Below are positions 1-64,000 of a stretch of DNA of 64,000 bases, piece after piece. Every line of letters starts with the position of its first letter. Positions within the stretch are counted from its first letter, which is position 1. This stretch comes from Paenibacillus graminis (GTDB lineage: Bacteria > Bacillota > Bacilli > Paenibacillales > Paenibacillaceae), in assembly GCF_000758705.1 (NCBI RefSeq), contig NZ_CP009287.1:3720001-3784000 (forward strand), given 5' to 3'. Under the pieces are notes generated by a model. The model did no database searches, was not told the origin of the DNA, and was given only the letters and a program-made list of their open reading frames with translations. A program made the translations under genes and the position numbers.

Positions 1-429
1 GTCGGAGCTGTACAGCACGATGTTCGAGATGGATGTTTCCTCCTTAAGCAGCTGGCGTAAATGATAATCGATGCTGTTGCGTTCCGTCCGGTAGCTGTTT
101 GCATATTGATTCAGACGCCACTTGAGGAAATCCTCATATTCATGAGTCAAAAAATACTTCAGATCATCTCCAATCATCGCATCCGTGTAAATCTGCTGCA
201 CCGCTCCATACATCCGTTCGTTTTGCTGATTCAGACTAATGCTGATGATGTCCAGTTCCTGAAGACTCGCATCCATCTGCTCCCGTACGAGCCGCTGCTC
301 ATAATAGCGGTAAGCCAGAATAGAGACACTAATAAACAAGAGAACCATGACCATGGAGTAGAACAGGAGAATCTTGTTAAACATTTTTTTCTTCAGATGA
401 TTTTGATAAAAGGTCCGCAACTTGGACAT
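1..429 (-). CDS. sensor histidine kinase, N-terminal part (runs off window)
   Basis: Only the first 143 codons lie in the window and the frame is open to its left edge. The start ATG at 427-429 follows an AAGGAGG site about 13 bases upstream. The protein begins with a basic stretch (SKLRTFYQNHLKKKMFNKI), then one membrane helix at about residues 20-40 (LLFYSMVMVLLFISVSILAY), then an extracellular helical region rich in Gln and Glu. This is the usual beginning of YesM-type two-component kinases of Paenibacillus, whose extracellular dCache-like sensor is followed by HAMP and HisKA/HATPase domains and which normally pair with an AraC-type response regulator. Those later domains are outside the window, so the kinase call rests on N-terminal style only. 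Confidence 0.7.
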   Translation of the reverse strand, partial: MSKLRTFYQNHLKKKMFNKILLFYSMVMVLLFISVSILAYRYYEQRLVREQMDASLQELDIISISLNQQNERMYGAVQQIYTDAMIGDDLKYFLTHEYEDFLKWRLNQYANSYRTERNSIDYHLRQLLKEETSISNIVLYSSD

Positions 430-583
430 TCGCGCCTGACCGCCTCCTTCGGAACCAATTTTCAACTCAGTGTATCACCGTTCGTTAAATTTGCACAATA
501 AAAAATAGGCAACATCCATGCCGCCTTATGCAGGTACTGCTATCGGTTCCGAGAAATATAAACGGAGGATGAATAACTATAAA

Positions 584-630
584 ATGCAACGACATCACGT
601 GCAAGGATACCTGCACATCAGTCGTTGCAT
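584..630 (-). terminator. stem-loop terminator between two minus-strand genes
   Basis: ATGCAACGAC at 584-593 is a perfect inverted partner of GTCGTTGCAT at 621-630, and GTGCA (599-603) pairs with TGCAC (612-616) inside it. On the minus strand the stem is followed by TTTATAG, a modest U-rich tail. It sits just after the stop codon of the metallophosphoesterase gene, as expected for its terminator. The 11-base direct repeat GGAGGATGAAT flanks the stem at 564-574 and 631-641. Confidence 0.6.
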
Positions 631-645
631 GGAGGATGAATCTAA

Positions 646-3309
646 TTAATCTGCTGTTGCACTTGCCGTGACTGGACTGGAATTGTCCCTTCTTCCGACA
701 GACTTGATCACCAGGTTATATTGTATCTCTGGATTTAAATGCTCGATAATGGTGCTGTATTGCGCCGTTCCCGGCTTTACCGGCACATAAAGGCTCCAAT
801 GCTTGCTGATTTTATCATCCTTTTCATAAATACGGAATCCCCTCACCTGTTCCTTGCTGGTGAAAGGCGTTTTCCAGGTTAAAGTAGCCTTGGTCCCTTG
901 AAGCTTCACCTTGAACTCCTCCACGGGAGCGGGTTTGGTATCCGTGCGTTTGATGCCGTAATGATCGTATACCTTTAGCCCGTTTTTTTCATATCCGGTC
1001 TTTCCTTCATCTTCCACAGCAGCCGTATAGGCATCAAATTGCAGAATTTGATCTGAAACCGACACATCCGTAAACATTTTTTTCTCCGGTTGCTTATTTA
1101 CTGCCGCAAAAAAGTCGTCATAGGGTTCGTTTTTGTAATAAAACTTGTTACCAAAAGCATTGGACATCAGATACACCGTTCCTTGAGGATTAACAACGTT
1201 CCCCGCCTCGTCTTTCTCCAGTTTTTTCGGATCTATAACTTTATCCCCATACATCTGGAAAGAACGCATATACATATGGTCGTGGGCCTCAAACACCATA
1301 TCGATGCCAAGCTCGTCAAAGACTGGAATCAGATTCTTTCTGTAAAATTTAACGCGATCCCCTTCCCATTGTGCGGAATTATCGCCGGATGCGTAAGGCG
1401 CCTTGTGAAATGCAACGAATTTCCACTTTTTATCAGACTTAGCGACTGTATTCCGCATCCAATTGATCTGGTTCCAGAACTGCTCATGCTTCTCATCCTC
1501 CCAGTTGACAGATCCATCTTCATTCAGCTTGCCGTCAAACTGGGAGTTGTACACCATGTAAAGGGCGTCTCCGTATTCAAAAGAATACACCGAGCCGTCA
1601 TGTGTTGCTTCCACCACTTTCCGGGGCAGATTGAAGTGGTTGTAGAAGTTGTTATTCACCGTGGTTTCATCCCCGTCCCAATCGGACACCTCATGTCCGC
1701 CCAGCACGGGAACGAAGGGCACTTTCATCAGAGACTGCTGTGCGAGCCCGAGCATCCACTGCCACTGCTCCTCCAGGTCACCGTTGTCGACCAAATCGCC
1801 GGCATTAATCAAAAATTTGGGATTGCCGATATGTTCATTTGCTTTTCTGAAGGTATCTGCCCAGGGTTCAAAACCCGGCTTGCTTGAAGCCTGCGAATCG
1901 GAGCCGACAATAAAATGATAGGGCTGAGAGGTCGCCGTATCAGTCTCGAATGATCCGGTGGAGCTCCAGACCGAACCGTCACCCACTCTGAATACATATG
2001 GGGTGCCCGGCTTCAACCCAACTGCTGTTGCTTTATGGCTGTAAAAATTTTTCTTCTTACCGGCTGTTCTGTCGCTCTTGGTCATATAGGTCGAGATTTT
2101 CTCTGAGGTTCCTGTGAATTCGAGAACCCCCACGTCCGGAAACCCGTTTCCGGTTCCCCCTGCTGCTTCAGCAGTCTGGACTTTCGTCTCCGCAGAGGTA
2201 TCCGTGTACCATGCGAACGACATGCTCGTTTTCGTATCGCCGTTAAAAGTCATATTGATAAGAGTTGGCTGAGACGCAGATGGCTGGGTCGTAAAGCTCC
2301 ATTCGACATTACGGATCAAGGGAGAGCCATCTATGCCTTGGACCGTGGTTTTGGGGATGAAAACTCTGTACCTTTTCCCTTGACCCAAACCGCCATGCCC
2401 GATGCGCAGGGTCGATTGGTTTATGACTTCAGCTATAAGGTTGGAGACAGGCTGATTCTGATCATCTTGAATCGTGATAGCCTGTGGATTCATCAGTTTT
2501 ATCGATTTGTTGAATTTAACTTCGATTGGAGCTGCCACGGATACTTTTTCAGCTCCATCTCCAGGAGAACGGGACTTATCCATTGTCGGCTGTATGGGCG
2601 TTTCTCCAGGAATTAGATCGCCCGTCACACGAATATTCCGGATTTTACTGGACCCGCCATCACCAATGCCTTTCGGATTATCCTTGGGGTTCGTGGCCAG
2701 ATTGGAATTGACCAGCCAGCGGATATACAGCAGTTCCTTGTCGTCTGCATTCGGCATGGGCAGCTTGCTCAGCTTGCAGGACTGCCCCGGACAACTGTAG
2801 CTCGAAACCGTCTTCATCTGAACGGTACCTCCAGGCACGTCGGTCCAGACTGTCCGGTCCGAACTTACCTGTACTTTGAAATCGTTAGGACCGGAACCGG
2901 AAGAGCTTTGTTCAGAGGATAATCTGATATTCTTGTAGGCGGATGTAGAAAGGGTTGCCAGCCAATACTTCTTGCCTTCGCCTTTGTCCCAGCCCTGATA
3001 GCTGATGTCTTTGGCTTTGCTGTCAAAATTCTCGAAATAACCTCCGACCTGTTCCAGGCTTGAGGAAGAGGCATACTCTCCTCCGGTGGCTGGATGGCTT
3101 CCCGCTTCTCCCTTGTTGGTGAAAATCCATTCGGCGATTACGGCCTCAGCTGCAGCAGTTTCCTTCTGTACAAGTGAGGCTTGCTTGGGCTTACCCGTCA
3201 CGGGTCCGGCCAGTGAATCTGCCGGGAATGACCAGGGGATCAACAGGAGTGCCAAGAACATAAAGAATAGTTGTTTCGGATTACTTCCTCTCTTTTTCTG
3301 GATTTGCAT
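646..3309 (-). CDS. secreted multidomain metallophosphoesterase (purple-acid-phosphatase-like)
   Basis: Predicted exported phosphoesterase of 887 residues. I place the start at 3309, where MQIQKKRG leads straight into a signal peptide (LFFMFLALLLIPWSF), behind AAAGGGG. Upstream in-frame ATGs would bury that signal. Order of domains: an N-terminal carbohydrate-binding-like region (about 60-215), an SbsA-type Ig-like domain (about 240-340, ending VEWSFTTQ), a fibronectin-like domain typical of purple acid phosphatase N-termini, a calcineurin-like catalytic domain and a C-terminal fibronectin III domain. Metal-site motifs seen are GSDSQ, INAGDLVDNG, LGGHE and FEAHDH. The GNHD/GNHE block reads GGHE, so the usual Asn ligand is absent; activity may be altered. 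It is transcribed away from the AraC regulator at 3539, a possible regulator. Natural substrate unknown. Confidence 0.8.
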   Translation of the reverse strand: MQIQKKRGSNPKQLFFMFLALLLIPWSFPADSLAGPVTGKPKQASLVQKETAAAEAVIAEWIFTNKGEAGSHPATGGEYASSSSLEQVGGYFENFDSKAKDISYQGWDKGEGKKYWLATLSTSAYKNIRLSSEQSSSGSGPNDFKVQVSSDRTVWTDVPGGTVQMKTVSSYSCPGQSCKLSKLPMPNADDKELLYIRWLVNSNLATNPKDNPKGIGDGGSSKIRNIRVTGDLIPGETPIQPTMDKSRSPGDGAEKVSVAAPIEVKFNKSIKLMNPQAITIQDDQNQPVSNLIAEVINQSTLRIGHGGLGQGKRYRVFIPKTTVQGIDGSPLIRNVEWSFTTQPSASQPTLINMTFNGDTKTSMSFAWYTDTSAETKVQTAEAAGGTGNGFPDVGVLEFTGTSEKISTYMTKSDRTAGKKKNFYSHKATAVGLKPGTPYVFRVGDGSVWSSTGSFETDTATSQPYHFIVGSDSQASSKPGFEPWADTFRKANEHIGNPKFLINAGDLVDNGDLEEQWQWMLGLAQQSLMKVPFVPVLGGHEVSDWDGDETTVNNNFYNHFNLPRKVVEATHDGSVYSFEYGDALYMVYNSQFDGKLNEDGSVNWEDEKHEQFWNQINWMRNTVAKSDKKWKFVAFHKAPYASGDNSAQWEGDRVKFYRKNLIPVFDELGIDMVFEAHDHMYMRSFQMYGDKVIDPKKLEKDEAGNVVNPQGTVYLMSNAFGNKFYYKNEPYDDFFAAVNKQPEKKMFTDVSVSDQILQFDAYTAAVEDEGKTGYEKNGLKVYDHYGIKRTDTKPAPVEEFKVKLQGTKATLTWKTPFTSKEQVRGFRIYEKDDKISKHWSLYVPVKPGTAQYSTIIEHLNPEIQYNLVIKSVGRRDNSSPVTASATAD

Positions 3310-3538
3310 GGTTTTGCAGCCCCTTTCCCGTTCAAGTGAACGGATTAGCTTGAGATTCATTAAGAATCCCGCTTTCTTGAATATATCCCACACCCGCCTC
3401 TGGATTCTCAGAGAATCTTATTAAAAAACCGCCATTTTCAACATATATTACCACTAACATTTTATTTAACAATTTATACTGCTTCAGCTACAATGAGGAT
3501 ATTCATTCAAATACCGGAGTGCCGGAGAGGTGATTGAG

Positions 3539-4402
3539 ATGAACTTTTTTCATTCTGATCCTTTTTATATCAGCCGAGAGAGCAAATCCCGATCCAGCAT
3601 TCCTTCGTTCCACTATCATGATGCTTATGAAATTCTATATATTGTCTCTGGGGAACTTCACTATTGTATCGGAAGCCAGCCGTTTCAGCTTGTTGGCGGC
3701 TCCATGCTGCTTATCCGAAAAAATGACGAACACCGGCTGATTAATCCCAATGGTGCAGAATTTGAGCGGGTAACACTGCTTTTTAAAGAAGAGTTTTTGG
3801 GCGGGCTGTTGACCGGGGATTTATCATTTCATCCGTTGTCCGCTTTCCAATCCGGTTCTGGTTCCCTCCGGTTAAAGGGGCAGGAACAAGGTTATGTCGA
3901 AGGAATTTTTGCGAAGATGGCCGCCGAGTCCGCGAACGGATTCCCGGAGTCCGCTTTCTATCTCAAAATCCTGTTGTCCGAGCTTTTAATTTACATACAC
4001 CGCTTATTGAACAGCGGCCGTCCATACATGAATTGCACTGCCAACCAGGTTTATCAGCGCATCTCCCATATCACCCATTTCATCAATCATCACTATGACC
4101 GGCGCTTGACTTTGGAGGATCTCGCGGTCCGTTTCCATGTCAGTCCCTCCCACCTTAGCCGGACCTTCAAAGAATCAACAGGGTTTACCCTCATCGAATA
4201 TGTGAACCATGTCCGGATCAAACAAGCCTGCCATTTATTGAAAGCATCCAACTTGCAAGTTTCGGCTATTGCCGAGTGTGTCGGCTTCGAGAATTCAACT
4301 CATTTTGGCCGGACATTTAAAAGCATCACAGGTTTCTCTCCCTTGAAATTCCGCAAAAGTCCACAGGCGGGATACATGGCCGTAAAACAACAAAAAGCCT
4401 GA
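3539..4402 (+). CDS. AraC family transcriptional regulator with cupin sensor
   Basis: A 287-residue one-component regulator. The ATG at 3539 is preferred over an in-frame GTG nine bases earlier because GGAGAGGTGAT is correctly spaced for it. The N-terminal half (about 10-140) has the cupin pattern of AraC sensors, including FHYHDAYEILYIVSGE. The C-terminal 100 residues carry two helix-turn-helix motifs: DLAVRFHVSPSHLSRTFKES and VSAIAECVGFENSTHFGRTF, followed by FSPLKFR, the canonical AraC ending. Such proteins bind sugars or related effectors and activate neighbouring carbohydrate or phosphate genes. It is divergent from the secreted metallophosphoesterase across 229 bases, so control of that gene is a reasonable inference, not shown. 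Confidence 0.88.
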   Translation: MNFFHSDPFYISRESKSRSSIPSFHYHDAYEILYIVSGELHYCIGSQPFQLVGGSMLLIRKNDEHRLINPNGAEFERVTLLFKEEFLGGLLTGDLSFHPLSAFQSGSGSLRLKGQEQGYVEGIFAKMAAESANGFPESAFYLKILLSELLIYIHRLLNSGRPYMNCTANQVYQRISHITHFINHHYDRRLTLEDLAVRFHVSPSHLSRTFKESTGFTLIEYVNHVRIKQACHLLKASNLQVSAIAECVGFENSTHFGRTFKSITGFSPLKFRKSPQAGYMAVKQQKA

Positions 4403-4507
4403 TCCTCTAAAGGAGTTCGGCTCTATAAAACGTTTGTTTATGATTTAGTGCCCTCTGCTGGAGCTATGTAGTCTGGCAAATGTTCCTGGATCACCTGCGG
4501 CCCGAAT

Positions 4508-4533
4508 AGGCTGCCTTATGGAACCGGCAGCCT
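4508..4533 (-). terminator. stem-loop after the 42-codon gene
   Basis: AGGCTGCC (4508-4515) pairs perfectly with GGCAGCCT (4526-4533). It lies 17 bases past the stop codon of the small gene on the minus strand. No strong U-tract follows, so termination efficiency is uncertain. Confidence 0.4.
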
Positions 4534-4549
4534 ACCGCCTTGTGATAGG

Positions 4550-4678
4550 TTACGACGTAGTATGTTCCGCATCATACTCGCTGGAAAGCTCTTTCAGCGG
4601 CTTGATTTTACCATGGGGGCGCTGGTTCTGCTTTTGGGATTTCCACACAGCTTCACTTCTTTGCTTCTGCTGGCTCAT
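4550..4678 (-). CDS. small hydrophilic 42-residue protein, probably sporulation-expressed
   Basis: A short reading frame, ATG at 4678 to TAA at 4550. It begins MSQQKQRSEAVWKSQKQNQ and ends SSEYDAEHTTS; it is rich in Gln, Lys and Ser, with no hydrophobic segment. Evidence that it is real: a GGAGG at 4688-4692 with nine bases to the ATG, a forespore-like promoter upstream (4724-4753) and a stem-loop after the stop. Size and composition resemble minor small acid-soluble spore proteins, but I do not recognise a named family. The fit to a forespore promoter makes a spore-core role a plausible inference. The opposite strand is also open here but codes for an unconvincing Cys/Trp-rich sequence without a ribosome site. 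Confidence 0.6.
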   Translation of the reverse strand: MSQQKQRSEAVWKSQKQNQRPHGKIKPLKELSSEYDAEHTTS

Positions 4679-4723
4679 CTCGGGTAGCCTCCTCTGGATG
4701 TGCATCATGTATACTACAGTAAA

Positions 4724-4753
4724 TAGGATGCTGAATATGGCGATTATTCATAC
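4724..4753 (-). promoter_or_regulatory. sigma-G/sigma-F-like promoter
   Basis: On the minus strand GTATG (4749-4753) is followed after exactly 18 bases by CATCCTA (4724-4730). This fits the SigG pattern of a GHATR -35 and a CATnnTA -10 with 17-18 bases between. The predicted start of transcription lies about 30 bases before the ribosome site of the 42-codon gene. Confidence 0.45.
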
Positions 4754-4808
4754 GTGTAAGTTTGTTTTGATACCCATACTCCGCGGACTTCATCTTTCAC
4801 TGCACAAT

Positions 4809-4856
4809 AAGGGGCTGTCCCCAACAGCCATTTTTTGGCTTTTGAGACAGCCCCTT
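4809..4856 (-). terminator. strong stem-loop downstream of amino acid ABC operon
   Basis: AAGGGGCTGTC (4809-4819) pairs with GACAGCCCCTT (4846-4856), with an inner AGCCA/TGGCT pair. It lies 20 bases beyond the stop codon of the ABC ATPase gene on the minus strand. The tail is only weakly U-rich. Confidence 0.55.
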
Positions 4857-4875
4857 TCCGAAATCACTTCTTTTG

Positions 4876-5619
4876 TTAATCTTGATTCAAAAACATCCGG
4901 GTCCGCTCCAGCCTCGGGCTGCCAAAAATCTGCTCAGGGGTTCCCGATTCGGCAATTTCCCCGTCAGCCATGAATAATATACGGTCGGCCACATCGCGGG
5001 CAAAATTCATCTCATGTGTGACGATAATCATCGTCATGTTCTCCTCCGCAAGCTGGCGGATGACACGCAGCACCTCGCCGGTCAGCTCGGGATCAAGCGC
5101 CGACGTCGGCTCGTCAAACAGCAGGATGTCCGGGTTCAACATCAGCGCTCTGGCGATGGCTACCCGCTGCTTCTGCCCGCCCGACAGCATGGACGGGTAT
5201 ACGTCCGCCTTATCGGCAAGACCCACCTTGGAGAGCAGTTCCCGGCTTTTGGCGGAAATCTCCTGAGGGCTCCCCTTCTTCAGTGTTCTGGGGGCAAGCT
5301 CCAGATTTCCCCGTACGCTGAGGTGGGGGAACAGATTAAAGTGCTGAAATACCATGCCCATGGACGCGGTAATCTCCTTAATATCCGCACTGCCGGCATA
5401 TTTACCGTTCTCTACCAGCGGCTTGCCGTGAATACGAATGCTTCCGCCGGTCACTTCCTCCAGATGAACAAGACTGCGCAGCATCGTGCTCTTTCCTGAA
5501 CCGGAAGGCCCAATCACCGCCACGACTTCCCCGGGGTTTACATCAAAGGTAATCTTTTTCAGCACATCGAGGCTGCCAAAAGATTTCTGCAATTGCCTAA
5601 CTTCAATCATACTACTCAT
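4876..5619 (-). CDS. polar amino acid ABC transporter, ATP-binding protein
   Basis: Cytoplasmic ATPase of 247 residues that powers uptake of a polar amino acid (GlnQ/TcyN type). Visible motifs are Walker [11 protein letters not shown]-loop [13 protein letters not shown], signature [15 protein letters not shown], Walker [15 protein letters not shown] and the switch histidine in [14 protein letters not shown]. The phrase FQHFNLFPH and the length are typical of the polar amino acid subfamily. It is the last gene of a three-gene operon; only 15 bases separate it from the permease. An alternative start is Met4, nine bases further in. The exact substrate (Gln, Glu, His, cystine or another) cannot be told from sequence alone. 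Confidence 0.93.
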
Positions 5620-5634
5620 GTTTGGACAGCCCTT

Positions 5635-6294
5635 CTACTCAAATTTGAAACGTTTCTCCAATGCCTTGAAGAACAGCGTTAGTACCAGTGTCATGAGCAA
5701 ATAAATAACACCGGCTACTACAAATGGAGTTACCGTAAAATCACGGTTCACCGCCGTCTTCGCGTAATTCAGCAGCTCCGGTACGGCTACAGCGTAGAGC
5801 AAAGCGGTGTCCTTGACCAGGGTGATGGACTCATTGGCTACCGCAGGCAGAGCAACCCGGAACATTTGGGCGAGAATCACCTTGCGCAGGGTTTGCCATT
5901 TGCTGAGCCCGAGAACCTTGGCGGCCTCATGCTGTCCTTTATCAATCGACAGCAGCCCGCCGCGGAAGATCTCGGCAAAATAAGCACCATAATTAAGGAT
6001 AAAGCCAAGACTGGCCGCAACGAAGCGGTCCAAAACCAGGTACTGGCCAATCACCGGAATCTGGGGGAGGCCGAAGCAGAAGAACAGCAGCTGCAGCAAA
6101 AGCGGAGTTCCGCGCATCACGTAAATATACGTGTGTGCGATCCAAGCCAGCGGCTTGATGGTGCTCTTGGCCATCAGCGTGACCAGCATCCCGAGCGGAA
6201 TAGACAGCACGATAACAATCAGGAACAGCAGGACGGTTGTCCGCGCACCTTCCAGCATCGGCCCGGCAATTTTTATAATATAATCTATATCCAT
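5635..6294 (-). CDS. polar amino acid ABC transporter, permease
   Basis: Membrane permease of 219 residues in the HisM/GlnP family. About five hydrophobic helices are seen, starting with VLLFLIVIVLSIPLGMLVTL. The family signature appears as YVMRGTPLLLQLLF near the N-terminus, and the EAA loop as HEAAKVLGLSKWQTLRKVILAQ, which docks on the ATPase. One permease gene suggests a homodimer. It stands between the binding lipoprotein (28 bases upstream) and the ATPase (15 bases downstream), all on the minus strand. Confidence 0.92.
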   Translation of the reverse strand: MDIDYIIKIAGPMLEGARTTVLLFLIVIVLSIPLGMLVTLMAKSTIKPLAWIAHTYIYVMRGTPLLLQLLFFCFGLPQIPVIGQYLVLDRFVAASLGFILNYGAYFAEIFRGGLLSIDKGQHEAAKVLGLSKWQTLRKVILAQMFRVALPAVANESITLVKDTALLYAVAVPELLNYAKTAVNRDFTVTPFVVAGVIYLLMTLVLTLFFKALEKRFKFE

Positions 6295-6322
6295 TTCTTC
6301 AACCGACTCCTAAAGGAACTAT

Positions 6323-7093
6323 CTAGTTCAATACTTTATTCTCTCCAAACCACTTCGTAGAAATTTCGGCAGCCGTACCCTCACTGCTTAGTTCATCCAG
6401 AGCCTTCTGCAGCTTCTCCAGCAGCGCTTCATTGCCTTTCTTAATGCCGATACCGTATTGCTCAGGAGCCAGCGATTCATCCAGCAGCTTATAAATGCCC
6501 TTCTCCTTGGACATATAATATCTTGCCACCACTTCGTCAATGACCACTCCATCCAGGCGTTTGGACTTCAGGTCCGTCAGGGCAAGCACATTGTCCGGAA
6601 ATTCGGATACGTTGGCAATCTTTGCTTTGAGCGGACTGGCATCCAGGGCATCGGCAGCGGACGACAGACTTTGCAGTCCGACTTCTTTTCCGGCCAGATC
6701 ATCCAGCTTCGCCAGCGCTGAATCCGCCAGCACAACTACAACCTGGCTGTTCTCCAGATAAGGCTTGGTAAATAGTACCTTCTCTTTGCGCTCGTCCGTT
6801 ATGGTGTACCCGTTCCATATCATATCAATGCGTCCGCTGTTCAGCTCTGATTCCTTGGCCGACCAGTCAATCGGCTGGAAGGTAACTTCCTGGCCCATTT
6901 TCTCGGCCGCCGCTTTCGCATAATCAATGTCAAAACCGACGATTTCATTGTTGTCATCTCTAAAGCCCATTGGAGCAAACTTATCATCAATACCGATCAC
7001 CAGTTTGCCGTCATCCCCCTTTGAACTGGAGCAGCCTGCTATCGCCGCAATTGCCATCATTACCAATACAACCAATAACCCTTTTCTCTTCAT
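6323..7093 (-). CDS. amino acid ABC transporter, substrate-binding lipoprotein
   Basis: Binding protein of 256 residues. It begins with a lipoprotein signal (KRKGLLVVLVMMAIAAIAGC), lipidated at Cys21 after the AIAGC lipobox, so it is anchored outside the membrane. The mature part follows the SBP family 3 pattern: VIGIDDKFAPMGFRD, IVGFDIDYAKAAAEKMG, and DMIWNGYTITDERKEKVLF. It binds a polar amino acid and hands it to the permease encoded next. It is the first gene of the operon; a possible promoter upstream has TCGACG and TATTAT 17 bases apart around 7167-7200 on the minus strand. Confidence 0.92.
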   Translation of the reverse strand: MKRKGLLVVLVMMAIAAIAGCSSSKGDDGKLVIGIDDKFAPMGFRDDNNEIVGFDIDYAKAAAEKMGQEVTFQPIDWSAKESELNSGRIDMIWNGYTITDERKEKVLFTKPYLENSQVVVVLADSALAKLDDLAGKEVGLQSLSSAADALDASPLKAKIANVSEFPDNVLALTDLKSKRLDGVVIDEVVARYYMSKEKGIYKLLDESLAPEQYGIGIKKGNEALLEKLQKALDELSSEGTAAEISTKWFGENKVLN

Positions 7094-7229
7094 CTCTCAA
7101 TTCCCCCTAGTAAATAACAACAAACGCATCAATCGCTTTAGTTCGTTAACACGTTATCAGTTTATCATAATAACATATGATGTCAGTGTCGTCGATAGAG
7201 AAGAGAAATACTTCTGTGACAAATAAGTG

Positions 7230-7267
7230 GAAACGGGTACCGTCCTCATAAGGACGGTACCCGTTTC
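7230..7267 (-). terminator. perfect 16-bp stem-loop
   Basis: GAAACGGGTACCGTCC at 7230-7245 is the exact inverse of 7252-7267, with a six-base loop TCATAA. It lies between the LysR gene and the amino acid operon and can end LysR transcription. It also forms the head of the dispersed element at 7266-7325, and closely resembles the stem after hmp at 41241-41284. Confidence 0.6.
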
Positions 7268-7325
7268 AGCGAGAAATAGAAGGATAATTTATAGCGCGAA
7301 GCATATAAGTTCTTATATTTTAATA
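7266..7325 (+). repeat. dispersed repeat tail, copy A
   Basis: The stretch beginning AGCGAGAAATAGAAGGAT and containing TATAGCGCGAAGCATATAAG recurs, reversed, at 24552-24604 and, more diverged, at 23565-23620. Copies A and B have a GC-rich hairpin immediately before the AGCG. No coding capacity is evident. Confidence 0.6.
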
Positions 7326-7343
7326 AAAGCTATCGCTTTATGT

Positions 7344-8222
7344 TCAGGTCAGTGGTTTAAAATAATCTGCAACGACCTCGCGGAACTCCAAGGCAGTCTG
7401 CGAAATGTAGCGGCTCTTGTGCCATAATAATGCAATCTCCCGCACCAATTCGTGATTCTCCACTTGAAGATAATGGATCTGTTCCCGTGAGTTTCTTGCC
7501 GTGCTTGGTATAAAAGCAATGCCGATTTCTGCCTCCACAAGAGCGCTCAGCCTTGCAGGTTCATCTCCCTCATACACATATCTGGGTTCAAAGCCAACCG
7601 ATTTACAAATCCTGTCTGCCAAATCGCGGGTGCCATAGCCTCTCTTCACACCGACAAACCATTCCTCCTTAAGTTCTGCCAAGGATACGCTGCTTCGTTC
7701 AGCCAGCCGGTGCCCTTTTGGAACAGCAACAAGAATGGGGTCAATGTAAACGATTTGACATTCAATGTCCTCCTCCTCTTCGACTGCTGGTGAAGACAAG
7801 CAGACATCAACCTCACCTTGGTGAAGCCGCTTAACCATTTCCTGCGTGGTCAGCATTTGCACATGAAATTGGACAAGGGGCCGCTTTTTGCGGAACGCCC
7901 GAAGGATATTGGGCAACGCGCTTGCAGCGGTCACCGCCAATTCCAGTGTGCCTTGTTCGGGGGAGGATAGATCCCTCAGCTCCTGCTTTCCCTGTTCTAA
8001 TTCAAACAAAGCCCTTTCTGCCCTGCGGAGGAATTTGCTTCCGAACTCATTGAGCCGCAGCTTCCTCCCTACCCGGTCGAATAAAGGGACTCCCAGATCC
8101 TCTTCCAGACGCCCAATTGTTTTACTTAGGGATGATTGTGTAACGTGCAGGCTTCGTGCTGCTTCGGTCACATGCTCCAAACGGGCTACTACGAGAAAAT
8201 ATTGCAGTTGAAGAAGTTCCAA
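7344..8222 (-). CDS. LysR family transcriptional regulator
   Basis: A 292-residue LysR regulator. I choose a TTG start at 8222: it is preceded by GGAGGG at good spacing and gives the family-typical beginning MELLQLQYFLVVAR. The ATG six codons earlier has AAGGA touching it. The N-terminal winged helix-turn-helix reads VTEAARSLHVTQSSLSKTIG followed by LEEDLGVPLFDRVGRKL. The rest is a periplasmic-binding-like effector domain (about 90-290). It is divergent from the MFS efflux gene with 113 bases between, the classic arrangement in which a LysR protein controls the divergent gene. Its inducer is not predictable. Confidence 0.9.
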   Translation of the reverse strand: MELLQLQYFLVVARLEHVTEAARSLHVTQSSLSKTIGRLEEDLGVPLFDRVGRKLRLNEFGSKFLRRAERALFELEQGKQELRDLSSPEQGTLELAVTAASALPNILRAFRKKRPLVQFHVQMLTTQEMVKRLHQGEVDVCLSSPAVEEEEDIECQIVYIDPILVAVPKGHRLAERSSVSLAELKEEWFVGVKRGYGTRDLADRICKSVGFEPRYVYEGDEPARLSALVEAEIGIAFIPSTARNSREQIHYLQVENHELVREIALLWHKSRYISQTALEFREVVADYFKPLT

Positions 8223-8335
8223 TTCACACCCTCCATTCATTCCTTCAAGTCCATGAAATCATAACATAAAAGGCGTTGGAATAAATAATTGAATTCATGT
8301 ACGATGACATCAATACAGCTTAGGGAGGACCAAAA

Positions 8336-9715
8336 ATGAATGCGCGCAGCAGGTGGTTGTTAATTTCCGTGGGTCTCGGGGTGCTATTGAACCCTTTAAA
8401 TTCTTCGATGATTTCCGTTGCTATTGCAAGGCTGCAAAATGTGTACCGTCTTGATTTTACAGAGGTATCCTGGATCATTTTTTCATTCTACATTGCAAGT
8501 GCGATCGCCCAGCCTGTCATGGGGAAGGCCAGTGATTTATTTGGACGCAGGAAGATATTTCTGGCTGGCCTTGTTGTAGCCTTCGCTGCTTCATTAGCAG
8601 CTCCGCTGTCTCCAAGCTTCGGGTGGCTCATCGTGTTCCGGGTTGTGCAATCCATCGGAACAAGCATGATGGTCTCTGTAGGAATGGCTATTGTGCGGGT
8701 TCATATTACGGAGAAACAAGCGTCTGCGCTGTCAGTGATGTCCATCTTCCTGTCAGGAGCGGCAGCAATTGGACCCTTTATTGGCGGGGTTTTAATCCAC
8801 TGGTGGGATTGGCATGGTATCTTTTTTGTGAATATTCCAATTGTGGCAGCGGGCTTTCTATTAGCTTGGAGAACCATTCCTAAGGACGAACCGCCAGCAC
8901 CCGCTCTGCGCAACATGTCCTGGCGCCAATGGATAACCATGATTGATGCGCCAGGCATCCTGCTTTTCGCAGCGGGTCTGGTTGCCCTGCTCGCGGGGTT
9001 ACTGTCGGCCAAATCATCCGCCCATATTTCATTTGGACATGTCCTCACCGGAGGGATTGGCCTTATAGCATTGGTTGCATTCGTACGGCATGAGTTACAG
9101 GCGTCTTCACCCTTTATTCCGGTGCGCACCTTCGCCAAATATCCGGAGATGACCCGGATCAATGTCGAATTTATACTCGTTAACGTCCTATATTACTCAC
9201 TGTTTTTCGGGCTTCCTTCCTATTTGCAGATGGTGCGTCATGTCAGCGAATTCCATACAGGGCTTCTCATGCTTAGCTTAGGATTGTGCTCGCTGGCTGC
9301 TTCTCCAATAGCAGGACGATGGATCGATAAATCAGGGCCGGGGCCGGCATTGCTCCTGTCCGCAATATTAATGGCATTGGGGTCCGTCTGGATCGTGACC
9401 ATGAATCAAAGCTCTCCGGCAATCAGCGTATGTGTGGCGTTAGGCGCATTCGGTATTGGCAACGGATTGAATAGTGTCGGTATGCAGGCAGCCTTGTTCA
9501 AAAGCGCTCCAAAAGAAATCATCGGTGTAGCCTCCGGAGTATTTATGACCTCAAGATACTTGGGGACTATTCTCTCCTCATTGCTGCTGGGCATCGTGAT
9601 GGGCGATACATTCAGTGCTGGGGGATTTCGGCTGCTTGGGGTTATCCTCTCGGTAATTGCCTTGCTCTTAGTATTTATGAATTGGCGGCAAAGGGTGTCC
9701 AAGCCATTGCAATAG
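8336..9715 (+). CDS. MFS drug-efflux transporter (DHA2-like)
   Basis: Integral membrane transporter of 459 residues with about 14 hydrophobic segments, as in the EmrB/QacA (DHA2) group of proton-driven exporters. Motifs include LNSSMISVAIARLQ in helix 1, the loop 2-3 motif GKASDLFGRRKIFLAG and motif C as FLSGAAAIGPFIGGVLI. The start follows GGGAGG with good spacing. The last hydrophobic segment ends LVFMNWRQR. Likely role: export of a toxic compound, perhaps one sensed by the divergent LysR regulator. The gene converges on the Bce-type permease gene, 33 bases away, with no obvious terminator between. Confidence 0.9.
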   Translation: MNARSRWLLISVGLGVLLNPLNSSMISVAIARLQNVYRLDFTEVSWIIFSFYIASAIAQPVMGKASDLFGRRKIFLAGLVVAFAASLAAPLSPSFGWLIVFRVVQSIGTSMMVSVGMAIVRVHITEKQASALSVMSIFLSGAAAIGPFIGGVLIHWWDWHGIFFVNIPIVAAGFLLAWRTIPKDEPPAPALRNMSWRQWITMIDAPGILLFAAGLVALLAGLLSAKSSAHISFGHVLTGGIGLIALVAFVRHELQASSPFIPVRTFAKYPEMTRINVEFILVNVLYYSLFFGLPSYLQMVRHVSEFHTGLLMLSLGLCSLAASPIAGRWIDKSGPGPALLLSAILMALGSVWIVTMNQSSPAISVCVALGAFGIGNGLNSVGMQAALFKSAPKEIIGVASGVFMTSRYLGTILSSLLLGIVMGDTFSAGGFRLLGVILSVIALLLVFMNWRQRVSKPLQ

Positions 9716-9748
9716 CCGCAAGTTCTCCTGGGTCCGCTGATGCCAGAG

Positions 9749-11701
9749 TTACCGTATGCGGTTGGAGATCATATCTGACGAACCGCTGTACGCAGCCGCT
9801 TTGACAATACGGCGGTAAAAGCCTACAGTGAGCACAGCAAACATCAGATAAGTGAACGTATATACCGCCATGGCCGCAGCCGCAGGGAATAAAAGGTCCG
9901 AGAACGTCAGTGTTGCAGCTGCTTGTACGGCGAAGCTGGAATGCATCAGTCCGATGGCCAGCGGAATGCCGAATACAAACAGCTGCTTGCGGATAATGCC
10001 GCCCAGCATCTCACGCTCACTGAATCCCAGCTGCCACAGAATTGTATAGTTGTGTCTATCCTGCTCGGCTTCAGTCACCTGTTTGAAATACAGAATACTG
10101 CCTGTAAAGATCAGAAAGATTAGTCCGAGAAAACCTGCAGCAAACATAATAAGCCCGAATTTTTGCCGCGATTCTTGAGCATAGGTATAGAAATCCGTTC
10201 TGAACTCTTCCTGCTTGGCATATTTCGCAAAAACCTCCGAGGCCGCCGCACGTTCATCCGGGTCCGCAATCTGATAGGTATGGATACGAAAGGCTTCCGT
10301 CTTGGAGGAAACCTGCATCTGCCCACGAATCGCTTTTACCGTCGCTTCACGCACGACAAGTTGGAGGCCGCGTAAACTGTAATTCATCGCATAACGGTCC
10401 ATGACTCCGGTCAACCGGACTTCGGCAGGAACCCCGCTGGCGGCAAAAGAAATGGTCTGCGGATAAGCAGTATGGCCCGTTTCTTTGCTTAATGCCTTTC
10501 TCCGGCCATTGTACAAAACGCCTTCGCCTTCAGCCGGTATTGCAATTTCCGCACCGCCTGTCTGCAGCTGCTCTGCCGCAAGCAGCATTAGGCTGCGTTC
10601 ATCCCCGCTCCCTTGTCCAAATGTACCGGGTAATCTAATAGCCTCTACCGCTTGATGGGCAAAGGTAAAGCCGCTTTTCTCCAGCTCAGCCCCAAAGGCT
10701 TGGGCAGCCTGCTCATTATGCTCAATGGCGAAATCGTAGGGCAGCATGGCCCGGGACTCCCGCCCGGCCGAATAGTACAGCGAATAAGCGATGGCCACCA
10801 TTGTCAGTGTCACCGCAGACAGAATGGTAATCAGCGTCAGCGAGTTGGCATTCCCCTTCATCCGATGGATGACCGGGGCCAGTGACAGGCTGTTTTTCAG
10901 CCCCAGATGTCCGTCCATGCCTTGGCGGAACCGGGAGAATCCCCAGCCGATCGTTATCCGGAAAAGCAGATAGGTTCCAATTATAGTGAGGGCCAGAATC
11001 CCCAGCACCGGCAAGAGCAGCGCTTGGCTGCTTAATTTACCGGAGAGCAGATACCCGGCTGCGATGAATCCAAGGCCAAGCAGCCCCAGCGCTGCGGATA
11101 GAACCGGTCTCGGCTGACCCGAATGCTCACCCTGCTGCTCACCCTTGAAAAGCTCAAGCAGTGTAGTACGGTATACCGTTAACAGCATCTGGACCCAGGT
11201 AAAGCTGGTAAGTAGAGCAAACACGGCGGCAGTCTGCAGAGCTGCTGTGCTGGAGAAAGACCATGTAATGACATAGTCAGTTCCCGCCAGTTTCATCAGT
11301 ATGAGCATAAAAAAACGCGATACAACCGCGCCGCCTCCGACACCAATCAGAAGCGCACCCGCCCCCAGCAGCAGATTCTCCGCAATAAGCAGCCCGCCGA
11401 CCGTCCTTCTCGTCAGCCCCACCAGCTGATATAAGCCAATTTCCCTGTTCCGCCGCTTAAGAAACATTCCGTTTGCATAAATGATGAATACCGCCATAAT
11501 CACGATCAGCAATATCCCGGCTGCTCTAAAAAAGGACTTGAACTGAATATCCTCGAAGGCCCGGGCCATTACCGCAGAGTCATTCTGTAATGAAGCAAAC
11601 ACAAAATATAAGCTTGTGCTTAGAATCAGGGCGAAAAAATACAGGTAATAATGCTTGAGATTCGCCCGCATACTGCGGATGACCAACTCAAACAGGGTCA
11701 A
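9749..11701 (-). CDS. BceB-type ABC permease for antimicrobial peptide resistance
   Basis: FtsX-fold permease of 650 residues. I place the start at TTG 11699-11701, preceded by GGGGGTGA at five bases. This yields MTLFELVIRSMRANLKHYY, matching the conserved beginning of BceB proteins. The start overlaps the ATPase gene by 14 bases. About ten membrane helices are visible with one large soluble domain of some 200 residues (about 305-510) between helices 7 and 8; that domain in the family contacts the peptide antibiotic or its lipid II-cycle target. The protein also relays transport flux to the partner kinase. It ends the regulator-kinase-ATPase-permease operon. Bacitracin, mersacidin-like or other lantibiotics are candidate substrates; sequence does not decide. 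Confidence 0.9.
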   Translation of the reverse strand: MTLFELVIRSMRANLKHYYLYFFALILSTSLYFVFASLQNDSAVMARAFEDIQFKSFFRAAGILLIVIMAVFIIYANGMFLKRRNREIGLYQLVGLTRRTVGGLLIAENLLLGAGALLIGVGGGAVVSRFFMLILMKLAGTDYVITWSFSSTAALQTAAVFALLTSFTWVQMLLTVYRTTLLELFKGEQQGEHSGQPRPVLSAALGLLGLGFIAAGYLLSGKLSSQALLLPVLGILALTIIGTYLLFRITIGWGFSRFRQGMDGHLGLKNSLSLAPVIHRMKGNANSLTLITILSAVTLTMVAIAYSLYYSAGRESRAMLPYDFAIEHNEQAAQAFGAELEKSGFTFAHQAVEAIRLPGTFGQGSGDERSLMLLAAEQLQTGGAEIAIPAEGEGVLYNGRRKALSKETGHTAYPQTISFAASGVPAEVRLTGVMDRYAMNYSLRGLQLVVREATVKAIRGQMQVSSKTEAFRIHTYQIADPDERAAASEVFAKYAKQEEFRTDFYTYAQESRQKFGLIMFAAGFLGLIFLIFTGSILYFKQVTEAEQDRHNYTILWQLGFSEREMLGGIIRKQLFVFGIPLAIGLMHSSFAVQAAATLTFSDLLFPAAAAMAVYTFTYLMFAVLTVGFYRRIVKAAAYSGSSDMISNRIR

Positions 11702-12476
11702 CGCGGTCACCCCCGAGCACGGCCTGCACATTGAGAATATCTTTGAAGAAAGTCTCGCGCGTTTTGCTGCCGCGGTATAATTCAGAATAGAGCGCTCCAT
11801 CCTTCAAAAACACGACGCGGCTGCAATAGCTTGAAGCTAAGGGATCATGCGTGACCATCATAATCGTAATGCTGCGCTCCCGGTTAAGCTCCTCGAATGT
11901 TCCCAGTAAAGAAGAAGCCGCCTTTGAATCCAAAGCGCCTGTGGGCTCGTCCGCAAATACGAGAGAGGGCCGATGGATCAGCGCACGTGCTGCCGACGTC
12001 CGCTGCCGCTGGCCGCCGGAAATTTCATGCGGAAATTTATGCGCGATTTCCCCAATGCCAAGGTTCACGGCAATGGCCTGATACTCAGCTTCTGCTGCCT
12101 GTTTGTTCCTTTTGCCGAGCGAAATAGGCAGCAGGATATTCTCTTTTACCGTCAATGTATCGAGCAGGTTGTAATCCTGAAAGATGAATCCGAGCTTTTT
12201 GCGCCGAAACGCACACAATTCAGGATGATTCATGGCCGCGATGTCCGTATCCTCAAGAAAAATTGTGCCTTTCGTCGCTGTATCGATGGTGGACAGTACA
12301 TTGAGCAGCGTTGATTTCCCGGACCCGGACGGGCCCATAATGCCGACAAACTCCCCTTCTAATACACGGAGGTCTATGCCTTTGAGCACTTGTTGAACAT
12401 TGCCCCTGGCCCCATATGATTTACGCACCTGCTTGGCAAGCAGCACGGTTTTTTGAAGTCTGTCTTGCATCTTCAT
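11688..12476 (-). CDS. BceA-type ABC transporter ATP-binding protein
   Basis: ATPase of 262 residues in the MacB/LolD/Bce class. Motifs: Walker [11 protein letters not shown]-loop FIFQDYNLLDTLTVKENI, signature ISGGQRQRTSAARAL, Walker B LVFADEPTGALDS and the switch region MMVTHDPLAS. FQDYNLLDTLTV is a hallmark of Bce-type ATPases. It works with the permease whose gene starts inside its 3' end, and its own start overlaps the kinase stop by four bases (ATGA). The signature helix has RTSAARAL rather than the common RVAIARAL, with the essential residues retained. Confidence 0.93.
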   Translation of the reverse strand: MKMQDRLQKTVLLAKQVRKSYGARGNVQQVLKGIDLRVLEGEFVGIMGPSGSGKSTLLNVLSTIDTATKGTIFLEDTDIAAMNHPELCAFRRKKLGFIFQDYNLLDTLTVKENILLPISLGKRNKQAAEAEYQAIAVNLGIGEIAHKFPHEISGGQRQRTSAARALIHRPSLVFADEPTGALDSKAASSLLGTFEELNRERSITIMMVTHDPLASSYCSRVVFLKDGALYSELYRGSKTRETFFKDILNVQAVLGGDRVDPV

Positions 12477-13522
12477 CCCCTCCCTGTCCGGACGGACTCG
12501 AACCTGTTGCTTACAGAAAAGGTGAGCTGCATGGATGTTCCTCTGTTCAGCTCCGACTGTACGGTCAGGGATATTCCGATTTTGTCCGCAACTGTACGGG
12601 CCAGATAAAGCCCCAGTCCGGTTGCCGCATTGTGCAGTCTTCCATGCCCTCCGGTAAATCCTTTGTCGAATATCCGCGGCAGGTCATGCGCGGCAATACC
12701 CGGACCTTCATCCGCAACCGTCATTCGAACTGTACCATCCGGCGCGGCCATCGACGTGAGATATATCGTTCCGCCTTCCGGGCTGTATTTGACCGCATTG
12801 GTCAACAACTGCCGGATGATGAAACGGCACCATTTGCAGTCCGTATTGACCGTGGCCTCTTCTCCGCCGAATTCGACAGCTATATTTTTTTCCACACACC
12901 AAGAGGCCAGTTCGCGCACTTCCCGGGCAGCAAGCCGCTGAATCCCGGCCTGTTCCAGCATATAATCGGACTCCAGGGACGGCAGACGTGAAATATGCAG
13001 CTGCTGGTCCAGAAGCAAATGAATCCGCAGCCATTCAGATTCGATGCTGCGCATAGCCGGGTGGCCTTTGCCGGCATCAATTGTCAATTTCATGGCGGTC
13101 AGCGGCGTCTTCACTTCATGGACCCAGGCAGCCATATAATCCTGCTCCAACGAATGGGCAGCCATGCCGTCAGAAAGCTGCTTCCAGTACCAGCGGTTCA
13201 CCGCTCCCAAGAGCCGGCTGGTCGCTTCTTCCTGATAGAAACAGGCAGCAGGCAATGTCGCAATCCAGTCTTCATTCATCTCTTCGGCCAGCTTCGCCAG
13301 ACTCTGCGCATACTTCATTTCTTTCTGACAGCGCCACCCCAGGAAAACGGCCATGGCCAGAATCAGCAAGAGGTTCAAATATAGAAGCGACTGCCCACGG
13401 ACCGCAATCCCGCCGTCCATCCAGATCAGCAAATCCACCAGCAGCAGGGACGACAGATAGAAACTGATCCAGCTTTTCCTGTCATACAGATAGCGGAGTA
13501 TCAAAGCCAGGTTCCCCCTCAT
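12473..13522 (-). CDS. intramembrane-sensing histidine kinase (BceS-type)
   Basis: Histidine kinase of 349 residues. Two close membrane helices (about 15-35 and 43-63) are separated by only a few residues, so there is no extracellular sensor; this is the layout of BceS-like kinases, which are triggered through the partner permease. The H-box is WVHEVKTPLTAMKLTIDA (His about 134), followed by an HATPase domain with LLTNAVKYSPEGG (N-box), ADEGPGIAAHDLPRIFDKG (G1/F-box) and GLGLYLARTVADKIG. It overlaps the response regulator and the ATPase gene by four bases each, indicating translational coupling. Confidence 0.92.
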   Translation of the reverse strand: MRGNLALILRYLYDRKSWISFYLSSLLLVDLLIWMDGGIAVRGQSLLYLNLLLILAMAVFLGWRCQKEMKYAQSLAKLAEEMNEDWIATLPAACFYQEEATSRLLGAVNRWYWKQLSDGMAAHSLEQDYMAAWVHEVKTPLTAMKLTIDAGKGHPAMRSIESEWLRIHLLLDQQLHISRLPSLESDYMLEQAGIQRLAAREVRELASWCVEKNIAVEFGGEEATVNTDCKWCRFIIRQLLTNAVKYSPEGGTIYLTSMAAPDGTVRMTVADEGPGIAAHDLPRIFDKGFTGGHGRLHNAATGLGLYLARTVADKIGISLTVQSELNRGTSMQLTFSVSNRFESVRTGRG

Positions 13523-14208
13523 AATGTTGCTGCCATATAACCAAGCCCTTTTTTCGTGACAATAGCCTCATCCAGTTCAAACACGGCCAGCTTTTGGCGC
13601 AGCCGGGCGATATTCGCAGTTAATGTATTGTCGTTGACAAAATGCTCATCATCCCACAGCTTGCGGATCAGCTCATGCCGGGAGATAATCTGATCCTTCG
13701 CCTGGACGAGTACAACGAGGATAAAGAACTCATTTTTGGTTAACAGGACATCCTGCCCAGCCTTGCGGATCAGACCGCGCTTCATGTCAATAATGGCACC
13801 GTTCCATTCAATCAGATCAGCAGCTGACTCCTCTGTGTAAGCATATGTCCGGCGGAGAATCGCCTGAATTTTGGCCAGCAGCACGTCCATATGGAACGGT
13901 TTGGAGATATAATCGTCCGCCCCCAGGTTCATCGCCATCACCATATCCAGCGGATGGTCGCGCGAAGACAGAAACAGAACCGGCACTTTGGACACCGCCC
14001 GGATCTCCCGGCACCAGTGAAACCCGTCGTACATCGGAAGCTGGATATCAATAATCACTAACTGAGGCTGCAAGCGGATAAAAGTATGCATCACATCATC
14101 ATACCGCTCCGGTCCCGTAACTTGAAACGACCATTGCTCCAGTCTTTCCTTCAAGGAACGGAAAATGGCCGCATCGTCTTCGATAATATAAATGTTCAAA
14201 TCCATCAT
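13519..14208 (-). CDS. OmpR-family response regulator (BceR-type)
   Basis: Response regulator of 229 residues. I choose the ATG at 14208 (MMDLNIYIIEDD) behind AAGGA; a longer frame upstream adds an unlikely Cys-rich leader. The receiver domain (about 1-120) has the acidic pair IIEDD, the phospho-acceptor in LVIIDIQLP, and LFLSS and SKPF motifs. The C-terminal winged-helix domain ends with ITKNEF-like LLTKNEFFILVVLV and VNDNTLTANIARLRQKL. It should be phosphorylated by the kinase encoded next and activate the ABC genes. First gene of its operon; a terminator of the upstream gene stands at 14298-14326. Confidence 0.92.
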   Translation of the reverse strand: MMDLNIYIIEDDAAIFRSLKERLEQWSFQVTGPERYDDVMHTFIRLQPQLVIIDIQLPMYDGFHWCREIRAVSKVPVLFLSSRDHPLDMVMAMNLGADDYISKPFHMDVLLAKIQAILRRTYAYTEESAADLIEWNGAIIDMKRGLIRKAGQDVLLTKNEFFILVVLVQAKDQIISRHELIRKLWDDEHFVNDNTLTANIARLRQKLAVFELDEAIVTKKGLGYMAATL

Positions 14209-14297
14209 GGCTGTAATCCTTCCCGCGATTCCCGTGAGATTCCGGCACGAAAGCAATTAATTCATAGCTGTCTCTATCATACTACTCCAGCCCGGAT

Positions 14298-14326
14298 AAA
14301 AAAAAGGAAGGCCAATAACGGCCTTC
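14298..14326 (-). terminator. rho-independent terminator of the SLH hydrolase gene
   Basis: GAAGGCC (14307-14313) pairs with GGCCTTC (14320-14326) around a six-base loop. On the minus strand the stem runs into a tract of nine T. It lies about 70 bases past the hydrolase stop and separates it from the Bce operon. Confidence 0.85.
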
Positions 14327-14393
14327 AGATTCTGCTGTTTCTGAGAGGTGTATTATTGTCCTTCCTTATCGCTGGACCTGTATCCTTGTGCCT

Positions 14394-16496
14394 TTAATCC
14401 GGCAGGAGCATCGTGAACAGCAGTGCCGCCAGCTCCTGCTTGTTCAGCGTCCGCTGTGAGCCGTAGTCGAACACGCCCTTCGACTCGGTCACTTCCGGTC
14501 CATGAAGCTTCCAGACGACAGCCGAGCTGACCGCCTCCTCAGCCCACTTGGACGTGCCGGGCACAAGCTTTGTTGTGGAATCCGGCTTTCTCATCCCTGA
14601 TCCGGCCAGTAAGCGAAAGACGATAACGGCTGCTTCTTCACGGCGGATCGGACGGTCCGGTTCAAACAGGCCTTCCCCCGCCCCCTCCAGCAAGCCGGAT
14701 TCGACAGCGGCTTGAATTGCCCGCCGGTACGGGGAATTTGCCGTGTCCTTGAACGCGGGCGGCTTGGATGATTCCGGGATGCTCCACACCGCATTAAAGG
14801 CTTGGACAAATGCTCCGCGAGTGACGGCTTCCCCGGGCTGAAACGGCTTGGACAGATCATCTGCCAGATAGCCAAGTGACTTCAGGCCGAGAATGTATTT
14901 TGCATACGGATGACCCTCTGTTACGTCCGGGAATCCGGCGGGATTCTCAGGTATTTTGGCTGCATAGCTGTATAAATTAGAATATTTCAGATCATTGATG
15001 CGGCCAGCGCCATCCGCCTTGAAGGCTAGCGGCTTGCCCTGCTCATCGATGAAGAGGGTATCCTCCACTTGTCTCAGCTCGTGACGTCCCCCCTTTAGAT
15101 CACTCACAGACAGCGTGCCTGTACCGGATACCTCGACCCGGGTCAGCAGTTTGATCCGCAGGTCGGAGTACAACCCTGCAAATTTAGCGAGACTCTCTCT
15201 GGATTGCGGTTTGAAGCCCTTTGTTCCAAACGAAGTCGGATGTCCGGAATAATAATGGTCCATAAAGGCGGCAAAAAATTCATCCCGCAAATCCTGATTT
15301 GCATTATAGGTAATGAAGACACCCGTTTTGCGGTCCGGCAAAAGCCAGAGCAATGAACTGAAACCCAGGATATCTCCGCCCTTGGATATTACGTTTTCAC
15401 CGTTTGTCTTAGAGGGAAGAGCCGGCGCTTCGAAGCCGTAGGTCATATCCGGCAAATCCGGATGAATCGCTACGTGGTAGGCTGACATTGCTTTGATCGA
15501 TTCGGGCGACAGCACAACCGTACCGTCAGCTGTCCGCCCATTGTTCAAGAAGGCCTTCATAAACAGAGCCATATCGGAGGCTGTCGATATCATACTGCCC
15601 TCCGGCCACTCACCCGGTGAAAAATGATACACAGGGATGGGTTTGCCCTCCGAATCATAGGATGATGCCAAGCGTCCAGCCAGCTCCTTGCTCCGGCTAA
15701 AGCTGCTTGAATGCATGCCGAGCGGCTTAAACAGATGCTGCTGCATATAGCTTCCGAAGGGCTCTCCGCTTGCCTGCTGGACGATATACCCCAGCAGCCT
15801 GGATGCGAAGTTATCGTACATATATGACGTTCCCGGCTCGCGGACAACCGGAGGAAACTGCTCCAAGATGCTTTCCTTTAGTGAGACCGGCTTTTGGGAA
15901 TCATCCATTAAATAACTGGCATCTGAAGGTTCACGCACTTCAAATCCTGACGTATGTGTCAACAGATCCTCGATGGTAACCGGTGTGCCGAAGGGATTGG
16001 TTAATGGATACCCGTCCAGATACTTTTCAATATTGTCTTGCAGCGAAACCTTCCCTGCCTGGACGAGCTGCATGACTGCTGCGGCTGTGAACACTTTGGA
16101 GACCGAGGCGATCCGGAAAGTGGTCCGGCTTGCCTCCACTTTCGCTTTCGACGTTCTGTCGGTAATACCGTAGCCTTTGGAAGCAAGCACCTTCCCACCT
16201 TGAACGACGGATACCGCAACAGCTCCTGCCTTCTGCCTGATGTCCTCCCTGGCAAAAAAAGCATCCAGGAACGCCTCCACTTCCTTGGCTTCACGCGGAC
16301 CATCCGTCTTAGCTGTCAAAGCCGCAGTGTCCAGTACGGGAAGGGAGGCGCTGCCGGTTGAGGCCGGAACGGCGGCAGCCGAGTCCCATTCAGACGGCGC
16401 TCCGGCATATACACTTGATTCAGCAGCCAGGCTTACCATCAATAAAACGGTCAGGATGCCGAACGTGCGGCTAGCTCTCTTCTTCTTACGATTCAA
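14394..16496 (-). CDS. surface serine hydrolase (class C beta-lactamase fold) with SLH repeats
   Basis: Exported protein of 700 residues. TTG at 16494-16496 is the chosen start: AGAGGAGAGG lies six bases upstream and it gives a short basic N-terminus followed by the signal helix FGILTVLLMVSLAAESSVYA. The catalytic domain (about 80-430) is of the beta-lactamase/transpeptidase-like family, with nucleophile motif RIASVSKVF (SxxK) and the YDN motif in MYDNFASRLLGY. A linker with poor similarity follows, then three S-layer homology repeats (from GFPDVTEGHPYAKYI to LLFTML), which bind pyruvylated wall polymers and fix the enzyme to the surface. Likely acts on peptidoglycan-related peptides or esters; beta-lactam hydrolysis is possible but not implied. 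Confidence 0.88.
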   Translation of the reverse strand: MNRKKKRASRTFGILTVLLMVSLAAESSVYAGAPSEWDSAAAVPASTGSASLPVLDTAALTAKTDGPREAKEVEAFLDAFFAREDIRQKAGAVAVSVVQGGKVLASKGYGITDRTSKAKVEASRTTFRIASVSKVFTAAAVMQLVQAGKVSLQDNIEKYLDGYPLTNPFGTPVTIEDLLTHTSGFEVREPSDASYLMDDSQKPVSLKESILEQFPPVVREPGTSYMYDNFASRLLGYIVQQASGEPFGSYMQQHLFKPLGMHSSSFSRSKELAGRLASSYDSEGKPIPVYHFSPGEWPEGSMISTASDMALFMKAFLNNGRTADGTVVLSPESIKAMSAYHVAIHPDLPDMTYGFEAPALPSKTNGENVISKGGDILGFSSLLWLLPDRKTGVFITYNANQDLRDEFFAAFMDHYYSGHPTSFGTKGFKPQSRESLAKFAGLYSDLRIKLLTRVEVSGTGTLSVSDLKGGRHELRQVEDTLFIDEQGKPLAFKADGAGRINDLKYSNLYSYAAKIPENPAGFPDVTEGHPYAKYILGLKSLGYLADDLSKPFQPGEAVTRGAFVQAFNAVWSIPESSKPPAFKDTANSPYRRAIQAAVESGLLEGAGEGLFEPDRPIRREEAAVIVFRLLAGSGMRKPDSTTKLVPGTSKWAEEAVSSAVVWKLHGPEVTESKGVFDYGSQRTLNKQELAALLFTMLLPD

Positions 16497-16606
16497 CTCA
16501 TTCCTCTCCTCTCTTGCATATACACTTATCATAGGGTCTGGACCAGGCACTGTCGCTTGATTCAGATGATAAGCGGGAGCGGAATGTTACATTCTTGTCA
16601 TGAATG

Positions 16607-17401
16607 TTAAAATATAGTCGGCACCATTCCCCCATCCATGCGGATAGGAGAACCTTTAAATGCGGAAGAATAAGGGCTGCATACAAAAGCAGCCAGTCTG
16701 CCGATTTCAGCTGGCCTGATAAACCTCTGAATTTCAGATTGCGGCAGGTTGGCCGTCATAAATCTTTTCTCTTTGTCAGCAAAAGTCATCTCTTCATTAG
16801 CGTAGACACTCTCAATGATTCCCTGCACATTCTCAGAGAGTGTGGGTCCTGGCAGGATGGTATTGACTGTAACTTCGCTGCCTATTGTTAATTTGGATAA
16901 GCTTTTAGATAGAGATAGCAGCATGGATTTGGTCACTGCGTACTGAGGCATTTGTCCAGAAGGCATAAGGGCTTCTTCACTGGCAATAAAGATCAGGCGG
17001 CCATCATTCTTTTTCAACATTTGGGGTAAATAAAATTTGGATAATCCATTTGCTGCAAGAACATTAGTACGGAAATAGTTCTCCCATACTTCATCGTCAA
17101 CGTCCTCATACTGCATAATCTCATAAATTCCCGTATTGTTAACCAAAATATCAATATCCGGGTATTTTTCAAATAAAATTTCTCTTTGCCCGGGATCTAC
17201 AATATCGGCTGTGGCATTTTGAGGAGAGGTAGCCGGGAAATTGGACCTCAATTCATTTACAGTTCGTTCTACCTCTTCATACTTCCTTCCATTAATCAGG
17301 ACATGAACACCTTCCCGGGCAAGTTCAATGGCAATGGCCTTGCCAATCCCTTTCGTTGATCCTGTAACTAATGCCGTTTTACCGCTTAATCCCATCTCCA
17401 T
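16607..17401 (-). CDS. SDR family oxidoreductase
   Basis: Short-chain dehydrogenase/reductase of 264 residues. The Rossmann signature TGSTKGIG is at about 14-21, the NNTG-type motif appears as VNNTGIYE, and the catalytic set is IFIASEEALM with YAVTKSML (Tyr and Lys four residues apart). It should reduce or oxidise a small alcohol/ketone with NAD(P)H. AAAGGAG precedes the ATG. The gene follows the AraC-type regulator by 24 bases on the same strand, so the two are probably co-transcribed. Substrate unknown. Confidence 0.88.
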   Translation of the reverse strand: MEMGLSGKTALVTGSTKGIGKAIAIELAREGVHVLINGRKYEEVERTVNELRSNFPATSPQNATADIVDPGQREILFEKYPDIDILVNNTGIYEIMQYEDVDDEVWENYFRTNVLAANGLSKFYLPQMLKKNDGRLIFIASEEALMPSGQMPQYAVTKSMLLSLSKSLSKLTIGSEVTVNTILPGPTLSENVQGIIESVYANEEMTFADKEKRFMTANLPQSEIQRFIRPAEIGRLAAFVCSPYSSAFKGSPIRMDGGMVPTIF

Positions 17402-17425
17402 TATGCTAATCTCCTTTGAAGTTAA

Positions 17426-18487
17426 TTATTTACCAGGCATTATATTAACTTGTCCGGAGTGTTCAGTAACTAGCGTACTGCGCCAATCTTCTTGCTTAAC
17501 ACGCCAGTTTGAAGGGGTATCCCCTTCCCACAGACGAAAGGCACGGTAGAATGAGTTTTGGTCTTCATATCCAATTAAAAAAGCTACTTCTTTAATATCG
17601 AGCGAGGGGTCTGCCAAGTACTCCCGTGCCTGTGCATGTCTTACTTCTGTCAACAGTTGTTTGAAGCTTGTGTTCTCGTCAGTCAGCCGGCGCTGCAGGG
17701 TACGATCGCTCAATCCCAACTCCTTCGCGACAGCTTGAAGGTCTGATTGCCCTCCTGTGAGATTGCGCTTCATGATCCATTTGACCCTGCCGGTTATGGA
17801 GCGGCTGCGCTGCTGTTCAAGGAGTGATTGGTCCAGCGCGGGAGTCAGCATCTCCAGCAGTTCTTCATTGTACGAAACAAAGGGCCGGTCCAAATCTCCC
17901 CGATAGAGCGTCAACCGGTTACCTTGCGCACCCATCCGTATAGGGCAGCCAAAGTAAGCCTCAAGGGCCTGTACATCGCCCATGTCAGGCGAAAATTCGA
18001 CGAAACGTGCTGTCAAAGGTTGACCTGTGCCCCGGCGGCCAAGCTCCAGAAGATGCGCCAGTGTAATTCCGGTCAATACCGGCGGACCAGGTTGTCCGGT
18101 ATACAGCCATTCCAGTTCGATGGTGCAACTCTCGCCTTCCTCGGTGATGCGCAGGTTTTCCGGGGGACACAGTTGTTTGTAGCGAACCATTCGCTTTAGC
18201 GCGTCGCGGTAGTCACGAGCGTGATAGGTCGCTAAGGCGGTTGGCGGGTACTTTGCTGTATCAAAACCGGTCGCCAGCGCAATGATACCTTTGGCTGTAT
18301 CGCCAATAAGATCGGAATAAGCCTGCCAGACCGCAAAATATTGGGCCGTGGTGACTGCCGGTTCAGCAATTATGGTAAGCGGCTGTCCAGCTTTGCGGGC
18401 AACGTCATGGGCGGCAATCCCCAATTGACGTAATCCTGCCCAAAATCCTTGCGGAATCTTTATGCGGTCAGCCGATTGAAATTTCAT
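17426..18487 (-). CDS. AraC family regulator with arabinose-binding-like N-domain
   Basis: Regulator of 353 residues. The ATG at 18487 (MKFQSADRIKIPQGF) follows AAGGAGG with nine bases between, so the longer open frame upstream is discounted. The N-terminal 200 residues match the style of the AraC subgroup typified by OruR/ArgR-like regulators (FWAGLRQLGI, AYSDLIGDTAKGIIALA). The C-terminal domain has AVAKELGLSDRTLQRRLTDE and VAFLIGYEDQNSFYRAFRLW. Members often control catabolism of amino acids or aromatic/lipid compounds. It likely controls itself and the adjoining SDR gene. This regulator subgroup is more common in Proteobacteria, which hints at past transfer, an inference only. Confidence 0.87.
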   Translation of the reverse strand: MKFQSADRIKIPQGFWAGLRQLGIAAHDVARKAGQPLTIIAEPAVTTAQYFAVWQAYSDLIGDTAKGIIALATGFDTAKYPPTALATYHARDYRDALKRMVRYKQLCPPENLRITEEGESCTIELEWLYTGQPGPPVLTGITLAHLLELGRRGTGQPLTARFVEFSPDMGDVQALEAYFGCPIRMGAQGNRLTLYRGDLDRPFVSYNEELLEMLTPALDQSLLEQQRSRSITGRVKWIMKRNLTGGQSDLQAVAKELGLSDRTLQRRLTDENTSFKQLLTEVRHAQAREYLADPSLDIKEVAFLIGYEDQNSFYRAFRLWEGDTPSNWRVKQEDWRSTLVTEHSGQVNIMPGK

Positions 18488-18636
18488 ACAAATGGGCCTC
18501 CTTAAGCTCTTATTATGATTATTGCACCTCTCCGGCAGCCAGATATGTACACGAGTTCTAGTCCTCCACAAGTGCCGGGCCAAAGCATAGGCAGTTCAAG
18601 ACAAATCCTTCGCAGTGGCCCGTGTGAAAGGCTGCT

Positions 18637-19818
18637 TTATTTAAAGTACAAATAGAAGGGTTTAAATGGACCCATATTTTTTGTATCGAGACCTGGACCT
18701 GCAATATCTATAGATAAATTTTCTATCTTGTCCTTAAGACAATCCGTAAAGGTCTGTTGGAATGCCTGAAAGGCTTGCTGAAAAGCAATAACGAGCGATG
18801 CGCCTCCGCTGGAGGCTGCAAAAGCCACATAAATCAGCAATTGCTGGACTGCTGCGTCTTTTGCCTCCTGGAAACATGCGTTTACTATAGCTTTCACATC
18901 TTTCGCACCGGAAATAGCCGGATACTTCAAATCAACATAAAGAACTTGGGTTGAGTCTGCTATTTCCAGACTGGGAATAGTTGTGGGTATGGTTTTATTT
19001 ATTGGTCCGATTGTTACCTTTTTTCTATACGGGCCGATAGAAAATGTCTTCGAAATACCAGGAATGGATAAACTGATTCTGCCAAACCGGTTGCCAACCG
19101 ATGCGCTGACTCCAGGAATACTAAGTGTTTTGCGAATCGCAGGAATCGTAAACGTTTTGCTTTGGGCTGGGATTTTTATGGGTTTGGCCAAAGAGATGAA
19201 ACCTAGTTTAAATTGCGGGATTTGAAATTCAGCAAGGATTAACCGTTGGGTTACGATTTCCGGTGGAGCCGCTGGAGGCGGTGGTGGTACGTCGTCATCG
19301 TCATCGTCATCGTCGTCATTCACAACCAGAAAATTAAATGGTTGAGGGCTCACCACCTGGGGAGGAGCAGCACCATTTCCTATATTGATCGTGGTGAACG
19401 GCGGCGGAGCCATTTGGAGCAAAAGCCCCGGCACCTGTGACAGCAGCTGCATTTCTTCCGGACCAATTCCTGTGGCATCTATGTCCAGATCGTCAACGGT
19501 CTCGGCATTTGCTTCAATCTGTGCGGCAGTCGCAGCGTCTTCTTGTACAAGCTGCTGAATGCTGCTGTCCAGGGCCTGGTTAAGCCCTCCGGTGATTTCA
19601 GCGGAAAGCGTACCTCCGAACAACAATCCGATGTCCGGTGGAGTAATCCTTTTTCTCGGGCAGCGCTTCACACGGCGGCACATATGGCGGAAACTTTTGC
19701 CGCTGCGAACTTTAACCTTATATTTCAACTCCTCACATCCCCTTCCCAAATCTTTCCTTTTATAGATATGAACCCAGGATTTAGCGTGTATAAGCATTTG
19801 TCCCGTGTTGGGCTTCAT
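18637..19818 (-). CDS. unrecognised protein with poly-Asp/poly-Pro hinge and Ile-Pro-Gly repeats
   Basis: Up to 393 residues; I do not recognise a family. The start is uncertain: the ATG at 19818 lacks a ribosome site, while in-frame TTG codons near residues 24 and 31 follow AAAGGA and GGGGATGTGAGGAG. Layout: a basic Cys-containing N-terminal part, an acidic helical part (about 75-130), then a run of nine Asp directly followed by VPPPPPAAPP (about 168-187). The next 90 residues contain short near-repeats built on F-T-I-P-x-I, L-S-I-P-G and F-S-I-G-P, separated by about 12-14 residues, suggesting stacked beta strands. The C-terminal 100 residues look helical (IVNACFQEAKDAAVQQLLIY; AFQQAFQAFQQTF). 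No signal peptide is clear. Could be a spore or cell-surface structural protein; no function is assigned. Confidence 0.65.
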   Translation of the reverse strand: MKPNTGQMLIHAKSWVHIYKRKDLGRGCEELKYKVKVRSGKSFRHMCRRVKRCPRKRITPPDIGLLFGGTLSAEITGGLNQALDSSIQQLVQEDAATAAQIEANAETVDDLDIDATGIGPEEMQLLSQVPGLLLQMAPPPFTTINIGNGAAPPQVVSPQPFNFLVVNDDDDDDDDDVPPPPPAAPPEIVTQRLILAEFQIPQFKLGFISLAKPIKIPAQSKTFTIPAIRKTLSIPGVSASVGNRFGRISLSIPGISKTFSIGPYRKKVTIGPINKTIPTTIPSLEIADSTQVLYVDLKYPAISGAKDVKAIVNACFQEAKDAAVQQLLIYVAFAASSGGASLVIAFQQAFQAFQQTFTDCLKDKIENLSIDIAGPGLDTKNMGPFKPFYLYFK

Positions 19819-19852
19819 TTATTTTGAGATTTGAGGAGAAGGGTTTATAAAC

Positions 19853-19889
19853 CAAAAAACCGGGCTGAAGCGTGAGCTTAATCTCCCGG
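19853..19889 (-). terminator. rho-independent terminator of phosphoesterase operon
   Basis: On the minus strand CCGGG pairs with CCCGG (19860-19864 and 19885-19889), with AAGC-type inner pairing, and is followed by TTTTTT. It lies about 115 bases past the PHP gene stop. Confidence 0.75.
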
Positions 19890-20002
19890 TCTGGTTAAAC
19901 GTTATGCGCGTTCATGTTGCCTTTGCCTGTATTGCCCTGGCGGCGGGCCTGATCAACTTTTCTAACCGCTTCTTTGCACAAAGCCGCACGCAAAGGTAGT
20001 TA

Positions 20003-21001
20003 TTATTCCAGCCAGTGCCGGCTTCGCCGCCGGTTCTGGAAGGTTACAATTTCCCGCACCCCCGCCTGCTTCAGCATCTCCAGCTGCTGATCTGTATACC
20101 CGCCGAGGTCGTCTGGAAAGTGGGCATCGGTAGAGGTAGTGAACAGCACGCCCTTGGCTGCCAGTACAGCCAGGAAAGCCGGGCTCGGGCACATTTCCCG
20201 GATCGGATAGCGGTACACCATTCCCGCGTTAATCTCCGTGGCCGTATCATGCGCGACCAGCAAATCTGCAATCTTCTCATACATCGGCAGGAGACGTTGT
20301 TCATCCGGGCGGTAATTGAAGGCTTTGAGGTTGTCGAGGTGGGCGACAATATCGAACAGGCGGGAAGACACCGCTTGGCCGACGATCTCAAAGAACCGGG
20401 CATATAGGACTTCCAGATCAAATTGTTCAAAATACGTCTGGGTCGCCGGATTGTCAAACCCCCAGCCATCTACAAAATGCACTGAACCGATAACATAGTC
20501 ATACGGCTGTTCCTTCAATATTCCGGCTAGCTCCTGCTCGCAGCCCGGGAAATAATCCGCTTCGATGCCGAGCCGCAGCTGCACCCCTTCCCGCTGCCAT
20601 TTTTCCTTCTGGGCCTGAATGCAAGCAACAAAATGATCTGAATCCGCCATACACACCTGATCCAGCCACTCCCGCTGAAGACGGCCTATCAAGGTATCCT
20701 CCAGGAGCATGTGTTTTTCATAATAGGCTTTATATTTCGTGAAACGGTACAGATGATCGACGATGCCCACCGTATGAATGCCGCGCTGCTTGGCTTGCTT
20801 CAGATACAAATCCAGCCACTCCGATGTAAAAGCTCCGCCTGCCATCCGCCGCTCCAGCAGACCGAAGCTCTCCTGCATCCAAGCCTGCGTATGAATCTGC
20901 TCACTGCTGTCTGTCATCGCAGTCAGACTCTCCATCGTCCGCTGCAGCCACCTTGGTGAATAGGGTCCTTCTTCCAGATGAAGGTGCAAATCTATTTTCA
21001 T
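20003..21001 (-). CDS. PHP-domain phosphoesterase (histidinol-phosphatase-like)
   Basis: PHP-fold metal-dependent hydrolase of 332 residues. Metal-binding motifs in order: DLHLHLEE at the N-terminus, VGIVDHLYRF, RLGIEADYF, VIGSVHFVDGWGFD, DIVAHLDNLK, ATEINAGM and STDAHFPDDLGGY. This is the pattern of HisJ-type histidinol phosphatases, but the protein is longer than usual and sits away from any his gene. It is encoded 41 bases after a calcineurin-type phosphoesterase and opposite a DeoR regulator, which usually senses a sugar phosphate. A role in hydrolysing a sugar or nucleotide phosphate is therefore more likely than histidine synthesis. Confidence 0.85.
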   Translation of the reverse strand: MKIDLHLHLEEGPYSPRWLQRTMESLTAMTDSSEQIHTQAWMQESFGLLERRMAGGAFTSEWLDLYLKQAKQRGIHTVGIVDHLYRFTKYKAYYEKHMLLEDTLIGRLQREWLDQVCMADSDHFVACIQAQKEKWQREGVQLRLGIEADYFPGCEQELAGILKEQPYDYVIGSVHFVDGWGFDNPATQTYFEQFDLEVLYARFFEIVGQAVSSRLFDIVAHLDNLKAFNYRPDEQRLLPMYEKIADLLVAHDTATEINAGMVYRYPIREMCPSPAFLAVLAAKGVLFTTSTDAHFPDDLGGYTDQQLEMLKQAGVREIVTFQNRRRSRHWLE

Positions 21002-21042
21002 TACGTATCCACTCCTTTTAGGGTACCTGCTCCACCCCTGCG

Positions 21043-21942
21043 TTAAACTACGCTTCCATCCTCCTGCCTGATCCAGGTTTCGAAGCGGCGTTCTCCTTCC
21101 GTCAGCTGAATGACCCTCGCCCCGCGCTGAAGCGCCCCGTATGTGTTATGCCCGGTCACCCGGCCATAGGCCAGTGTAATCCCATGCAGCACACCTATGT
21201 AATCATTGTCATGATCGTGACCGGCGAAGGCTGCCATCACATCCCCTGCTTCCAGCATTGCCGCAAACCACCCGCTGTTCACTTTGGAGCAGCAGACCAT
21301 TTCGCCTTTTCTCCCGGCTACACTCCCAGACTGCCACACTTCCTGATACTCAGGGATGGGAATATGCATAAAAGCCAGGGCAGGCAGAACACCGCCGTTT
21401 CTCTCTCTATTCTTGGCCGATTCCTGCAAATACCAGGCCACTTGATCCGAATGAATCCAGGCATATCCGCCGATTGCTGCAGGCGCATATTCACCCGAAT
21501 CCACAAAATATAGTGCCCCCGACTCCCGGTCATCAGCATGGTTGAAGAGCGGCAGCACATAATTGCCCGTGCCGTGAATCTCTCCCGGTCCGGCTTCAGC
21601 CATACATAACTCATATTCCGCCAAAATCGCCTGCAGCTCTTCCCGCGTAACCCCCTTCTCTGAATCGTGGTTGCCATAGATTACAGCAAAAGGCGTACCT
21701 GCCTGCACTGCAATCTCAATTACCCGGCGGAACGTAGCCTTAGGGTCCACTGTCTCTTCACTGTAAATCAGGTCACCACTGAACACTATCAGATCCGGTT
21801 GCTCGATGATCAGAATGCGTTCCATCAGGGCCAGCGTCCGGGCATCACGCTCCGGTTCGATTCCATCCTTCAGATGGATATCGGTAAACTGTACAATTTT
21901 AAAAGTCCCATCTGCATGAAAAGAAAGACGTTGCTTGTTCAT
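21043..21942 (-). CDS. calcineurin-like metallophosphoesterase
   Basis: Cytoplasmic phosphoesterase of 299 residues. The ATG at 21942 is chosen because GAGGAGG lies seven bases upstream. Motifs: FTDIHLKDG (D-x-H), VFSGDLIYSEE (GDxx), VIYGNHDSEKG (GNHD), and AFAGHDHDNDYIG (GHDH), complete for a di-metal site. No signal peptide. This is the YvnB/DUF-type group of intracellular or membrane-associated phosphodiesterases. It is the first gene of a two-gene operon with the PHP protein, divergent from the DeoR regulator; a tandem operator lies in the 149-base gap. Confidence 0.88.
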   Translation of the reverse strand: MNKQRLSFHADGTFKIVQFTDIHLKDGIEPERDARTLALMERILIIEQPDLIVFSGDLIYSEETVDPKATFRRVIEIAVQAGTPFAVIYGNHDSEKGVTREELQAILAEYELCMAEAGPGEIHGTGNYVLPLFNHADDRESGALYFVDSGEYAPAAIGGYAWIHSDQVAWYLQESAKNRERNGGVLPALAFMHIPIPEYQEVWQSGSVAGRKGEMVCCSKVNSGWFAAMLEAGDVMAAFAGHDHDNDYIGVLHGITLAYGRVTGHNTYGALQRGARVIQLTEGERRFETWIRQEDGSVV

Positions 21943-21986
21943 CTTGAACCTCCTCATAGTAAAACCCGCTTAATTGTGATATTCAT

Positions 21987-22020
21987 GTTGTTCTTTGTGT
22001 AATTTCGTTGTTTTTTGTGT
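21987..22020. promoter_or_regulatory. tandem DeoR-type operator
   Basis: GTTGTTCTTTGTGT (21987-22000) is repeated as GTTGTTTTTTGTGT (22007-22020), one mismatch in 14, with a period of exactly 20 bases (two helical turns). It lies between the divergent phosphoesterase operon and the DeoR gene. DeoR-family proteins commonly bind such T-rich direct repeats, so this is the likely operator. Confidence 0.6.
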
Positions 22021-22091
22021 TCTTTTATTTTAAAATAGCACTAACAGCCAAAAAGATGCAAGCGTTAATTTTACATAAGGGGGGGAACACG

Positions 22092-22874
22092 ATGACATTA
22101 CTCGCAGAAGAACGGCAGCAGATGATATTGCAGCAATTAGAGGAAACCGGAAAGGTAAAAGTGATCCCGCTGGCACAGCAGCTTGAGGTGTCCAATGAGA
22201 CAATCCGCCGCGATCTGGATGCCTTGGAGGAACAACGGAAGTTAAAGCGTGTGTATGGAGGCGCCGTGAAGCTTACCCATTTTGACGGGGAGCCTTCGTA
22301 TACGATGAGGCGCAAGCTGAACCAGGAAGGAAAGCAGGCGATTGGCCGTGAAGCTGCCAGACTGCTGCAGGATGGGGATACAGTGTTCATGGATACAGGG
22401 ACGACCGTACTGGAGATGACCCGCTATATGGCAGGAAAGAAAAATATCACTATTGTGACGAACTCCCTGCCTACAGCGTCCGCCTTGCTCCAGGCTTTGG
22501 GCCTTGAGCAATTTACGGGCAAAGTCATTATGCTTGGCGGTGAAATCTCCATTCAGCAGCAATCGGTGAGCGGAATTCTTGCCCATGAGCTGCTAAAACA
22601 ATTCACACTGGACAAAGCCTTCCTGTCCGTCGGCGGAATCTCGCCTGCCCAAGGCATTACGGATTACGATATGAATGAATCGCTGGTGTCACGGCTGGCC
22701 TCCGGGCAAGCAAACGAAGTGATTCTGCTGGCAGACCACAGCAAAATCGGCAGCACGGCTTTTTGCCAAATCGCTCCGCTGCAGAGCGCCGACGTGATCA
22801 TCTCCGATCAGGAGCTGCCGGGGGGCTGGAAGGAAGAGCTGGAACGCATAGGGGTAGCGTGGATTAAGTCCTGA
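22092..22874 (+). CDS. DeoR/GlpR family transcriptional repressor
   Basis: Regulator of 260 residues. The ATG at 22092 follows AAGGGGGG; open sequence before it includes the operator and is not coding. The N-terminal helix-turn-helix reads RQQMILQQLEETGKVKVIPL and LEVSNETIRRDLDALEEQ, then the DeoR signature RVYGGAVKL. The C-terminal domain has the sugar-phosphate isomerase-like DeoR sensor features DTGTTVLEM, VTNSLPTA, LGGE, GGISPAQGITDYD and LADHSKIG. Family members release DNA on binding a phosphorylated sugar. It should repress the divergent two-gene phosphoesterase operon. Confidence 0.92.
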   Translation: MTLLAEERQQMILQQLEETGKVKVIPLAQQLEVSNETIRRDLDALEEQRKLKRVYGGAVKLTHFDGEPSYTMRRKLNQEGKQAIGREAARLLQDGDTVFMDTGTTVLEMTRYMAGKKNITIVTNSLPTASALLQALGLEQFTGKVIMLGGEISIQQQSVSGILAHELLKQFTLDKAFLSVGGISPAQGITDYDMNESLVSRLASGQANEVILLADHSKIGSTAFCQIAPLQSADVIISDQELPGGWKEELERIGVAWIKS

Positions 22875-22928
22875 CAAGTAGAAACGGCTTCGCCTTCCTT
22901 TTAATGGACAGTACCGATTTTGGATAAA

Positions 22929-22946
22929 ATCACCCTGACGGGTGAT
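22929..22946. other. short perfect stem-loop
   Basis: ATCACCC (22929-22935) pairs with GGGTGAT (22940-22946) around TGAC, 55 bases beyond the DeoR stop. There is no U-tract. The remainder of 22875-23041 holds nothing else I can identify. Confidence 0.3.
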
Positions 22947-23041
22947 ACAGCCGCTCATTAAAGGTTAAACTAATGGGCTCTCACTTGTCCTGTTATACCA
23001 TCCGTCACAGTATAGTCTCATCTACCACACCCTTTAGGGCT

Positions 23042-23531
23042 AACAACGGCATTTCTGCCGTTGTTTCCGTGCGACCCGGCCTTCGGCGGTTCAACAACGG
23101 CGTTTCTGCCGTTGTTTCCGTGCGATCCGGCCTTCGGCGCTTCAACAACGGCATTTCTGCCGTTGTTTCCGTGCGACCCGGCCTTCGGCGCTTCAACAAC
23201 GGCATTTCTGCCGTTGTTTCTGTGCGATCCGGCCTTCGGCGGTTCAACAACGGCATTTCTGCCGTTGTTTCTGTGCGATCCGGCCTTCGGCGGTTCAACA
23301 ACGGCGTTTCTGCCGTTGTTTCCGTGCGATCCGCCCTTCGGCGCTTCAACAACGGCATTTCTGCCGTTGTTTCCGTGCGACCCGCCCTTCGGCGGTTCAA
23401 CAACGGCATTTCTGCCGTTGTTTCCGTGCGACCCGGCCTTCGGCGCTTCAACAACGGCATTTCTGCCGTTGTTTCTGTGCGATCCGGCCTTCGACGGTTC
23501 AACAACGGCATTTCTGCCGTTGTTTCCGGGT
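23042..23531. repeat. tandem array of ten 51-bp palindromic units
   Basis: Nine full units and a tenth partial one start at 23042 and every 51 bases after (23093, 23144, 23195, 23246, 23297, 23348, 23399, 23450, 23501). Each opens with a perfect palindrome: AACAACGGC, six-base loop (A/G)TTTCT, GCCGTTGTT. The remaining 27 bases contain a second small hairpin (GCC-TTC-GGC) and vary at only a few positions: T or C in TTTCCG and in GACCC, G or C in CCGGCC, and G or C just before the final TTC. Because 51 is divisible by three, frames stay open on both strands, but none has a ribosome site or sensible composition; I do not call a gene. It is not a CRISPR: the intervening pieces are nearly identical. 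Confidence 0.95.
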
Positions 23532-23564
23532 AAACCCGCCGAAAAAACATATAATTTCCTATAC

Positions 23565-23620
23565 GACGAGAAATATAAGGAACATTTAGGGTATGAAGCA
23601 TATAGATGCTTAATTTTAAA
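23565..23620 (+). repeat. dispersed repeat tail, copy C (diverged)
   Basis: GACGAGAAATATAAGGAACA, then GTATGAAGCATATAG and CTTAATTTTAAAA, align over about 55 bases with the element at 7266-7325. It follows the 51-bp array and a small CGGGT/ACCCG stem (23528-23539), as copies A and B follow a hairpin. Confidence 0.45.
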
Positions 23621-23642
23621 ATCCACGATATCACAAGCAGCA

Positions 23643-23685
23643 TGTGCTCGAAATCACTATTGCAGACAGCGGAAGATCATATAGT
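23643..23685 (+). promoter_or_regulatory. Fnr/Crp-type box and -10 of ywiC
   Basis: TGTGC, six bases, TCACT (23643-23658) matches the Crp/Fnr pattern TGTGA-N6-TCACA with one mismatch per half. TATAGT at 23680-23685 is a good -10; the implied start near 23692 puts the box centre at -41.5, the standard class II activator position. B. subtilis Fnr uses this pattern, and a Crp/Fnr gene lies 18 kb away in the window. Confidence 0.55.
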
Positions 23686-23740
23686 TAAATAGTCCAAGAG
23701 ATTAGAGGATCAATAACTATTCATACAGAGGTGTATTACA

Positions 23741-24451
23741 ATGAAGAGGTTTATTCCCAATCAGCACGGAGCCTGGTCCATGCTGGTTCTCCCTTTTTTG
23801 TTAGGGATGGCGGCCTCCCAAGCATCATTTCTGCATATTCCCCTGTTCTTGTGCTGGCTGCTGATTTATTTGTTCATCTTTCCGCTCCTCCAGGGGGTCA
23901 AAACAAGGCGTTTTGACCGGTATGCACCGCCGCTCAAAGTGTACGGCCTGCTGCTCTTGCCTTTTGCAGCTTATCTGATGGCTGCCGAACCTAAGCTGCT
24001 TTGGTTTGCCTTGCCGGCACTCCCGCTGTTTGCGGTTAATTTGTATTATGCCAGAACGAAGAACGAGCGGGCCCTGCTCAATGATATCGCGGGAATTCTG
24101 CTGTTTTGCCTGATGGTCTTTCCCGTTTTTTATATCGGCGGAGGAACAGACCGCGGAATGGCTGCCGAATTTTTTATACTGGCTCTGCTGTATTTTGTGG
24201 GTACTGCCTTGTATGTAAAAACGATTATTCGTGAAAAAAACAATCCCCGGTATTATTACGCGTCTGTGATTTATCATAGTCTGTTCGTGCTTGCGGGAGT
24301 GGTGCTGTTTCCATCCTTAACGGTTCCGCTGTTAATTCTGCTGGCGCGCGCAGCAAGCCTTCCCAGAACAAAAATTACAGCCAAACAAACGGGAATAATG
24401 GAAATCGGCTTTTCTGTAATGCTGTACCTATCTGTAATCGTTCTGTTATAA
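23741..24451 (+). CDS. ywiC: YwiC-like membrane protein
   Basis: Polytopic membrane protein of 236 residues with about seven hydrophobic helices. The beginning MKRFIPNQHGAWSMLVLPF, with the NQHGAW box, is characteristic of YwiC. In B. subtilis ywiC lies in the narK-fnr-narGHJI region and belongs to the anaerobic Fnr regulon; its biochemical role is not established. Here it again sits at the edge of the nitrate island and has an Fnr-like box correctly placed upstream. AGAGGTG precedes the ATG, and a terminator follows at 24511. Confidence 0.85.
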   Translation: MKRFIPNQHGAWSMLVLPFLLGMAASQASFLHIPLFLCWLLIYLFIFPLLQGVKTRRFDRYAPPLKVYGLLLLPFAAYLMAAEPKLLWFALPALPLFAVNLYYARTKNERALLNDIAGILLFCLMVFPVFYIGGGTDRGMAAEFFILALLYFVGTALYVKTIIREKNNPRYYYASVIYHSLFVLAGVVLFPSLTVPLLILLARAASLPRTKITAKQTGIMEIGFSVMLYLSVIVLL

Positions 24452-24510
24452 AGTCCGCATTTGTTGTACAACGTGATTTTCGAGAGTTAACACGATCAGA
24501 AGCACAAGAA

Positions 24511-24546
24511 AAAGCGAGTCTCCGATAACCGGAACCCGCTTTTTTT
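24511..24546 (+). terminator. rho-independent terminator of ywiC
   Basis: AAAGCGAG pairs with CCCGCTTT across an inner TCCG/CGGA pair, followed by a run of T ending at 24546. It lies 60 bases after the ywiC stop. Confidence 0.75.
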
Positions 24547-24551
24547 AGACT

Positions 24552-24629
24552 TTAAGAATTTATATACTTCGCGCTATACATGTTCCTTCGATTTCCCGCT
24601 CAAACAGGTGCCGCCCTTTCGGGGACGGC
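24552..24629 (-). repeat. dispersed repeat, copy B with hairpin head
   Basis: Read on the minus strand: a GC hairpin (24610-24629, GCCG against CGGC), then GTTTGAGCGGGAAATCGAAG and TATAGCGCGAAGTATATAAA and TTCTTA. This matches copy A (7230-7325) in order, orientation and spacing. It also stands where a terminator for ilvB would be expected. Confidence 0.6.
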
Positions 24630-24661
24630 GTAGCGATTCTACTTGTATGCATGGGATGAAG

Positions 24662-26335
24662 CTAATTCTCGATCATGTCGTGATTGCCGGACCCTGGGGG
24701 AACGATTGGATACACATTGGATTCTTCTGTAATATCGAACTCCATGATAACGACTCCCTTCGTGTGAAGCGCCTCTTCCATAACCAGCTTCGCTTCCTCC
24801 AGCGTCTGCGCCCGCAGGCCATGGGCACCAAAGGATTTGGCTAATGCGACAAAATCCGGTGAGCTGATGCGCACCGAAGAGTATCTGCGCCCGAGAAACA
24901 GCTGCTGCCACTGTCTGACCATGCCGAGGTAACCATTTTTGAGAATGGCAACCTTCACATTAAGCTCCAGATCAACAGCGGTCATGATCTCCTGGATGTT
25001 CATCTGGATGCTCCCATCCCCTGTGATGCAGATGATCTGGCGTTCAGGGCAAGCGGCTGCAGCACCGATAGCAGCTGGCAATCCATAGCCCATGGTTCCG
25101 AGTCCGCCTGAGGTCAGAAAAGAACGCGGCTCCGTAAATTTATAATGTCTGGCTGTCCAAATCTGATGCTGGCCTACATCCGTGGTGATGATCGCATTGC
25201 CGTCTGTAGCTTCATCGATACAAGCAATCACCTCTTGCGGGGTCAATGTGCTGCCGGCTGCACGGAGAGGTTTGGCGGACCGTTGTTTCCATAGCTGTAT
25301 TTGCTCCTCCCAGGCCAAACGCTCATGCCGATGTACGGATTCCATCAGACCGGCAAGCATTTCTGATACGAGTCCTGTGATAGAAAGATCCACATGGATA
25401 TTCTTATTTAGTTCAGAGGAATCGATATCCACTTGTATTTTACAGGAATCCGGTGAGAACGACTTCCGGTTTCCTGTAACGCGGTCACTGAAGCGGACTC
25501 CGAGGCACAATACCAAATCTGCGGCCTGAAGGGCGCGGTTGGCAGCGACGGTTCCGTGCATCCCGACCATACCCAGATGCAGGGGGTGATCGGAAGGAAA
25601 GGCGCCCAGGCCCATTAATGTACTCGCTACGGGAAGATTAAACTTCTCCACAAACTCTCTTACCCAAGAAGGCGTATTATCCGTCATACAGCCTCCGCCA
25701 ACCAGGATCAAAGGCCGCTCCGCATCATTTAGCCTTTCAGCTGTTAACTGGAGGCCGTGCGCCGGGATTGGATGATAAGGCTGATAACCCCGGATATGTA
25801 TTGCTGGCGACGGGCCGCTTCTATGCATGTCCGCAACAACAGCTGTCATTACATTCTTCGGCAGATCAATCAATACAGGACCGGTACGGCCCGTTGTCGC
25901 CAAATGGAAGGCTTCATCCACAATCCTGCGAAGATCACAAATTTCCCTGACAATGTAATTATGTTTAGTAATAGGCATAGTCATTCCGTAAATATCCACT
26001 TCCTGAAAGCTGTCCAGACCGATCAATTCGGTAGCTACCTGCCCGGTAAGGATGATCAATGGAACGGAATCCATAAACGCCGTTGCGATTCCGGTAATCG
26101 CATTGGTCGCACCCGGCCCGCTGGTTACCAGCGCAATGCCCGGACGCCCTGTTGCTCTTGCGTAACCGTCCGCAGCATGTACAGCTGCCTGTTCATGCCT
26201 AACTAAGATATGCCGGACGGATTCACAGTCAAACAATGCATCGTATAGGGGCAGTACGGCTCCGCCTGGATATCCAAAAATAGTTTCGACGTTTTTTTCG
26301 GTCAAGATCTGAATCAGCAGCTCTGCTCCGTTCAT
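24662..26335 (-). CDS. ilvB: acetolactate synthase, large catalytic subunit
   Basis: Thiamine-diphosphate enzyme of 557 residues that joins two pyruvates (or pyruvate and 2-ketobutyrate) into acetolactate, first common step of valine, leucine and isoleucine synthesis. Seen: IFGYPGGAVLPLYDAL, the catalytic Glu in LVRHEQAAVHAADGYARATG, SGPGATNAITGIA, and the ThDP/Mg motif ITGDGSIQMNIQEIMTA with LKNGYLGMVRQWQ. These match the biosynthetic IlvB type rather than the catabolic AlsS type. No small regulatory subunit (ilvH) or other ilv gene adjoins it, which is odd. It may be a second copy serving acetoin or redox metabolism under oxygen limitation. The ribosome site (AGGAG) is rather far from the ATG. 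Confidence 0.88.
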   Translation of the reverse strand: MNGAELLIQILTEKNVETIFGYPGGAVLPLYDALFDCESVRHILVRHEQAAVHAADGYARATGRPGIALVTSGPGATNAITGIATAFMDSVPLIILTGQVATELIGLDSFQEVDIYGMTMPITKHNYIVREICDLRRIVDEAFHLATTGRTGPVLIDLPKNVMTAVVADMHRSGPSPAIHIRGYQPYHPIPAHGLQLTAERLNDAERPLILVGGGCMTDNTPSWVREFVEKFNLPVASTLMGLGAFPSDHPLHLGMVGMHGTVAANRALQAADLVLCLGVRFSDRVTGNRKSFSPDSCKIQVDIDSSELNKNIHVDLSITGLVSEMLAGLMESVHRHERLAWEEQIQLWKQRSAKPLRAAGSTLTPQEVIACIDEATDGNAIITTDVGQHQIWTARHYKFTEPRSFLTSGGLGTMGYGLPAAIGAAAACPERQIICITGDGSIQMNIQEIMTAVDLELNVKVAILKNGYLGMVRQWQQLFLGRRYSSVRISSPDFVALAKSFGAHGLRAQTLEEAKLVMEEALHTKGVVIMEFDITEESNVYPIVPPGSGNHDMIEN

Positions 26336-26437
26336 GGTTAGCCATCGTCTCCTACATTCAAGTCATTAAAAAATGATTCTTTATGGATAATATGGGGTAT
26401 TATACCTAGATAAATCAATGGAAAGGGGATTCTGCAG

Positions 26438-26677
26438 ATGGCAAAAGAAAGCGAACCAACCTCCTTCCCAAGCCGGGAAGAGCGTGAAGAAATAGGCCGC
26501 CGGACCAATGCCGGCTTCGCCCGTGTGGAACGGACAGAAGTTGAAGCAAGCGCCGGCGGCATCCCTACAGGACCCGTAGCACAAGAGCTCTCCGAAGAAG
26601 AAATCCGCCGGAGAGTAGGTTCCGGAAACTTTGAAGCGGCGAAAAACGATCTGCAAACCGGATCAATCAACAGTTAA
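26438..26677 (+). CDS. small hydrophilic protein of unknown function
   Basis: 79 residues, rich in Glu, Arg and Gly, without membrane segment or cysteine. AAAGGGG stands ahead of the ATG. The middle contains VEASAGGIPTGPVAQ and the end LSEEEIRRRVGSGNFEAA. I do not recognise the family. It is divergent from ilvB; between them is an inverted repeat ATAATA/TATTAT (26387-26403) near a likely -10. The stop lies eight bases from the stop of moaA, which converges on it, with no terminator between. Confidence 0.65.
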   Translation: MAKESEPTSFPSREEREEIGRRTNAGFARVERTEVEASAGGIPTGPVAQELSEEEIRRRVGSGNFEAAKNDLQTGSINS

Positions 26678-26685
26678 TGCAACCC

Positions 26686-27702
26686 TTATCCGCCTATATA
26701 GGACATGCTTATCTTTTTCCGGTCTGCTGCCGTGTGCTCCTGACGCTCATCGGAATACCGGTCCGCACGTCTCTCCCAGACGTCCCTTATCACGTTCAGC
26801 AGTCTGCTGTCGTCAGCCCCGCTGCGTAGCAGTGCCCGCAAATCCGTTCCGCCGGAAGCAAAGAGGCAGGTGTAGAATTTACCGTCAGAAGATAACCGGG
26901 CCCGTGTGCAGGATGAGCAAAAGGATTCAGACACCGAGGTAATAAACCCGATCTCCGCCCCGCAGTCTTTGTAACGGTAACGCCGTGCAACTTCTCCATA
27001 GAAATCCTGCTCCACACCCTCCAGCTCATACACATCCCGGAGGCTTTGGAGCATTTCCTTTTTAGTAACGACTTGTGCCAAGCTCCAGCCATTGTCATTG
27101 CCGGCATCCATAAACTCAATGAAACGCAGGGTGATTTTGCGTTCCTTGAAATATGCAGCCATCGGCAGGATTTCCGATTCATTCACCCCTTTTTGAACCA
27201 CCATATTAATTTTAATCTCAAAACCAATGTCCCGGGCCTGATCGATATGTTTCAGGATAATAGAGGGCTTGAGCCCTCTTCCATTCATTGTTCCAAAAAT
27301 CTCCGGCTGCAGCGCGTCCAGACTGATATTTAACCGCCGCAGTCCTGCTGCGTACAAGCCTTTCGCCTGCTGCCCCAGAAAAACCCCGTTAGTCGTCAGC
27401 CCAATATCCTCCACTCCACTAAGCGATCGGATTCCTGCCACAAGCTCCGGAAGATCTTTCCTCAGCAGCGGCTCTCCTCCGGTCAGGCGGATTTTGACAC
27501 CCCCCAAGGATACAAACAGCTTAGTCAACCGCAGAATTTCAGCAAACGACAACATCTCCCGGGCCGGCAAAAAGGCATACTCATCACCGAATATTTCCTT
27601 CGGCATGCAGTAGGAACAGCGGAAATTGCAACGGTCTGTCAGGGAAATCCTCAAATCACGGATGGGCCGCTTGAGCTGATCCTGAATAGGTGTAGTGTTC
27701 AT
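26686..27702 (-). CDS. moaA: GTP 3',8-cyclase, molybdenum cofactor biosynthesis
   Basis: Radical SAM enzyme of 338 residues that converts GTP to the cyclic precursor of molybdopterin, the cofactor NarG needs. The first 4Fe-4S cluster motif is [14 protein letters not shown] (CxxxCxxC); then [19 protein letters not shown] and RLNISLDAL. The second cluster motif is [24 protein letters not shown]. The C-terminus ends in Gly-Gly, the MoaA hallmark needed for catalysis. It follows narK by 35 bases on the same strand and is likely co-transcribed with it, tying cofactor supply to nitrate import. No other moa/moe gene lies in the window. Confidence 0.95.
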
Positions 27703-27737
27703 GCGTCCCTCCCCTTTTGCATGTGAATGATATCTCT

Positions 27738-29228
27738 TTACTTCTGCGTAATATCGCTGAATGTTCCGACATAACGGATATCTACCCCTGTCTCATCCTT
27801 GACGGCACTGATATTCAAGAGCTGCAGATACTCCTCACCATTCTTCCTTCTGTTCCAAATCTCTCCCTGCCAAACACCCTTTGCTCTGATCTCGCTCCAC
27901 ATGCTGCGGTAGAAATCCGGGGATTGCCTGCCTGACTTCAATACGTTTGGCTGTTTGCCTAGCACTTCCGCTTCTGTGAAGCCGGTAAGCCTCGTAAATG
28001 CAGGATTGACACTCTTAATGACACCCGCCGCATCCGTTACCAGAATCCCCTGGGCTGTTGAGTTGAATACTTCGGAAGTTAGTGCCAAGCGGTCATGATA
28101 ATAGAGCCATATCACAAGAACAAGACTGGCTAGAGCCACCTGCGAAAGCAGCATGAACCCGATCGAATATTGGCCTGTGACCGAGAAGATCAATGAGAGC
28201 ATGATCGGCGGGAAGAAGCCGCCAAGCCCGCCCATCATAGAGACAATTCCGTTGGCAATCCCTGCCTGCTTGTTGAAATAAAACGGAACTAATTTGAAAA
28301 TCACTCCATTGCCTATCCCGGCACTTACAGCAATTGCCAGGCACCCGACCGTGTAAAGACCTATGGACGGCAGAAAAGCCAGGAGTATGGCGGCGACAGT
28401 ATAGATGCTGAAGGTCCCGATCAGCAGAATCAATGGCTGGAATTTGTCACCAAGCCAGCCGCCGACGGGCCGGAAAAAGGTGGCAACGGCAATAAAACCG
28501 GCTGTGCGCATGCCTGCATCTACCTTCTCCAGTCCGAAATTAGAAACCAGGAAGTTAGGCAAATAAATCGTGAATGCGACGAACGATCCGAATGTAATGA
28601 AATAGAAGAGTGAGAACAGCCATAGCTTCTCATTTTTAACAACGCCCTTAATTTGTTCTATAATCGGTGTTCTTACCTTCGGTTCATGACGGTCTCCGAA
28701 AAAGAAATTCAGGACAATAAAGACCAGCAGAAGAATCAGATACAGCTTCACCGCCGTTGCCCAGCCGAAACGCGCAGCGATGATCGGGGCAGTGAATGTT
28801 GTGAGAGCTGTGCCCAGATTCCCGACGCCATAGATCCCGTTAACAAACCCATGCTTTTCTTTCGGAAAATACTTGGGTAATGAAGTAACCCCTACCGAAA
28901 AAACAGCTCCGCCGATACCAAGAAACAAACCGCCGATAATCAGGTCTGTATACGTGGACGCTTCACTAATATAGAATACCGGAAACAGCAGCAGCACGAA
29001 GCTGACGAGAAAGATGATACGCGCCCCAAAAATATTCGCATAATAGCCAATCGGTATACGCAGTATGGAACCGAGTACTACGGGAATCGCCGTAACCATT
29101 GCCAGTTTTCCGGCCGGTATCGGAATATCCTCGGAAATAAAAGGCATCAGAGAGGAAATGATAACCCATACCATGAAGCCAACAATCAAGTTCAATGTTT
29201 GTAACGGCAATTGCAGTTTTTTAATCAT
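27738..29228 (-). CDS. narK: nitrate/nitrite transporter NarK fused to a C-terminal PAS domain
   Basis: Membrane transporter of 496 residues. The ATG at 29228 is favoured because AAAGGTGA is correctly spaced for it. Residues 1-380 form about 12 helices of the MFS nitrate/nitrite porter family, with [21 protein letters not shown] (nitrate signature region) and the second Gly-rich motif [17 protein letters not shown] complete PAS domain follows the last helix (about 385-495): [57 protein letters not shown] and GTFSDITQK. That last phrase usually leads into an output domain, but here the protein stops. NarK is normally about 390-400 residues. The PAS may sense redox or a ligand and modulate transport. 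Its promoter carries two NreC-like boxes. Confidence 0.93.
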
Positions 29229-29281
29229 ATAACTCACCTTTTCCGCCCATTTTTTGTCTGCTGAATGTCTAATTCACTTCC

Positions 29282-29353
29282 TGTCCTTATTGTATCTGCC
29301 CTTGCTCTGCCTGAGATATAGGGGAGTACCCTTTCCCTTAGAGGGGAATCCCT
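29282..29353 (-). promoter_or_regulatory. narK promoter with two NreC-like boxes
   Basis: AGGG-GAAT-CCCT (29342-29353) and GGG-AGTA-CCC (29322-29331) fit the staphylococcal NreC pattern TAGGG-N4-CCCTA; their centres are 21 bases apart. TACAAT (minus strand, 29289-29294) is a likely -10, placing the centres near -44.5 and -65.5. No good -35 is seen, as expected for activator-dependent promoters. Confidence 0.65.
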
Positions 29354-29361
29354 GAAAACAA

Positions 29362-29403
29362 GAAAAAAACGGCTTCCCCGTCCTTATATGGACAGTGAAG
29401 CCG
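29362..29403 (-). terminator. rho-independent terminator of nar-nre operon
   Basis: CGGCTTC (29370-29376) pairs with GAAGCCG (29397-29403), extended by GTCC/GGAC, and on the minus strand runs into TTTTTTT. It ends the narGHJI-nreABC-hemerythrin operon nine bases beyond its last stop. Confidence 0.9.
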
Positions 29404-29411
29404 CTTTGCAG

Positions 29412-29945
29412 TTATTGGGTGATAAGGGTATTCATCCTGGAATACAGCCGCCCTGCATCCGGTTCGCTCAGCTGACTTTCCGCCATTGGAAAAATGACAG
29501 CCTCTTCTTTTACAAAATGCACGGTTAAAACTTCGAAAGCCTCTCCTGCATCTCTTACTGCGGAAGCAATTTTCTGTTGGGACATAAGCTCAATATCACC
29601 TTCCGTATGATGCAGAAAATGTCCGAGGTATCCGTCAATCTCGGCATGTTCCTGCTGGATCCCTACCAGCGGCCCTTGTTCAAAACCGATATAGGTTCCC
29701 AGCAGCGGGAAAAAGTGCGCTTCCTCTTTTTGCGTATGTTTATCCAGCGGAACCTTGAAATCAAGAATAAGCCTGCGCAGCTCCTTGACCTTCCTCCTGC
29801 ACTCCTCCAAACTGAGCTGTTCATCCTGTTCGAAGGAGAGTACAATGGCATGCCACTCTCCCATCAGGAATGACAAATAGCGGTGCTCGTTCTCAAGAAT
29901 GCGCATGGCCGGTGAAGCAAAACGCAGTCCGGAAGGATTCGGCAT
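29412..29945 (-). CDS. hemerythrin-domain protein, end of nar-nre operon
   Basis: 177-residue HHE-type protein. Likely di-iron ligands appear in ILENEHRYLSFL, LDKHTQKEEAHFFPLL, GIQQEHAEID and VHFVKEEAVIFPMAE, arranged on four helices. Related proteins bind O2 or NO, or help repair iron centres damaged by NO (YtfE/ScdA). TGGAGG precedes the ATG. It is the last gene of the nitrate reductase operon, 19 bases after nreC, so it is made when nitrate respiration yields NO. A second hemerythrin gene is at 38996. Gas binding or storage versus Fe-S repair cannot be decided here. Confidence 0.85.
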   Translation of the reverse strand: MPNPSGLRFASPAMRILENEHRYLSFLMGEWHAIVLSFEQDEQLSLEECRRKVKELRRLILDFKVPLDKHTQKEEAHFFPLLGTYIGFEQGPLVGIQQEHAEIDGYLGHFLHHTEGDIELMSQQKIASAVRDAGEAFEVLTVHFVKEEAVIFPMAESQLSEPDAGRLYSRMNTLITQ

Positions 29946-29964
29946 GATGTACCTCCATTCAGCG

Positions 29965-30612
29965 CTAGAAATCCAGCAGCTTTTTTTTCAAGGCATATTC
30001 GACCAGCTCCGGCCGGCTCTTCAGGTTTAATTTTTCCATGATTTTGGATTTATGAGCTTCTACAGTCTTCACGGAGATGAACAGTCTTTCCGCGATCTCT
30101 TTGTTACCGTATCCCTTGGCGATTAGGGGTAAGATTTCCAGCTCCCGCTTGGAGAGCAGTTCAAACAAATCCTCTGCAGAGGCAGTTTTGTCCTTTTTGA
30201 TAAACTCACGTACCAGCGAGGTTGCCATCTTGGGATGAATATAGGTGCCTCCCTCATAGATTGTGCGGATGGCGAGCAGCAGCTCCTCGTCGGGAGCACT
30301 TTTCAGGACATAACCGGATGCTCCGTTCTTCAGGACATGGAACAGATATTCTTCATCATCATGCATGGTCAGGATCAATATTTTGGTATCGGGATAATCC
30401 TCTTTGATTTTACCTGTGGCGATCAGTCCGCTTTCTCCAGGCGGCATGCTAAGATCCATGATCAGGATATCCGGTCTCCGTTTCGCTACCATAGCATATG
30501 CCTCTATACCGTCTGCCGCAGCCCCTATGACTTCGATGTCGTCCTGAAAATTCAGAATCATGGAAAAGCCGCTGCGCACCATGGCGTGGTCGTCTGCGAT
30601 AACGATCTTCAT
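29965..30612 (-). CDS. nreC: response regulator NreC
   Basis: NarL/FixJ-type response regulator of 215 residues. Start set at 30612 ([17 protein letters not shown]), as in the family. Receiver domain: IADDH acidic pair, phospho-acceptor in [10 protein letters not shown], and VLKSA with the conserved Lys. The C-terminal LuxR-type helix-turn-helix reads [20 protein letters not shown] and [19 protein letters not shown]. In Staphylococcus NreC, phosphorylated by NreB without oxygen, activates narG, narK/narT and nir promoters at TAGGG-N4-CCCTA sites. Such sites occur before narG, narK and a hemerythrin gene here. Confidence 0.94.
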
Positions 30613-30619
30613 CCGGGAA

Positions 30620-31690
30620 TCATTCCTTTCCATTTCCGTCTGCAACAGGAACTTGAATGATGATTCTGGTTCCCATTCCCGTTTCCGTCTTTATACTGAA
30701 GCTGCCTCCTACCAATTCTGCACGCTCCTGCATGCCGTAGATGCCCAGACCGGTCCCGCTCGGCTCATCTCCCAGGCTGAATCCAACACCCTCATCTTCA
30801 ATAGTGAGCTGCAGCATCCGGTCCCGCTCGGTAAGCTTTACTTTCACCAGATCTACCTGAGCGTACTTCAGGGCATTGAGCACCGCTTCCTGACAGACCC
30901 GGTAAATCACCGTTTCAATTTCACTTCCGTAGCGTTTCTCTGAAAGGTCGGATTCGAATTCTATCATAAGCCCGTAGATTTGCTCCATCCGCTTAAAGTG
31001 CGAGCGAAAAGCAGCCTCCAGACCAAAATCATCGAGAGCAGCAGGACGAAGCTCCACAGAGAGATTGCGGATGTCACTTAAGAGCCTTGTCATGGATACT
31101 TCCGTTTGCTTCACCTTTTTGAGCAGCTCTTCATCTCTGGTCATATATTTAAGCACCCGCAGATCGACTACAGCACTCATAAGCTCCTGGGCAACGCTGT
31201 CGTGCAGCTCCCGGGAGATCCGTTTCCGTTCGTTCTCCTGGGCTTCGATAACATGCTTCATCATTTTATTCTGATAAAATTTCTCCTGCGTCTTAAACTG
31301 CCTGGTGAGATCCCTCAGCATAAGCACCCGTATTCCATTCTCTGAATCGATGGTATGAAAGCTGGCTGCAAAAGGGATAATCCCTTTGTATTTGGTCTCA
31401 AGATAGACCTGATAGGAGGTGAAGTCCTCCGATTCCGGCACATGAAAAAAGCAATTGAGACAGGTGCGCAGCTCCAGGTCGCTGGTATACCCTCTGCATG
31501 TACTGCAAAGGGCAAGGGAATTCCCTTGCTCCAGCTGCTTCAGAAAGTCGCTGTCGACAATATAGGCGGCTGCCGGATTCATCGCCAGTGTCCTTCCTTC
31601 GCTGTCAAAAAAGAAAATAGCCTCCGTACTGTTCTCGAACAACTTCAGCATCAGCGTATTTAATGAATCCATCCCGGCTCGCAGCTTCAA
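30620..31690 (-). CDS. nreB: oxygen-sensing histidine kinase NreB
   Basis: Cytoplasmic kinase of 356 residues; no membrane helix. The N-terminal PAS domain holds Cys62, Cys65, Cys77 and Cys80 (CSTC and CLNC), spaced C-x2-C-x11-C-x2-C exactly as the oxygen-labile 4Fe-4S site of staphylococcal NreB. The HisKA_3 box is [13 protein letters not shown] (His163), followed by an HATPase domain with [14 protein letters not shown] and IEDEGVGFS. It starts with TTG four bases inside nreA; the first ATG, six codons on, has no ribosome site. It should autophosphorylate when oxygen is scarce and pass phosphate to NreC, with NreA adding nitrate control. Confidence 0.94.
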
Positions 31691-32145
31691 CTCAGCAACA
31701 GTTCCTTCCCGTTCAAGTCTCCGATTCCTTGGCGTGCCGTATTTTGCAGCTCCTGCAGCATCGTTTCGTTCACCTGCCGGTCTCCTCTAAATCCGCCGAG
31801 AAGGACCCCTGCCACGCGGGCGTCATTCCACAGCGGCACCGCCCCGATACTCTTTAGCTTCTCTGAATTGATAATCGGATAACTAAACAGCATTTCCTGC
31901 TTCACCTGTTCTTGTACAGAGTAGAGTAAAAACGGCTTTCCGGTTTTGAATACGATTCCCGCTATGCCTCTTCCGGACTGCAGCACAATCCGCTTATACC
32001 GGGAATTCAAGTTGCCGGAGGCGTATTTCCATCGGATCACATAGTCATATTCCGCAGGGTCGGCAAGTGCCAATGACATGAAATCATACCCTAGGGCGTG
32101 CCGGATTTGGTCAAGCTCCAGCTGGTAATCGACCTGGTTTTTCAT
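31687..32145 (-). CDS. nreA: nitrate receptor NreA (GAF domain)
   Basis: 152-residue single GAF-domain protein. In Staphylococcus carnosus NreA binds nitrate and, without it, inhibits NreB, so that nar genes respond to both oxygen and nitrate. Typical stretches here are LGYDFMSLALADP, RGIAGIVFKTGKPFL and IGAVPLWNDARVAGVLLGGF. Its gene lies 48 bases after narI and overlaps nreB by four bases, the same nreABC order as in staphylococci, but here attached to the 3' end of narGHJI. Confidence 0.92.
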   Translation of the reverse strand: MKNQVDYQLELDQIRHALGYDFMSLALADPAEYDYVIRWKYASGNLNSRYKRIVLQSGRGIAGIVFKTGKPFLLYSVQEQVKQEMLFSYPIINSEKLKSIGAVPLWNDARVAGVLLGGFRGDRQVNETMLQELQNTARQGIGDLNGKELLLS

Positions 32146-32193
32146 CGTTTCCTCTCCTATTGAACAGGGAAAGAAGTTTGGGCTTACTTTCCT

Positions 32194-32880
32194 TTAATTC
32201 GATTTATGTCTTCTGTATAGAATATAACTTCTTCCCACATAATTCAACGGAACACTCCATACATGAACGAGCCGGGTGAACGGCCAAAACGCAAAGATGG
32301 CAAAGCCGAACAGGATGTGGATTTTAAAGGAAAGCGGCACATCCTTCATAAGCGACAGATCGGGGCTGAACATAAACAAGCCGCGGAACCATATAGAGAT
32401 CGTCTCCCGGTAATCAAATTCGGGCTGTACTGCATTCGTAACAAGAGTGGAGTACATACCCATAAACACGATGAACAATAGCAGGGAATTGACAATCATA
32501 TCGGAGGCGCTGCTAAGACGGCGGACATTCTTCATCGTAAACCGCCGTGAGGTGAGAATCAGCATCCCGGCAAGGGTTGCCATTCCGAATATCCCCCCGA
32601 TATATACAGCGCCGATATGGTACAAATGATCGTTTACACCTATTGCCTCCATCCATGACTTCGGGACGGCCAGACCGCCGATATGTCCGAAGATAACCGG
32701 AATAATCCCCAGGTGAAAGAGAATACTTCCATATTTCAGCTGCTTTTTCTCAATGAATTCGCTGGATTTGGCCGTCCAGTTAAACTGGTCTCTCCGGTAG
32801 CGGTAAATATGCCCGACGATAAAAACGGCGAGGCAGATGTATGGAAATATGACCCATAAAAATTGATCGAACATTTTCAT
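32194..32880 (-). CDS. narI: respiratory nitrate reductase, cytochrome b (gamma) subunit
   Basis: Membrane subunit of 228 residues with five hydrophobic helices that oxidises menaquinol and passes electrons through two b hemes to NarH. Start at 32880 (MKMFDQFLWVIFPYICLAVF), overlapping the narJ stop by four bases. Heme-ligand histidines are visible in FIVGHIYRYR, LFHLGIIPVIFGHIGGL, FKIHILFGFAIF and FTRLVHVWSVPLNYVGR. Length and motif order are standard for NarI. Confidence 0.95.
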   Translation of the reverse strand: MKMFDQFLWVIFPYICLAVFIVGHIYRYRRDQFNWTAKSSEFIEKKQLKYGSILFHLGIIPVIFGHIGGLAVPKSWMEAIGVNDHLYHIGAVYIGGIFGMATLAGMLILTSRRFTMKNVRRLSSASDMIVNSLLLFIVFMGMYSTLVTNAVQPEFDYRETISIWFRGLFMFSPDLSLMKDVPLSFKIHILFGFAIFAFWPFTRLVHVWSVPLNYVGRSYILYRRHKSN

Positions 32881-33443
32881 TGACTGGTTGCCTCCTGTTC
32901 GATGCAAGCTTTGAGTGTTTCCCGCAGTCCTTTAACCAGGTGGAAATACGGACTTTCATGTTTGTCCAGCGCCTTAAGCAAATGATACGTGCCATCTTCA
33001 AGAATCGCCGTCAGCATCCGGAAGTTCTCAGCCGCAGCCGGATCGTTCAGCCATTCCGCAGCATACAGGAATTCACACATGAGCGGGAGGTAATCCGGCA
33101 GCTCGCCTTCAGGCATTTCAAGGCCGTACATTTCATACATTATTTTCAGTTTGGCCAGGATTTGTCCGCGCTCCTTGGCATCCTCAAACTTAAAATAGGT
33201 CATATAAAGGGCGCAGTCCCGCTGAAAATCAAAGGTCGCGGCATAGTTCTCCTGACTCTCATCCAAACTGAAGTTTTGCATGAGCGACCAATAAGCATGC
33301 ACATGCGTGTAAGCCGGATGTCCGGCTTCGAACGCCTCTTCCAGAAAGGCCGGATGATAATCAAGCTTTTCCGGATACATCAGCTGCAGGGCGAAATATC
33401 CGAAGGATGATTTGTAATTATGGAGCCTGCTTAGATCAATCAC
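32877..33443 (-). CDS. narJ: nitrate reductase assembly chaperone NarJ
   Basis: 188-residue redox enzyme maturation protein (NarJ/DMSO reductase chaperone family), all helical; it binds apo-NarG and guides molybdenum cofactor insertion but is not part of the mature enzyme. The start is GTG at 33441-33443 with GGAGGG upstream, inside the last codons of narH (8-base overlap). Characteristic region: LSRLHNYKSSFGYFALQLMYPE near the start and GLEMPEGELPDYLPLMCEFL in the middle. Confidence 0.93.
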   Translation of the reverse strand: MIDLSRLHNYKSSFGYFALQLMYPEKLDYHPAFLEEAFEAGHPAYTHVHAYWSLMQNFSLDESQENYAATFDFQRDCALYMTYFKFEDAKERGQILAKLKIMYEMYGLEMPEGELPDYLPLMCEFLYAAEWLNDPAAAENFRMLTAILEDGTYHLLKALDKHESPYFHLVKGLRETLKACIEQEATSQ

Positions 33444-35013
33444 GCCAGATCCCTCCGTAGAAATTCTCTTCGTACATCTCTTTTGCGGTCTTCGTGTCTC
33501 CGCCGGCAGAGCTTGCCGGTCCGCAGCCATCGCATCCGGAGCCGAAGCCTGAACCCATATCCCCCATCCGGTTGCCGTATCCGGCTGAGCCTTGTGCGCG
33601 GTAAGGATTCATGGTCTGTTCCTTATGCGAGGTCGGAATCACGAAACGGTCCTCATATTTGGCAATGGCCAGCAGCCGGTACATCTGCTCTGTCTGGTGT
33701 GCTGTCATGCCAACCCGATCAAGCCGGGACAGATCAAACGGTTGATCTGCTGATTTGGCACGCATATAGGAACGCATCATCGCCATCCGCTGCAGGGCCT
33801 CTTTTACAGTCTGCGTATCGCCTGCGGTCAGCATATTGGCCAAATACTGAACCGGTGTCCGCATTTCCTCAATAGCCGGGAAAATCATGTCCGGGTTTTT
33901 CAGGGAATCCTTGCCTTCAAAATAGTTCATAATCGGGCTCAGCGGCGGCACATACCATACCATAGGCAGCGTCCGGTATTCCGGATGCAGCGGGAACGCC
34001 AGCTTATGCTCAATCGCAAGCTTGTAAACCGGTGAATTCTGTGCCGCTTCCAGCCAGTCTTCCGAAATGCCGTCTTTTCTGGCCTGGGCGATGACTTCAG
34101 GATCATGGGGATTCATAAATAAATCACACTGTGCTTTATAGAGATCTTTTTCATCCGGTGTTGAAGCGGCATCAAGCACCTTGTCTGCGTCATACAGCAG
34201 TACACCGAGATACCGGATGCGTCCTGTACAAGTCTCGGAGCAGACCGTTGGCAGACCAGCTTCCACACGCGGGAAACAGAAGGTGCACTTTTCCGCTTTG
34301 TTGGTTTGCCAGTTGAAGTAGACTTTTTTGTAAGGGCAGCCCGTCATGCAGTATCTCCAGCCCCGGCAAGCCTCCTGGTCTACGAGGACAATGCCGTCCT
34401 CCTCCCGTTTGTACATGGCACCTGATGGACAGGAAGCCACACAGCTGGGATTCAGGCAGTGTTCACAGAGACGGGGCAGATACATCATAAACGACTGCTC
34501 GAAGTTGAATTTGATTTCCTCTTCGATCTTCTGGATGTTCGGATCAAGGGGTCCCGTGACGTGTGCGCCGGCAAGATCATCCTCCCAGTTTGGACCCCAT
34601 TCCAGATCCATTTTCTCTCCGGTTACCGCCGAATGAGCGCGTGCGACCGGTGAATGTTTTTGTTCCCCTGCCTCGGTTAAATGCTCATAATTATAAGTCC
34701 ACGGCTCGTAATAATCCTTCATTTCCGGCATGTCGGGGTTATAAAAAATCTTCCCGAGGGCTACCTTGGACAGCTTGTTGCCGGACTTCAGCTCAAGCTT
34801 GCCTTTGCGGAGCTGCCAGCCGCCTTTATAGAGCTCCTGGTCTTCCCAGCGTTTCGGATATCCGATGCCGGGTTTCGTTTCCACGTTGTTGAACCACATG
34901 TATTCCGCGCCTTTGCGGTTCGTCCACGTTGTTTTGCAGGTAACACTGCAGGTATGACAGCCTATGCACTTATCCAGATTCATCACCATTGCCACTTGAG
35001 CTTTAATCTTCAA
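33436..35013 (-). CDS. narH: respiratory nitrate reductase, iron-sulfur (beta) subunit
   Basis: 525-residue electron-transfer subunit. Start is TTG at 35011-35013, within the end of narG (11-base overlap), with AAGGAGGT correctly spaced. Four cluster motifs are visible: CIGCHTCSVTC, CEHCLNPSCVASC, CRGWRYCMTGC (Trp in place of one Cys, as in the 3Fe-4S cluster of NarH) and CTFCFPRVEAGLPTVCSETC. The C-terminus carries a Gly-rich, Cys-containing tail (GSGCDGCGPASS) that is not part of the core family and might be a local addition. Transfers electrons from NarI hemes to NarG. Confidence 0.96.
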   Translation of the reverse strand: MKIKAQVAMVMNLDKCIGCHTCSVTCKTTWTNRKGAEYMWFNNVETKPGIGYPKRWEDQELYKGGWQLRKGKLELKSGNKLSKVALGKIFYNPDMPEMKDYYEPWTYNYEHLTEAGEQKHSPVARAHSAVTGEKMDLEWGPNWEDDLAGAHVTGPLDPNIQKIEEEIKFNFEQSFMMYLPRLCEHCLNPSCVASCPSGAMYKREEDGIVLVDQEACRGWRYCMTGCPYKKVYFNWQTNKAEKCTFCFPRVEAGLPTVCSETCTGRIRYLGVLLYDADKVLDAASTPDEKDLYKAQCDLFMNPHDPEVIAQARKDGISEDWLEAAQNSPVYKLAIEHKLAFPLHPEYRTLPMVWYVPPLSPIMNYFEGKDSLKNPDMIFPAIEEMRTPVQYLANMLTAGDTQTVKEALQRMAMMRSYMRAKSADQPFDLSRLDRVGMTAHQTEQMYRLLAIAKYEDRFVIPTSHKEQTMNPYRAQGSAGYGNRMGDMGSGFGSGCDGCGPASSAGGDTKTAKEMYEENFYGGIWRD

Positions 35014-38000
35014 GCCAGTTGACCTCCTTCATTAATCGCACGGCTACGTATACATCACGCTGGTTGCCGATTGGACCGTAGTAGTTGAAACCATAGCTGA
35101 GCTGTGCGTAACCGCCGACCATCTGGGTAGGCTTCAGATGGATCCGGGTAGGTGCGTTATGACTGCCTCCGCGAGTATCTGTAATCTCTGAACCAGGCAC
35201 TTGGATATGCTTGTCTTGCGCGTGGTACATAAACATGGTGCCTCTTGGCATCCGGTGGCTGACGACAGCGCGGGCCGTGACTACGCCGTTGCGGTTATAG
35301 ACCTCCAGCCAAGCATTATCAGAAATGCCATGCTGCTCCGCGTCCTCGTTGTTGATCCACACGGTAGGACCGCCGCGGAACAGTGTCAGCATATGCTGGT
35401 TATCCTGGTAAGTGGAGTGGATATTCCACTTGCCGTGCGGAGTTAAATACCGCAGCACTAGCGCATCCTGCCCGCCTTTCACTTCCTTGTCGCGCGGTCC
35501 GAATACCATGGGCGGCAAGGTTGGCTTGTAGACCGGCAGCGCCTCGCCAAACTGCTGGAAGATCTCGTGGTCGATGTAGAAATGCTGCCTTCCCGTCAAG
35601 GTCCGGAACGGGACCAGCCGTTCAATATTGGTGGTAAACGGCGAATAACGGCGGCCTTGTTTATTGGAACCGCTGAACACGGGAGTAGGGATCACTTCCC
35701 GCGGCTGTGCAGTGATGCTCTGGAACGTAATTTTCTCTGCCGCCCGGTCCGCCGAGATATCTCTCAGCACAACACCAGAATCCTTTTCCGCCTGCTCGTA
35801 AGCCTTCTGCGACACGCGTCCGTTGGTTGCTGAGGACAGATGGAGTATGGTATCGGCCACTTGCCGGGCGGTTTGGATTTTGGGAAGACCGTTTTTGATC
35901 GATTCATCAAAAAAGACGCCGTTGAGCCGCTTGAGCTCTTCGTATTCTTCAGCCACCGAGAAGCTGATGCCATGCGCACCTGCTTTGCCGACAATCAGAT
36001 TGGGTCCAAGCGAGATGTATTTATCGTGGATTTTGGTATAATCCCGCTCAACAATGCTAAGGTTCGGCATCGTTTTGCCGGGAACAGCTTCCACTTCCCC
36101 TTTGGCCCAGTCTTTGACCAGCCCCATCGGCTGGGAGATCTCACTGATCGAATCATGCGCCAGCGGCGATGCGACCAGATCTTTATAGACTCCCGGCAGC
36201 TCCGAATTCGCCATTTCCGAGAAAACCTCCGACAGCTGGCGGTAGATATCCCAATCCGAACGGGATTCCCACAGCGGATTCACCGCCGGATTAAACGGAT
36301 GAACGAATGGATGCATATCTGTGGAGGACAGATCCGTCTTTTCATACCAGGTAGCAGCCGGAAGTACGATGTCTGCGTACAGCGGAGTGGTCGTCATCCG
36401 GAAATCCAGCGCGACCATCAGGTCGAGCTTGCCTTCCACATCCTCCCGCCAGACGATTTCTTCGGGTTTCTGCTCTTCATTCGGCCGGGCAAGGAGCCCA
36501 TCGGATGCGCCAAGCAGATGCTTCATGAAATATTCCTGCCCTTTGGCAGAGCTGGAAATCAGATTGGAGCGCCAAATAAACAGCGAGCGCGGAAAGTTCT
36601 CGGGTGCTCCAGGATCTTCTACAGCAAAACGCGTCTTCCGTGATTTGATCTCTTCCAGCGTATGGGCAATGATTTCCGCATTGGACTTCTTGCCCTGCTG
36701 CGCAGCTTCTTCCGCGAACAGGAGACTGTTCTTGTTGAACTGCGGGAAGGAAGGCAGCCAGCCGAGTCTTGCGGCAAGCACATTGTAGTCAGCGGGGTGC
36801 TGGTAAGCTACCTCCCCTGCCGTCGGCGACTTCAGCGAATCGGTACCACTCTCCTCATAGCGCCACTGTTCGGTCGCGAAGTAGAAGAATGACGTGGCAT
36901 TCTGCTGCCGTGCCGGCCCTTGCCAGTCCTTCGCGAAGGCGATGGTGGACCAGCCTTCAATAGGGCGGCATTTCTCCTGCCCGACATAATGCGCCCAGCC
37001 GCCGCCGTTGACCCCCTGGGATGCCGTCAGTACAACAAGGTTCAGAATCGAGCGGTAGATGGTATCGCTATTGAACCAGTGATTAATTCCAGCCCCCATG
37101 ATAATCATGGAGCGGCCGCCGGTATCGAGTGAATTCTGGGCAAATTCACGGGCAATCTGGATCACTACACTGGATTTCACGCCCGTAATCTTCTCTTGCC
37201 AGGCAGGGGAATAATGAGACGCGCTGTCGTCATAATCCTTGGCATTCCAAGGGCTCTCTGTTCTGGCAATGCCGTATTGGCTCAGCATCAAATCATACAC
37301 GGTGGCGGCGTATCGTTCTGTCCCGTCGGCCAGCCGTATGGTCATCGCCGGGATGACACGCTTAAACGTTCCGTTCCCCGCTTGATCAAAGTAAGGGAAG
37401 ACGATTTCTTCCCACTGCCCGCCGTGGCCTTCTACCGAAAGTGCCGGATCAATCTTCGTCCCGTCTTCCTGTTCGAGAATAAGGTTCCATTTCTTATCCG
37501 TTTCCCAGCGCTGCCCCATCGTTCCGTTAGGGACAACCAGCTCTCCGGATACCGTGTCATAAATCACCGGTTTCCAGTCTGCATGCTGGGAAGTGTCACC
37601 AAGATCGCTTGCCCGCAGGAAGCGGCCGCCCTTTAAGCTGGACTCATGCGGGTCCAGCAGGATGATAAACGGCATGTCCGTAAACTGCTTGGCATAATTA
37701 ATGAACATGGATTCCTGCCGTTCATTGTAGAACTCGTTCAGGATTACATGAGTCATCGCCTGAGCCAACGCGGCATCCGTTCCGGGATTCGGGGCGAGCC
37801 AGTTGTCCGCGAATTTGACATTTTCGGCCAAATCCGGGGCCACTGACACCACTTTGGTTCCTTTATAGCGCACTTCGGTCATAAAGTGGGCGTCCGGTGT
37901 ACGGGTAAGCGGCACATTGGAGCCCCACATCATCAAATAGCCGGCGTTATACCAGTCGGAGGATTCGGGAACGTCCGTCTGCTCGCCCCAGATCTGCGGA

Positions 38001-38677
38001 GAGGCTGGAGGCAGATCCGCGTACCAGTCGTAAAAGCTGAGCATTTGCCCGCCAAGCAGCGAGATGAACCGCGCACCCGAAGCATAGCTGACCATGGACA
38101 TGGCCGGAATCGGAGTGAAGCCTGCAATCCGGTCTGGCCCATACTTGCGGATCGTATAGATCAGCTGGGCCGCGATCAGACGAAGCGCATCCTCCCAGGC
38201 TACACGGATATGGCCGCCTTTGCCGCGGGCTTTTTTGTAGGAATCCGCTTTCGCCGGGTCTTCCACGATGCTTGCCCATGCATCCACCGGATGGTCATGC
38301 TCAAGTAGTGCAGCCTTCCACAGCCGCCACAGCTTCCCTCTCATATAGGGATATTTCACCCTAAGCGGGCTGTATTCATACCAGGAAAAGGTGGCCCCTC
38401 TGGGACAGCCTCTGGGTTCAAACTCCGGCATATCGGGACCGCAGGACGGATAGTCAATCTGCTGATTCTCCCAGGTGATAATCCCGTTCTTCACAAAAAC
38501 CTTCCAGCTGCAGGAGCCCGTACAATTGACTCCGTGTGTAGTGCGGACTACTTTATCATGAGACCAGCGCTGGCGGTACATGTCTTCCCAATCCCTGTTC
38601 TTTTCCTCCAGAATGGACCAGTTCCCGGAATAGCTTTCGACCGGTTTAAAAAAGTTGAGACCGTATTTTTTCTTCAT
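35003..38677 (-). CDS. narG: respiratory nitrate reductase, molybdenum catalytic (alpha) subunit
   Basis: 1224-residue cytoplasmic catalytic subunit that reduces nitrate to nitrite at a bis-MGD molybdenum site. N-terminal FS0 cluster region: THGVNCTGSCSWKVFVKNGI (His plus three Cys), then PSCGPDMPEFEPRGCPRGA. Cofactor-binding region includes YLMMWGSNVPLTRTPDAHF and the Asp ligand environment near WYNAGYLMM. No twin-arginine signal, so the active site faces the cytoplasm. Length is as in B. subtilis and E. coli NarG. AAAGGAG precedes the ATG. First gene of narGHJI-nreABC-hemerythrin; the promoter has two NreC-like boxes. Confidence 0.97.
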   Translation of the reverse strand: MKKKYGLNFFKPVESYSGNWSILEEKNRDWEDMYRQRWSHDKVVRTTHGVNCTGSCSWKVFVKNGIITWENQQIDYPSCGPDMPEFEPRGCPRGATFSWYEYSPLRVKYPYMRGKLWRLWKAALLEHDHPVDAWASIVEDPAKADSYKKARGKGGHIRVAWEDALRLIAAQLIYTIRKYGPDRIAGFTPIPAMSMVSYASGARFISLLGGQMLSFYDWYADLPPASPQIWGEQTDVPESSDWYNAGYLMMWGSNVPLTRTPDAHFMTEVRYKGTKVVSVAPDLAENVKFADNWLAPNPGTDAALAQAMTHVILNEFYNERQESMFINYAKQFTDMPFIILLDPHESSLKGGRFLRASDLGDTSQHADWKPVIYDTVSGELVVPNGTMGQRWETDKKWNLILEQEDGTKIDPALSVEGHGGQWEEIVFPYFDQAGNGTFKRVIPAMTIRLADGTERYAATVYDLMLSQYGIARTESPWNAKDYDDSASHYSPAWQEKITGVKSSVVIQIAREFAQNSLDTGGRSMIIMGAGINHWFNSDTIYRSILNLVVLTASQGVNGGGWAHYVGQEKCRPIEGWSTIAFAKDWQGPARQQNATSFFYFATEQWRYEESGTDSLKSPTAGEVAYQHPADYNVLAARLGWLPSFPQFNKNSLLFAEEAAQQGKKSNAEIIAHTLEEIKSRKTRFAVEDPGAPENFPRSLFIWRSNLISSSAKGQEYFMKHLLGASDGLLARPNEEQKPEEIVWREDVEGKLDLMVALDFRMTTTPLYADIVLPAATWYEKTDLSSTDMHPFVHPFNPAVNPLWESRSDWDIYRQLSEVFSEMANSELPGVYKDLVASPLAHDSISEISQPMGLVKDWAKGEVEAVPGKTMPNLSIVERDYTKIHDKYISLGPNLIVGKAGAHGISFSVAEEYEELKRLNGVFFDESIKNGLPKIQTARQVADTILHLSSATNGRVSQKAYEQAEKDSGVVLRDISADRAAEKITFQSITAQPREVIPTPVFSGSNKQGRRYSPFTTNIERLVPFRTLTGRQHFYIDHEIFQQFGEALPVYKPTLPPMVFGPRDKEVKGGQDALVLRYLTPHGKWNIHSTYQDNQHMLTLFRGGPTVWINNEDAEQHGISDNAWLEVYNRNGVVTARAVVSHRMPRGTMFMYHAQDKHIQVPGSEITDTRGGSHNAPTRIHLKPTQMVGGYAQLSYGFNYYGPIGNQRDVYVAVRLMKEVNWLED

Positions 38678-38741
38678 TGCTTACGAACACTCCTTTGCAG
38701 AATGAAGGACATGGAAGAGTCACACTCACTTTTCATTCGAA

Positions 38742-38812
38742 TAATTTCATTATGGAGGTCCCGGGCATGAGTTCCCATTAGGGAATATCCTATAGTCCCG
38801 CGGGAAATCCCT
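38742..38812 (-). promoter_or_regulatory. narG promoter with two NreC-like boxes
   Basis: TAGGG-AATA-TCCTA (38779-38792) and CGGG-AAAT-CCCT (38801-38812) match the NreC pattern with one mismatch each; centres are 21 bases apart, as at narK. CATAAT on the minus strand (38749-38754) is a likely -10 giving box centres at about -43.5 and -64.5. Confidence 0.68.
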
Positions 38813-38827
38813 TGATTCCGCAAAAAG

Positions 38828-38862
38828 CAAAAAGCCCGCCTCTTCAAGAGGTGAGCTTTTTG
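38828..38862. terminator. bidirectional stem-loop between divergent promoters
   Basis: CAAAAAGC (38828-38835) pairs with GCTTTTTG (38855-38862) around a CCTCTT/AAGAGG inner stem; both strands end in five T. It sits between two divergent promoters where no gene ends, so it may insulate them or stop antisense transcription. Confidence 0.7.
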
Positions 38863-38899
38863 TATGTTAACAGGGTGATATAAATATCGGCTCAGCAGT

Positions 38900-38970
38900 T
38901 AGGGAGTTCCCTCTTTTTGTCCAGGAGATGTCCTAACCGGAATTTCCACAGCTATTCTATATGCTATACT
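38900..38970 (+). promoter_or_regulatory. hemerythrin gene promoter with two NreC-like boxes
   Basis: TAGGG-AGTT-CCCTC (38900-38913) and CAGGA-GATG-TCCTA (38922-38935) fit the NreC pattern; centres are 22 bases apart. Possible -10 elements are TATATG (38958-38963) and TATACT (38965-38970), placing the nearer box at about -42 to -48. Confidence 0.58.
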
Positions 38971-38995
38971 GAAAAAAAATCGGGGAGGATGAACA

Positions 38996-39421
38996 ATGAC
39001 AGGACCCTCATTACGCCAACTGCATGCCCATCATGCGATTCATCAAGGCGGACTGTCCGGAGCCATCGACAAGACAGAAGAAGTGGAGAAGCTGCTGGAG
39101 ATTCGCGAATTAGAGGTTGCCAGACAAGCGGCTGATCACCTCGTGGAGTATTGGGAAACAAGAATACTCAGCCATGCGGAAGCAGAGGAAGAAGGCTTCT
39201 ACCCGGAGATGGCAGAGAATAACCCAAGTCTGCAGGGTGCTGTAACGAAGCTAACCCGTGATCATGAGCTGCTTCGCACAATCGTTACGGATATCAAAAA
39301 TATGCTTAATGAAGAAGGCCTCACTCCGGAAGTTCTTCAACAGTTTCATGCCCTTTTGGTTGTGAACGCTATTCATAGCCGGGATGAGGAAAGGCTGCTG
39401 CTGGAGGAGCCGTCACTATAA
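38996..39421 (+). CDS. hemerythrin-like HHE protein
   Basis: 141-residue four-helix HHE protein with candidate iron ligands in LRQLHAHHAIHQGG, ILSHAEAEEEGFYPEM, LTRDHELLRTIV and IHSRDEERLLLEE. GGGGAGG precedes the ATG. It shares the control region of narG in the opposite direction and has its own pair of NreC-like boxes. Its 3' end overlaps that of nsrR by 49 bases on opposite strands. Together with the operon-borne hemerythrin and Hmp, a role in NO or oxygen handling during nitrate respiration is likely; no direct evidence of ligand. Confidence 0.82.
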   Translation: MTGPSLRQLHAHHAIHQGGLSGAIDKTEEVEKLLEIRELEVARQAADHLVEYWETRILSHAEAEEEGFYPEMAENNPSLQGAVTKLTRDHELLRTIVTDIKNMLNEEGLTPEVLQQFHALLVVNAIHSRDEERLLLEEPSL

Positions 39422-39894
39422 TCGTTATCGTTACTGGATTGCCGGGTGGTATCTAATGATTCCCTCTGAAAAATAGCCTGCAGATCATGCTTATTCAGCA
39501 ATAAATCCTGTAATGTATATTCGCTGAGCACCTGCAAGTAAGCAGCCAATGCTCTGCCAAGCACTCCCTTTAATCCGCACACCGGAGAGATCGGACAGTT
39601 GTTGCCGGAAGGGTCAAAGCATTCTACAAGATGAAAATCATCTTCCATCCGGCGCACAACTTCTCCGATGTTAATCAGCTCGGGTGCCTTGGCCAGACGG
39701 ATCCCCCCTCCTCTGCCTCTTACCGTTTCAATATACCCCGCTTGCCCAAGTTCATGGGATACCTTCATCAGATGATTTTTGGATATATGATAGGCATTTG
39801 AAATATCTTGTATCGTTGACAGCTCGCCCCGCTCTTTCGTTCCGAGGTACATGAGGACCCGCAAAGAAAAATCTGTGTACATAGTAAGTCTCAT
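39373..39894 (-). CDS. nsrR: nitric-oxide-sensing Rrf2 repressor NsrR
   Basis: Rrf2-family regulator of 173 residues counted from the ATG at 39894 (MRLTMYTDFSLRVLMYL); two more ATGs lie up to four codons earlier. Helix-turn-helix region: STIQDISNAYHISKNHLMKV and wing GYIETVRGRGGGIRLAK. The Fe-S cysteines CFDPSGNNCPISPVC are spaced C-x7-C-x5-C, as in B. subtilis NsrR. NO destroys the cluster and relieves repression. The last 30 residues form an unusual Ser/Asp-rich tail (DYSDGSSSSSLSSS) whose codons overlap the 3' end of the hemerythrin gene. Divergent from hmp, its usual target, with an NsrR-type box between. Confidence 0.93.
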   Translation of the reverse strand: MRLTMYTDFSLRVLMYLGTKERGELSTIQDISNAYHISKNHLMKVSHELGQAGYIETVRGRGGGIRLAKAPELINIGEVVRRMEDDFHLVECFDPSGNNCPISPVCGLKGVLGRALAAYLQVLSEYTLQDLLLNKHDLQAIFQRESLDTTRQSSNDNDYSDGSSSSSLSSSRL

Positions 39895-39921
39895 TTGATT
39901 CATCATCCCTCAACTGCAGTA

Positions 39922-39937
39922 TGTGATCTTTGTTACA
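39922..39937. promoter_or_regulatory. Fnr/Crp-type box between nsrR and hmp
   Basis: TGTGA-TCTTTG-TTACA matches TGTGA-N6-TCACA with one mismatch. It is about 60 bases before the probable hmp start of transcription and close to the nsrR start codon, so it could activate hmp or repress nsrR. Confidence 0.5.
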
Positions 39938-39971
39938 AATGATACCATATAAATTGACGTTTTTGTTAAAG

Positions 39972-39988
39972 TGGTATTTTAAATATAT
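39972..39988 (+). promoter_or_regulatory. NsrR-type operator over hmp promoter
   Basis: TGGTATTTTAAATATAT agrees at 15 of 17 positions with the B. subtilis NsrR motif ATRTATYTTAAATATAT. A -35-like TTGACG at 39954-39959 lies just before, so bound NsrR would cover the -10 region of hmp. Confidence 0.62.
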
Positions 39989-40045
39989 CTTTTAGCCGAA
40001 AAAGAGTATATATTAAATTTGTAATAATGAGAGGAGTGAACGGTT

Positions 40046-41227
40046 ATTTTATCCAAACAAACACGCGATATCGTCAAATCCACGGCCCCTGTCTTAGCGG
40101 AACACGGCACAGCCATTACATCGGTGTTCTATCAGAATCTGTTTGCGGCCCATCCTGAACTTCTGAATGTGTTTAACCATGCCAACCAGGCCCAAGGCCG
40201 GCAGCAGGCAGCACTCGCGAATGCGGTGTATGCAGCAGCAGTTCACATTGATAATCTGGAGAATATTTTGCCGGCGGTTGTTCAGATTGCCCACAAGCAT
40301 GTCAGTCTTGGCATTAAGCCGGAGCAGTATCCGATTGTCGGTGAGTTTCTGCTGAAAGCCATCAAGGAAGTACTTGGCGATGCAGCAACGGATGACATCC
40401 TGCAGGCCTGGGAAGAAGCCTATGGTGTGATTGCCGATGCCTTTATCGGGGTTGAAGCGAATATGTACAAGGCAGCCCGGGAGCAGGTGAACGGCTGGAA
40501 CTTCTTCAAACCGTTTACGATTGTCCGCAAGGTGCAGGAAAGCGGCAGCATTACATCCTTCTATCTGAAACCAGCAGACGGTTCCGGCGTACCGGCGTTC
40601 AAGCCGGGCCAATATGTCTCCGTGCGTGTTCTGATTCCAGGTGAACAATACACCATGATCCGCCAGTACAGCCTGTCCCAGGCGCCAAAGCCGGATGAGT
40701 TCCGCATCTCCGTGAAGCGGGAAGCCGACAATGATCCGAACGGTGTCGTCTCTGTTTACCTTCACAAACAAGTGAACGAAGGCGATACTGTCGAAGTAAG
40801 TGCACCTGCCGGTGAATTTCTGCTGGATGCTGCCAAAACCACACCGGTCGCTTTTATCTCAGGCGGTGTAGGAATCACGCCGATGATGAGCATGCTCGAA
40901 ACGGTGGCTGTATCCACACCGGACCGCCCTACCGTTTTCCTGCACGCTGCCCGTAATGAATCGCTTGCCGCTTTTGGTGAGGATATCCAAAAACATGCTT
41001 TGAACATGAGCAACATTCAATATAAAACCTATTACTCGGGCGGCCCCGATGGTCAAATCACCCGTGAAGCCCTAGAAGCGTATGTTGATCCTACAGGTGA
41101 TGCCTATGTGTGCGGCCCTGTCCCCTTCATGGAAGCCATGATCCGGGAACTGCTGGCGATAGGGATGCAGGAAGAACAAATTCATTATGAATTTTTTGGT
41201 CCGGCCCTGCAATTAGAACAGGCATAG
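40046..41227 (+). CDS. hmp: flavohemoglobin, nitric oxide dioxygenase (ATT start)
   Basis: 393-residue enzyme that oxidises NO to nitrate with O2 and NAD(P)H. Globin domain first: with the start at 40046 the heme-pocket Tyr falls at residue 29 (VFYQNLF), with the E-helix Gln and the proximal His in IAHKHVSLGIKPEQYPIVGE. Then the FAD domain (IRQYSLSQAP, with RxYS) and the NAD domain (ISGGVGITPMMSML, AYVCGPVPFM). An in-frame TGA lies nine bases before the ATT, and no ATG, GTG or TTG occurs between it and conserved residues; AGAGGAGTGA is well spaced for ATT. The next usual start, GTG 40124, would remove the first 26 residues. Either ATT initiates, as in infC, or the start codon has mutated. Confidence 0.9.
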   Translation: MLSKQTRDIVKSTAPVLAEHGTAITSVFYQNLFAAHPELLNVFNHANQAQGRQQAALANAVYAAAVHIDNLENILPAVVQIAHKHVSLGIKPEQYPIVGEFLLKAIKEVLGDAATDDILQAWEEAYGVIADAFIGVEANMYKAAREQVNGWNFFKPFTIVRKVQESGSITSFYLKPADGSGVPAFKPGQYVSVRVLIPGEQYTMIRQYSLSQAPKPDEFRISVKREADNDPNGVVSVYLHKQVNEGDTVEVSAPAGEFLLDAAKTTPVAFISGGVGITPMMSMLETVAVSTPDRPTVFLHAARNESLAAFGEDIQKHALNMSNIQYKTYYSGGPDGQITREALEAYVDPTGDAYVCGPVPFMEAMIRELLAIGMQEEQIHYEFFGPALQLEQA

Positions 41228-41240
41228 TTAACCCATTATA

Positions 41241-41284
41241 CCAAACGGGTACACCGTCCTTTGCCGGACGATGTACCCGTTTGG
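41241..41284 (+). terminator. 19-bp stem-loop after hmp
   Basis: CCAAACGGGTACACCGTCC (41241-41259) pairs with 41266-41284 with one mismatch around TTTGCC. The following TTAGGTTTATGG is only partly U-rich. It closely resembles the stem at 7230-7267, so it may be a member of a repeated hairpin family used as terminator. Confidence 0.65.
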
Positions 41285-41322
41285 TTAGGTTTATGGTGCC
41301 TGGGTGCCTTGGAGTTACCCTT

Positions 41323-41375
41323 GCCGGGTGTATCTAAGCTCCTCCCCAGTCCCACCGAGCCTACATACACCCGGC
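41323..41375. repeat. inverted repeat with long loop
   Basis: GCCGGGTGTAT (41323-41333) is the exact inverse of ATACACCCGGC (41365-41375), with 31 bases between. Function unknown; it may form a stem past hmp. Confidence 0.45.
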
Positions 41376-41386
41376 GGAAAACTCAA

Positions 41387-41564
41387 GTGGAATAAGTGAA
41401 CTTAAATCCTCCACATCCCGCCTCCCCGCGAGCATTAGTTGGAAAAAGTAGATCTAATCCGACCGATACTCAACCAGAACGCTGAATTCGCTTGAATTAA
41501 GTATACTTTTCCCCACTATCCCCCATTAGAAAGCTTATGTTTACATTTAAGTATACTAATTCCA
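41387..41564. repeat. four degenerate palindromic motifs at about 52-bp period
   Basis: Motifs of the form TGGAAnAAGTnnACTTAnTCC recur with core centres near 41398, 41450, 41503 and 41553 (spacings 52, 53, 50): for example AAGTGAACTT, AAGTAGATCT, AAGTATACTT, AAGTATACTA. This fills the 372-base non-coding gap between hmp and the Crp/Fnr gene. No coding frame is convincing here. Confidence 0.5.
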
Positions 41565-41599
41565 CTTTACTTCAAGGGCAGTCTTTTACTGTTCACGGT

Positions 41600-42307
41600 T
41601 TAGTCCATGTATTTCTCCAAGGAGGGCCGGTTCCTTATAACCAACCGTTTGTTGCCGATCAGTTCGATCAGCCCCAAGTCTTCAAAGATGGCAAATTTCC
41701 GGCTGATGGTTTCCCGGGTGACGCCTGCGTAATTAGCCAGCTCTTCACGGGACAGCGGGAGATCGATATGAATACGGCCGCCGCGCATTTTTCCATAAAT
41801 ATCGCTTAGCTCCAGAATCATGTAAGCAATACGGATTTCCGGGTCCTTGGTTGCCAGACTTTGCGCCAGATTTTCAGTATGGGCCAGTCTTTTGGTAACC
41901 GTCTTTAGCAGCTTGAAGGCGATGTCCGGATTTTCCAGCATGATCTGCTCCATATCCGCTCTGGTCAGCATACAGATGCTGGTGTCTTTCAATGCATAAG
42001 CACTAAAGTTGCTGAGTTCATCGCTGTTAAAGATGCTCAGTTCACCAAAAAAATCACCTGCGGTTAAAATGTGCAGGATTTGCTCCTTCCCCTGCGGCGT
42101 CATTTTGGACAATTTAACTTGCCCCTGCTGAATAATGAACAAGGTATCGGTCGGCTGCTCTTCCAGAATCAGCGGCTGTCCCTTGGCGTATTTCCGGTGG
42201 ATAATCATGGTGCTGATCCGGGAGAGGTCCGCACCGGACAACGAAGCAAAGATCGGCACCTTACGGGTACACGGCTCTGCGGCATTTTGACAGGAATGTT
42301 CCGGCAT
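41600..42307 (-). CDS. Crp/Fnr family regulator with three cysteines
   Basis: 235-residue regulator: N-terminal cyclic-nucleotide-like beta-roll (about 20-130), dimer helix, and a C-terminal winged helix with SREELANYAGVTRETISRKF, whose E-x-x-S-R matches Fnr-type recognition helices. Cys6 and Cys13 precede VPIFASL, and Cys112 lies in the beta-roll (SICMLTR), close to where E. coli FNR has its fourth ligand Cys. Such a set could hold an oxygen-sensitive Fe-S cluster with a non-Cys ligand, or form a redox disulfide as in FLP proteins. AAGGAG precedes the ATG. It ends the flavodiiron operon, 25 bases after rubredoxin. Two TGTGA-type boxes in the window are candidate targets. Confidence 0.88.
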   Translation of the reverse strand: MPEHSCQNAAEPCTRKVPIFASLSGADLSRISTMIIHRKYAKGQPLILEEQPTDTLFIIQQGQVKLSKMTPQGKEQILHILTAGDFFGELSIFNSDELSNFSAYALKDTSICMLTRADMEQIMLENPDIAFKLLKTVTKRLAHTENLAQSLATKDPEIRIAYMILELSDIYGKMRGGRIHIDLPLSREELANYAGVTRETISRKFAIFEDLGLIELIGNKRLVIRNRPSLEKYMD

Positions 42308-42332
42308 CTCGGGTCTCTCCTTCTCTTATCCT

Positions 42333-42494
42333 CTATGAAATGGGTGAAAAATGGCTGGTGTCTTCTCCGCAGACCGGGCAGACCCAATCCTCCGGCAAAT
42401 CTTCAAAAGCAGTGCCCGGTGCCACATCCTCATCGGGGTCGCCAACCGCAGGATCATAAATATAACCGCAGGGTTCACATACATATTTGTTCAT
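42333..42494 (-). CDS. rubredoxin
   Basis: 53-residue one-iron electron carrier. Start at 42494 ([15 protein letters not shown]), behind AGGAGATG; two further ATGs upstream are worse placed. Iron ligands CEPC near the start and CPVC near the end, with the conserved [21 protein letters not shown] between. It should shuttle electrons from the reductase encoded just upstream to the flavodiiron protein. Gaps to neighbours are 23 and 25 bases. Confidence 0.96.
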
Positions 42495-42517
42495 CAGGTT
42501 CATCTCCTGTTTCAAAG

Positions 42518-43741
42518 TTAGTTTTGTAATCTCGTTTGAACTTCTGTCATAATTTCTGAGAGGCTGCGGGAAAGATCAATGCCTTCCAGGCTGCAGCCCG
42601 TCTCAATGGCAGATTTATAGACCAGTGAAGCCGCTGCGCCTTCCCAAGAAATAGCTCCGGTTATTGTGTGATCTTTCACAAATATCTGTGTGTAAATGCC
42701 GTTCTCCTGCGCGGACACACTCAGGTCACACTGTGATTCATCGGTCATTCCAATGGAAAATAGCGATATTCCAAACGCATTGAAAAAGGTAACCGGAACG
42801 GCTTTGCGGTAAGCGGCAGGCTCACTCGCTGCCATATTGTTGCCGGCGATGCGCCCCTGCTCCATAGCCCCTCCCCACAAGCCTTCAACTTGTCCGTTCA
42901 TTTCCGCGATATCCCCGGCAGCATATACATGGGGAGCGCTGGTCTCCATATTGGGGTTAACAATAATACCTGAACGGGTATCAACCGGCGTATCCTTAAC
43001 AAGCGTTGTGTCCGGTACGATACCAATCGAATACACGACATGATCACAGGCAATTGCAGATTCATCGTCAAGAGCAACTCCAGTAACGGACTCCTCTCCT
43101 GTGATCGAAGTTACGCCGGTATGAAGAATCACCTTCACCCCCGATTGTTCCAGAGTTTGCTTAAGCATCTGTGAAGAGGTCTCATCCAGCTGTCTGATCA
43201 TTAACCGCGGGGCCGCTTCGACAACAGTCACTTCGTATCCGGCATCGTGCATGGCCCATGCAGTTTCCAAACCCTGCACGCCACCGCCGATAATAACGAT
43301 ACGATTACCGCTATGGAGACTGGCTTTCAGCCTATCGGCATCTTGTAAGTCCCGGATGGTATGGACGTTCTTCAGCCCTGCACCTTTCACAGGAAGTGCG
43401 CGGTTTCTCGCTCCCATGCAGAGCAGAAGCTTGTGATAAGTGAACACACGCCCATCTGCGGTTTCCACCTGCTGACAGTCCGTATGGATACGAGTGACCC
43501 GGGTTGAAGTTTGGACGGTGATACGGTTGTCCTTGTACCACTTTTCCTTTTTGATCAAGACCTTCTCACTGTGCAAATCGGTGAACAACCCCTTGGTCAG
43601 CTTAATCCGGTTATACGGAAGATGCGCCTCCTCCCCAAGGATGGAGATCTCCGTATCCGTATCCGGCTCCCGATCACGAATCGCCTTCGCGGCATGAACG
43701 GCGGCCACCCCGCTGCCTACAATCACATAATGTTTGGACAT
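42518..43741 (-). CDS. NAD(P)H:rubredoxin reductase-like flavoprotein
   Basis: 407-residue FAD/NAD(P)-dependent oxidoreductase. FAD-binding motif [22 protein letters not shown]-binding motif [17 protein letters not shown], and the second FAD motif [12 protein letters not shown] are all present. The phrase [12 protein letters not shown] matches the rubredoxin reductase/NirB N-terminal group. No disulfide active-site pair. It lies between the flavodiiron and rubredoxin genes, so it most likely reduces that rubredoxin with NADH, as NorW does. A C-terminal extension (about 310-407) resembles that of NirB-like proteins. Confidence 0.92.
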
Positions 43742-43756
43742 GAACGTTCGCCCCCC

Positions 43757-44992
43757 TTAGTTAGCGCTGAGCAGCAGATCCGAAACATATTCCGCAGCAT
43801 TTTTGATTTTTTGCACCTTATCGGCGTCCTTGGGCGAGAAACGTACCCGGATCGGAAATTCCACATGGATCATCCCTGTTGACTTGATCACTTCCGATGT
43901 GCTCTGTACGGTCATGTTGGTCGCGTTCAGGTAATCCTGGATGACCTCTATGGCTTCCCCGCTCCATCCGTAGGAACCAAAAGCAGCTGCTAGTTTGCCT
44001 TCAAGATTCATATTTTTCATTTCCTGCAGAATAGGCTCCAGATTCCCTATCATATCCGCATATCTGGTGGAGCTTCCGACAAATACGGCGTCGGCTGAGG
44101 CAATGCTGCTCAGAATTTCCGCTGCACTGTTCTTGTCAGCATCCCAAACTTCGGTTTCGATATGATTTTCCTTCAGGCAATCCTGCAGGATATTCGCCAT
44201 TTTTTTGGTATTATTCTTGAGCGTGGTATAGACGATCGCCGCTTTTTTGCCTTCAGTTGTTTCACGGCTGAGCACATCGTAGAGATCAATATATTTGCGG
44301 ATATTTTCCCGGATTAAGAACCCGTGGGAAGGTGCGATCATCTCAATATCCAAGTCTTGGACGGCTTCAATCAGCGTTCTGACATATCTGCGGTGAGGGT
44401 GGATGATCGCACTGTAATAGCCTTTGAAATCCTCCGTAATATCGAAGCCGGCTTCATCGCTGAACAGCTTCTTTACCGCAACATGGGTGCTGAAGATATC
44501 GCAAGGGAAGAGGATTTTATCTTCTACACAATAGGTGATCATCGTTTCAGCAGTATGAAGATACGGTGTCTCTTTGAACAGCAGGGTTTTACCGCCGATA
44601 TCCAGCGTATCCCCATCATTCATAATGAGAAAATTCCGGCTGTGGAGCTTGTACATTTCCTGCAGTTCCGGTACAGCAATTGCGGTGCAGACAATGGTGG
44701 CGTTCAGAGCCCGGGAGGCCAGTGCGGCCAATCCCCCGGAATGGTCAGGCTCTGTATGGTTGATGACGATATATTCAATATCCATGGGATCAATGAACTG
44801 GCTGAGCCGCTCTGCATACTCACGTCCAAATTCCATATCCACGGTATCAATCACAGTCGGTTTGCCGGTTTTTAGCAGGTAGGAGTTATAGGTTGTTCCT
44901 TTCGCCAGAATCAGACGATGGAACGGAACTTCACGGTTGTCAATTTTACCGACCCAATACGTATCTTGTGCAATCTTATATTCTGTGTTCAT
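43757..44992 (-). CDS. flavodiiron protein (A-type flavoprotein; NO/O2 reductase)
   Basis: 411-residue cytoplasmic enzyme that reduces NO to N2O and/or O2 to water. Start at 44992 (MNTEYKIAQDTYWVG) behind AGGAGG. The beta-lactamase-like di-iron domain (1-250) has NHTEPDHSGG (H-x-E-x-D-H), PCDIFSTH and IAPSHGFLI ligands; the flavodoxin domain (about 255-400) has VYTTLKNNTKKMA for FMN and FGSYGWSGEAI. No rubredoxin domain is fused, unlike E. coli NorV; rubredoxin and reductase are separate genes in the operon. Operon order is flavodiiron, reductase, rubredoxin, Crp/Fnr. It covers anaerobic NO removal, when Hmp lacks oxygen. Confidence 0.94.
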   Translation of the reverse strand: MNTEYKIAQDTYWVGKIDNREVPFHRLILAKGTTYNSYLLKTGKPTVIDTVDMEFGREYAERLSQFIDPMDIEYIVINHTEPDHSGGLAALASRALNATIVCTAIAVPELQEMYKLHSRNFLIMNDGDTLDIGGKTLLFKETPYLHTAETMITYCVEDKILFPCDIFSTHVAVKKLFSDEAGFDITEDFKGYYSAIIHPHRRYVRTLIEAVQDLDIEMIAPSHGFLIRENIRKYIDLYDVLSRETTEGKKAAIVYTTLKNNTKKMANILQDCLKENHIETEVWDADKNSAAEILSSIASADAVFVGSSTRYADMIGNLEPILQEMKNMNLEGKLAAAFGSYGWSGEAIEVIQDYLNATNMTVQSTSEVIKSTGMIHVEFPIRVRFSPKDADKVQKIKNAAEYVSDLLLSAN

Positions 44993-45071
44993 AAGCTCAG
45001 CCTCCTGAATGATAATGTTTATCAACAACCTCATTCTATAATGGGGGCTAAGCGAAAAGGAGGATTACAAT

Positions 45072-45143
45072 CACATTTTGAAAATTTCAAAGCACATTTC
45101 GAAAAGTTTCAAAGTCTGCTATATATTTATACTTTGAATATAC
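45072..45143. promoter_or_regulatory. tandem direct repeat and NsrR-like box before flavodiiron operon
   Basis: CACATTTTGAAAATTTCAAA (45072-45091) is repeated as CACATTTCGAAAAGTTTCAA beginning at 45093, a 21-base period typical of two sites on one DNA face. Farther out, TTATACTTTGAATATAC (45127-45143) matches 13 of 17 positions of the NsrR motif. Both lie 80-150 bases before the flavodiiron ATG. The rest of 45144-45282 shows nothing I can name. Confidence 0.4.
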
Positions 45144-45282
45144 ACCGTTGCAGCCAAAGGATTATGCGTTGGATCTCTTTTGAGAGATGACTATATAAAC
45201 TGAACTCGAGATTTTTCGTTTTTGGGATGGGCCGTGACTCCAGAGAATGTTTGGACTTCCGGCCGCTGTATACTTAATGGCA

Positions 45283-46236
45283 TTACCTTTCATACCTCTT
45301 GAACATCCTTTCCGCCTCTTCACGAATCCGGCGGCGGAAAAACTCCGGTTCCAGCACTTCGGCATCCCCTCCCCATCCCAGGACATAGGGCAGTAGTTCC
45401 TCCGGCTGCCGGATGCGAAAAGTAACCAGAAGACTGTCCTCCCGCTCTTCGGTAGTCTCCAAATAGTAATTAACGGTCTCGAGAATTTTGTCGGCAATAT
45501 TCAGATTCATCCGAACCACAACGCGTAAGTTACGGTCGTCAGGCGGGCGGTAACGGCTCAGGTTAAATCCGGCCGGAACCGAGAAGCCCTCTTCCAGCAC
45601 CGCAAGCTCTGTCATCCGCGACAACCGGAAATGGCGGATATCCTGCCGGAGACCGCAGCGCGCGACCAGCGTCCAGTTCCCCTGCACGAGCGCCAGGCCA
45701 TAGGGGTCAACCTCACGGCTGCTCTTGCGGCTGCCGTCCGATTCCGGCATTTTTTTCAGATAGCCGAAGCTTAACTTGCGCCGCTCCAGGATCGCGCGCC
45801 GGATTTGTCCGAGATAGTCCTTTTCCTTCTGATGGGTTACCGGTTCACTTGCATGAATAAGCCGCATCGTTTCCCGTACGCGCGCCGACTCGGCGCGCAC
45901 CGGCTCCGGCAGAATCGCTTCGATTTTGCGCCTGGCAGACTTTGACACGCTGTTGTAGGCAGCATCCAGCCTCTGTTCAATGAAATCCGTCCCCATCAGC
46001 AGGGCTACAGCCTCTTCAGCTGTGAAGCCTACCGGGGGCAGGAAATACCCTTCCATCAACGAATAGCCCTGCCCGGGAGCGCCAATAATCGGAACTCCCG
46101 CTTCGCTCAGGGCTTGGATATCACGGTAGATCGTCCGCACGCTTGTCTCAAATTGAGCGGCCAAATCTTCCGCTCTATGCACCTTGCTCCGCTGAAGCTC
46201 AAGCGTAATAGCAAGCTGCCGTTCGGTTTTGTTCAT
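45283..46236 (-). CDS. WYL-domain transcriptional regulator (YafY-like)
   Basis: 317-residue regulator. N-terminal DeoR-like helix-turn-helix: RQLAITLELQRSKVHRAEDL, then TSVRTIYRDIQALSEAGVPI and the wing GQGYSLMEGYFLPP. The middle and C-terminal parts form a WYL domain (from about 140; YGLALVQGNWTLVARCGLR in place of the eponymous WYL) and a WCX-type end (VLGWGGDAEVLEPEFFRRR). WYL domains bind nucleic acid or small ligands. Target genes are unknown; it lies 280 bases before the flavodiiron operon, on the same strand. Confidence 0.88.
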   Translation of the reverse strand: MNKTERQLAITLELQRSKVHRAEDLAAQFETSVRTIYRDIQALSEAGVPIIGAPGQGYSLMEGYFLPPVGFTAEEAVALLMGTDFIEQRLDAAYNSVSKSARRKIEAILPEPVRAESARVRETMRLIHASEPVTHQKEKDYLGQIRRAILERRKLSFGYLKKMPESDGSRKSSREVDPYGLALVQGNWTLVARCGLRQDIRHFRLSRMTELAVLEEGFSVPAGFNLSRYRPPDDRNLRVVVRMNLNIADKILETVNYYLETTEEREDSLLVTFRIRQPEELLPYVLGWGGDAEVLEPEFFRRRIREEAERMFKRYER

Positions 46237-46370
46237 CTTCTTTTCCCCCGCTGCTGTATAAGTCTGTTACATCTTATAATAATCGCGGCTGATGAACAAA
46301 TCCATGCGGCTGAGACGCGGAGAATGCCGCCGCCTATCCTCTGGGTATGGGACATTAACCTCCAAAGAAA

Positions 46371-46408
46371 ACAGCCTGTCCAGGAAGAATCCGTCTTGGA
46401 CAGGCTGT
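46371..46408 (-). terminator. rho-independent terminator of GH85 gene
   Basis: ACAGCCTGTCC (46371-46381) pairs perfectly with GGACAGGCTGT (46398-46408). On the minus strand it is followed by TTTTCTTTGG. It lies 130 bases beyond the GH85 stop. Confidence 0.75.
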
Positions 46409-46534
46409 ATTGCTAAAAGGGTAAAATTAACGGGATTTGTTCAGGCAAATGGTGCTGCTTCGGTGCTGGAAGAGCTGAGGGATAATGTGCTTTATGCTTT
46501 ACGTGGCGGGCAACATGCCTTAGGCCCAGGCGGC

Positions 46535-49330
46535 CTAATGGCTTCCCTTCAAGTACACCGGTTCAGAGCGGTTGCCCGCATAGTCCTCCATCACCACATA
46601 CACAACATTAGCCGTTGAGCGGAAGCTTAGAGAAGCTTTGGTTGTCCGTCCACGGACAATCATCGGCTTATTGCCGGAGCTGTAGGTGGTTGGAAAAGAT
46701 TTCGCCACCCCATCCTCATAAACATACAGATACCGCCAGTCTCTCGTATTCGGCATCGGCAAATTCAGCACATCCTGATTCCAGGACCAGGCTTCCGCAT
46801 ACGGCCCGGCAATGGTATCCATAAAACGCCCGCTTACCGAAACCGGATCTGCATTGCCTGCCGTGACAGTAACGATATAATCATCCCCGTTCACCGGCAT
46901 CCCTGTGAATACCGCTGAAGTGGAACCTGCTGGAACAACAGTGTGCTGCTGCACCGGCTCCGCAGTAGTAATCCAGTTCACGGATTTCACGCGGACGGTA
47001 ATCTCTCCTGCTGCGTTGCCGGAATTCGACCAGCTTACAGCAAACTTCCCGTCTGCCTGGGAGTTTACCTTCAGATTGGAGACAGCCGCATTCAGGTTAA
47101 AAGCCAGGGTGGCGGCTTCCCCTTCCCGCCCATCCGCACCGACGGCCACAACTTTAAGCGTCCCGGATTTAGCCGGAAGGCGCTTGAGGTAGAATACTTC
47201 ATCATATTTGCCGCCCATATAGACATCATTTACATAGACATTGTATTGCTTAACCTTGCTGTAGTCAGGGTCCAGCTTCCAATGAACGACCATTTCATTC
47301 GTATCTGTAAACGCATTGGCAATCGTAAGGCCAGCCGGAGCCGCAGGTTTCACGGCAGTACCATCTGTTATCCGGATCTGTCCGATGTTGATCTGATAAT
47401 TGTTCACAACCCCTTGGCCGGGATGAAAGACGAGTCCGAACGCGGCGACCGTCCGGCCTGCATACGCGCTCAGATCCAGCTCCTTCGTTACCCAGCCGCT
47501 GGTTTTGCGGCCGCTGTCCGGAACAGGCACTTTGACTACGGTATTCGGATCATCTGCCAAAATGATGCCCACCGACATTGATGATGAATTTGCACCCGAT
47601 GGCTTGTTGTAGCTAATGGACAGCTTGGAGCTTGTCTTCAGGCTGAGCGCTGTTTTGTATAAACGCAGGAAATTCTCTGCATTCAGATTACCGTTCACCA
47701 CCAGCGAGCTGCCGCCGTTAAACCCGCCGATTTGCTTATACTTATAACGTTCCGTGCCAGACAGATTGTATTCGGGCCCATAGTCAAAATCCACAGTAAG
47801 CCTGTTGCCTGTGGTCTCCTGCCACCATTGCCAAGTGACGGGAATGTCCTGCAAGCTCATGTTGGACCATTCCTCATTGCTGGAGACCGCACCGTTCACA
47901 TAATACGACAACCCGTGCCCGGTATTGAAGCTGGTATAGAAGTTATTGTCCTTAATGACCGAACGTTCTGCAATCACAGAAGAAATCCCCGGCCAATAAC
48001 GGTTGTCGGCATAGACATCCGAGACGGTGTTGGCGGCTGGCTTGGCGGTATTCTTGGGATTCACATTGGGTCCCGACCACCACAGCTGCTCACGCAAATG
48101 CGTCATCCACTGGTAATCATTCTCCGATCTGTGGGAGACGGGATAGGATAACCCCATATCCTCATCCAGACCGGCGTGTACAAAATCGGCACCAAGCGTA
48201 GCCAGACTGAGTCTCGGCAGACCGCCCGCATCCAGCTTGGCCGCAAGTGCTGAACCATTAACGGACTTGAAACGGTCCCGGCCCGCCTCCAGGCCTGCAT
48301 ACCCTACATCATATAAGCTGTAGCTGGTGCCCAGGCTGCTATTCAGATTGGTCAAATAATTGCGGGCACCCGTAATCTGGGTGTTTCCGGCCCCATAATC
48401 GAAGAAAAAGGAATTGGACACCGGCTCCTTTGTGCTTTTGTCGACCAGCATAGAGCTGTTGGACTCATTTAACGTCCGCGCGAACGTGTTCGCACCGGTC
48501 TGGGTATTCAGCGAATCGTACCATTGGACATACAGCCCGCCTTTTTGTAGCGCTTTCATAAATGCGATGTAATCCGGAATATCCGCTGCTGCAACATTGG
48601 GGCTCATTTCCTCCTGATTGACAAAATAGCCGTCAAAACCAAAATACTGTGCCATTTCAATCAGCTTCCCGGCTACCGGGAAATTTCCGTGCGCATCCCG
48701 GACGATCATCTGCTTGTAGGTCTGCTGGCCGCGGTCATTATTGGAGAAGAAAATGCCGGCCAAGGACATTACGCCATTTTTATGCGCTGCATCGGTATAG
48801 GTTGGATTGGGAATATTCAGCATCCCGAATTCGAACCATTTCTGCTGCCAGTCCTTCTGGGCCAGCTCATCATAATATTCCGGAGGGGTATACGCGGTTG
48901 CCGTGCCATGCCAGTAAGAGTAATAATCGATATATTGCCAAAAGTTAAAGTGGTACTGCGCAAACTTGTTCGTATACGGGGCATTCTCAATAAAGGCGTT
49001 GCCGTAGTCGCCCGCCACGTTCATCATCCGGGTCTGCGGGCTAAGCGCCGGGTTCGCCTGAGTCGCAGCAAAAGGGGCGATCCGCTGCTGCAGCGGCACG
49101 CGTGATCTAAGCAGTTCAGCATCCGGATCGGTCTGTGGACTCCAGTTGGCAATATGGCTGCTGGTATAACCATGAACATTGGGCTGGTTAGCACCAGGAG
49201 CACTGTCTCCTTGAAAAGGCCATGTGTCGCCGGCATACGCCGTTAAGGGGAGACCTGAAACTAACAAAGCAGCAGCCAACAATGCAGATGTCAGCTTAGG
49301 AAGTGATTTGCTACCGGTGGGAATGTTCAT
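46535..49330 (-). CDS. secreted endo-beta-N-acetylglucosaminidase (GH85)
   Basis: 931-residue exported glycosidase. Start at 49330 behind GAGGAGG gives a clear signal peptide (KLTSALLAAALLVSGLPLTAYA, cut before GDTWPF). The catalytic GH85 domain spans about 50-420; its diagnostic motif GFDGYFVNQEE provides the Asn and Glu used in substrate-assisted cleavage between the two GlcNAc residues of N-glycan cores. Then a jelly-roll carbohydrate-binding-like region (about 500-640), a fibronectin III-type domain (about 650-730) and further Ig-like sheets to the end. Likely releases N-glycans from plant, fungal or animal glycoproteins, or acts on related glycans in soil. Monocistronic, with its own terminator. 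Confidence 0.9.
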   Translation of the reverse strand: MNIPTGSKSLPKLTSALLAAALLVSGLPLTAYAGDTWPFQGDSAPGANQPNVHGYTSSHIANWSPQTDPDAELLRSRVPLQQRIAPFAATQANPALSPQTRMMNVAGDYGNAFIENAPYTNKFAQYHFNFWQYIDYYSYWHGTATAYTPPEYYDELAQKDWQQKWFEFGMLNIPNPTYTDAAHKNGVMSLAGIFFSNNDRGQQTYKQMIVRDAHGNFPVAGKLIEMAQYFGFDGYFVNQEEMSPNVAAADIPDYIAFMKALQKGGLYVQWYDSLNTQTGANTFARTLNESNSSMLVDKSTKEPVSNSFFFDYGAGNTQITGARNYLTNLNSSLGTSYSLYDVGYAGLEAGRDRFKSVNGSALAAKLDAGGLPRLSLATLGADFVHAGLDEDMGLSYPVSHRSENDYQWMTHLREQLWWSGPNVNPKNTAKPAANTVSDVYADNRYWPGISSVIAERSVIKDNNFYTSFNTGHGLSYYVNGAVSSNEEWSNMSLQDIPVTWQWWQETTGNRLTVDFDYGPEYNLSGTERYKYKQIGGFNGGSSLVVNGNLNAENFLRLYKTALSLKTSSKLSISYNKPSGANSSSMSVGIILADDPNTVVKVPVPDSGRKTSGWVTKELDLSAYAGRTVAAFGLVFHPGQGVVNNYQINIGQIRITDGTAVKPAAPAGLTIANAFTDTNEMVVHWKLDPDYSKVKQYNVYVNDVYMGGKYDEVFYLKRLPAKSGTLKVVAVGADGREGEAATLAFNLNAAVSNLKVNSQADGKFAVSWSNSGNAAGEITVRVKSVNWITTAEPVQQHTVVPAGSTSAVFTGMPVNGDDYIVTVTAGNADPVSVSGRFMDTIAGPYAEAWSWNQDVLNLPMPNTRDWRYLYVYEDGVAKSFPTTYSSGNKPMIVRGRTTKASLSFRSTANVVYVVMEDYAGNRSEPVYLKGSH

Positions 49331-49479
49331 CCTTCCATCCTCCTCGTCAATTGTGGTTTCATCCTGCAAGTGTTGCCATCCCTCACCCCTTCTTTACTTA
49401 TTTGCTTTCCCACCCAATCTATCCCGGATCTTCGCTTACAAATAGTGGAGAAATTAAAGAAATGCTGGACTAATTAAAG

Positions 49480-49848
49480 TTAGCTGGGATTTTGAATTGA
49501 TTCACGGATGCTTTTGGGAAGCTTTTTCACGACTAAATCATAGGAATGGTCGATCATGTAAAAAATATCCTGCTCCGGCACGGAACCGTCGAGAGTGACT
49601 GAGTTCCAGTGTTTCTTGTTCATATGGTACCCTGGCCGCACATTGTCATATTGCTCCCGCAAATTTGCGGCGATTACAGGATCGCATTTTAGATTGATAA
49701 TCATTTGGTTCGCTATATTCTCAAAAATAAGTGCAAACATTTTACCTTCGACCTTAATCACCAGCGAATCCAGCCCAAAGGGATGCGTGGGGACCGCACC
49801 CTTCTTCTTCAAACCATATTCTATTATGTTTTCTTTCATTTTTTTCAT
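49480..49848 (-). CDS. YjbR/MmcQ-like protein
   Basis: 122-residue protein of the YjbR (MmcQ) family, a CyaY-like fold with DNA-binding potential and no agreed function. Typical features: MKENIIEYGLKKKGAVPT..., MFALIF, INLKCDP, VRPGYHMNKKHWNSVTLDG and the end DLVVKKLPK. AGAAAGGA lies upstream. No operon partner; 150 bases from the GH85 gene. Confidence 0.85.
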   Translation of the reverse strand: MKKMKENIIEYGLKKKGAVPTHPFGLDSLVIKVEGKMFALIFENIANQMIINLKCDPVIAANLREQYDNVRPGYHMNKKHWNSVTLDGSVPEQDIFYMIDHSYDLVVKKLPKSIRESIQNPS

Positions 49849-49899
49849 AGCAGCAACTTTCCTTTCTGTATAAGTTGAACTTTAGACGGTGTATTCGTT

Positions 49900-52299
49900 T
49901 TAGCGGTTCCGGTTAATAATATAGTCCAATAAATGGTTCAGAAAAGATATTTTGCGGGGAACAGCATTCAGCGCCTCTACAGCATGGCAGTAGTGATCCC
50001 ACATTTCGATTCGGGCGGCTTCCGGACCAAGGACGGACACAAAGGTCGAATTGTTATTCTCCGCATCCATCCGGGTGTTTTTGCCCAGCAAATGATGGTC
50101 TCCTTCCAAATCCAGCAGATCATCTTTGATCTGAAAGGCAATGCCCGCATGGTAGGCGAATTTCTTCAACGCTTCGATTTCGGCAGATTGTACCCCGGCC
50201 AGAATGGCTGGCATGACCAAAGAGGCTTCAAACGCCAACCCGGTTTTGTAAAAACACATCATATTCAACTGCTCCAGGGTCATTGCTTTTCCTTTGGAGT
50301 GCAAATCCATCGCCTGCCCCATACACATATCCTCTGCCTTTTCGGCCGAATATTGCATGAGAGCCAGCACAGTTACAGGATTGAAAGCCTGAAGTGATGC
50401 CTGTTCCTGAATCGCTTTTTGAATCAGGTACAGGCCGGTTAGTTCCGCCGTAGCGCTGTTATGCACCTGATGCAAGGTAGGCCGTCCTCTGCGGGTGGGC
50501 GCATTATCCTGGGAGGGCAGATCATCGAAGATCAAGGATGCGGTATGCATAAACTCCAATGATCTCAGAAGCGGCTCGATTGCAGCTGACTGCAGTCCAT
50601 ACACCTCAACGCCCAGCACCCAGGTCAATATAGGCCGTATCCGCTTTCCGTCCCCGGTCAGACTATAATTCGCCGCCTCAATCAGTGATTCTTTCATCGG
50701 AGGGATTCCGGCCGGCCTGGGAATCTTCAGCAGATCGTTGATCTGATCCCGGACCGTGCGGATGGTCGTCTGAAATTTCTCTTTTTCCATCCGGTCATTT
50801 TTCAATTGGGTGTTGATCTGATCCCGGAGCAGCTTATCGAAGAAATCCACATCGTCTGCTTTCCGGACCATAAGTTGTATGAGGCGGTTGAACTCCGGAT
50901 TCCCCGAAGCAAAAATCTCCATGATTTCGTTATACTGTTCAGTACCTACACGTTCCTTGCAGCGTTTCAGTCCGTTGATTGCCCGGTCTATCATCACCTC
51001 AAGAGTCTTGGCATCGGAATGATATACATTATGGATCAAGTAGGAGATTACCGTCCAGTAGAGTTCATAGGGGTTGATTAGATCAGGACGCTGCTTCCGG
51101 TATTTTAAATAATAGGTATATGGGGTGACCGCCCCGTCCCTCATATCGTCATACATATCCGCAAAATCATCAGCCAGCTGGTTATAGATTCCATAAAAGA
51201 AGGTCCGCTCATCAAAACCTTTATCCTCAGAAGCACTAATCACCGAACGGACAATTAACCTCGAAGATGAGGATTTTAATATGACAGGGATGTACAGCTC
51301 TTCGTTGGTGTAATCCGCCTTAGCCAGATCCTTGTTACGGTCGATATCCTGGGAATGAAAAAACACATAAGACTGTTCAAAAAAGGTTGCCTCGGTTTCA
51401 GGCTTCTGCAGGCTCTTAATATATTCAAAGGCAGCCTTCAGTTCTGTATGGACGTATTGAATGATTTCCAGATGGACTCCGGGCCACTCGCTCAGTTCCG
51501 GCACATTTCCCGTCAGAAGTGCAGTTCGTATCATTGCGGAATATTGTTCTTTCTCGGGAGCCGTTAAGACTTGGGAATCCAGCAGGTCGTCAATAAAAGG
51601 ATAGGTCAACCCATAAGAATACCCGATCCGGATGGCTTCATCCAATCTATGGGCACGTTCAGCAGACGTGGTCTGTTCATCCATTTCTTCTATTACATGC
51701 AGAATAACCCCGACGATGATTTTGATCAGTTTACGCTCGGCTTGCTCTGCATCCATTTCCTCTGGTATGTGGGACGATACATTCTTAAGTTTGTCTATCA
51801 CCCAAATCGCGGCGCTTTCGATGCCTTCCCTCTGGGCCCAGCGGTAAAATCCGGCTAAGCTGGTCAATCCGGTCAATCCGGGCTGGTCCTCCCGCTCATT
51901 GGCACCGGAATGCATCAAGTGGCCTTTCAGGTCCGTGACTACGCGCTGAATCCGGGTCTTAGTGCGGGAATCATCCAGCGCTTTGCCCAGGTCTCTCATG
52001 TAAATATAGGATACACTCCGGTCCAAATAGTCATCCAGCTTGCCTGTATAGTTCAGCCACTCTAAGTATTTTTGATAATCCCGGCTAACCGCTGCTCTCT
52101 TCCCCCGTGTAAAAAAAGCCAGCCATGACCGTTGAGGGATATGGTTCTTTTTCCACAACTGAATATCTTTAGTCAATATGGGGACATAAGTTTTGTCCAT
52201 GACCTGCTTATACAGGGCTGCAAAATACTGGGCTGCCTTATGCTCAGCACACTGGTACACCGTATCGCCCTGCTCCGTAAAGTTCTTATTCATATGCAT
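49900..52299 (-). CDS. fused double class I isoprenoid-synthase-like protein
   Basis: 799 residues, more than twice the usual prenyl synthase. The C-terminal part (about 505-799) is a full trans-prenyl diphosphate synthase: GDGKRIRP (551), first Asp motif DDLPSQD (592-598) with RRGRPTLH, and second motif FQIKDDLLD (723-730). The N-terminal 500 residues are helical and carry their own pair of Asp motifs, FIDDLLD (237-241) and NQLADDFADMYDD (377-385), 140 residues apart, against 134 in the C-terminal half. The first half lacks the RRG and GKRIRP boxes, so it may be a terpene cyclase-like partner using the product of the second half. AGAGGTAA precedes the ATG. No carotenoid or terpene genes adjoin it. 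Product unknown. Confidence 0.82.
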   Translation of the reverse strand: MHMNKNFTEQGDTVYQCAEHKAAQYFAALYKQVMDKTYVPILTKDIQLWKKNHIPQRSWLAFFTRGKRAAVSRDYQKYLEWLNYTGKLDDYLDRSVSYIYMRDLGKALDDSRTKTRIQRVVTDLKGHLMHSGANEREDQPGLTGLTSLAGFYRWAQREGIESAAIWVIDKLKNVSSHIPEEMDAEQAERKLIKIIVGVILHVIEEMDEQTTSAERAHRLDEAIRIGYSYGLTYPFIDDLLDSQVLTAPEKEQYSAMIRTALLTGNVPELSEWPGVHLEIIQYVHTELKAAFEYIKSLQKPETEATFFEQSYVFFHSQDIDRNKDLAKADYTNEELYIPVILKSSSSRLIVRSVISASEDKGFDERTFFYGIYNQLADDFADMYDDMRDGAVTPYTYYLKYRKQRPDLINPYELYWTVISYLIHNVYHSDAKTLEVMIDRAINGLKRCKERVGTEQYNEIMEIFASGNPEFNRLIQLMVRKADDVDFFDKLLRDQINTQLKNDRMEKEKFQTTIRTVRDQINDLLKIPRPAGIPPMKESLIEAANYSLTGDGKRIRPILTWVLGVEVYGLQSAAIEPLLRSLEFMHTASLIFDDLPSQDNAPTRRGRPTLHQVHNSATAELTGLYLIQKAIQEQASLQAFNPVTVLALMQYSAEKAEDMCMGQAMDLHSKGKAMTLEQLNMMCFYKTGLAFEASLVMPAILAGVQSAEIEALKKFAYHAGIAFQIKDDLLDLEGDHHLLGKNTRMDAENNNSTFVSVLGPEAARIEMWDHYCHAVEALNAVPRKISFLNHLLDYIINRNR

Positions 52300-52635
52300 T
52301 CGTTACCTCTGCTCGATTTTTTGTTTGGGCATCCTAATGATACCCTTATACGCTCAAAAATCTTTTTGGTTACCTATCGGCAACACAGTGAGGGAAATCG
52401 AACAGATGCCTATGGAGAAGAATTAAGTTTATTGTGAATGTTGCATACGCCGTCTGAGAAAGCTGGACGAATTGGCCTCCACTCCCTTGATGCCGGAAAG
52501 GTAGACGCATTTTTGAAAAAAAAGAATAGTTCACTGTCCTTACTTCCGCTATGAAATTTATCATATTTACAACCAAGCTTTAATAAAATTAGTTAGAAAG
52601 TGTATTTCACAACATCTACAAGAGGAGGATTACCC
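52300..52635. other. non-coding gap before AT-rich gene
   Basis: 336 bases between divergent genes. The right half is AT-rich like the following gene and probably carries its promoter. Some AT-rich hexamers are present near 52565-52595, but none is a convincing -35/-10 pair. No gene or RNA is recognised. Confidence 0.4.
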
Positions 52636-54288
52636 ATGAACTTAAATGAAAATTCTTCAAATCCAGCAGAATGTGCACAGTCACAAACGATGAACGGTCA
52701 CAGTCCTTTATTCGATCGTTTAAGTACAGATGGTAAACCTTACTGGGACTATATTACAAAATATTCCCCTGTTATTTATCAAGATATTAATAAGGAGTTT
52801 GCTGATGGAATAGCGGATTTAATTGCAAAATTTAATGTGGACGGGAACTGGAACCTGTCTGATCAATGGGAAACAATAGGTGTAGTTCCTCAAGTCCCAT
52901 ATGTATATGCTTCTGTTCAAGAAACCAAGACACATCTCTTTTTAGGCTATTATTTTTATCATGCACGTGATGATGGTCCCGTTCCCGCCGAACAACACGA
53001 AAATGACTTAGAAGGAATGATGATGACCGTTCGAAAAGATGGAGCCTACGGTGTTCCTGTGGCAATGGAAACAATAAGTCATTCTGATTTCCTGCGATAT
53101 CGTTTAAAAGATCCTAATGTGCAGCCAGGATACGTTGGAATTGAAGGTACTTCGGTTCGTTACTCTGAAGTAACCCATCCAGAAGTGTTTATAAGTTCTA
53201 ATGGAATTGGTGACAACCACGGACATGGTGTTAGGGCTTATACTAGTAACGAAGATGTTGGCGATGATGGGATTATCTATAAATTTGGAGAGCCTTCATA
53301 TCCTGGACAGCCTAATCAATTTTCACCAAAGTGGAAACATGCTTATAATTATGGAATTCTGCCAATAGATGAATTATGGGAGAGAAAATTCCACTATAAC
53401 AATACGCCATTTCAATCGTTTGGAGTTTTTCCAAACACACACACAAGCAACAACCATGCTAATGCCCCTTGGAACTGGACTGACAGAGACCAGGATGGAA
53501 CGCTAGGAACGGGAATCTTTTTCACGGATCCAGCTTATTTATTTGATATTGACTTCAATGGATTAGGGACATTCTCTCATGAATATGTATACAATCCCTA
53601 TTGGACACATAAAGTGATTCTCAAGTCTGTCACCCCTAAAGTTTATAAAGATCCTAGCAATAATCTACCTGATATATATATTAGTATGGACACTTATCCA
53701 TTGAGTGGCAAAAGATATATAAGTGAAAAAGTGTGGATGAAAACGGACGCGGCCTTAAATACACCGCACCCTGTCATTTTTGGAGGTGACCAAAAAACCG
53801 CAAATACCACTTTTTCAGAGCGTTCAAATACAATTCATATCGCAGTGTCTAATATTAATCCCCGGTTGTGGCTGGAAGTAAAGGATTATGATCCATCAGA
53901 CGCGGATGATTATATGGGATCTGTTGTAATCCCTTTAGATACAGGGAATATTGCAAAAAAAGCCGATTCATCAGAAGTTATAATTGATTATGAAGTGATA
54001 TCAAACCCGGGTTTTCCATTAGCGCAACAAGGGGTCTATATTTACAAAGATTCTAACTTTTCCGGGACCTCTAAGCATTTGACAAGTAGTGTTACGAACT
54101 TTAAAGATATTGGTATGAATGATGCAGTGACTTCTATTAAGATTGTTGGACCTTATGATGTTGTAGGTTACTCAGATGCGGACTTTAAAGGACGTTCCTC
54201 AACATTAGTAACAAATGATAATCTAAGTTCTACCTATCTTAATAATGATGCCATGTCTTCTATTCGAATTACCCGAAGAACGATCTAG
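52636..54288 (+). CDS. AT-rich gene: Vps62/NPP1-like N-domain, C2-like and beta/gamma-crystallin domains
   Basis: 550-residue protein from the ATG at 52636 (behind AGGAGG). Base and codon use are clearly richer in A+T than all neighbours, pointing to acquisition. No signal peptide. Residues 30-300 include HLFLGYYFYHARDDG followed by HENDLEGMMM (121-130), recalling the HxxDWE signature of Vps62-like and necrosis-inducing proteins. About 310-440 resembles a C2 beta-sandwich (LWLEVKDYDPSDADDYMGSV). Residues 466-550 are a beta/gamma-crystallin domain with two Greek-key motifs (YIYKDSNFSG, VGYSDADFKG) and the paired NDAVTSIKI/NDAMSSIRI Ca-binding stretches. Possibly a calcium-binding toxin, spore or stress protein; no function is asserted. 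Confidence 0.75.
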   Translation: MNLNENSSNPAECAQSQTMNGHSPLFDRLSTDGKPYWDYITKYSPVIYQDINKEFADGIADLIAKFNVDGNWNLSDQWETIGVVPQVPYVYASVQETKTHLFLGYYFYHARDDGPVPAEQHENDLEGMMMTVRKDGAYGVPVAMETISHSDFLRYRLKDPNVQPGYVGIEGTSVRYSEVTHPEVFISSNGIGDNHGHGVRAYTSNEDVGDDGIIYKFGEPSYPGQPNQFSPKWKHAYNYGILPIDELWERKFHYNNTPFQSFGVFPNTHTSNNHANAPWNWTDRDQDGTLGTGIFFTDPAYLFDIDFNGLGTFSHEYVYNPYWTHKVILKSVTPKVYKDPSNNLPDIYISMDTYPLSGKRYISEKVWMKTDAALNTPHPVIFGGDQKTANTTFSERSNTIHIAVSNINPRLWLEVKDYDPSDADDYMGSVVIPLDTGNIAKKADSSEVIIDYEVISNPGFPLAQQGVYIYKDSNFSGTSKHLTSSVTNFKDIGMNDAVTSIKIVGPYDVVGYSDADFKGRSSTLVTNDNLSSTYLNNDAMSSIRITRRTI

Positions 54289-54320
54289 AATAAATTGGGT
54301 TTTGTTGTATATTTAACAAA

Positions 54321-54363
54321 AACAGCCGGTGACCTTAAAGTAAAGGAACCGGCTGTTTTTTTC
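54321..54363 (+). terminator. rho-independent terminator of crystallin-domain gene
   Basis: AACAGCCGGT (54321-54330) pairs perfectly with ACCGGCTGTT (54348-54357) and is followed by an eight-T run. It lies 33 bases after the stop. Confidence 0.92.
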
Positions 54364-54399
54364 TTAGCGTACGATTTGCGCGTTTTGTTGGCGTGACCC

Positions 54400-55299
54400 C
54401 TACGTGTCATAACTCAGCTTCTGGCGTATTAATACGGCCAGTTCTTCTGCTGTGTCCCATACAATTGGACGGATAATCCCGGCATGTACATTCAGTTTAT
54501 CTGCTGCGCTGTTGTTCACAGTCCAGATTACCGGGATACTCAAACCAAGTGCATACCCTGCCGCAAAATACACCTCCGGAGACTGCCCGGTTAAATCCGC
54601 GATAATTAGTCTGCTGTCCGCAATCAGCGCCAAAGCATCTTGATGAAGGTTGTGCGTGTTGTCATGAGTAAGCAAGCGCGGCAGATAACCAAGCTGCTCA
54701 ATTTTTGGCAAAAGCATTTCCTGCCACTCCATGCGCAATTCTTTTTTCTCCGCGGTCAGAATGAGGCACGGCTTTAATTTTTTGCCTCCGGCGCTCGCCG
54801 CAGCCTCACTCCAGCCTTTATCCGTAAGCTTAAAGGTCATGCCTTCCCGTATAAGCAGCTGCTCATTCATGAGCTTATCGATGATATATACCAGCTCCTG
54901 CAAATTGGGGGAATACGTCAGATTATAGCTGCCCGAGAGCGGCTGAATAACAACAGAATCTCCAGCGCTCTCGGAATGCCTGTACAAATATTGCAGCAGA
55001 CGGTTTCCTTTATCCTCAATGGTTACTGGAATTTTGGGGGAATTTGCGATGGTTTCTAAATCGCTGAACGTTAGCGCAACCTTTTCTTCACGATCGGTCA
55101 GCTCCCGGATGTACCCTGAGATCAAATGAAGAACATCGCGTTTTTTAGGGTGCGGGAGCGCATTGATAGATTCGTAGCTGTCTCTCAGCAAATTATAGTA
55201 CCCGCCGGGCGAACAAGAACAACCGAGATATCTATCGTAATCTCCCTCCGTTGCAATAGGGACAATCTCATCGCAGAACAAACAGTGTTTCTTCGTCAT
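54400..55299 (-). CDS. zinc-ribbon protein with nucleoside deoxyribosyltransferase-like domain
   Basis: 299 residues. The N-terminus has CLFC (6-9) and CSC (27-29), a likely metal-binding knuckle. The middle (about 50-170) is helical, ending in a winged-helix-like segment (LMNEQLLIREGMTFKLTDKGW). The last 120 residues have the Rossmann-like pattern of the nucleoside 2-deoxyribosyltransferase/DRHyd group: DALALIADSRLIIADLTGQS and VYFAAGYALGLSIPVIWT. In most relatives the segment reads (F/Y)EAGYA; here Ala replaces that Glu, the usual catalytic residue, so the domain may only bind nucleotides. AGAGGTGA precedes the ATG. Such domains occur in defence and signalling proteins; the role here is unknown. 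Confidence 0.75.
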   Translation of the reverse strand: MTKKHCLFCDEIVPIATEGDYDRYLGCSCSPGGYYNLLRDSYESINALPHPKKRDVLHLISGYIRELTDREEKVALTFSDLETIANSPKIPVTIEDKGNRLLQYLYRHSESAGDSVVIQPLSGSYNLTYSPNLQELVYIIDKLMNEQLLIREGMTFKLTDKGWSEAAASAGGKKLKPCLILTAEKKELRMEWQEMLLPKIEQLGYLPRLLTHDNTHNLHQDALALIADSRLIIADLTGQSPEVYFAAGYALGLSIPVIWTVNNSAADKLNVHAGIIRPIVWDTAEELAVLIRQKLSYDT

Positions 55300-55391
55300 A
55301 ACAACTCTTCACCTCTTATTCATTGCTACCCCCTACCTTAACAATTTTCATTTGAAAAGTAGACAAGAAGATATTTCCTAATAAAACAAAC

Positions 55392-55425
55392 TGAAAAAAA
55401 CGATGTCCGATCAGAGGACATCGTT
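55392..55425 (-). terminator. rho-independent terminator of peptide ABC operon
   Basis: AACGATGTCC (55399-55408) pairs with GGACATCGTT (55416-55425); on the minus strand seven T follow. It lies about 115 bases past the amidohydrolase stop and also separates it from the next gene. Confidence 0.88.
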
Positions 55426-55541
55426 AGAGGAAACTTGTTATGGAAGCCTCGAATTGGGCGGCAGCAAGTCCGGGACGGAATTTAGCGGGAGTAACCGTAA
55501 ATGAACACTGCAGATTTCAAGCTCAGGCCTGAACAGTAAGA

Positions 55542-56702
55542 TCATTTAATCAAATCCGATTCCTGCGCTCCGGTCATGACGGAAACAATGCTGCTCCGAA
55601 GCTGCTCCGCGTTTCGTGCCTGATACGGGTCGGCATTGTAAATCACAGCATCGGCGATATAACCTTCGGCAATCCGCCCTAATTCGTTGCCGCTGCCCAG
55701 AATCCCGGCAGCACTCTCTGTGGCAGACTTCCACGCTTCTGCCCGGGTCAGCCCATACTCCATTAAGGTATCGAGCTCTTGCAGGTTGTAGCCATGGAGC
55801 GCAGGAGTGGCATAATCCGTACCGAAACCAATGCAGACGCCTGCCTTTTTAGCGTAACCGATGGCTTTCGCGTGGGCTTCGGCAGCACGCGCAGCCCGAT
55901 CGCAAATCACCGGATTCAGTCCAAGTACCCCCTTCGGATCTGCTGCAATCCGGTAGATCGAAGTTGTGGGTACAAAAGCTACTCCAGCTTCAGCAAGTCT
56001 GCCGGCCTGAGCTTCACTCAGGAACATGCCGTGCTCGATGGATTCCACACCGGCCTGGGTAGACCAGTCTATCGTCACTCCGCCCCAGGTATGTACCAGA
56101 ACCTTTTTATGATGCGCATGTGCATTGCGGACAATGAAGGCAAACTCCTCTTCCGAAAAATTCGGTTCAACCACTTTCTCGGCAGGTGCACCGAGGCCGC
56201 CTGTAGCCATGATTTTGATCCAGCCTGCTCCGGTATCGAAAATTTGCGCCATCCGCGCGCCCAAATGCTGAATACCGCGGGCATCGGCTGCTCCCAGCAT
56301 ATCGCTGCTGGTTTGCACCCTCAGAGGCTGCAGATAATGCTGAACAAGATGCCGGATGGTGCTGGGCAGAATCCCGCCTGCATCGCGTGCCGTCGTGACT
56401 CCCGTCCGCAAAGTAGCTGCAAAAGCGTCAGCCTGCATGGCTTCGATCTCGCGGCTGCTGCGTTTCAACTGATCGTCATGGTCAAAGTCTGTCCAGGCCA
56501 GATGCGTGTGAAGATCAATGATCCCCGGACTTATCCATAACCGCTGATCCGGGTGAGCAGGCTCCTCAAGCTGCGGCTCCAGCTCAACAACCGATGAGAA
56601 ACGCCCGTCTTGGATTACTATATCGAACCGCTTGTCCTGAATACCTGCGATAGAAATACCGCTAAAGGTCTGAAGGGCGGGCCGTTTATGGAGGATGCTC
56701 AT
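55542..56702 (-). CDS. metal-dependent amidohydrolase (imidazolonepropionase/prolidase-like)
   Basis: 386-residue amidohydrolase. Start ATG 56700-56702 overlaps the aminotransferase stop as ATGA; GGGAGGTG lies upstream. Metal and catalytic residues: SPGIIDLHTHLAW (HxH), the Lys in AGWIKIMATGG, His in KKVLVHTWGG, His in SIEHGMFL, and Asp in GFGTDYATP. This is the pattern of the imidazolonepropionase-like group that includes Xaa-Pro dipeptidases and related cyclic amidases. As last gene of a peptide-import operon it may hydrolyse an imported dipeptide or cyclic amide. Exact substrate unknown. Confidence 0.87.
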   Translation of the reverse strand: MSILHKRPALQTFSGISIAGIQDKRFDIVIQDGRFSSVVELEPQLEEPAHPDQRLWISPGIIDLHTHLAWTDFDHDDQLKRSSREIEAMQADAFAATLRTGVTTARDAGGILPSTIRHLVQHYLQPLRVQTSSDMLGAADARGIQHLGARMAQIFDTGAGWIKIMATGGLGAPAEKVVEPNFSEEEFAFIVRNAHAHHKKVLVHTWGGVTIDWSTQAGVESIEHGMFLSEAQAGRLAEAGVAFVPTTSIYRIAADPKGVLGLNPVICDRAARAAEAHAKAIGYAKKAGVCIGFGTDYATPALHGYNLQELDTLMEYGLTRAEAWKSATESAAGILGSGNELGRIAEGYIADAVIYNADPYQARNAEQLRSSIVSVMTGAQESDLIK

Positions 56703-57757
56703 TCCCCCCACACCTCCCGGACAGCCTGCAAGGCCTGCCCAGGTTCCTGCTCTAATAATTGGGCCAGAGCCGTAATGGCTTTCTCGACACTATTCCGGGA
56801 TGCATTTGCCCCAAAATGATTGATCCGCAAAAGCTGGCCGGATAGCTCGCCGTCACCGGGCGCAACAATACCGATCGGCTGATGGATCAGCAAGCCCTCT
56901 CTCCCGGTGATCCGGACCGTTGTAGTCAGTGTAGAATAATGTCTGCTGTCCTTCTGCCACGGCTCAATCCCCAAGGCTCTGATCCCGGCTACAGCAGAGG
57001 CGGCGGCGCGTTCATGACGTTTGATAACCTGCTGCAGTCCCTCTTCCTCCACCTGCGTCAAGGCTGCAATCAGAGCTCTGGCTTCGAGGGTGGGAATATT
57101 AGGTGGAACCCGCAGCAACGCGGCCCCCTCAGGGGACGCTTTCAAATCCAGCAAGGACAGAATGGAGTTGCGGGGAGCCGCAGGATTGGACTCAAGAAAT
57201 TCCCAGCCGCGCGGTGAAATGCTCACCGCACTGACGCCGTTAGGCCCAGCCAAGGCTTTTTGTGCACCGATCACCGCAAAGTCTACTCCCCATTCATCCA
57301 CATGCAGCGCTTCTCCCCCGACTGCCGATACAGAGTCCGAGACGGTAATGAGCTTGTATTTCTGTGCAAGCTTAAATATGTCTTGAGCGGGATTTGAGCC
57401 GCCGGTAACCACTTCAGCGTGAACGAAGGATAACGCATCCGGCTGGTACTGTTCAATCGCCGATGCAATCCCATCGGCTGTTGCGACTTCATCAAAAGGC
57501 ACTTTAACCTCAACAACCGCTGCCCCGCCCCGCTCCAGCCATTGTCCAAATAATCTGCCGTATGGGCCAGTCACCACATTTACAAAAGTACGGCCAGGTG
57601 CAGCTATCCCGGCAGCAACGGCCTCAATACCCAAAATCGCCTCACCCGGGATAATAACCGGGGGATGCTGTGTGTACAATAGTTTGGAGAGCAACCCGGT
57701 CAGTGTATTGAACTCTGCCAGGGACAACGGCATAAATCCTTTAAATTCTGGGTTCAT
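56699..57757 (-). CDS. class V aminotransferase (serine-pyruvate/alanine-glyoxylate type)
   Basis: 352-residue PLP enzyme. Start at 57757 (MNPEFKGFMPLSL) behind AGGAGG, 17 bases inside the preceding ATPase gene. The PLP lysine is in VIGAQKALAGPNG, preceded by SDSVSAVGGEALHVDEWGVD. The family moves amino groups between small amino acids and glyoxylate or pyruvate; PucG ureidoglycine aminotransferase also belongs here. Its place between peptide ABC genes and an amidohydrolase suggests it handles an amino acid released from the imported compound. Confidence 0.88.
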   Translation of the reverse strand: MNPEFKGFMPLSLAEFNTLTGLLSKLLYTQHPPVIIPGEAILGIEAVAAGIAAPGRTFVNVVTGPYGRLFGQWLERGGAAVVEVKVPFDEVATADGIASAIEQYQPDALSFVHAEVVTGGSNPAQDIFKLAQKYKLITVSDSVSAVGGEALHVDEWGVDFAVIGAQKALAGPNGVSAVSISPRGWEFLESNPAAPRNSILSLLDLKASPEGAALLRVPPNIPTLEARALIAALTQVEEEGLQQVIKRHERAAASAVAGIRALGIEPWQKDSRHYSTLTTTVRITGREGLLIHQPIGIVAPGDGELSGQLLRINHFGANASRNSVEKAITALAQLLEQEPGQALQAVREVWGE

Positions 57758-58526
57758 AATAACCTCCTGCTGTAATGGTGTTCGGCATTTTGGGAACCGC
57801 GGACAACAGCTCGCGGCTGTAATCATGTTCCGGGCGGGTAAAGAATTGGTCCATGGAGCTCTTCTCTACAAGCTTGCCCTGCCGCATAACGGCTACCGTA
57901 TCGCTGATGGCGTGAATCACTCCCAGATCATGGGAGATGAAGAGCATGGTAAGATTAAGTTCAGTTTTCAGCGTTTTGAACAGTTCAAGCACACTAAGCT
58001 GTACGGACACATCGAGGGCGCTTGTGGGTTCATCCGCAATCAACAGGCTGGGCTCCACACTCAATGCACGGGCAATTGCAATCCGTTGGCGTTGTCCGCC
58101 GGAGAATTCGTGGGGGAACCTGTCCAGAGCCTTCGCCTCCAGGTGAACATGGGCCAAAAGATCTTTGCAGCGCTGCTCCACTTCCGGCCGGTGTACAATC
58201 TTGTGAAACAACAGCGCTTCAGATAGGATCTGCCGGATGGAATGCTTGGGATTCAGCGAGGCATCGGGATTCTGAAAGATCATCTGGATCTTTTTGTGCT
58301 GCTCACGGCTTCTCTTCTTCAGCAATTCCTGTGATCCCAGCAGAATCTTACCTTCGTCTGGAGCGATCAACCCGGCTATAACCCGAGCCAGCGTCGATTT
58401 CCCCGAACCTGACTCCCCCACAAGCCCGAGAGTAGTATGCTCCTCCAGATTGAGGGTGATATCATTCAGCGCGATAAATCCGCCATAACGAACTGTTAAG
58501 TTTTGAACCTGCAGCGCACTGCCCAT
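57741..58526 (-). CDS. peptide/nickel-type ABC transporter ATP-binding protein (DppF-like)
   Basis: 261-residue ATPase. Walker A GESGSGKST, Q-loop MIFQNPDASLNPKHSI, signature FSGGQRQRIAIARAL, Walker [15 protein letters not shown] and switch LFISHDLGVIHAISD. NPDASLNP and the C-terminal HDYSRELLSAVP are typical of the oligopeptide group. It starts one base inside the stop of the partner ATPase gene (TAATG) and overlaps the aminotransferase gene by 17 bases. With the partner it powers the DppB/C-like permease pair. Confidence 0.93.
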   Translation of the reverse strand: MGSALQVQNLTVRYGGFIALNDITLNLEEHTTLGLVGESGSGKSTLARVIAGLIAPDEGKILLGSQELLKKRSREQHKKIQMIFQNPDASLNPKHSIRQILSEALLFHKIVHRPEVEQRCKDLLAHVHLEAKALDRFPHEFSGGQRQRIAIARALSVEPSLLIADEPTSALDVSVQLSVLELFKTLKTELNLTMLFISHDLGVIHAISDTVAVMRQGKLVEKSSMDQFFTRPEHDYSRELLSAVPKMPNTITAGGYYEPRI

Positions 58527-59284
58527 TACCTTTCGCTCCTTTCCAGCTCCGGCAAAGGAAGCACCGAATCAATCAGCATTTGTGTGTAAGGATCAGACGG
58601 GTTCTGCAAAAGATTAAGCGTATTGCCGTGCTCCACAATCTGCCCCGCTTTCATTACATATAGTCTGGAGCACAGATTGGCGGCAATCGCCAGGTTATGG
58701 GTGACAAAGACCATGGCAAACCCCAGTTCTTTTTGCAGGCTGGTGATTGTCTCAATAATTTGCCGCTGAACGGTTACATCCAGGGCCGTTGTCGGTTCAT
58801 CACAGAGCAGAATGCCCGGTTTGCAGGCCAATGCAATGGCGATGACAATCCGTTGGCACTGGCCGCCTGAGAGCTGGCTGGGATACCGGTCCGACCGCTT
58901 CAGAGCGTCAGGCAGTCCGAGCCTTTCGAGCAGCTCCAGCGCGATCGTGCGTGAAGCCCTCCGGCTTACCTGCTGTCTATAGTACACTACTTCCGCCAGC
59001 TGCTTCACCACCGGGCAAAGCGGGTCAAGCGCACCTCTGGGGTCCTGGAATACCATCGCGCTGCTTGTCTCGCTTTTAATGACGCCGCCTGTCTGTGTCA
59101 CACCGCGGGGCAGCAGCCCAAGAATGGCCCGCAGTGTAAGCGATTTGCCGGAACCCGACTCCCCAACTAGCCCTATACTCTCTCCTTTTCCAAGCGAAAA
59201 GCTGACATTATGGACTAAAGTTTCATTGGACTTTGCCGCCAGCGAGAGTGCCTCTAATTCCAAAACCGGATGTGTAGACATCAT
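58526..59284 (-). CDS. peptide/nickel-type ABC transporter ATP-binding protein (DppD-like)
   Basis: 252-residue ATPase. Start ATG 59282-59284 (MMSTHPVLELEAL) behind GGAGGA, overlapping the permease stop as ATGA; open sequence upstream belongs to the permease in another frame. Walker A GESGSGKSL (Ser-Leu instead of Ser-Thr), Q-loop MVFQDPRGALDPLCPV, signature LSGGQCQRIVIAIAL, Walker B ILLCDEPTTALDVT, switch FVTHNLAIAANLC. It is shorter than typical DppD and its C-terminal cluster region is reduced. Confidence 0.92.
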   Translation of the reverse strand: MMSTHPVLELEALSLAAKSNETLVHNVSFSLGKGESIGLVGESGSGKSLTLRAILGLLPRGVTQTGGVIKSETSSAMVFQDPRGALDPLCPVVKQLAEVVYYRQQVSRRASRTIALELLERLGLPDALKRSDRYPSQLSGGQCQRIVIAIALACKPGILLCDEPTTALDVTVQRQIIETITSLQKELGFAMVFVTHNLAIAANLCSRLYVMKAGQIVEHGNTLNLLQNPSDPYTQMLIDSVLPLPELERSER

Positions 59285-60147
59285 TTTTTCCTCCAAATAT
59301 CGGCCAATCCATCCCCTACGAGTGACAAAGCGATTCCTGTATATACGACTGCGAATCCCGGCACAGCCGAGAGCCACCAGGCTGTCGTAATGAAAGGTTG
59401 TCCATCTGAAATCATGGTTCCCCAGTCCGGAGTGGGCGGTGCTATGCCTATGCCGAGATAACCGAGTGTAACAATGGCAACAAGCAGGCCGATCATATCG
59501 GTCATCAGGACAACAACCGCTTGAGGCAGCACATTGGGCAGCAGATGACGCAGGATAATTCTTACGCCGGGCAGGCCCAAAGTCTGCGCAGATGCAACCC
59601 ACTCCTGCTTGCGGAACGAAGCGCTAAGCCCTCTGACGACACGGGCAAACACAATCCATCCGACCAGCATAAAGGTGATATAAATGCCCCGTTCCCCTGC
59701 TCCGCTGGCAAAGGCCACGATAATAACAATCAGATAAAAGGGAAAGGCAATAAATGTGTCTGTCAGCAGTGAAATAGCGGCATCGAGCCATTTCCCATAA
59801 TAGCCTGCCAGCATTCCCAGAAATACACCTGTACAGAATGGGATGATCTCCGCCAAAACCATAATTTTCAAATCTGTACGCGCAGCATAGACCAGTCTTG
59901 TAAACAAATCACGGCCCAGCTGGTCTGTTCCCAGCCAATGTGCTGCGGACGGAGGCTGCAAAAAAGCGCTCAGATTCTGCTCAGTGGGCGAATATGGACT
60001 TAAGTAAGGGATGAAAACAGCCAGAATAATCAGCACGGCAAACATAATGCTTCCCACAAGCAGTGAAGGCGCATTCCATATTCGGTTCAAGCGGTTAGCC
60101 GTTCTGCCGCCCTCATGCAAGTGTGGTTCTACTCGTATATGGTTCAT
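59281..60147 (-). CDS. peptide/nickel-type ABC transporter permease (DppC-like)
   Basis: 288-residue permease with six predicted helices after a cytoplasmic N-terminus. Typical phrases are HWLGTDQLGRDLFTRLVYAARTDL near residue 70, and the ATPase-docking EAA loop EWVASAQTLGLPGVRIILRHLLPN. It forms the channel with the DppB-like permease; the genes overlap by four bases on both sides. Confidence 0.93.
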   Translation of the reverse strand: MNHIRVEPHLHEGGRTANRLNRIWNAPSLLVGSIMFAVLIILAVFIPYLSPYSPTEQNLSAFLQPPSAAHWLGTDQLGRDLFTRLVYAARTDLKIMVLAEIIPFCTGVFLGMLAGYYGKWLDAAISLLTDTFIAFPFYLIVIIVAFASGAGERGIYITFMLVGWIVFARVVRGLSASFRKQEWVASAQTLGLPGVRIILRHLLPNVLPQAVVVLMTDMIGLLVAIVTLGYLGIGIAPPTPDWGTMISDGQPFITTAWWLSAVPGFAVVYTGIALSLVGDGLADIWRKK

Positions 60148-61133
60148 TGTTTTCCTTTCGTTCTGGGATCAAGCCACCAGGAAATGATTTCAATCACCAG
60201 ACTGATGATCACCACTGAAAGTGCACAGTACAGGGCTATGCCTTGGATGACCGGGAAATCCCGATTCGAGATGGAAGTGAACAACAGACTGCCAATGCCC
60301 TTGATGCCGTACACCTGCTCAACTACCAGTGTGCCGCCAATCAGGTAAGATATATTAACTCCGAGCAGCATCAGTGTGGGAAGCGCCGAGTTGCGCAGCA
60401 CGTGCTTAAACAGAATAATCCTGTCCGGGATTCCCGCAGCCCTCAGGGTCACTACAAAATCGGATTCCAGCACTTCAAGCATTTGCGCTCTTAACGACCG
60501 GACAAGCGTCGGGATTTGTGAAAAAGCGACGGTTACCGCCGGAAGCGCAAGACTGTGCAGGGTTCCGCTCCATCCTTCTCCCACACCGCCAACTGGAAAC
60601 CAGCCCAGCCGGACACTGAAGAGCAAAATCAAAAGAAGGCCAACCCAAAAGATTGGCATACCCAAAGTGATTGCAGGAAATATACGGATCAAATGATCGA
60701 GCAGCTTATCCTTATGTGTGGCTGCAAGCGTAGCAAGCAGAAGCGCTATGATGATTGCCAGCACACAAGCGAGCAGAATGAGCAGCAAAGTAATGGGGGC
60801 GCGCTGTGCAATCAGCTCTCTGGCCGAAGTCCCCGTAATGATGGAATTCCCGGTGTCCCCTTGGGTAAAGAGTGTGTTCATAAAACGGAGGAATTGATCC
60901 CATAAAGGGAGGTCAAGCCCGAGAGCGTGGTGCATGCTCTCGAGCGCCTCCGGTGTGCTGTATTCTCCTAAAATCATTTTTGCGGGGTCTCCCGGTACAA
61001 TGCGGATGATGAAAAAGACCGCCGTCATCACGCAAAGGATCACGGCCAATGCTCTCACAAGGGCTATCACCAGCCACTTGTGAGAAACATTGCCTTCCGT
61101 CCGTTGATTGGAAGTCAGCTTGGATTTCATCAT
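60144..61133 (-). CDS. peptide/nickel-type ABC transporter permease (DppB-like)
   Basis: 329-residue permease with six helices. Family marks: FFIIRIVPGDPAKMILG near the N-terminus, FPAITLGMPIFWVGLLLIL, and the EAA loop DFVVTLRAAGIPDRIILFKH. Four-base overlaps with the binding protein gene before it and the DppC-like gene after it. Substrate range cannot be fixed from the permease. Confidence 0.93.
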   Translation of the reverse strand: MMKSKLTSNQRTEGNVSHKWLVIALVRALAVILCVMTAVFFIIRIVPGDPAKMILGEYSTPEALESMHHALGLDLPLWDQFLRFMNTLFTQGDTGNSIITGTSARELIAQRAPITLLLILLACVLAIIIALLLATLAATHKDKLLDHLIRIFPAITLGMPIFWVGLLLILLFSVRLGWFPVGGVGEGWSGTLHSLALPAVTVAFSQIPTLVRSLRAQMLEVLESDFVVTLRAAGIPDRIILFKHVLRNSALPTLMLLGVNISYLIGGTLVVEQVYGIKGIGSLLFTSISNRDFPVIQGIALYCALSVVIISLVIEIISWWLDPRTKGKQ

Positions 61134-62749
61134 TTGCTGATGCTAACCGCTTCTAGACGCACGCTGCCGTTAGGCAGAACAACCAGTCCCTGAACGGAAG
61201 AACGGGCACCGATTAAGATATCAGGATAGTACAGCGGAATGTACGGTACTTCATCGGCCAGCGTCTGCAGCAGCTTGGAGTAGATCTCTGCTCGGCCATC
61301 ACCATCCGCTGTTTTTTGTCCTTCATGTAGGAGCTTGGTTACTTCATCGTTAGTATAATGGGTCCAGTACGATTTGCTGAAGCCTTCAGGATCAGTCTGG
61401 AAAGCAAGAATCGAGTTTGCTTCCGGGGAGTCAGCTTGGCCGCTGTTCAGCATTGCTGCGAAATCGTAAGCGAAGAATCGTTCACGGAAAGTAGCCAATT
61501 CAATGGATTCAATCTCAATCTTGATGCCAATTGTCTGGCCTGCTGCCTGAATAATCTGTGCCTCTTGCGCTCTTGTACTGTTGCCGGAAGCTACAAGCAA
61601 TTTCGTGCTGAACCCGTCAGGGAAGGCGGATTTGGCAAGCTCTGCTTTGGCTTCGTCCACATTGAAGTTCAGTGCTTTGATCGTATCATTAGCGTTATAT
61701 GGAATCGTGGTCGGCAGCAAGGAGTTTGCCGTCTGTGCATAACCAAAGGTAAGCGCCTTGGTCAACCCGTCACGATCCAGTGCCAGTGCCAGAGCACGGC
61801 GGACATGGACATCCTTGAAATGCTCGTCCAGTGTATTGAAGAACAGCTGCTCGGTTACCCAGCTGCCATTCGTCAGCACGGCAGTGTCTGTACCATTCTT
61901 GATCTCATTGGCATTTTGCAGCGCCAGGGATTCAATCGCGTTCACTTCTCCCGCTTTTAACTGGTTGATGGCCTGGCTGTCGTCTTCGATCAGCTTGTAC
62001 ACAAGCTTGTCGATATACGGTTTGCCTTGCTGCCAATAGTTCGGATTTTTGGTAAACGTCAGATCCCCTGCAGGGTCCCATGTCTCCACAACGAAGGGTC
62101 CTGTACCTACCGGTTTTTTGAAAAACTCTGCTTCGGTCACACCGCCGAAATTGTTCGGAAGAATGCCGTTGGAGAAGTTGGACAGCTCTGAGATAAACGG
62201 TGTGTACGGCTCTTTAAGCGTAATGACCAGCGTTTGTTTATCCTGCGCTTTGACCGTATCTACCTTGGCCGATATCTCCAGCGGGCCGCCTACCTTCAGA
62301 TGGCGATTCAGTGAAAATACCGCATCTTCAGCCGTTACTTCCGTACCGTTCGAAAATTTCAATCCATCGCGGAGGACAAACGTATACGTCAAGCCGTCTT
62401 CACTGATGCTGTGTGACTTGGCAAGCCAGTCCACAATTTCGCCTTTGCTGTCAAAAGCAACCAGGGATTCAAACACTTTATCAATGGCAAACGCATTGTT
62501 TGACGTAATTTCATGATGCAGATCGAACGAGGTTACCGCAGCAGGCCGTCCATATACAAAAGTTCCTCCCGTTGCCGGTTCTGCCGTATCGGCACTCTGA
62601 GTCGGTTCCGGACTGGCACTTCCCTGAGCAGTATTCGTCGAATCAGCTTTGTCGCCCGACCCGGAGCATCCGGCAAGCAATACCAAAAACAGAATTGCCA
62701 ATGTTCCCAGCCCCATCGATTTTCTGAATAACTTTTTAAAATTTGACAC
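61130..62749 (-). CDS. peptide-type ABC transporter substrate-binding lipoprotein
   Basis: 539-residue binding protein of SBP family 5. GTG start at 62747-62749 behind AAGGAG. Lipoprotein signal LGTLAILFLVLLAGC, lipidated at Cys28, then a Ser/Thr/Glu-rich linker to about residue 60. The mature domain has DKVFESLVAFDSKGEIVDWL, TYTFVLRDGLKFSNGTEVTA and the ending VPYIPLYYPD. It is the first gene of a seven-gene operon ending with an aminotransferase and an amidohydrolase, which suggests its ligand is a small peptide or modified amino acid that those enzymes break down. Confidence 0.93.
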   Translation of the reverse strand: MSNFKKLFRKSMGLGTLAILFLVLLAGCSGSGDKADSTNTAQGSASPEPTQSADTAEPATGGTFVYGRPAAVTSFDLHHEITSNNAFAIDKVFESLVAFDSKGEIVDWLAKSHSISEDGLTYTFVLRDGLKFSNGTEVTAEDAVFSLNRHLKVGGPLEISAKVDTVKAQDKQTLVITLKEPYTPFISELSNFSNGILPNNFGGVTEAEFFKKPVGTGPFVVETWDPAGDLTFTKNPNYWQQGKPYIDKLVYKLIEDDSQAINQLKAGEVNAIESLALQNANEIKNGTDTAVLTNGSWVTEQLFFNTLDEHFKDVHVRRALALALDRDGLTKALTFGYAQTANSLLPTTIPYNANDTIKALNFNVDEAKAELAKSAFPDGFSTKLLVASGNSTRAQEAQIIQAAGQTIGIKIEIESIELATFRERFFAYDFAAMLNSGQADSPEANSILAFQTDPEGFSKSYWTHYTNDEVTKLLHEGQKTADGDGRAEIYSKLLQTLADEVPYIPLYYPDILIGARSSVQGLVVLPNGSVRLEAVSISK

Positions 62750-62890
62750 GTAGGACCCACTCCTTCATATAAATCATATATGTTTAGTATGGATTGAATT
62801 ATGGATTACTCGACCTTATCTGTCAAACAAAAAAATCATCTCCGGACTCATCGTAGTTCTAATTTATCCAGTACAGGAAATGAATTCGCT

Positions 62891-63751
62891 TCATTTCTCT
62901 TGTTCTGCATACAGCTTCCCTTCTTCTATATTTTCCAGCAAGGAAGGTTCCCCCAATAGCAGGGAAATTTCATGCAGCACGCCATGCTGATTATTGCTCA
63001 CCGTATGATAATTGACTACAGCCTTGACTTCCGGCGAAGCGTTCTCCATCGCGTAACTGTATTTGCACAGCTTCAGCATCTCAATATCATTGCTGCTGTC
63101 TCCAAACGCTGCGCATTCATCCGGCCGGATACCATAACGCTTCAGCAGGCGTTCAAGCCCCGAGGCCTTATGGCAGCCAGGGATGATCAGATCAATACAT
63201 TGATGTCCGCTGGTCACGGGGTCAACCACTCCCTTCAGCTCTTCCATCAACAGGGGTAAATATTTTTCAACTCCGCCAGCAGCCAGGTCAGGAGTAATTA
63301 AGGCAAATTTAAAAATCTGGTCTTTGACCTGCCCAAATGCGCTCACCTTCTCAAGCCGCGGATAGTAATGGCACATTAACGCATAGAATTCATCGCTGGC
63401 GCTTTCGAGTACATACGCTCCATTTACACCGCACATGACGGCAGAAATCTCCTCATATGGACTCAGCTTCTCCACGATTAGCTTCACCTGCTCCGGTGCA
63501 ATTTCACCGGTAAACAATACTTCGGTCCCGTCGATGACATAGGCGCCATTCTCCGCAACATACGCGAGCTCGTCCTGGATATCTTCAAAAATCGTTTTCA
63601 GCTTATAGTACTGGTTCCCGCTCGCCACCACAAAATGGACGCCTTTAGCCTTCATTACGGCGTATAGCTGTTTGAACCATGTTTGATGGTAGTTCTTTTT
63701 ATCGTCTAAAAAAGTACCGTCCATATCGACTGCAATTAACTTGATGTCCAT
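62891..63751 (-). CDS. HAD phosphatase, Cof type
   Basis: 286-residue cytoplasmic phosphatase. Motif I AVDMDGTFLDD with the nucleophile Asp, motif II VVASGNQ, Lys region CHKASGLERLLKRYGI, and motif IV AFGDSSNDIEMLK; the IIB cap lies between about 85 and 190. Such enzymes dephosphorylate sugar phosphates or FMN. GGGGAG precedes the ATG. It stands alone between the peptide operon and the MarR gene. Confidence 0.92.
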   Translation of the reverse strand: MDIKLIAVDMDGTFLDDKKNYHQTWFKQLYAVMKAKGVHFVVASGNQYYKLKTIFEDIQDELAYVAENGAYVIDGTEVLFTGEIAPEQVKLIVEKLSPYEEISAVMCGVNGAYVLESASDEFYALMCHYYPRLEKVSAFGQVKDQIFKFALITPDLAAGGVEKYLPLLMEELKGVVDPVTSGHQCIDLIIPGCHKASGLERLLKRYGIRPDECAAFGDSSNDIEMLKLCKYSYAMENASPEVKAVVNYHTVSNNQHGVLHEISLLLGEPSLLENIEEGKLYAEQEK

Positions 63752-63842
63752 TGTAAGTTCTCCCCATATCTATTTATATTTTCTCCTTTACTGTAAATGA
63801 TGAAATGCATTTCATGTCAAGCTGGGGCCAGTTTCCATAATA

Positions 63843-63888
63843 AAAAAGCGAGCCGCTCCAAATCAGTGAGCCTCCCGCCTATTTTCAT
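63843..63888 (-). terminator. probable terminator of the MarR gene
   Basis: On the minus strand GC-rich pairing (GCGGGAGGC region against GCGGCTCGC, imperfect) leads into TTTTTTATTAT. It follows the MarR stop by a few bases. Confidence 0.55.
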
Positions 63889-63894
63889 CTTGCG

Positions 63895-64000
63895 TTATAG
63901 ATTCGAATTCACCTTGAGCAATAATTTCATGAGCGTCTCCGCTTCTTCCGCTGTAAGGCCATCGGTGATGCTTTTTTCCACTTCTGCAAAAATGTCATTG
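63895..64000 (-). CDS. C-terminal end of probable MarR family regulator (partial)
   Basis: The last 34 codons of a gene that enters from the right edge; stop TAA at 63895-63897. The tail, with SITDGLTAEEAETLMKLLLK, is amphipathic and matches the C-terminal dimerisation helices of MarR regulators (LTxEExxTLxxLLxK). Too little remains to be certain. Confidence 0.5.
   Translation of the reverse strand, partial: NDIFAEVEKSITDGLTAEEAETLMKLLLKVNSNL

What the first reader, a model, noticed from the sequence alone, without database searches (positions are those of the whole stretch)
29282..38970. Paired NreC boxes with the same 21-22 bp spacing at three promoters
Sites of the form AGGG-N4-CCCT occur as pairs before narK (centres 29326.5 and 29347.5), narG (38785.5 and 38806.5) and the hemerythrin gene (38906.5 and 38928.5). 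Spacings are 21, 21 and 22 bases, about two helical turns, and predicted -10 elements put the nearer box at about -42 to -48 in all three. nreABC itself is part of the narG operon, giving positive feedback. The paired, phase-locked layout is more regular than the single GGG-N4-CCC palindrome I recall for staphylococci, and adds a hemerythrin to the regulon.
Basis: partly seen in the sequence, partly recalled or inferred. Interest (0 to 1): 0.72.

Follow-up and report, generated by a model that had tools for sequence, protein, structure and literature searches.

The report
Paired NreC boxes at nitrate promoters
Three promoters of a soil bacterium's nitrate-breathing gene cluster each carry two copies of the same short DNA signal, two DNA turns apart; most related clusters that sit beside the matching oxygen/nitrate control genes keep this layout, so it is most likely a double docking site for that control protein.

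Summary
All three box pairs lie at the stated coordinates, centre spacings 21, 21 and 22 bp; two of the six boxes match AGGG-N4-CCCT perfectly. A matrix learned from relatives ranks them 1-3 in the window, and two sequence models find no other convincing pair in the 7.17-Mb genome. In 80 other loci the 21/22-bp spacing dominates before narG, narK and the hemerythrin gene, with a -10 element at a fixed distance. In 61 genomes of the same genus group, model R1 hits 35 of 37 genomes with an NreC orthologue, each just upstream of narG, and 0 of 24 without one. Model R2 hits 2 of those 24, at an aroC-linked site. narK loses the pair where it closely follows the upstream gene (1 of 24, versus 52 of 55). 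Best reading: a conserved two-site NreC activator promoter, similar to DevR promoters, with the hemerythrin as a likely target. The contrast with staphylococci fails: genomes I take for Staphylococcus have the narG pair too. NreC binding is inferred, not shown.

The parts
29321..29332 (-). narK proximal box (centre 29326.5, about -44.5)
   Evidence: reads AGGGTACTCCCC on the narK strand
29342..29353 (-). narK distal box (centre 29347.5, about -65.5)
   Evidence: reads AGGGATTCCCCT on the narK strand
29289..29294 (-). narK -10 element TACAAT
   Evidence: a -10-like hexamer lies at offset 30-32 from the near box in 44 of 50 narK promoters
29366..29407 (-). terminator-like hairpin with T-run between the nreABC-hemerythrin run and the narK promoter
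   Evidence: (-26.5 kcal/mol, z -5.9)
38780..38791 (-). narG proximal box (centre 38785.5, about -43.5)
38801..38812 (-). narG distal box (centre 38806.5, about -64.5)
38749..38754 (-). narG -10 element CATAAT
   Evidence: a hexamer with at least 5 of 6 matches to TATAAT sits at exactly this offset in 42 of 50 narG promoters
38901..38912 (+). hemerythrin (hryB) distal box, perfect consensus (about -70.5)
38923..38934 (+). hryB proximal box, weaker (about -48.5)
38965..38970 (+). hryB -10 element TATACT with extended TG
   Evidence: at offset 35-36 in 16 of 16 hryB promoters
29965..30645 (-). nreC, NarL/LuxR-type response regulator (GerE domain)
30620..31690 (-). nreB, sensor histidine kinase with Cys62/65/77/80
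   Evidence: the four Cys are invariant in 80 of 80 aligned copies, window included
31687..32145 (-). nreA, GAF-domain protein, best hit the nitrate sensor NreA
32194..38677 (-). narGHJI, respiratory nitrate reductase operon
27738..29237 (-). narK, nitrate/nitrite transporter with a C-terminal PAS domain
38996..39421 (+). hryB, single-domain hemerythrin
   Evidence: PF01814, 32.0 bits against a cut-off of 25.3
29412..29945 (-). hryA, second hemerythrin, last gene of the narGHJI-nreABC run

Best explanation
Each promoter carries two adjacent sites for phosphorylated NreC, one site per dimer, 21-22 bp apart so that both dimers sit on the same face of the DNA. The near site, centred about 43-48 bp before the transcription start, takes over the role of a -35 element next to RNA polymerase, and the far site probably stabilises it by cooperative binding. 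Without oxygen and with nitrate, NreB and NreA phosphorylate NreC (described for staphylococci). NreC then switches on narGHJI-nreABC-hryA (a self-reinforcing loop), narK and the hemerythrin gene hryB. Shown here: the sites, their spacing, the -10 placement and the co-occurrence with nreC. Inferred: binding by NreC, cooperativity, activation and feedback.
For: Spacing: with at least 14 of 16 consensus matches, 28 (21 bp) and 13 (22 bp) of 81 narG, 33 and 31 of 79 narK, and 13 and 15 of 30 hryB upstream regions have a pair, against means of 0.47, 0.22 and 0.34 for each of the 32 other spacings; shuffles gave 0.00 at 21 and 22 (divergent narG and hryB regions overlap, and a region can count at both spacings). 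With leave-one-genus-out matrices, 52 of 63 narG and 45 of 49 narK top pairs of 20 bits or more have d = 20-23. The -10 element sits at a fixed offset. Co-occurrence: model R1 hits 35 of 37 genus-group genomes with NreC at 77% identity or more, all 68-106 bp upstream of the narG match, and 0 of 24 without; one of the two misses (G237) has no NarG. Class level: 21 of 23 nre-linked narG promoters reach 17 bits, against 3 of 25 unlinked; four unlinked ones carry a perfect Fnr site instead. narK has the pair where an intergenic gap of more than 110 bp leaves room (52 of 55 against 1 of 24). NreB Cys ligands are invariant in 80 of 80.
Against: No binding or expression data. Two of 23 nre-linked class-level narG promoters stay under 17 bits (L134, L135); one unlinked promoter has a pair (L152, genome G116, where the 16.5-kb stretch shows an nreA-like remnant and no NreB or NreC). 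Of nine narG promoters near a more distant regulator (52-62%), one has a pair at 20 bits or more. Nine of the 23 nre-linked promoters also have an Fnr-like match with one mismatch, so the two types are not cleanly separate. Model R2 hits 2 of the 24 genomes without an NreC orthologue (G220, G256, E 0.008-0.010) and an extra place in G254: all three lie just upstream of aroC, so the model is not perfectly specific. In Sporosarcina 10 of 19 narG top pairs are 50-52 bp apart. Three narK promoters with a wide gap lack a pair of 17 bits (L056, L060, L079). Matrix and models were trained on relatives of the same loci, and related genomes are not independent.
Confidence: 0.87

Rival explanations
1. 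Only one box per promoter is a functional NreC site; the second is a weak auxiliary or relic site.
For: One box can be weaker: the hryB near box scores 9.3 against 16.6 bits. Many Sporosarcina narG promoters keep one perfect box, or boxes 50-52 bp apart.
Against: At least one narG promoter with a 20-23 bp pair of 20 bits or more is found in 14 of 19 genus labels, with matrices that leave the genus out. DevR shows that a weak neighbour site can matter (PMC3029386, abstract and passages).
Confidence: 0.15
2. The pairs bind another regulator encoded nearby, such as the Rrf2 or Crp/Fnr protein, not NreC.
For: Rrf2 (39373-39906) and Crp/Fnr-like (41600-42307) genes lie next to hryB.
Against: Pairs track nreC across genomes. 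A match to this Rrf2 protein turned up in only 8 of the 80 loci, while pairs are far more widespread. Four Fnr-type promoters have a perfect TGTGA-N6-TCACA and no pair. NreC is described as binding a GC-rich palindrome (PMC8139620 and PMC5694512, passages).
Confidence: 0.05
3. Chance palindromes in intergenic DNA.
For: The bare consensus with 3 mismatches occurs no more often than its reversed control genome-wide.
Against: Matrix simulations, genome-wide models, spacing statistics and conservation.
Confidence: 0.01

Closest known systems
NreABC oxygen/nitrate control of nar, nir and narT in Staphylococcus carnosus and S. aureus
   Same: Same three genes beside narGHJI, four invariant NreB cysteines, and a GC-rich palindrome before nar genes.
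   Different: The review passages read here speak of a GC-rich palindromic region or sequence. Here there are two boxes per promoter, a hemerythrin gene is a likely target, and no pair was seen around either nirB gene. The pair itself is shared with narG promoters of genomes I take for Staphylococcus.
DevR (DosR) promoters of mycobacteria
   Same: NarL-family regulator of oxygen response; strong and weak sites packed side by side, the near one at the -35 region (PMC3029386, abstract and passages).
   Different: Different organism, and box sequence not compared here; cooperative binding is shown for DevR but not for NreC.
Fnr control of narGHJI in Bacillus subtilis
   Same: Anaerobic control of the same operon (PMC8139620, passage).
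   Different: Uses TGTGA-N6-TCACA (motif recalled); four unlinked narG promoters here have it perfectly and no box pair. The window's narG, narK and hryB promoters have no match with fewer than 3 mismatches.

Membership tests
NreABC system | GAF sensor (NreA), histidine kinase (NreB) and NarL-type regulator (NreC) linked to narGHJI | tested here: met
NreABC system | Four Cys ligands of the NreB iron-sulfur cluster | tested here: met
   Cys62/65/77/80, invariant in 80 of 80 aligned copies; their role as cluster ligands is recalled
NreABC system | NreA over the curated NCBIfam cut-off | tested here: inconclusive
   NF038250 is the best hit at 148.6 bits, below the cut-off of 175
NreABC system | Phospho-NreC binds the GC-rich palindrome | not testable with these tools
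   Only co-occurrence and position
Two-site NarL-family activator promoter (DevR-like) | Two close sites, near one next to the -35 region, fixed relative to the -10 | tested here: met
Two-site NarL-family activator promoter (DevR-like) | Cooperative occupancy required for activation | not testable with these tools
   needs footprints and promoter mutants
Fnr-type nar promoter | TGTGA-N6-TCACA upstream of narG | tested here: not met
   best match has 3 mismatches for narG and hryB and 4 for narK
RIC/YtfE iron-sulfur repair protein (for hryA) | Score over the NCBIfam cut-off | tested here: not met
   26 bits against a cut-off of 204.7

The most novel reading that the evidence does not exclude
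NreC acts only as a cooperative two-dimer (tetramer-like) unit that reads a helical-phase code, two turns in most lineages and perhaps five turns in Sporosarcina. In this genome that code marks just three promoters, all inside the nar cluster, so a dedicated oxygen/nitrate sensor serves its own neighbourhood. The hemerythrin hryB is a standing member of that circuit: in 24 of 30 loci it either has its own 21/22-bp pair (16) or sits directly behind narK or moaA (8), which implies a role for this di-iron protein in nitrate respiration.
Probability: 0.35. Interest if true: 0.55.

Novelty: new member of a known kind. Interest (0 to 1): 0.45.

Why it matters
It turns a loosely described palindrome into a testable promoter grammar (two boxes, 21-22 bp, fixed distance to the -10) that should predict NreC targets across Bacillales from sequence. 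It also ties a hemerythrin of unassigned function to nitrate respiration in soil bacteria, where nitrate use bears on nitrogen loss.

Tried and rejected
Consensus-only genome scans: not specific at 3 mismatches. Extra targets in the own genome: of five loci with E between 0.2 and 1.9 (stretches), three lie inside ORFs (L122, L123, L125) and two are intergenic but match only part of the model (L124, L126); none was counted. nirB as a target: both full-length nirB loci lacked pairs in the fetched stretches, best 8.9 and 6.5 bits. A site upstream of aroC in G254 recurs at the same distance in G220 and G256, which have no NreC orthologue, so it was not counted as a target (the gene name aroC is recalled from its sequence, not from a family search). 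A window pair at 60237 (20 bp, 20.4 bits) lies inside a permease-like ORF (the name is recalled). The original staphylococcal papers are not held, so whether pairs were already noted there is open. Searches by title and listing only: NreC with palindrome and narG (2 papers), NreABC with Paenibacillus (0), NreABC with Staphylococcus (44, 20 listed), NreC with binding site and related words (18, 12 listed; 846, 12 listed), NreC regulon/box/motif phrases (1), Paenibacillus with narG and NreB (1), NreABC with hemerythrin (1). Passages were read only in PMC8139620, PMC5694512, PMC6167427, PMC3029386 and PMC7018068; none of these passages describes the pair, and the other listed papers were not opened.
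Full report
What is there. The window lies in one 7.17-Mb contig, and its NarH is 99% identical to that of Paenibacillus jilunlii. On the minus strand run narGHJI, nreA, nreB, nreC and a hemerythrin (hryA), with short gaps or overlaps (families). A terminator-like hairpin (29366-29407, -26.5 kcal/mol, z -5.9) separates this run from narK. A second hemerythrin (hryB, 38996-39421) points away from narG. Two of the six match AGGG-N4-CCCT perfectly.

Is it more than chance? The plain consensus is weak evidence: pairs with up to three mismatches occur 27 times genome-wide at each spacing, no more than the reversed control (32 and 36). I therefore learned a symmetrical matrix from box pairs upstream of narG, narK and hryB in relatives (window, L001 and L002 excluded). 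With it the three pairs rank first to third in the window (29.9, 27.3, 25.9 bits), while the best 21/22-bp pair in 300 simulated 64-kb sequences was 21.4. Two sequence-only models (d = 21 and d = 22; 55 and 34 sequences) searched against the whole genome return narG (4.6e-6), narK (3.7e-5 and 4.9e-6) and hryB (1.2e-3); outside the three promoters nothing is better than 0.2. The search scores only about 150 of 1500 first-look candidates, so weak sites could be missed.

Conservation. A NarH search gave 80 loci, the best 80 of a longer list, from the genome collection. NreC is found in 79 of them and missing from one, L068, whose narG and narK promoters have no pair (1.9 and 3.1 bits). Among 81 narG, 79 narK and 30 hryB upstream regions (window included), pairs with at least 14 of 16 consensus positions number 28, 33 and 13 at 21 bp and 13, 31 and 15 at 22 bp. 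The other 32 spacings between 12 and 45 average 0.47, 0.22 and 0.34, and shuffled regions give 0.00 at 21 and 22. A promoter can count at both spacings, and in loci where hryB is divergent from narG the two regions overlap. With matrices that leave out the genus under test and all spacings from 12 to 60 allowed, 63 of 81 narG, 49 of 79 narK and 20 of 30 hryB regions have a top pair of 20 bits or more; of these 52, 45 and 18 have d = 20-23 (for hryB this includes narG pairs in shared regions). The main departure is Sporosarcina narG, where 10 of 19 have d = 50-52.

Promoter geometry. Anchored on the near box, a -10 hexamer with at least 5 of 6 matches lies at offset 31 in 42 of 50 narG promoters, at 30-32 in 44 of 50 narK promoters and at 35-36 in 16 of 16 hryB promoters (sequences; only promoters with a 21/22-bp pair of at least 12 of 16 matches and a suitable distance to the gene were examined). 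In the window this places near boxes at about -43.5 (narG), -44.5 (narK) and -48.5 (hryB), assuming the start lies 7 bases past the hexamer. In narG the position of a -35 hexamer is filled by TGGGAA (19 of 62 pair-bearing regions) or TAGGAA (9 of 62), which could be a poor -35 or a third half-site.

Who binds? In 61 genomes of the window's genus group, 37 hold an NreC orthologue (77-100% identity), and 35 of these have an R1 hit; all 35 have one 68-106 bp upstream of the NarG match. None of the other 24 has an R1 hit. Model R2 hits 28 genomes, including two of those 24 (G220, G256, E 0.008 and 0.010) and an extra place in G254; these three sit at the same distance before aroC and are not nar promoters. 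Of the two NreC genomes without an R1 hit, G237 has nreABC but no NarG, and G240 keeps a narG near box with a decayed far box and has a 23-bp narK pair. G213 has two NarG of 59 and 55% identity without an NreC orthologue and no hit. In a class-wide sample of 200 genomes I fetched 57 narG upstream regions and sorted them by eye according to whether an NreC homologue lay near. Of 23 with NreC of 69% or more, 19 reach 20 bits and 21 reach 17. Of 9 near a 52-62% homologue, 1 reaches 20. Of 25 unlinked, 1 reaches 20 and 3 reach 17. Two of the three unlinked exceptions (L176, L177) are second narG copies in genomes that do have NreC. The third (L152, G116) has only an nreA-like remnant in the stretch looked at. 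Four unlinked promoters carry a perfect Fnr site instead (L157, L159, L161, L162); but nine of the 23 linked ones also have an Fnr-like match with a single mismatch, so some promoters may use both kinds of input.

A natural test. narK lies behind hryA or nreC. Where the gap exceeds 110 bp, 52 of 55 loci have a pair of at least 17 bits; where it is 110 bp or less, 1 of 24 does. The cut at 110 bp was chosen after seeing the data. hryB shows the same logic: in 30 loci (window included), 16 have their own 21/22 pair 45-130 bp before the start, and 8 sit 25-66 bp behind narK or moaA on the same strand with no pair of their own. In the remaining six (L004, L005, L018, L019, L027, L028) the top match has another spacing or is the divergent narG pair.

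Mechanism. All four NreB cysteines are present in 80 of 80 aligned copies, and the NreC DNA-binding helix is nearly the same from Paenibacillus to Mammaliicoccus in the eight copies shown. Reviews state that phospho-NreC binds a GC-rich palindrome before nar, nir and narT in staphylococci (PMC8139620 and PMC5694512, passages). The simplest reading is two NreC dimers side by side on one face of the DNA, the near one contacting RNA polymerase. DevR of mycobacteria offers a worked precedent with strong and weak neighbouring sites and cooperative binding (PMC3029386, abstract and passages). NreC binding, cooperativity and feedback are inferred.

What is not special. The sampled family f9 includes a contig identical in length to that of Macrococcoides caseolyticum L054, and its nine genus g12 genomes, which I take for Staphylococcus, have narG pairs 20-21 bp apart, 8 of 9 at 20 bits or more and the ninth at 19.5. 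The layout therefore looks old and shared. The original staphylococcal papers are not held, so it may already be in print there.

Verdict. A real, conserved regulatory element of a known system, refined in architecture and probably extended to a hemerythrin. Interest moderate.

Noticed in passing
27738-29237: The nitrate transporter NarK carries a C-terminal PAS domain (PF13426, 66.1 bits). The best tblastn stretch covers at least 97% of it in 64 of 78 relatives' narK but only about 73-83% in 14, including Macrococcus and Salinicoccus loci, so a transporter-sensor fusion seems common in this cluster.
   Followed up: partly
38822-38868: A stable hairpin (terminator-like on both strands, z about -6) sits between the divergent narG and hryB promoters, where no transcript would be expected to end.
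   Followed up: partly
38772-38785: TTCCCTAATGGGAA: a third half-site or -35-like element directly after the narG near box; its end is TGGGAA or TAGGAA in 28 of 62 pair-bearing narG regions.
   Followed up: partly
39373-45034: Next to the nar cluster lie an Rrf2 regulator, a flavohemoprotein, a Crp/Fnr-type regulator, a NirB/NorW-like reductase and a flavorubredoxin-like protein, which looks like a nitric oxide defence group.
   Followed up: no
L224:3034-3067, L227:3057-3090, L228:3050-3083: A pair-like element AGGGAATCCTCTTTGACAAGAAAGGGATATCCCT lies just upstream of aroC in G254; close versions sit at the same distance in G220 and G256, which have no NreC orthologue, and a 3-mismatch relative occurs in the own genome at 4639524, neighbours not checked. 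Unexplained.
   Followed up: partly
31515-31526: A perfect AGGGAATTCCCT lies inside the nreB coding sequence (19.7 bits, highest single box in the window); probably coincidental.
   Followed up: no
L024-L074 (Sporosarcina loci): Ten of 19 Sporosarcina narG promoters have their two best boxes 50-52 bp apart, close to five helical turns, instead of two.
   Followed up: no
G237 (L225): A genome of the genus group keeps nreABC although no NarG was found in it; what nreABC controls there is unknown.
   Followed up: no
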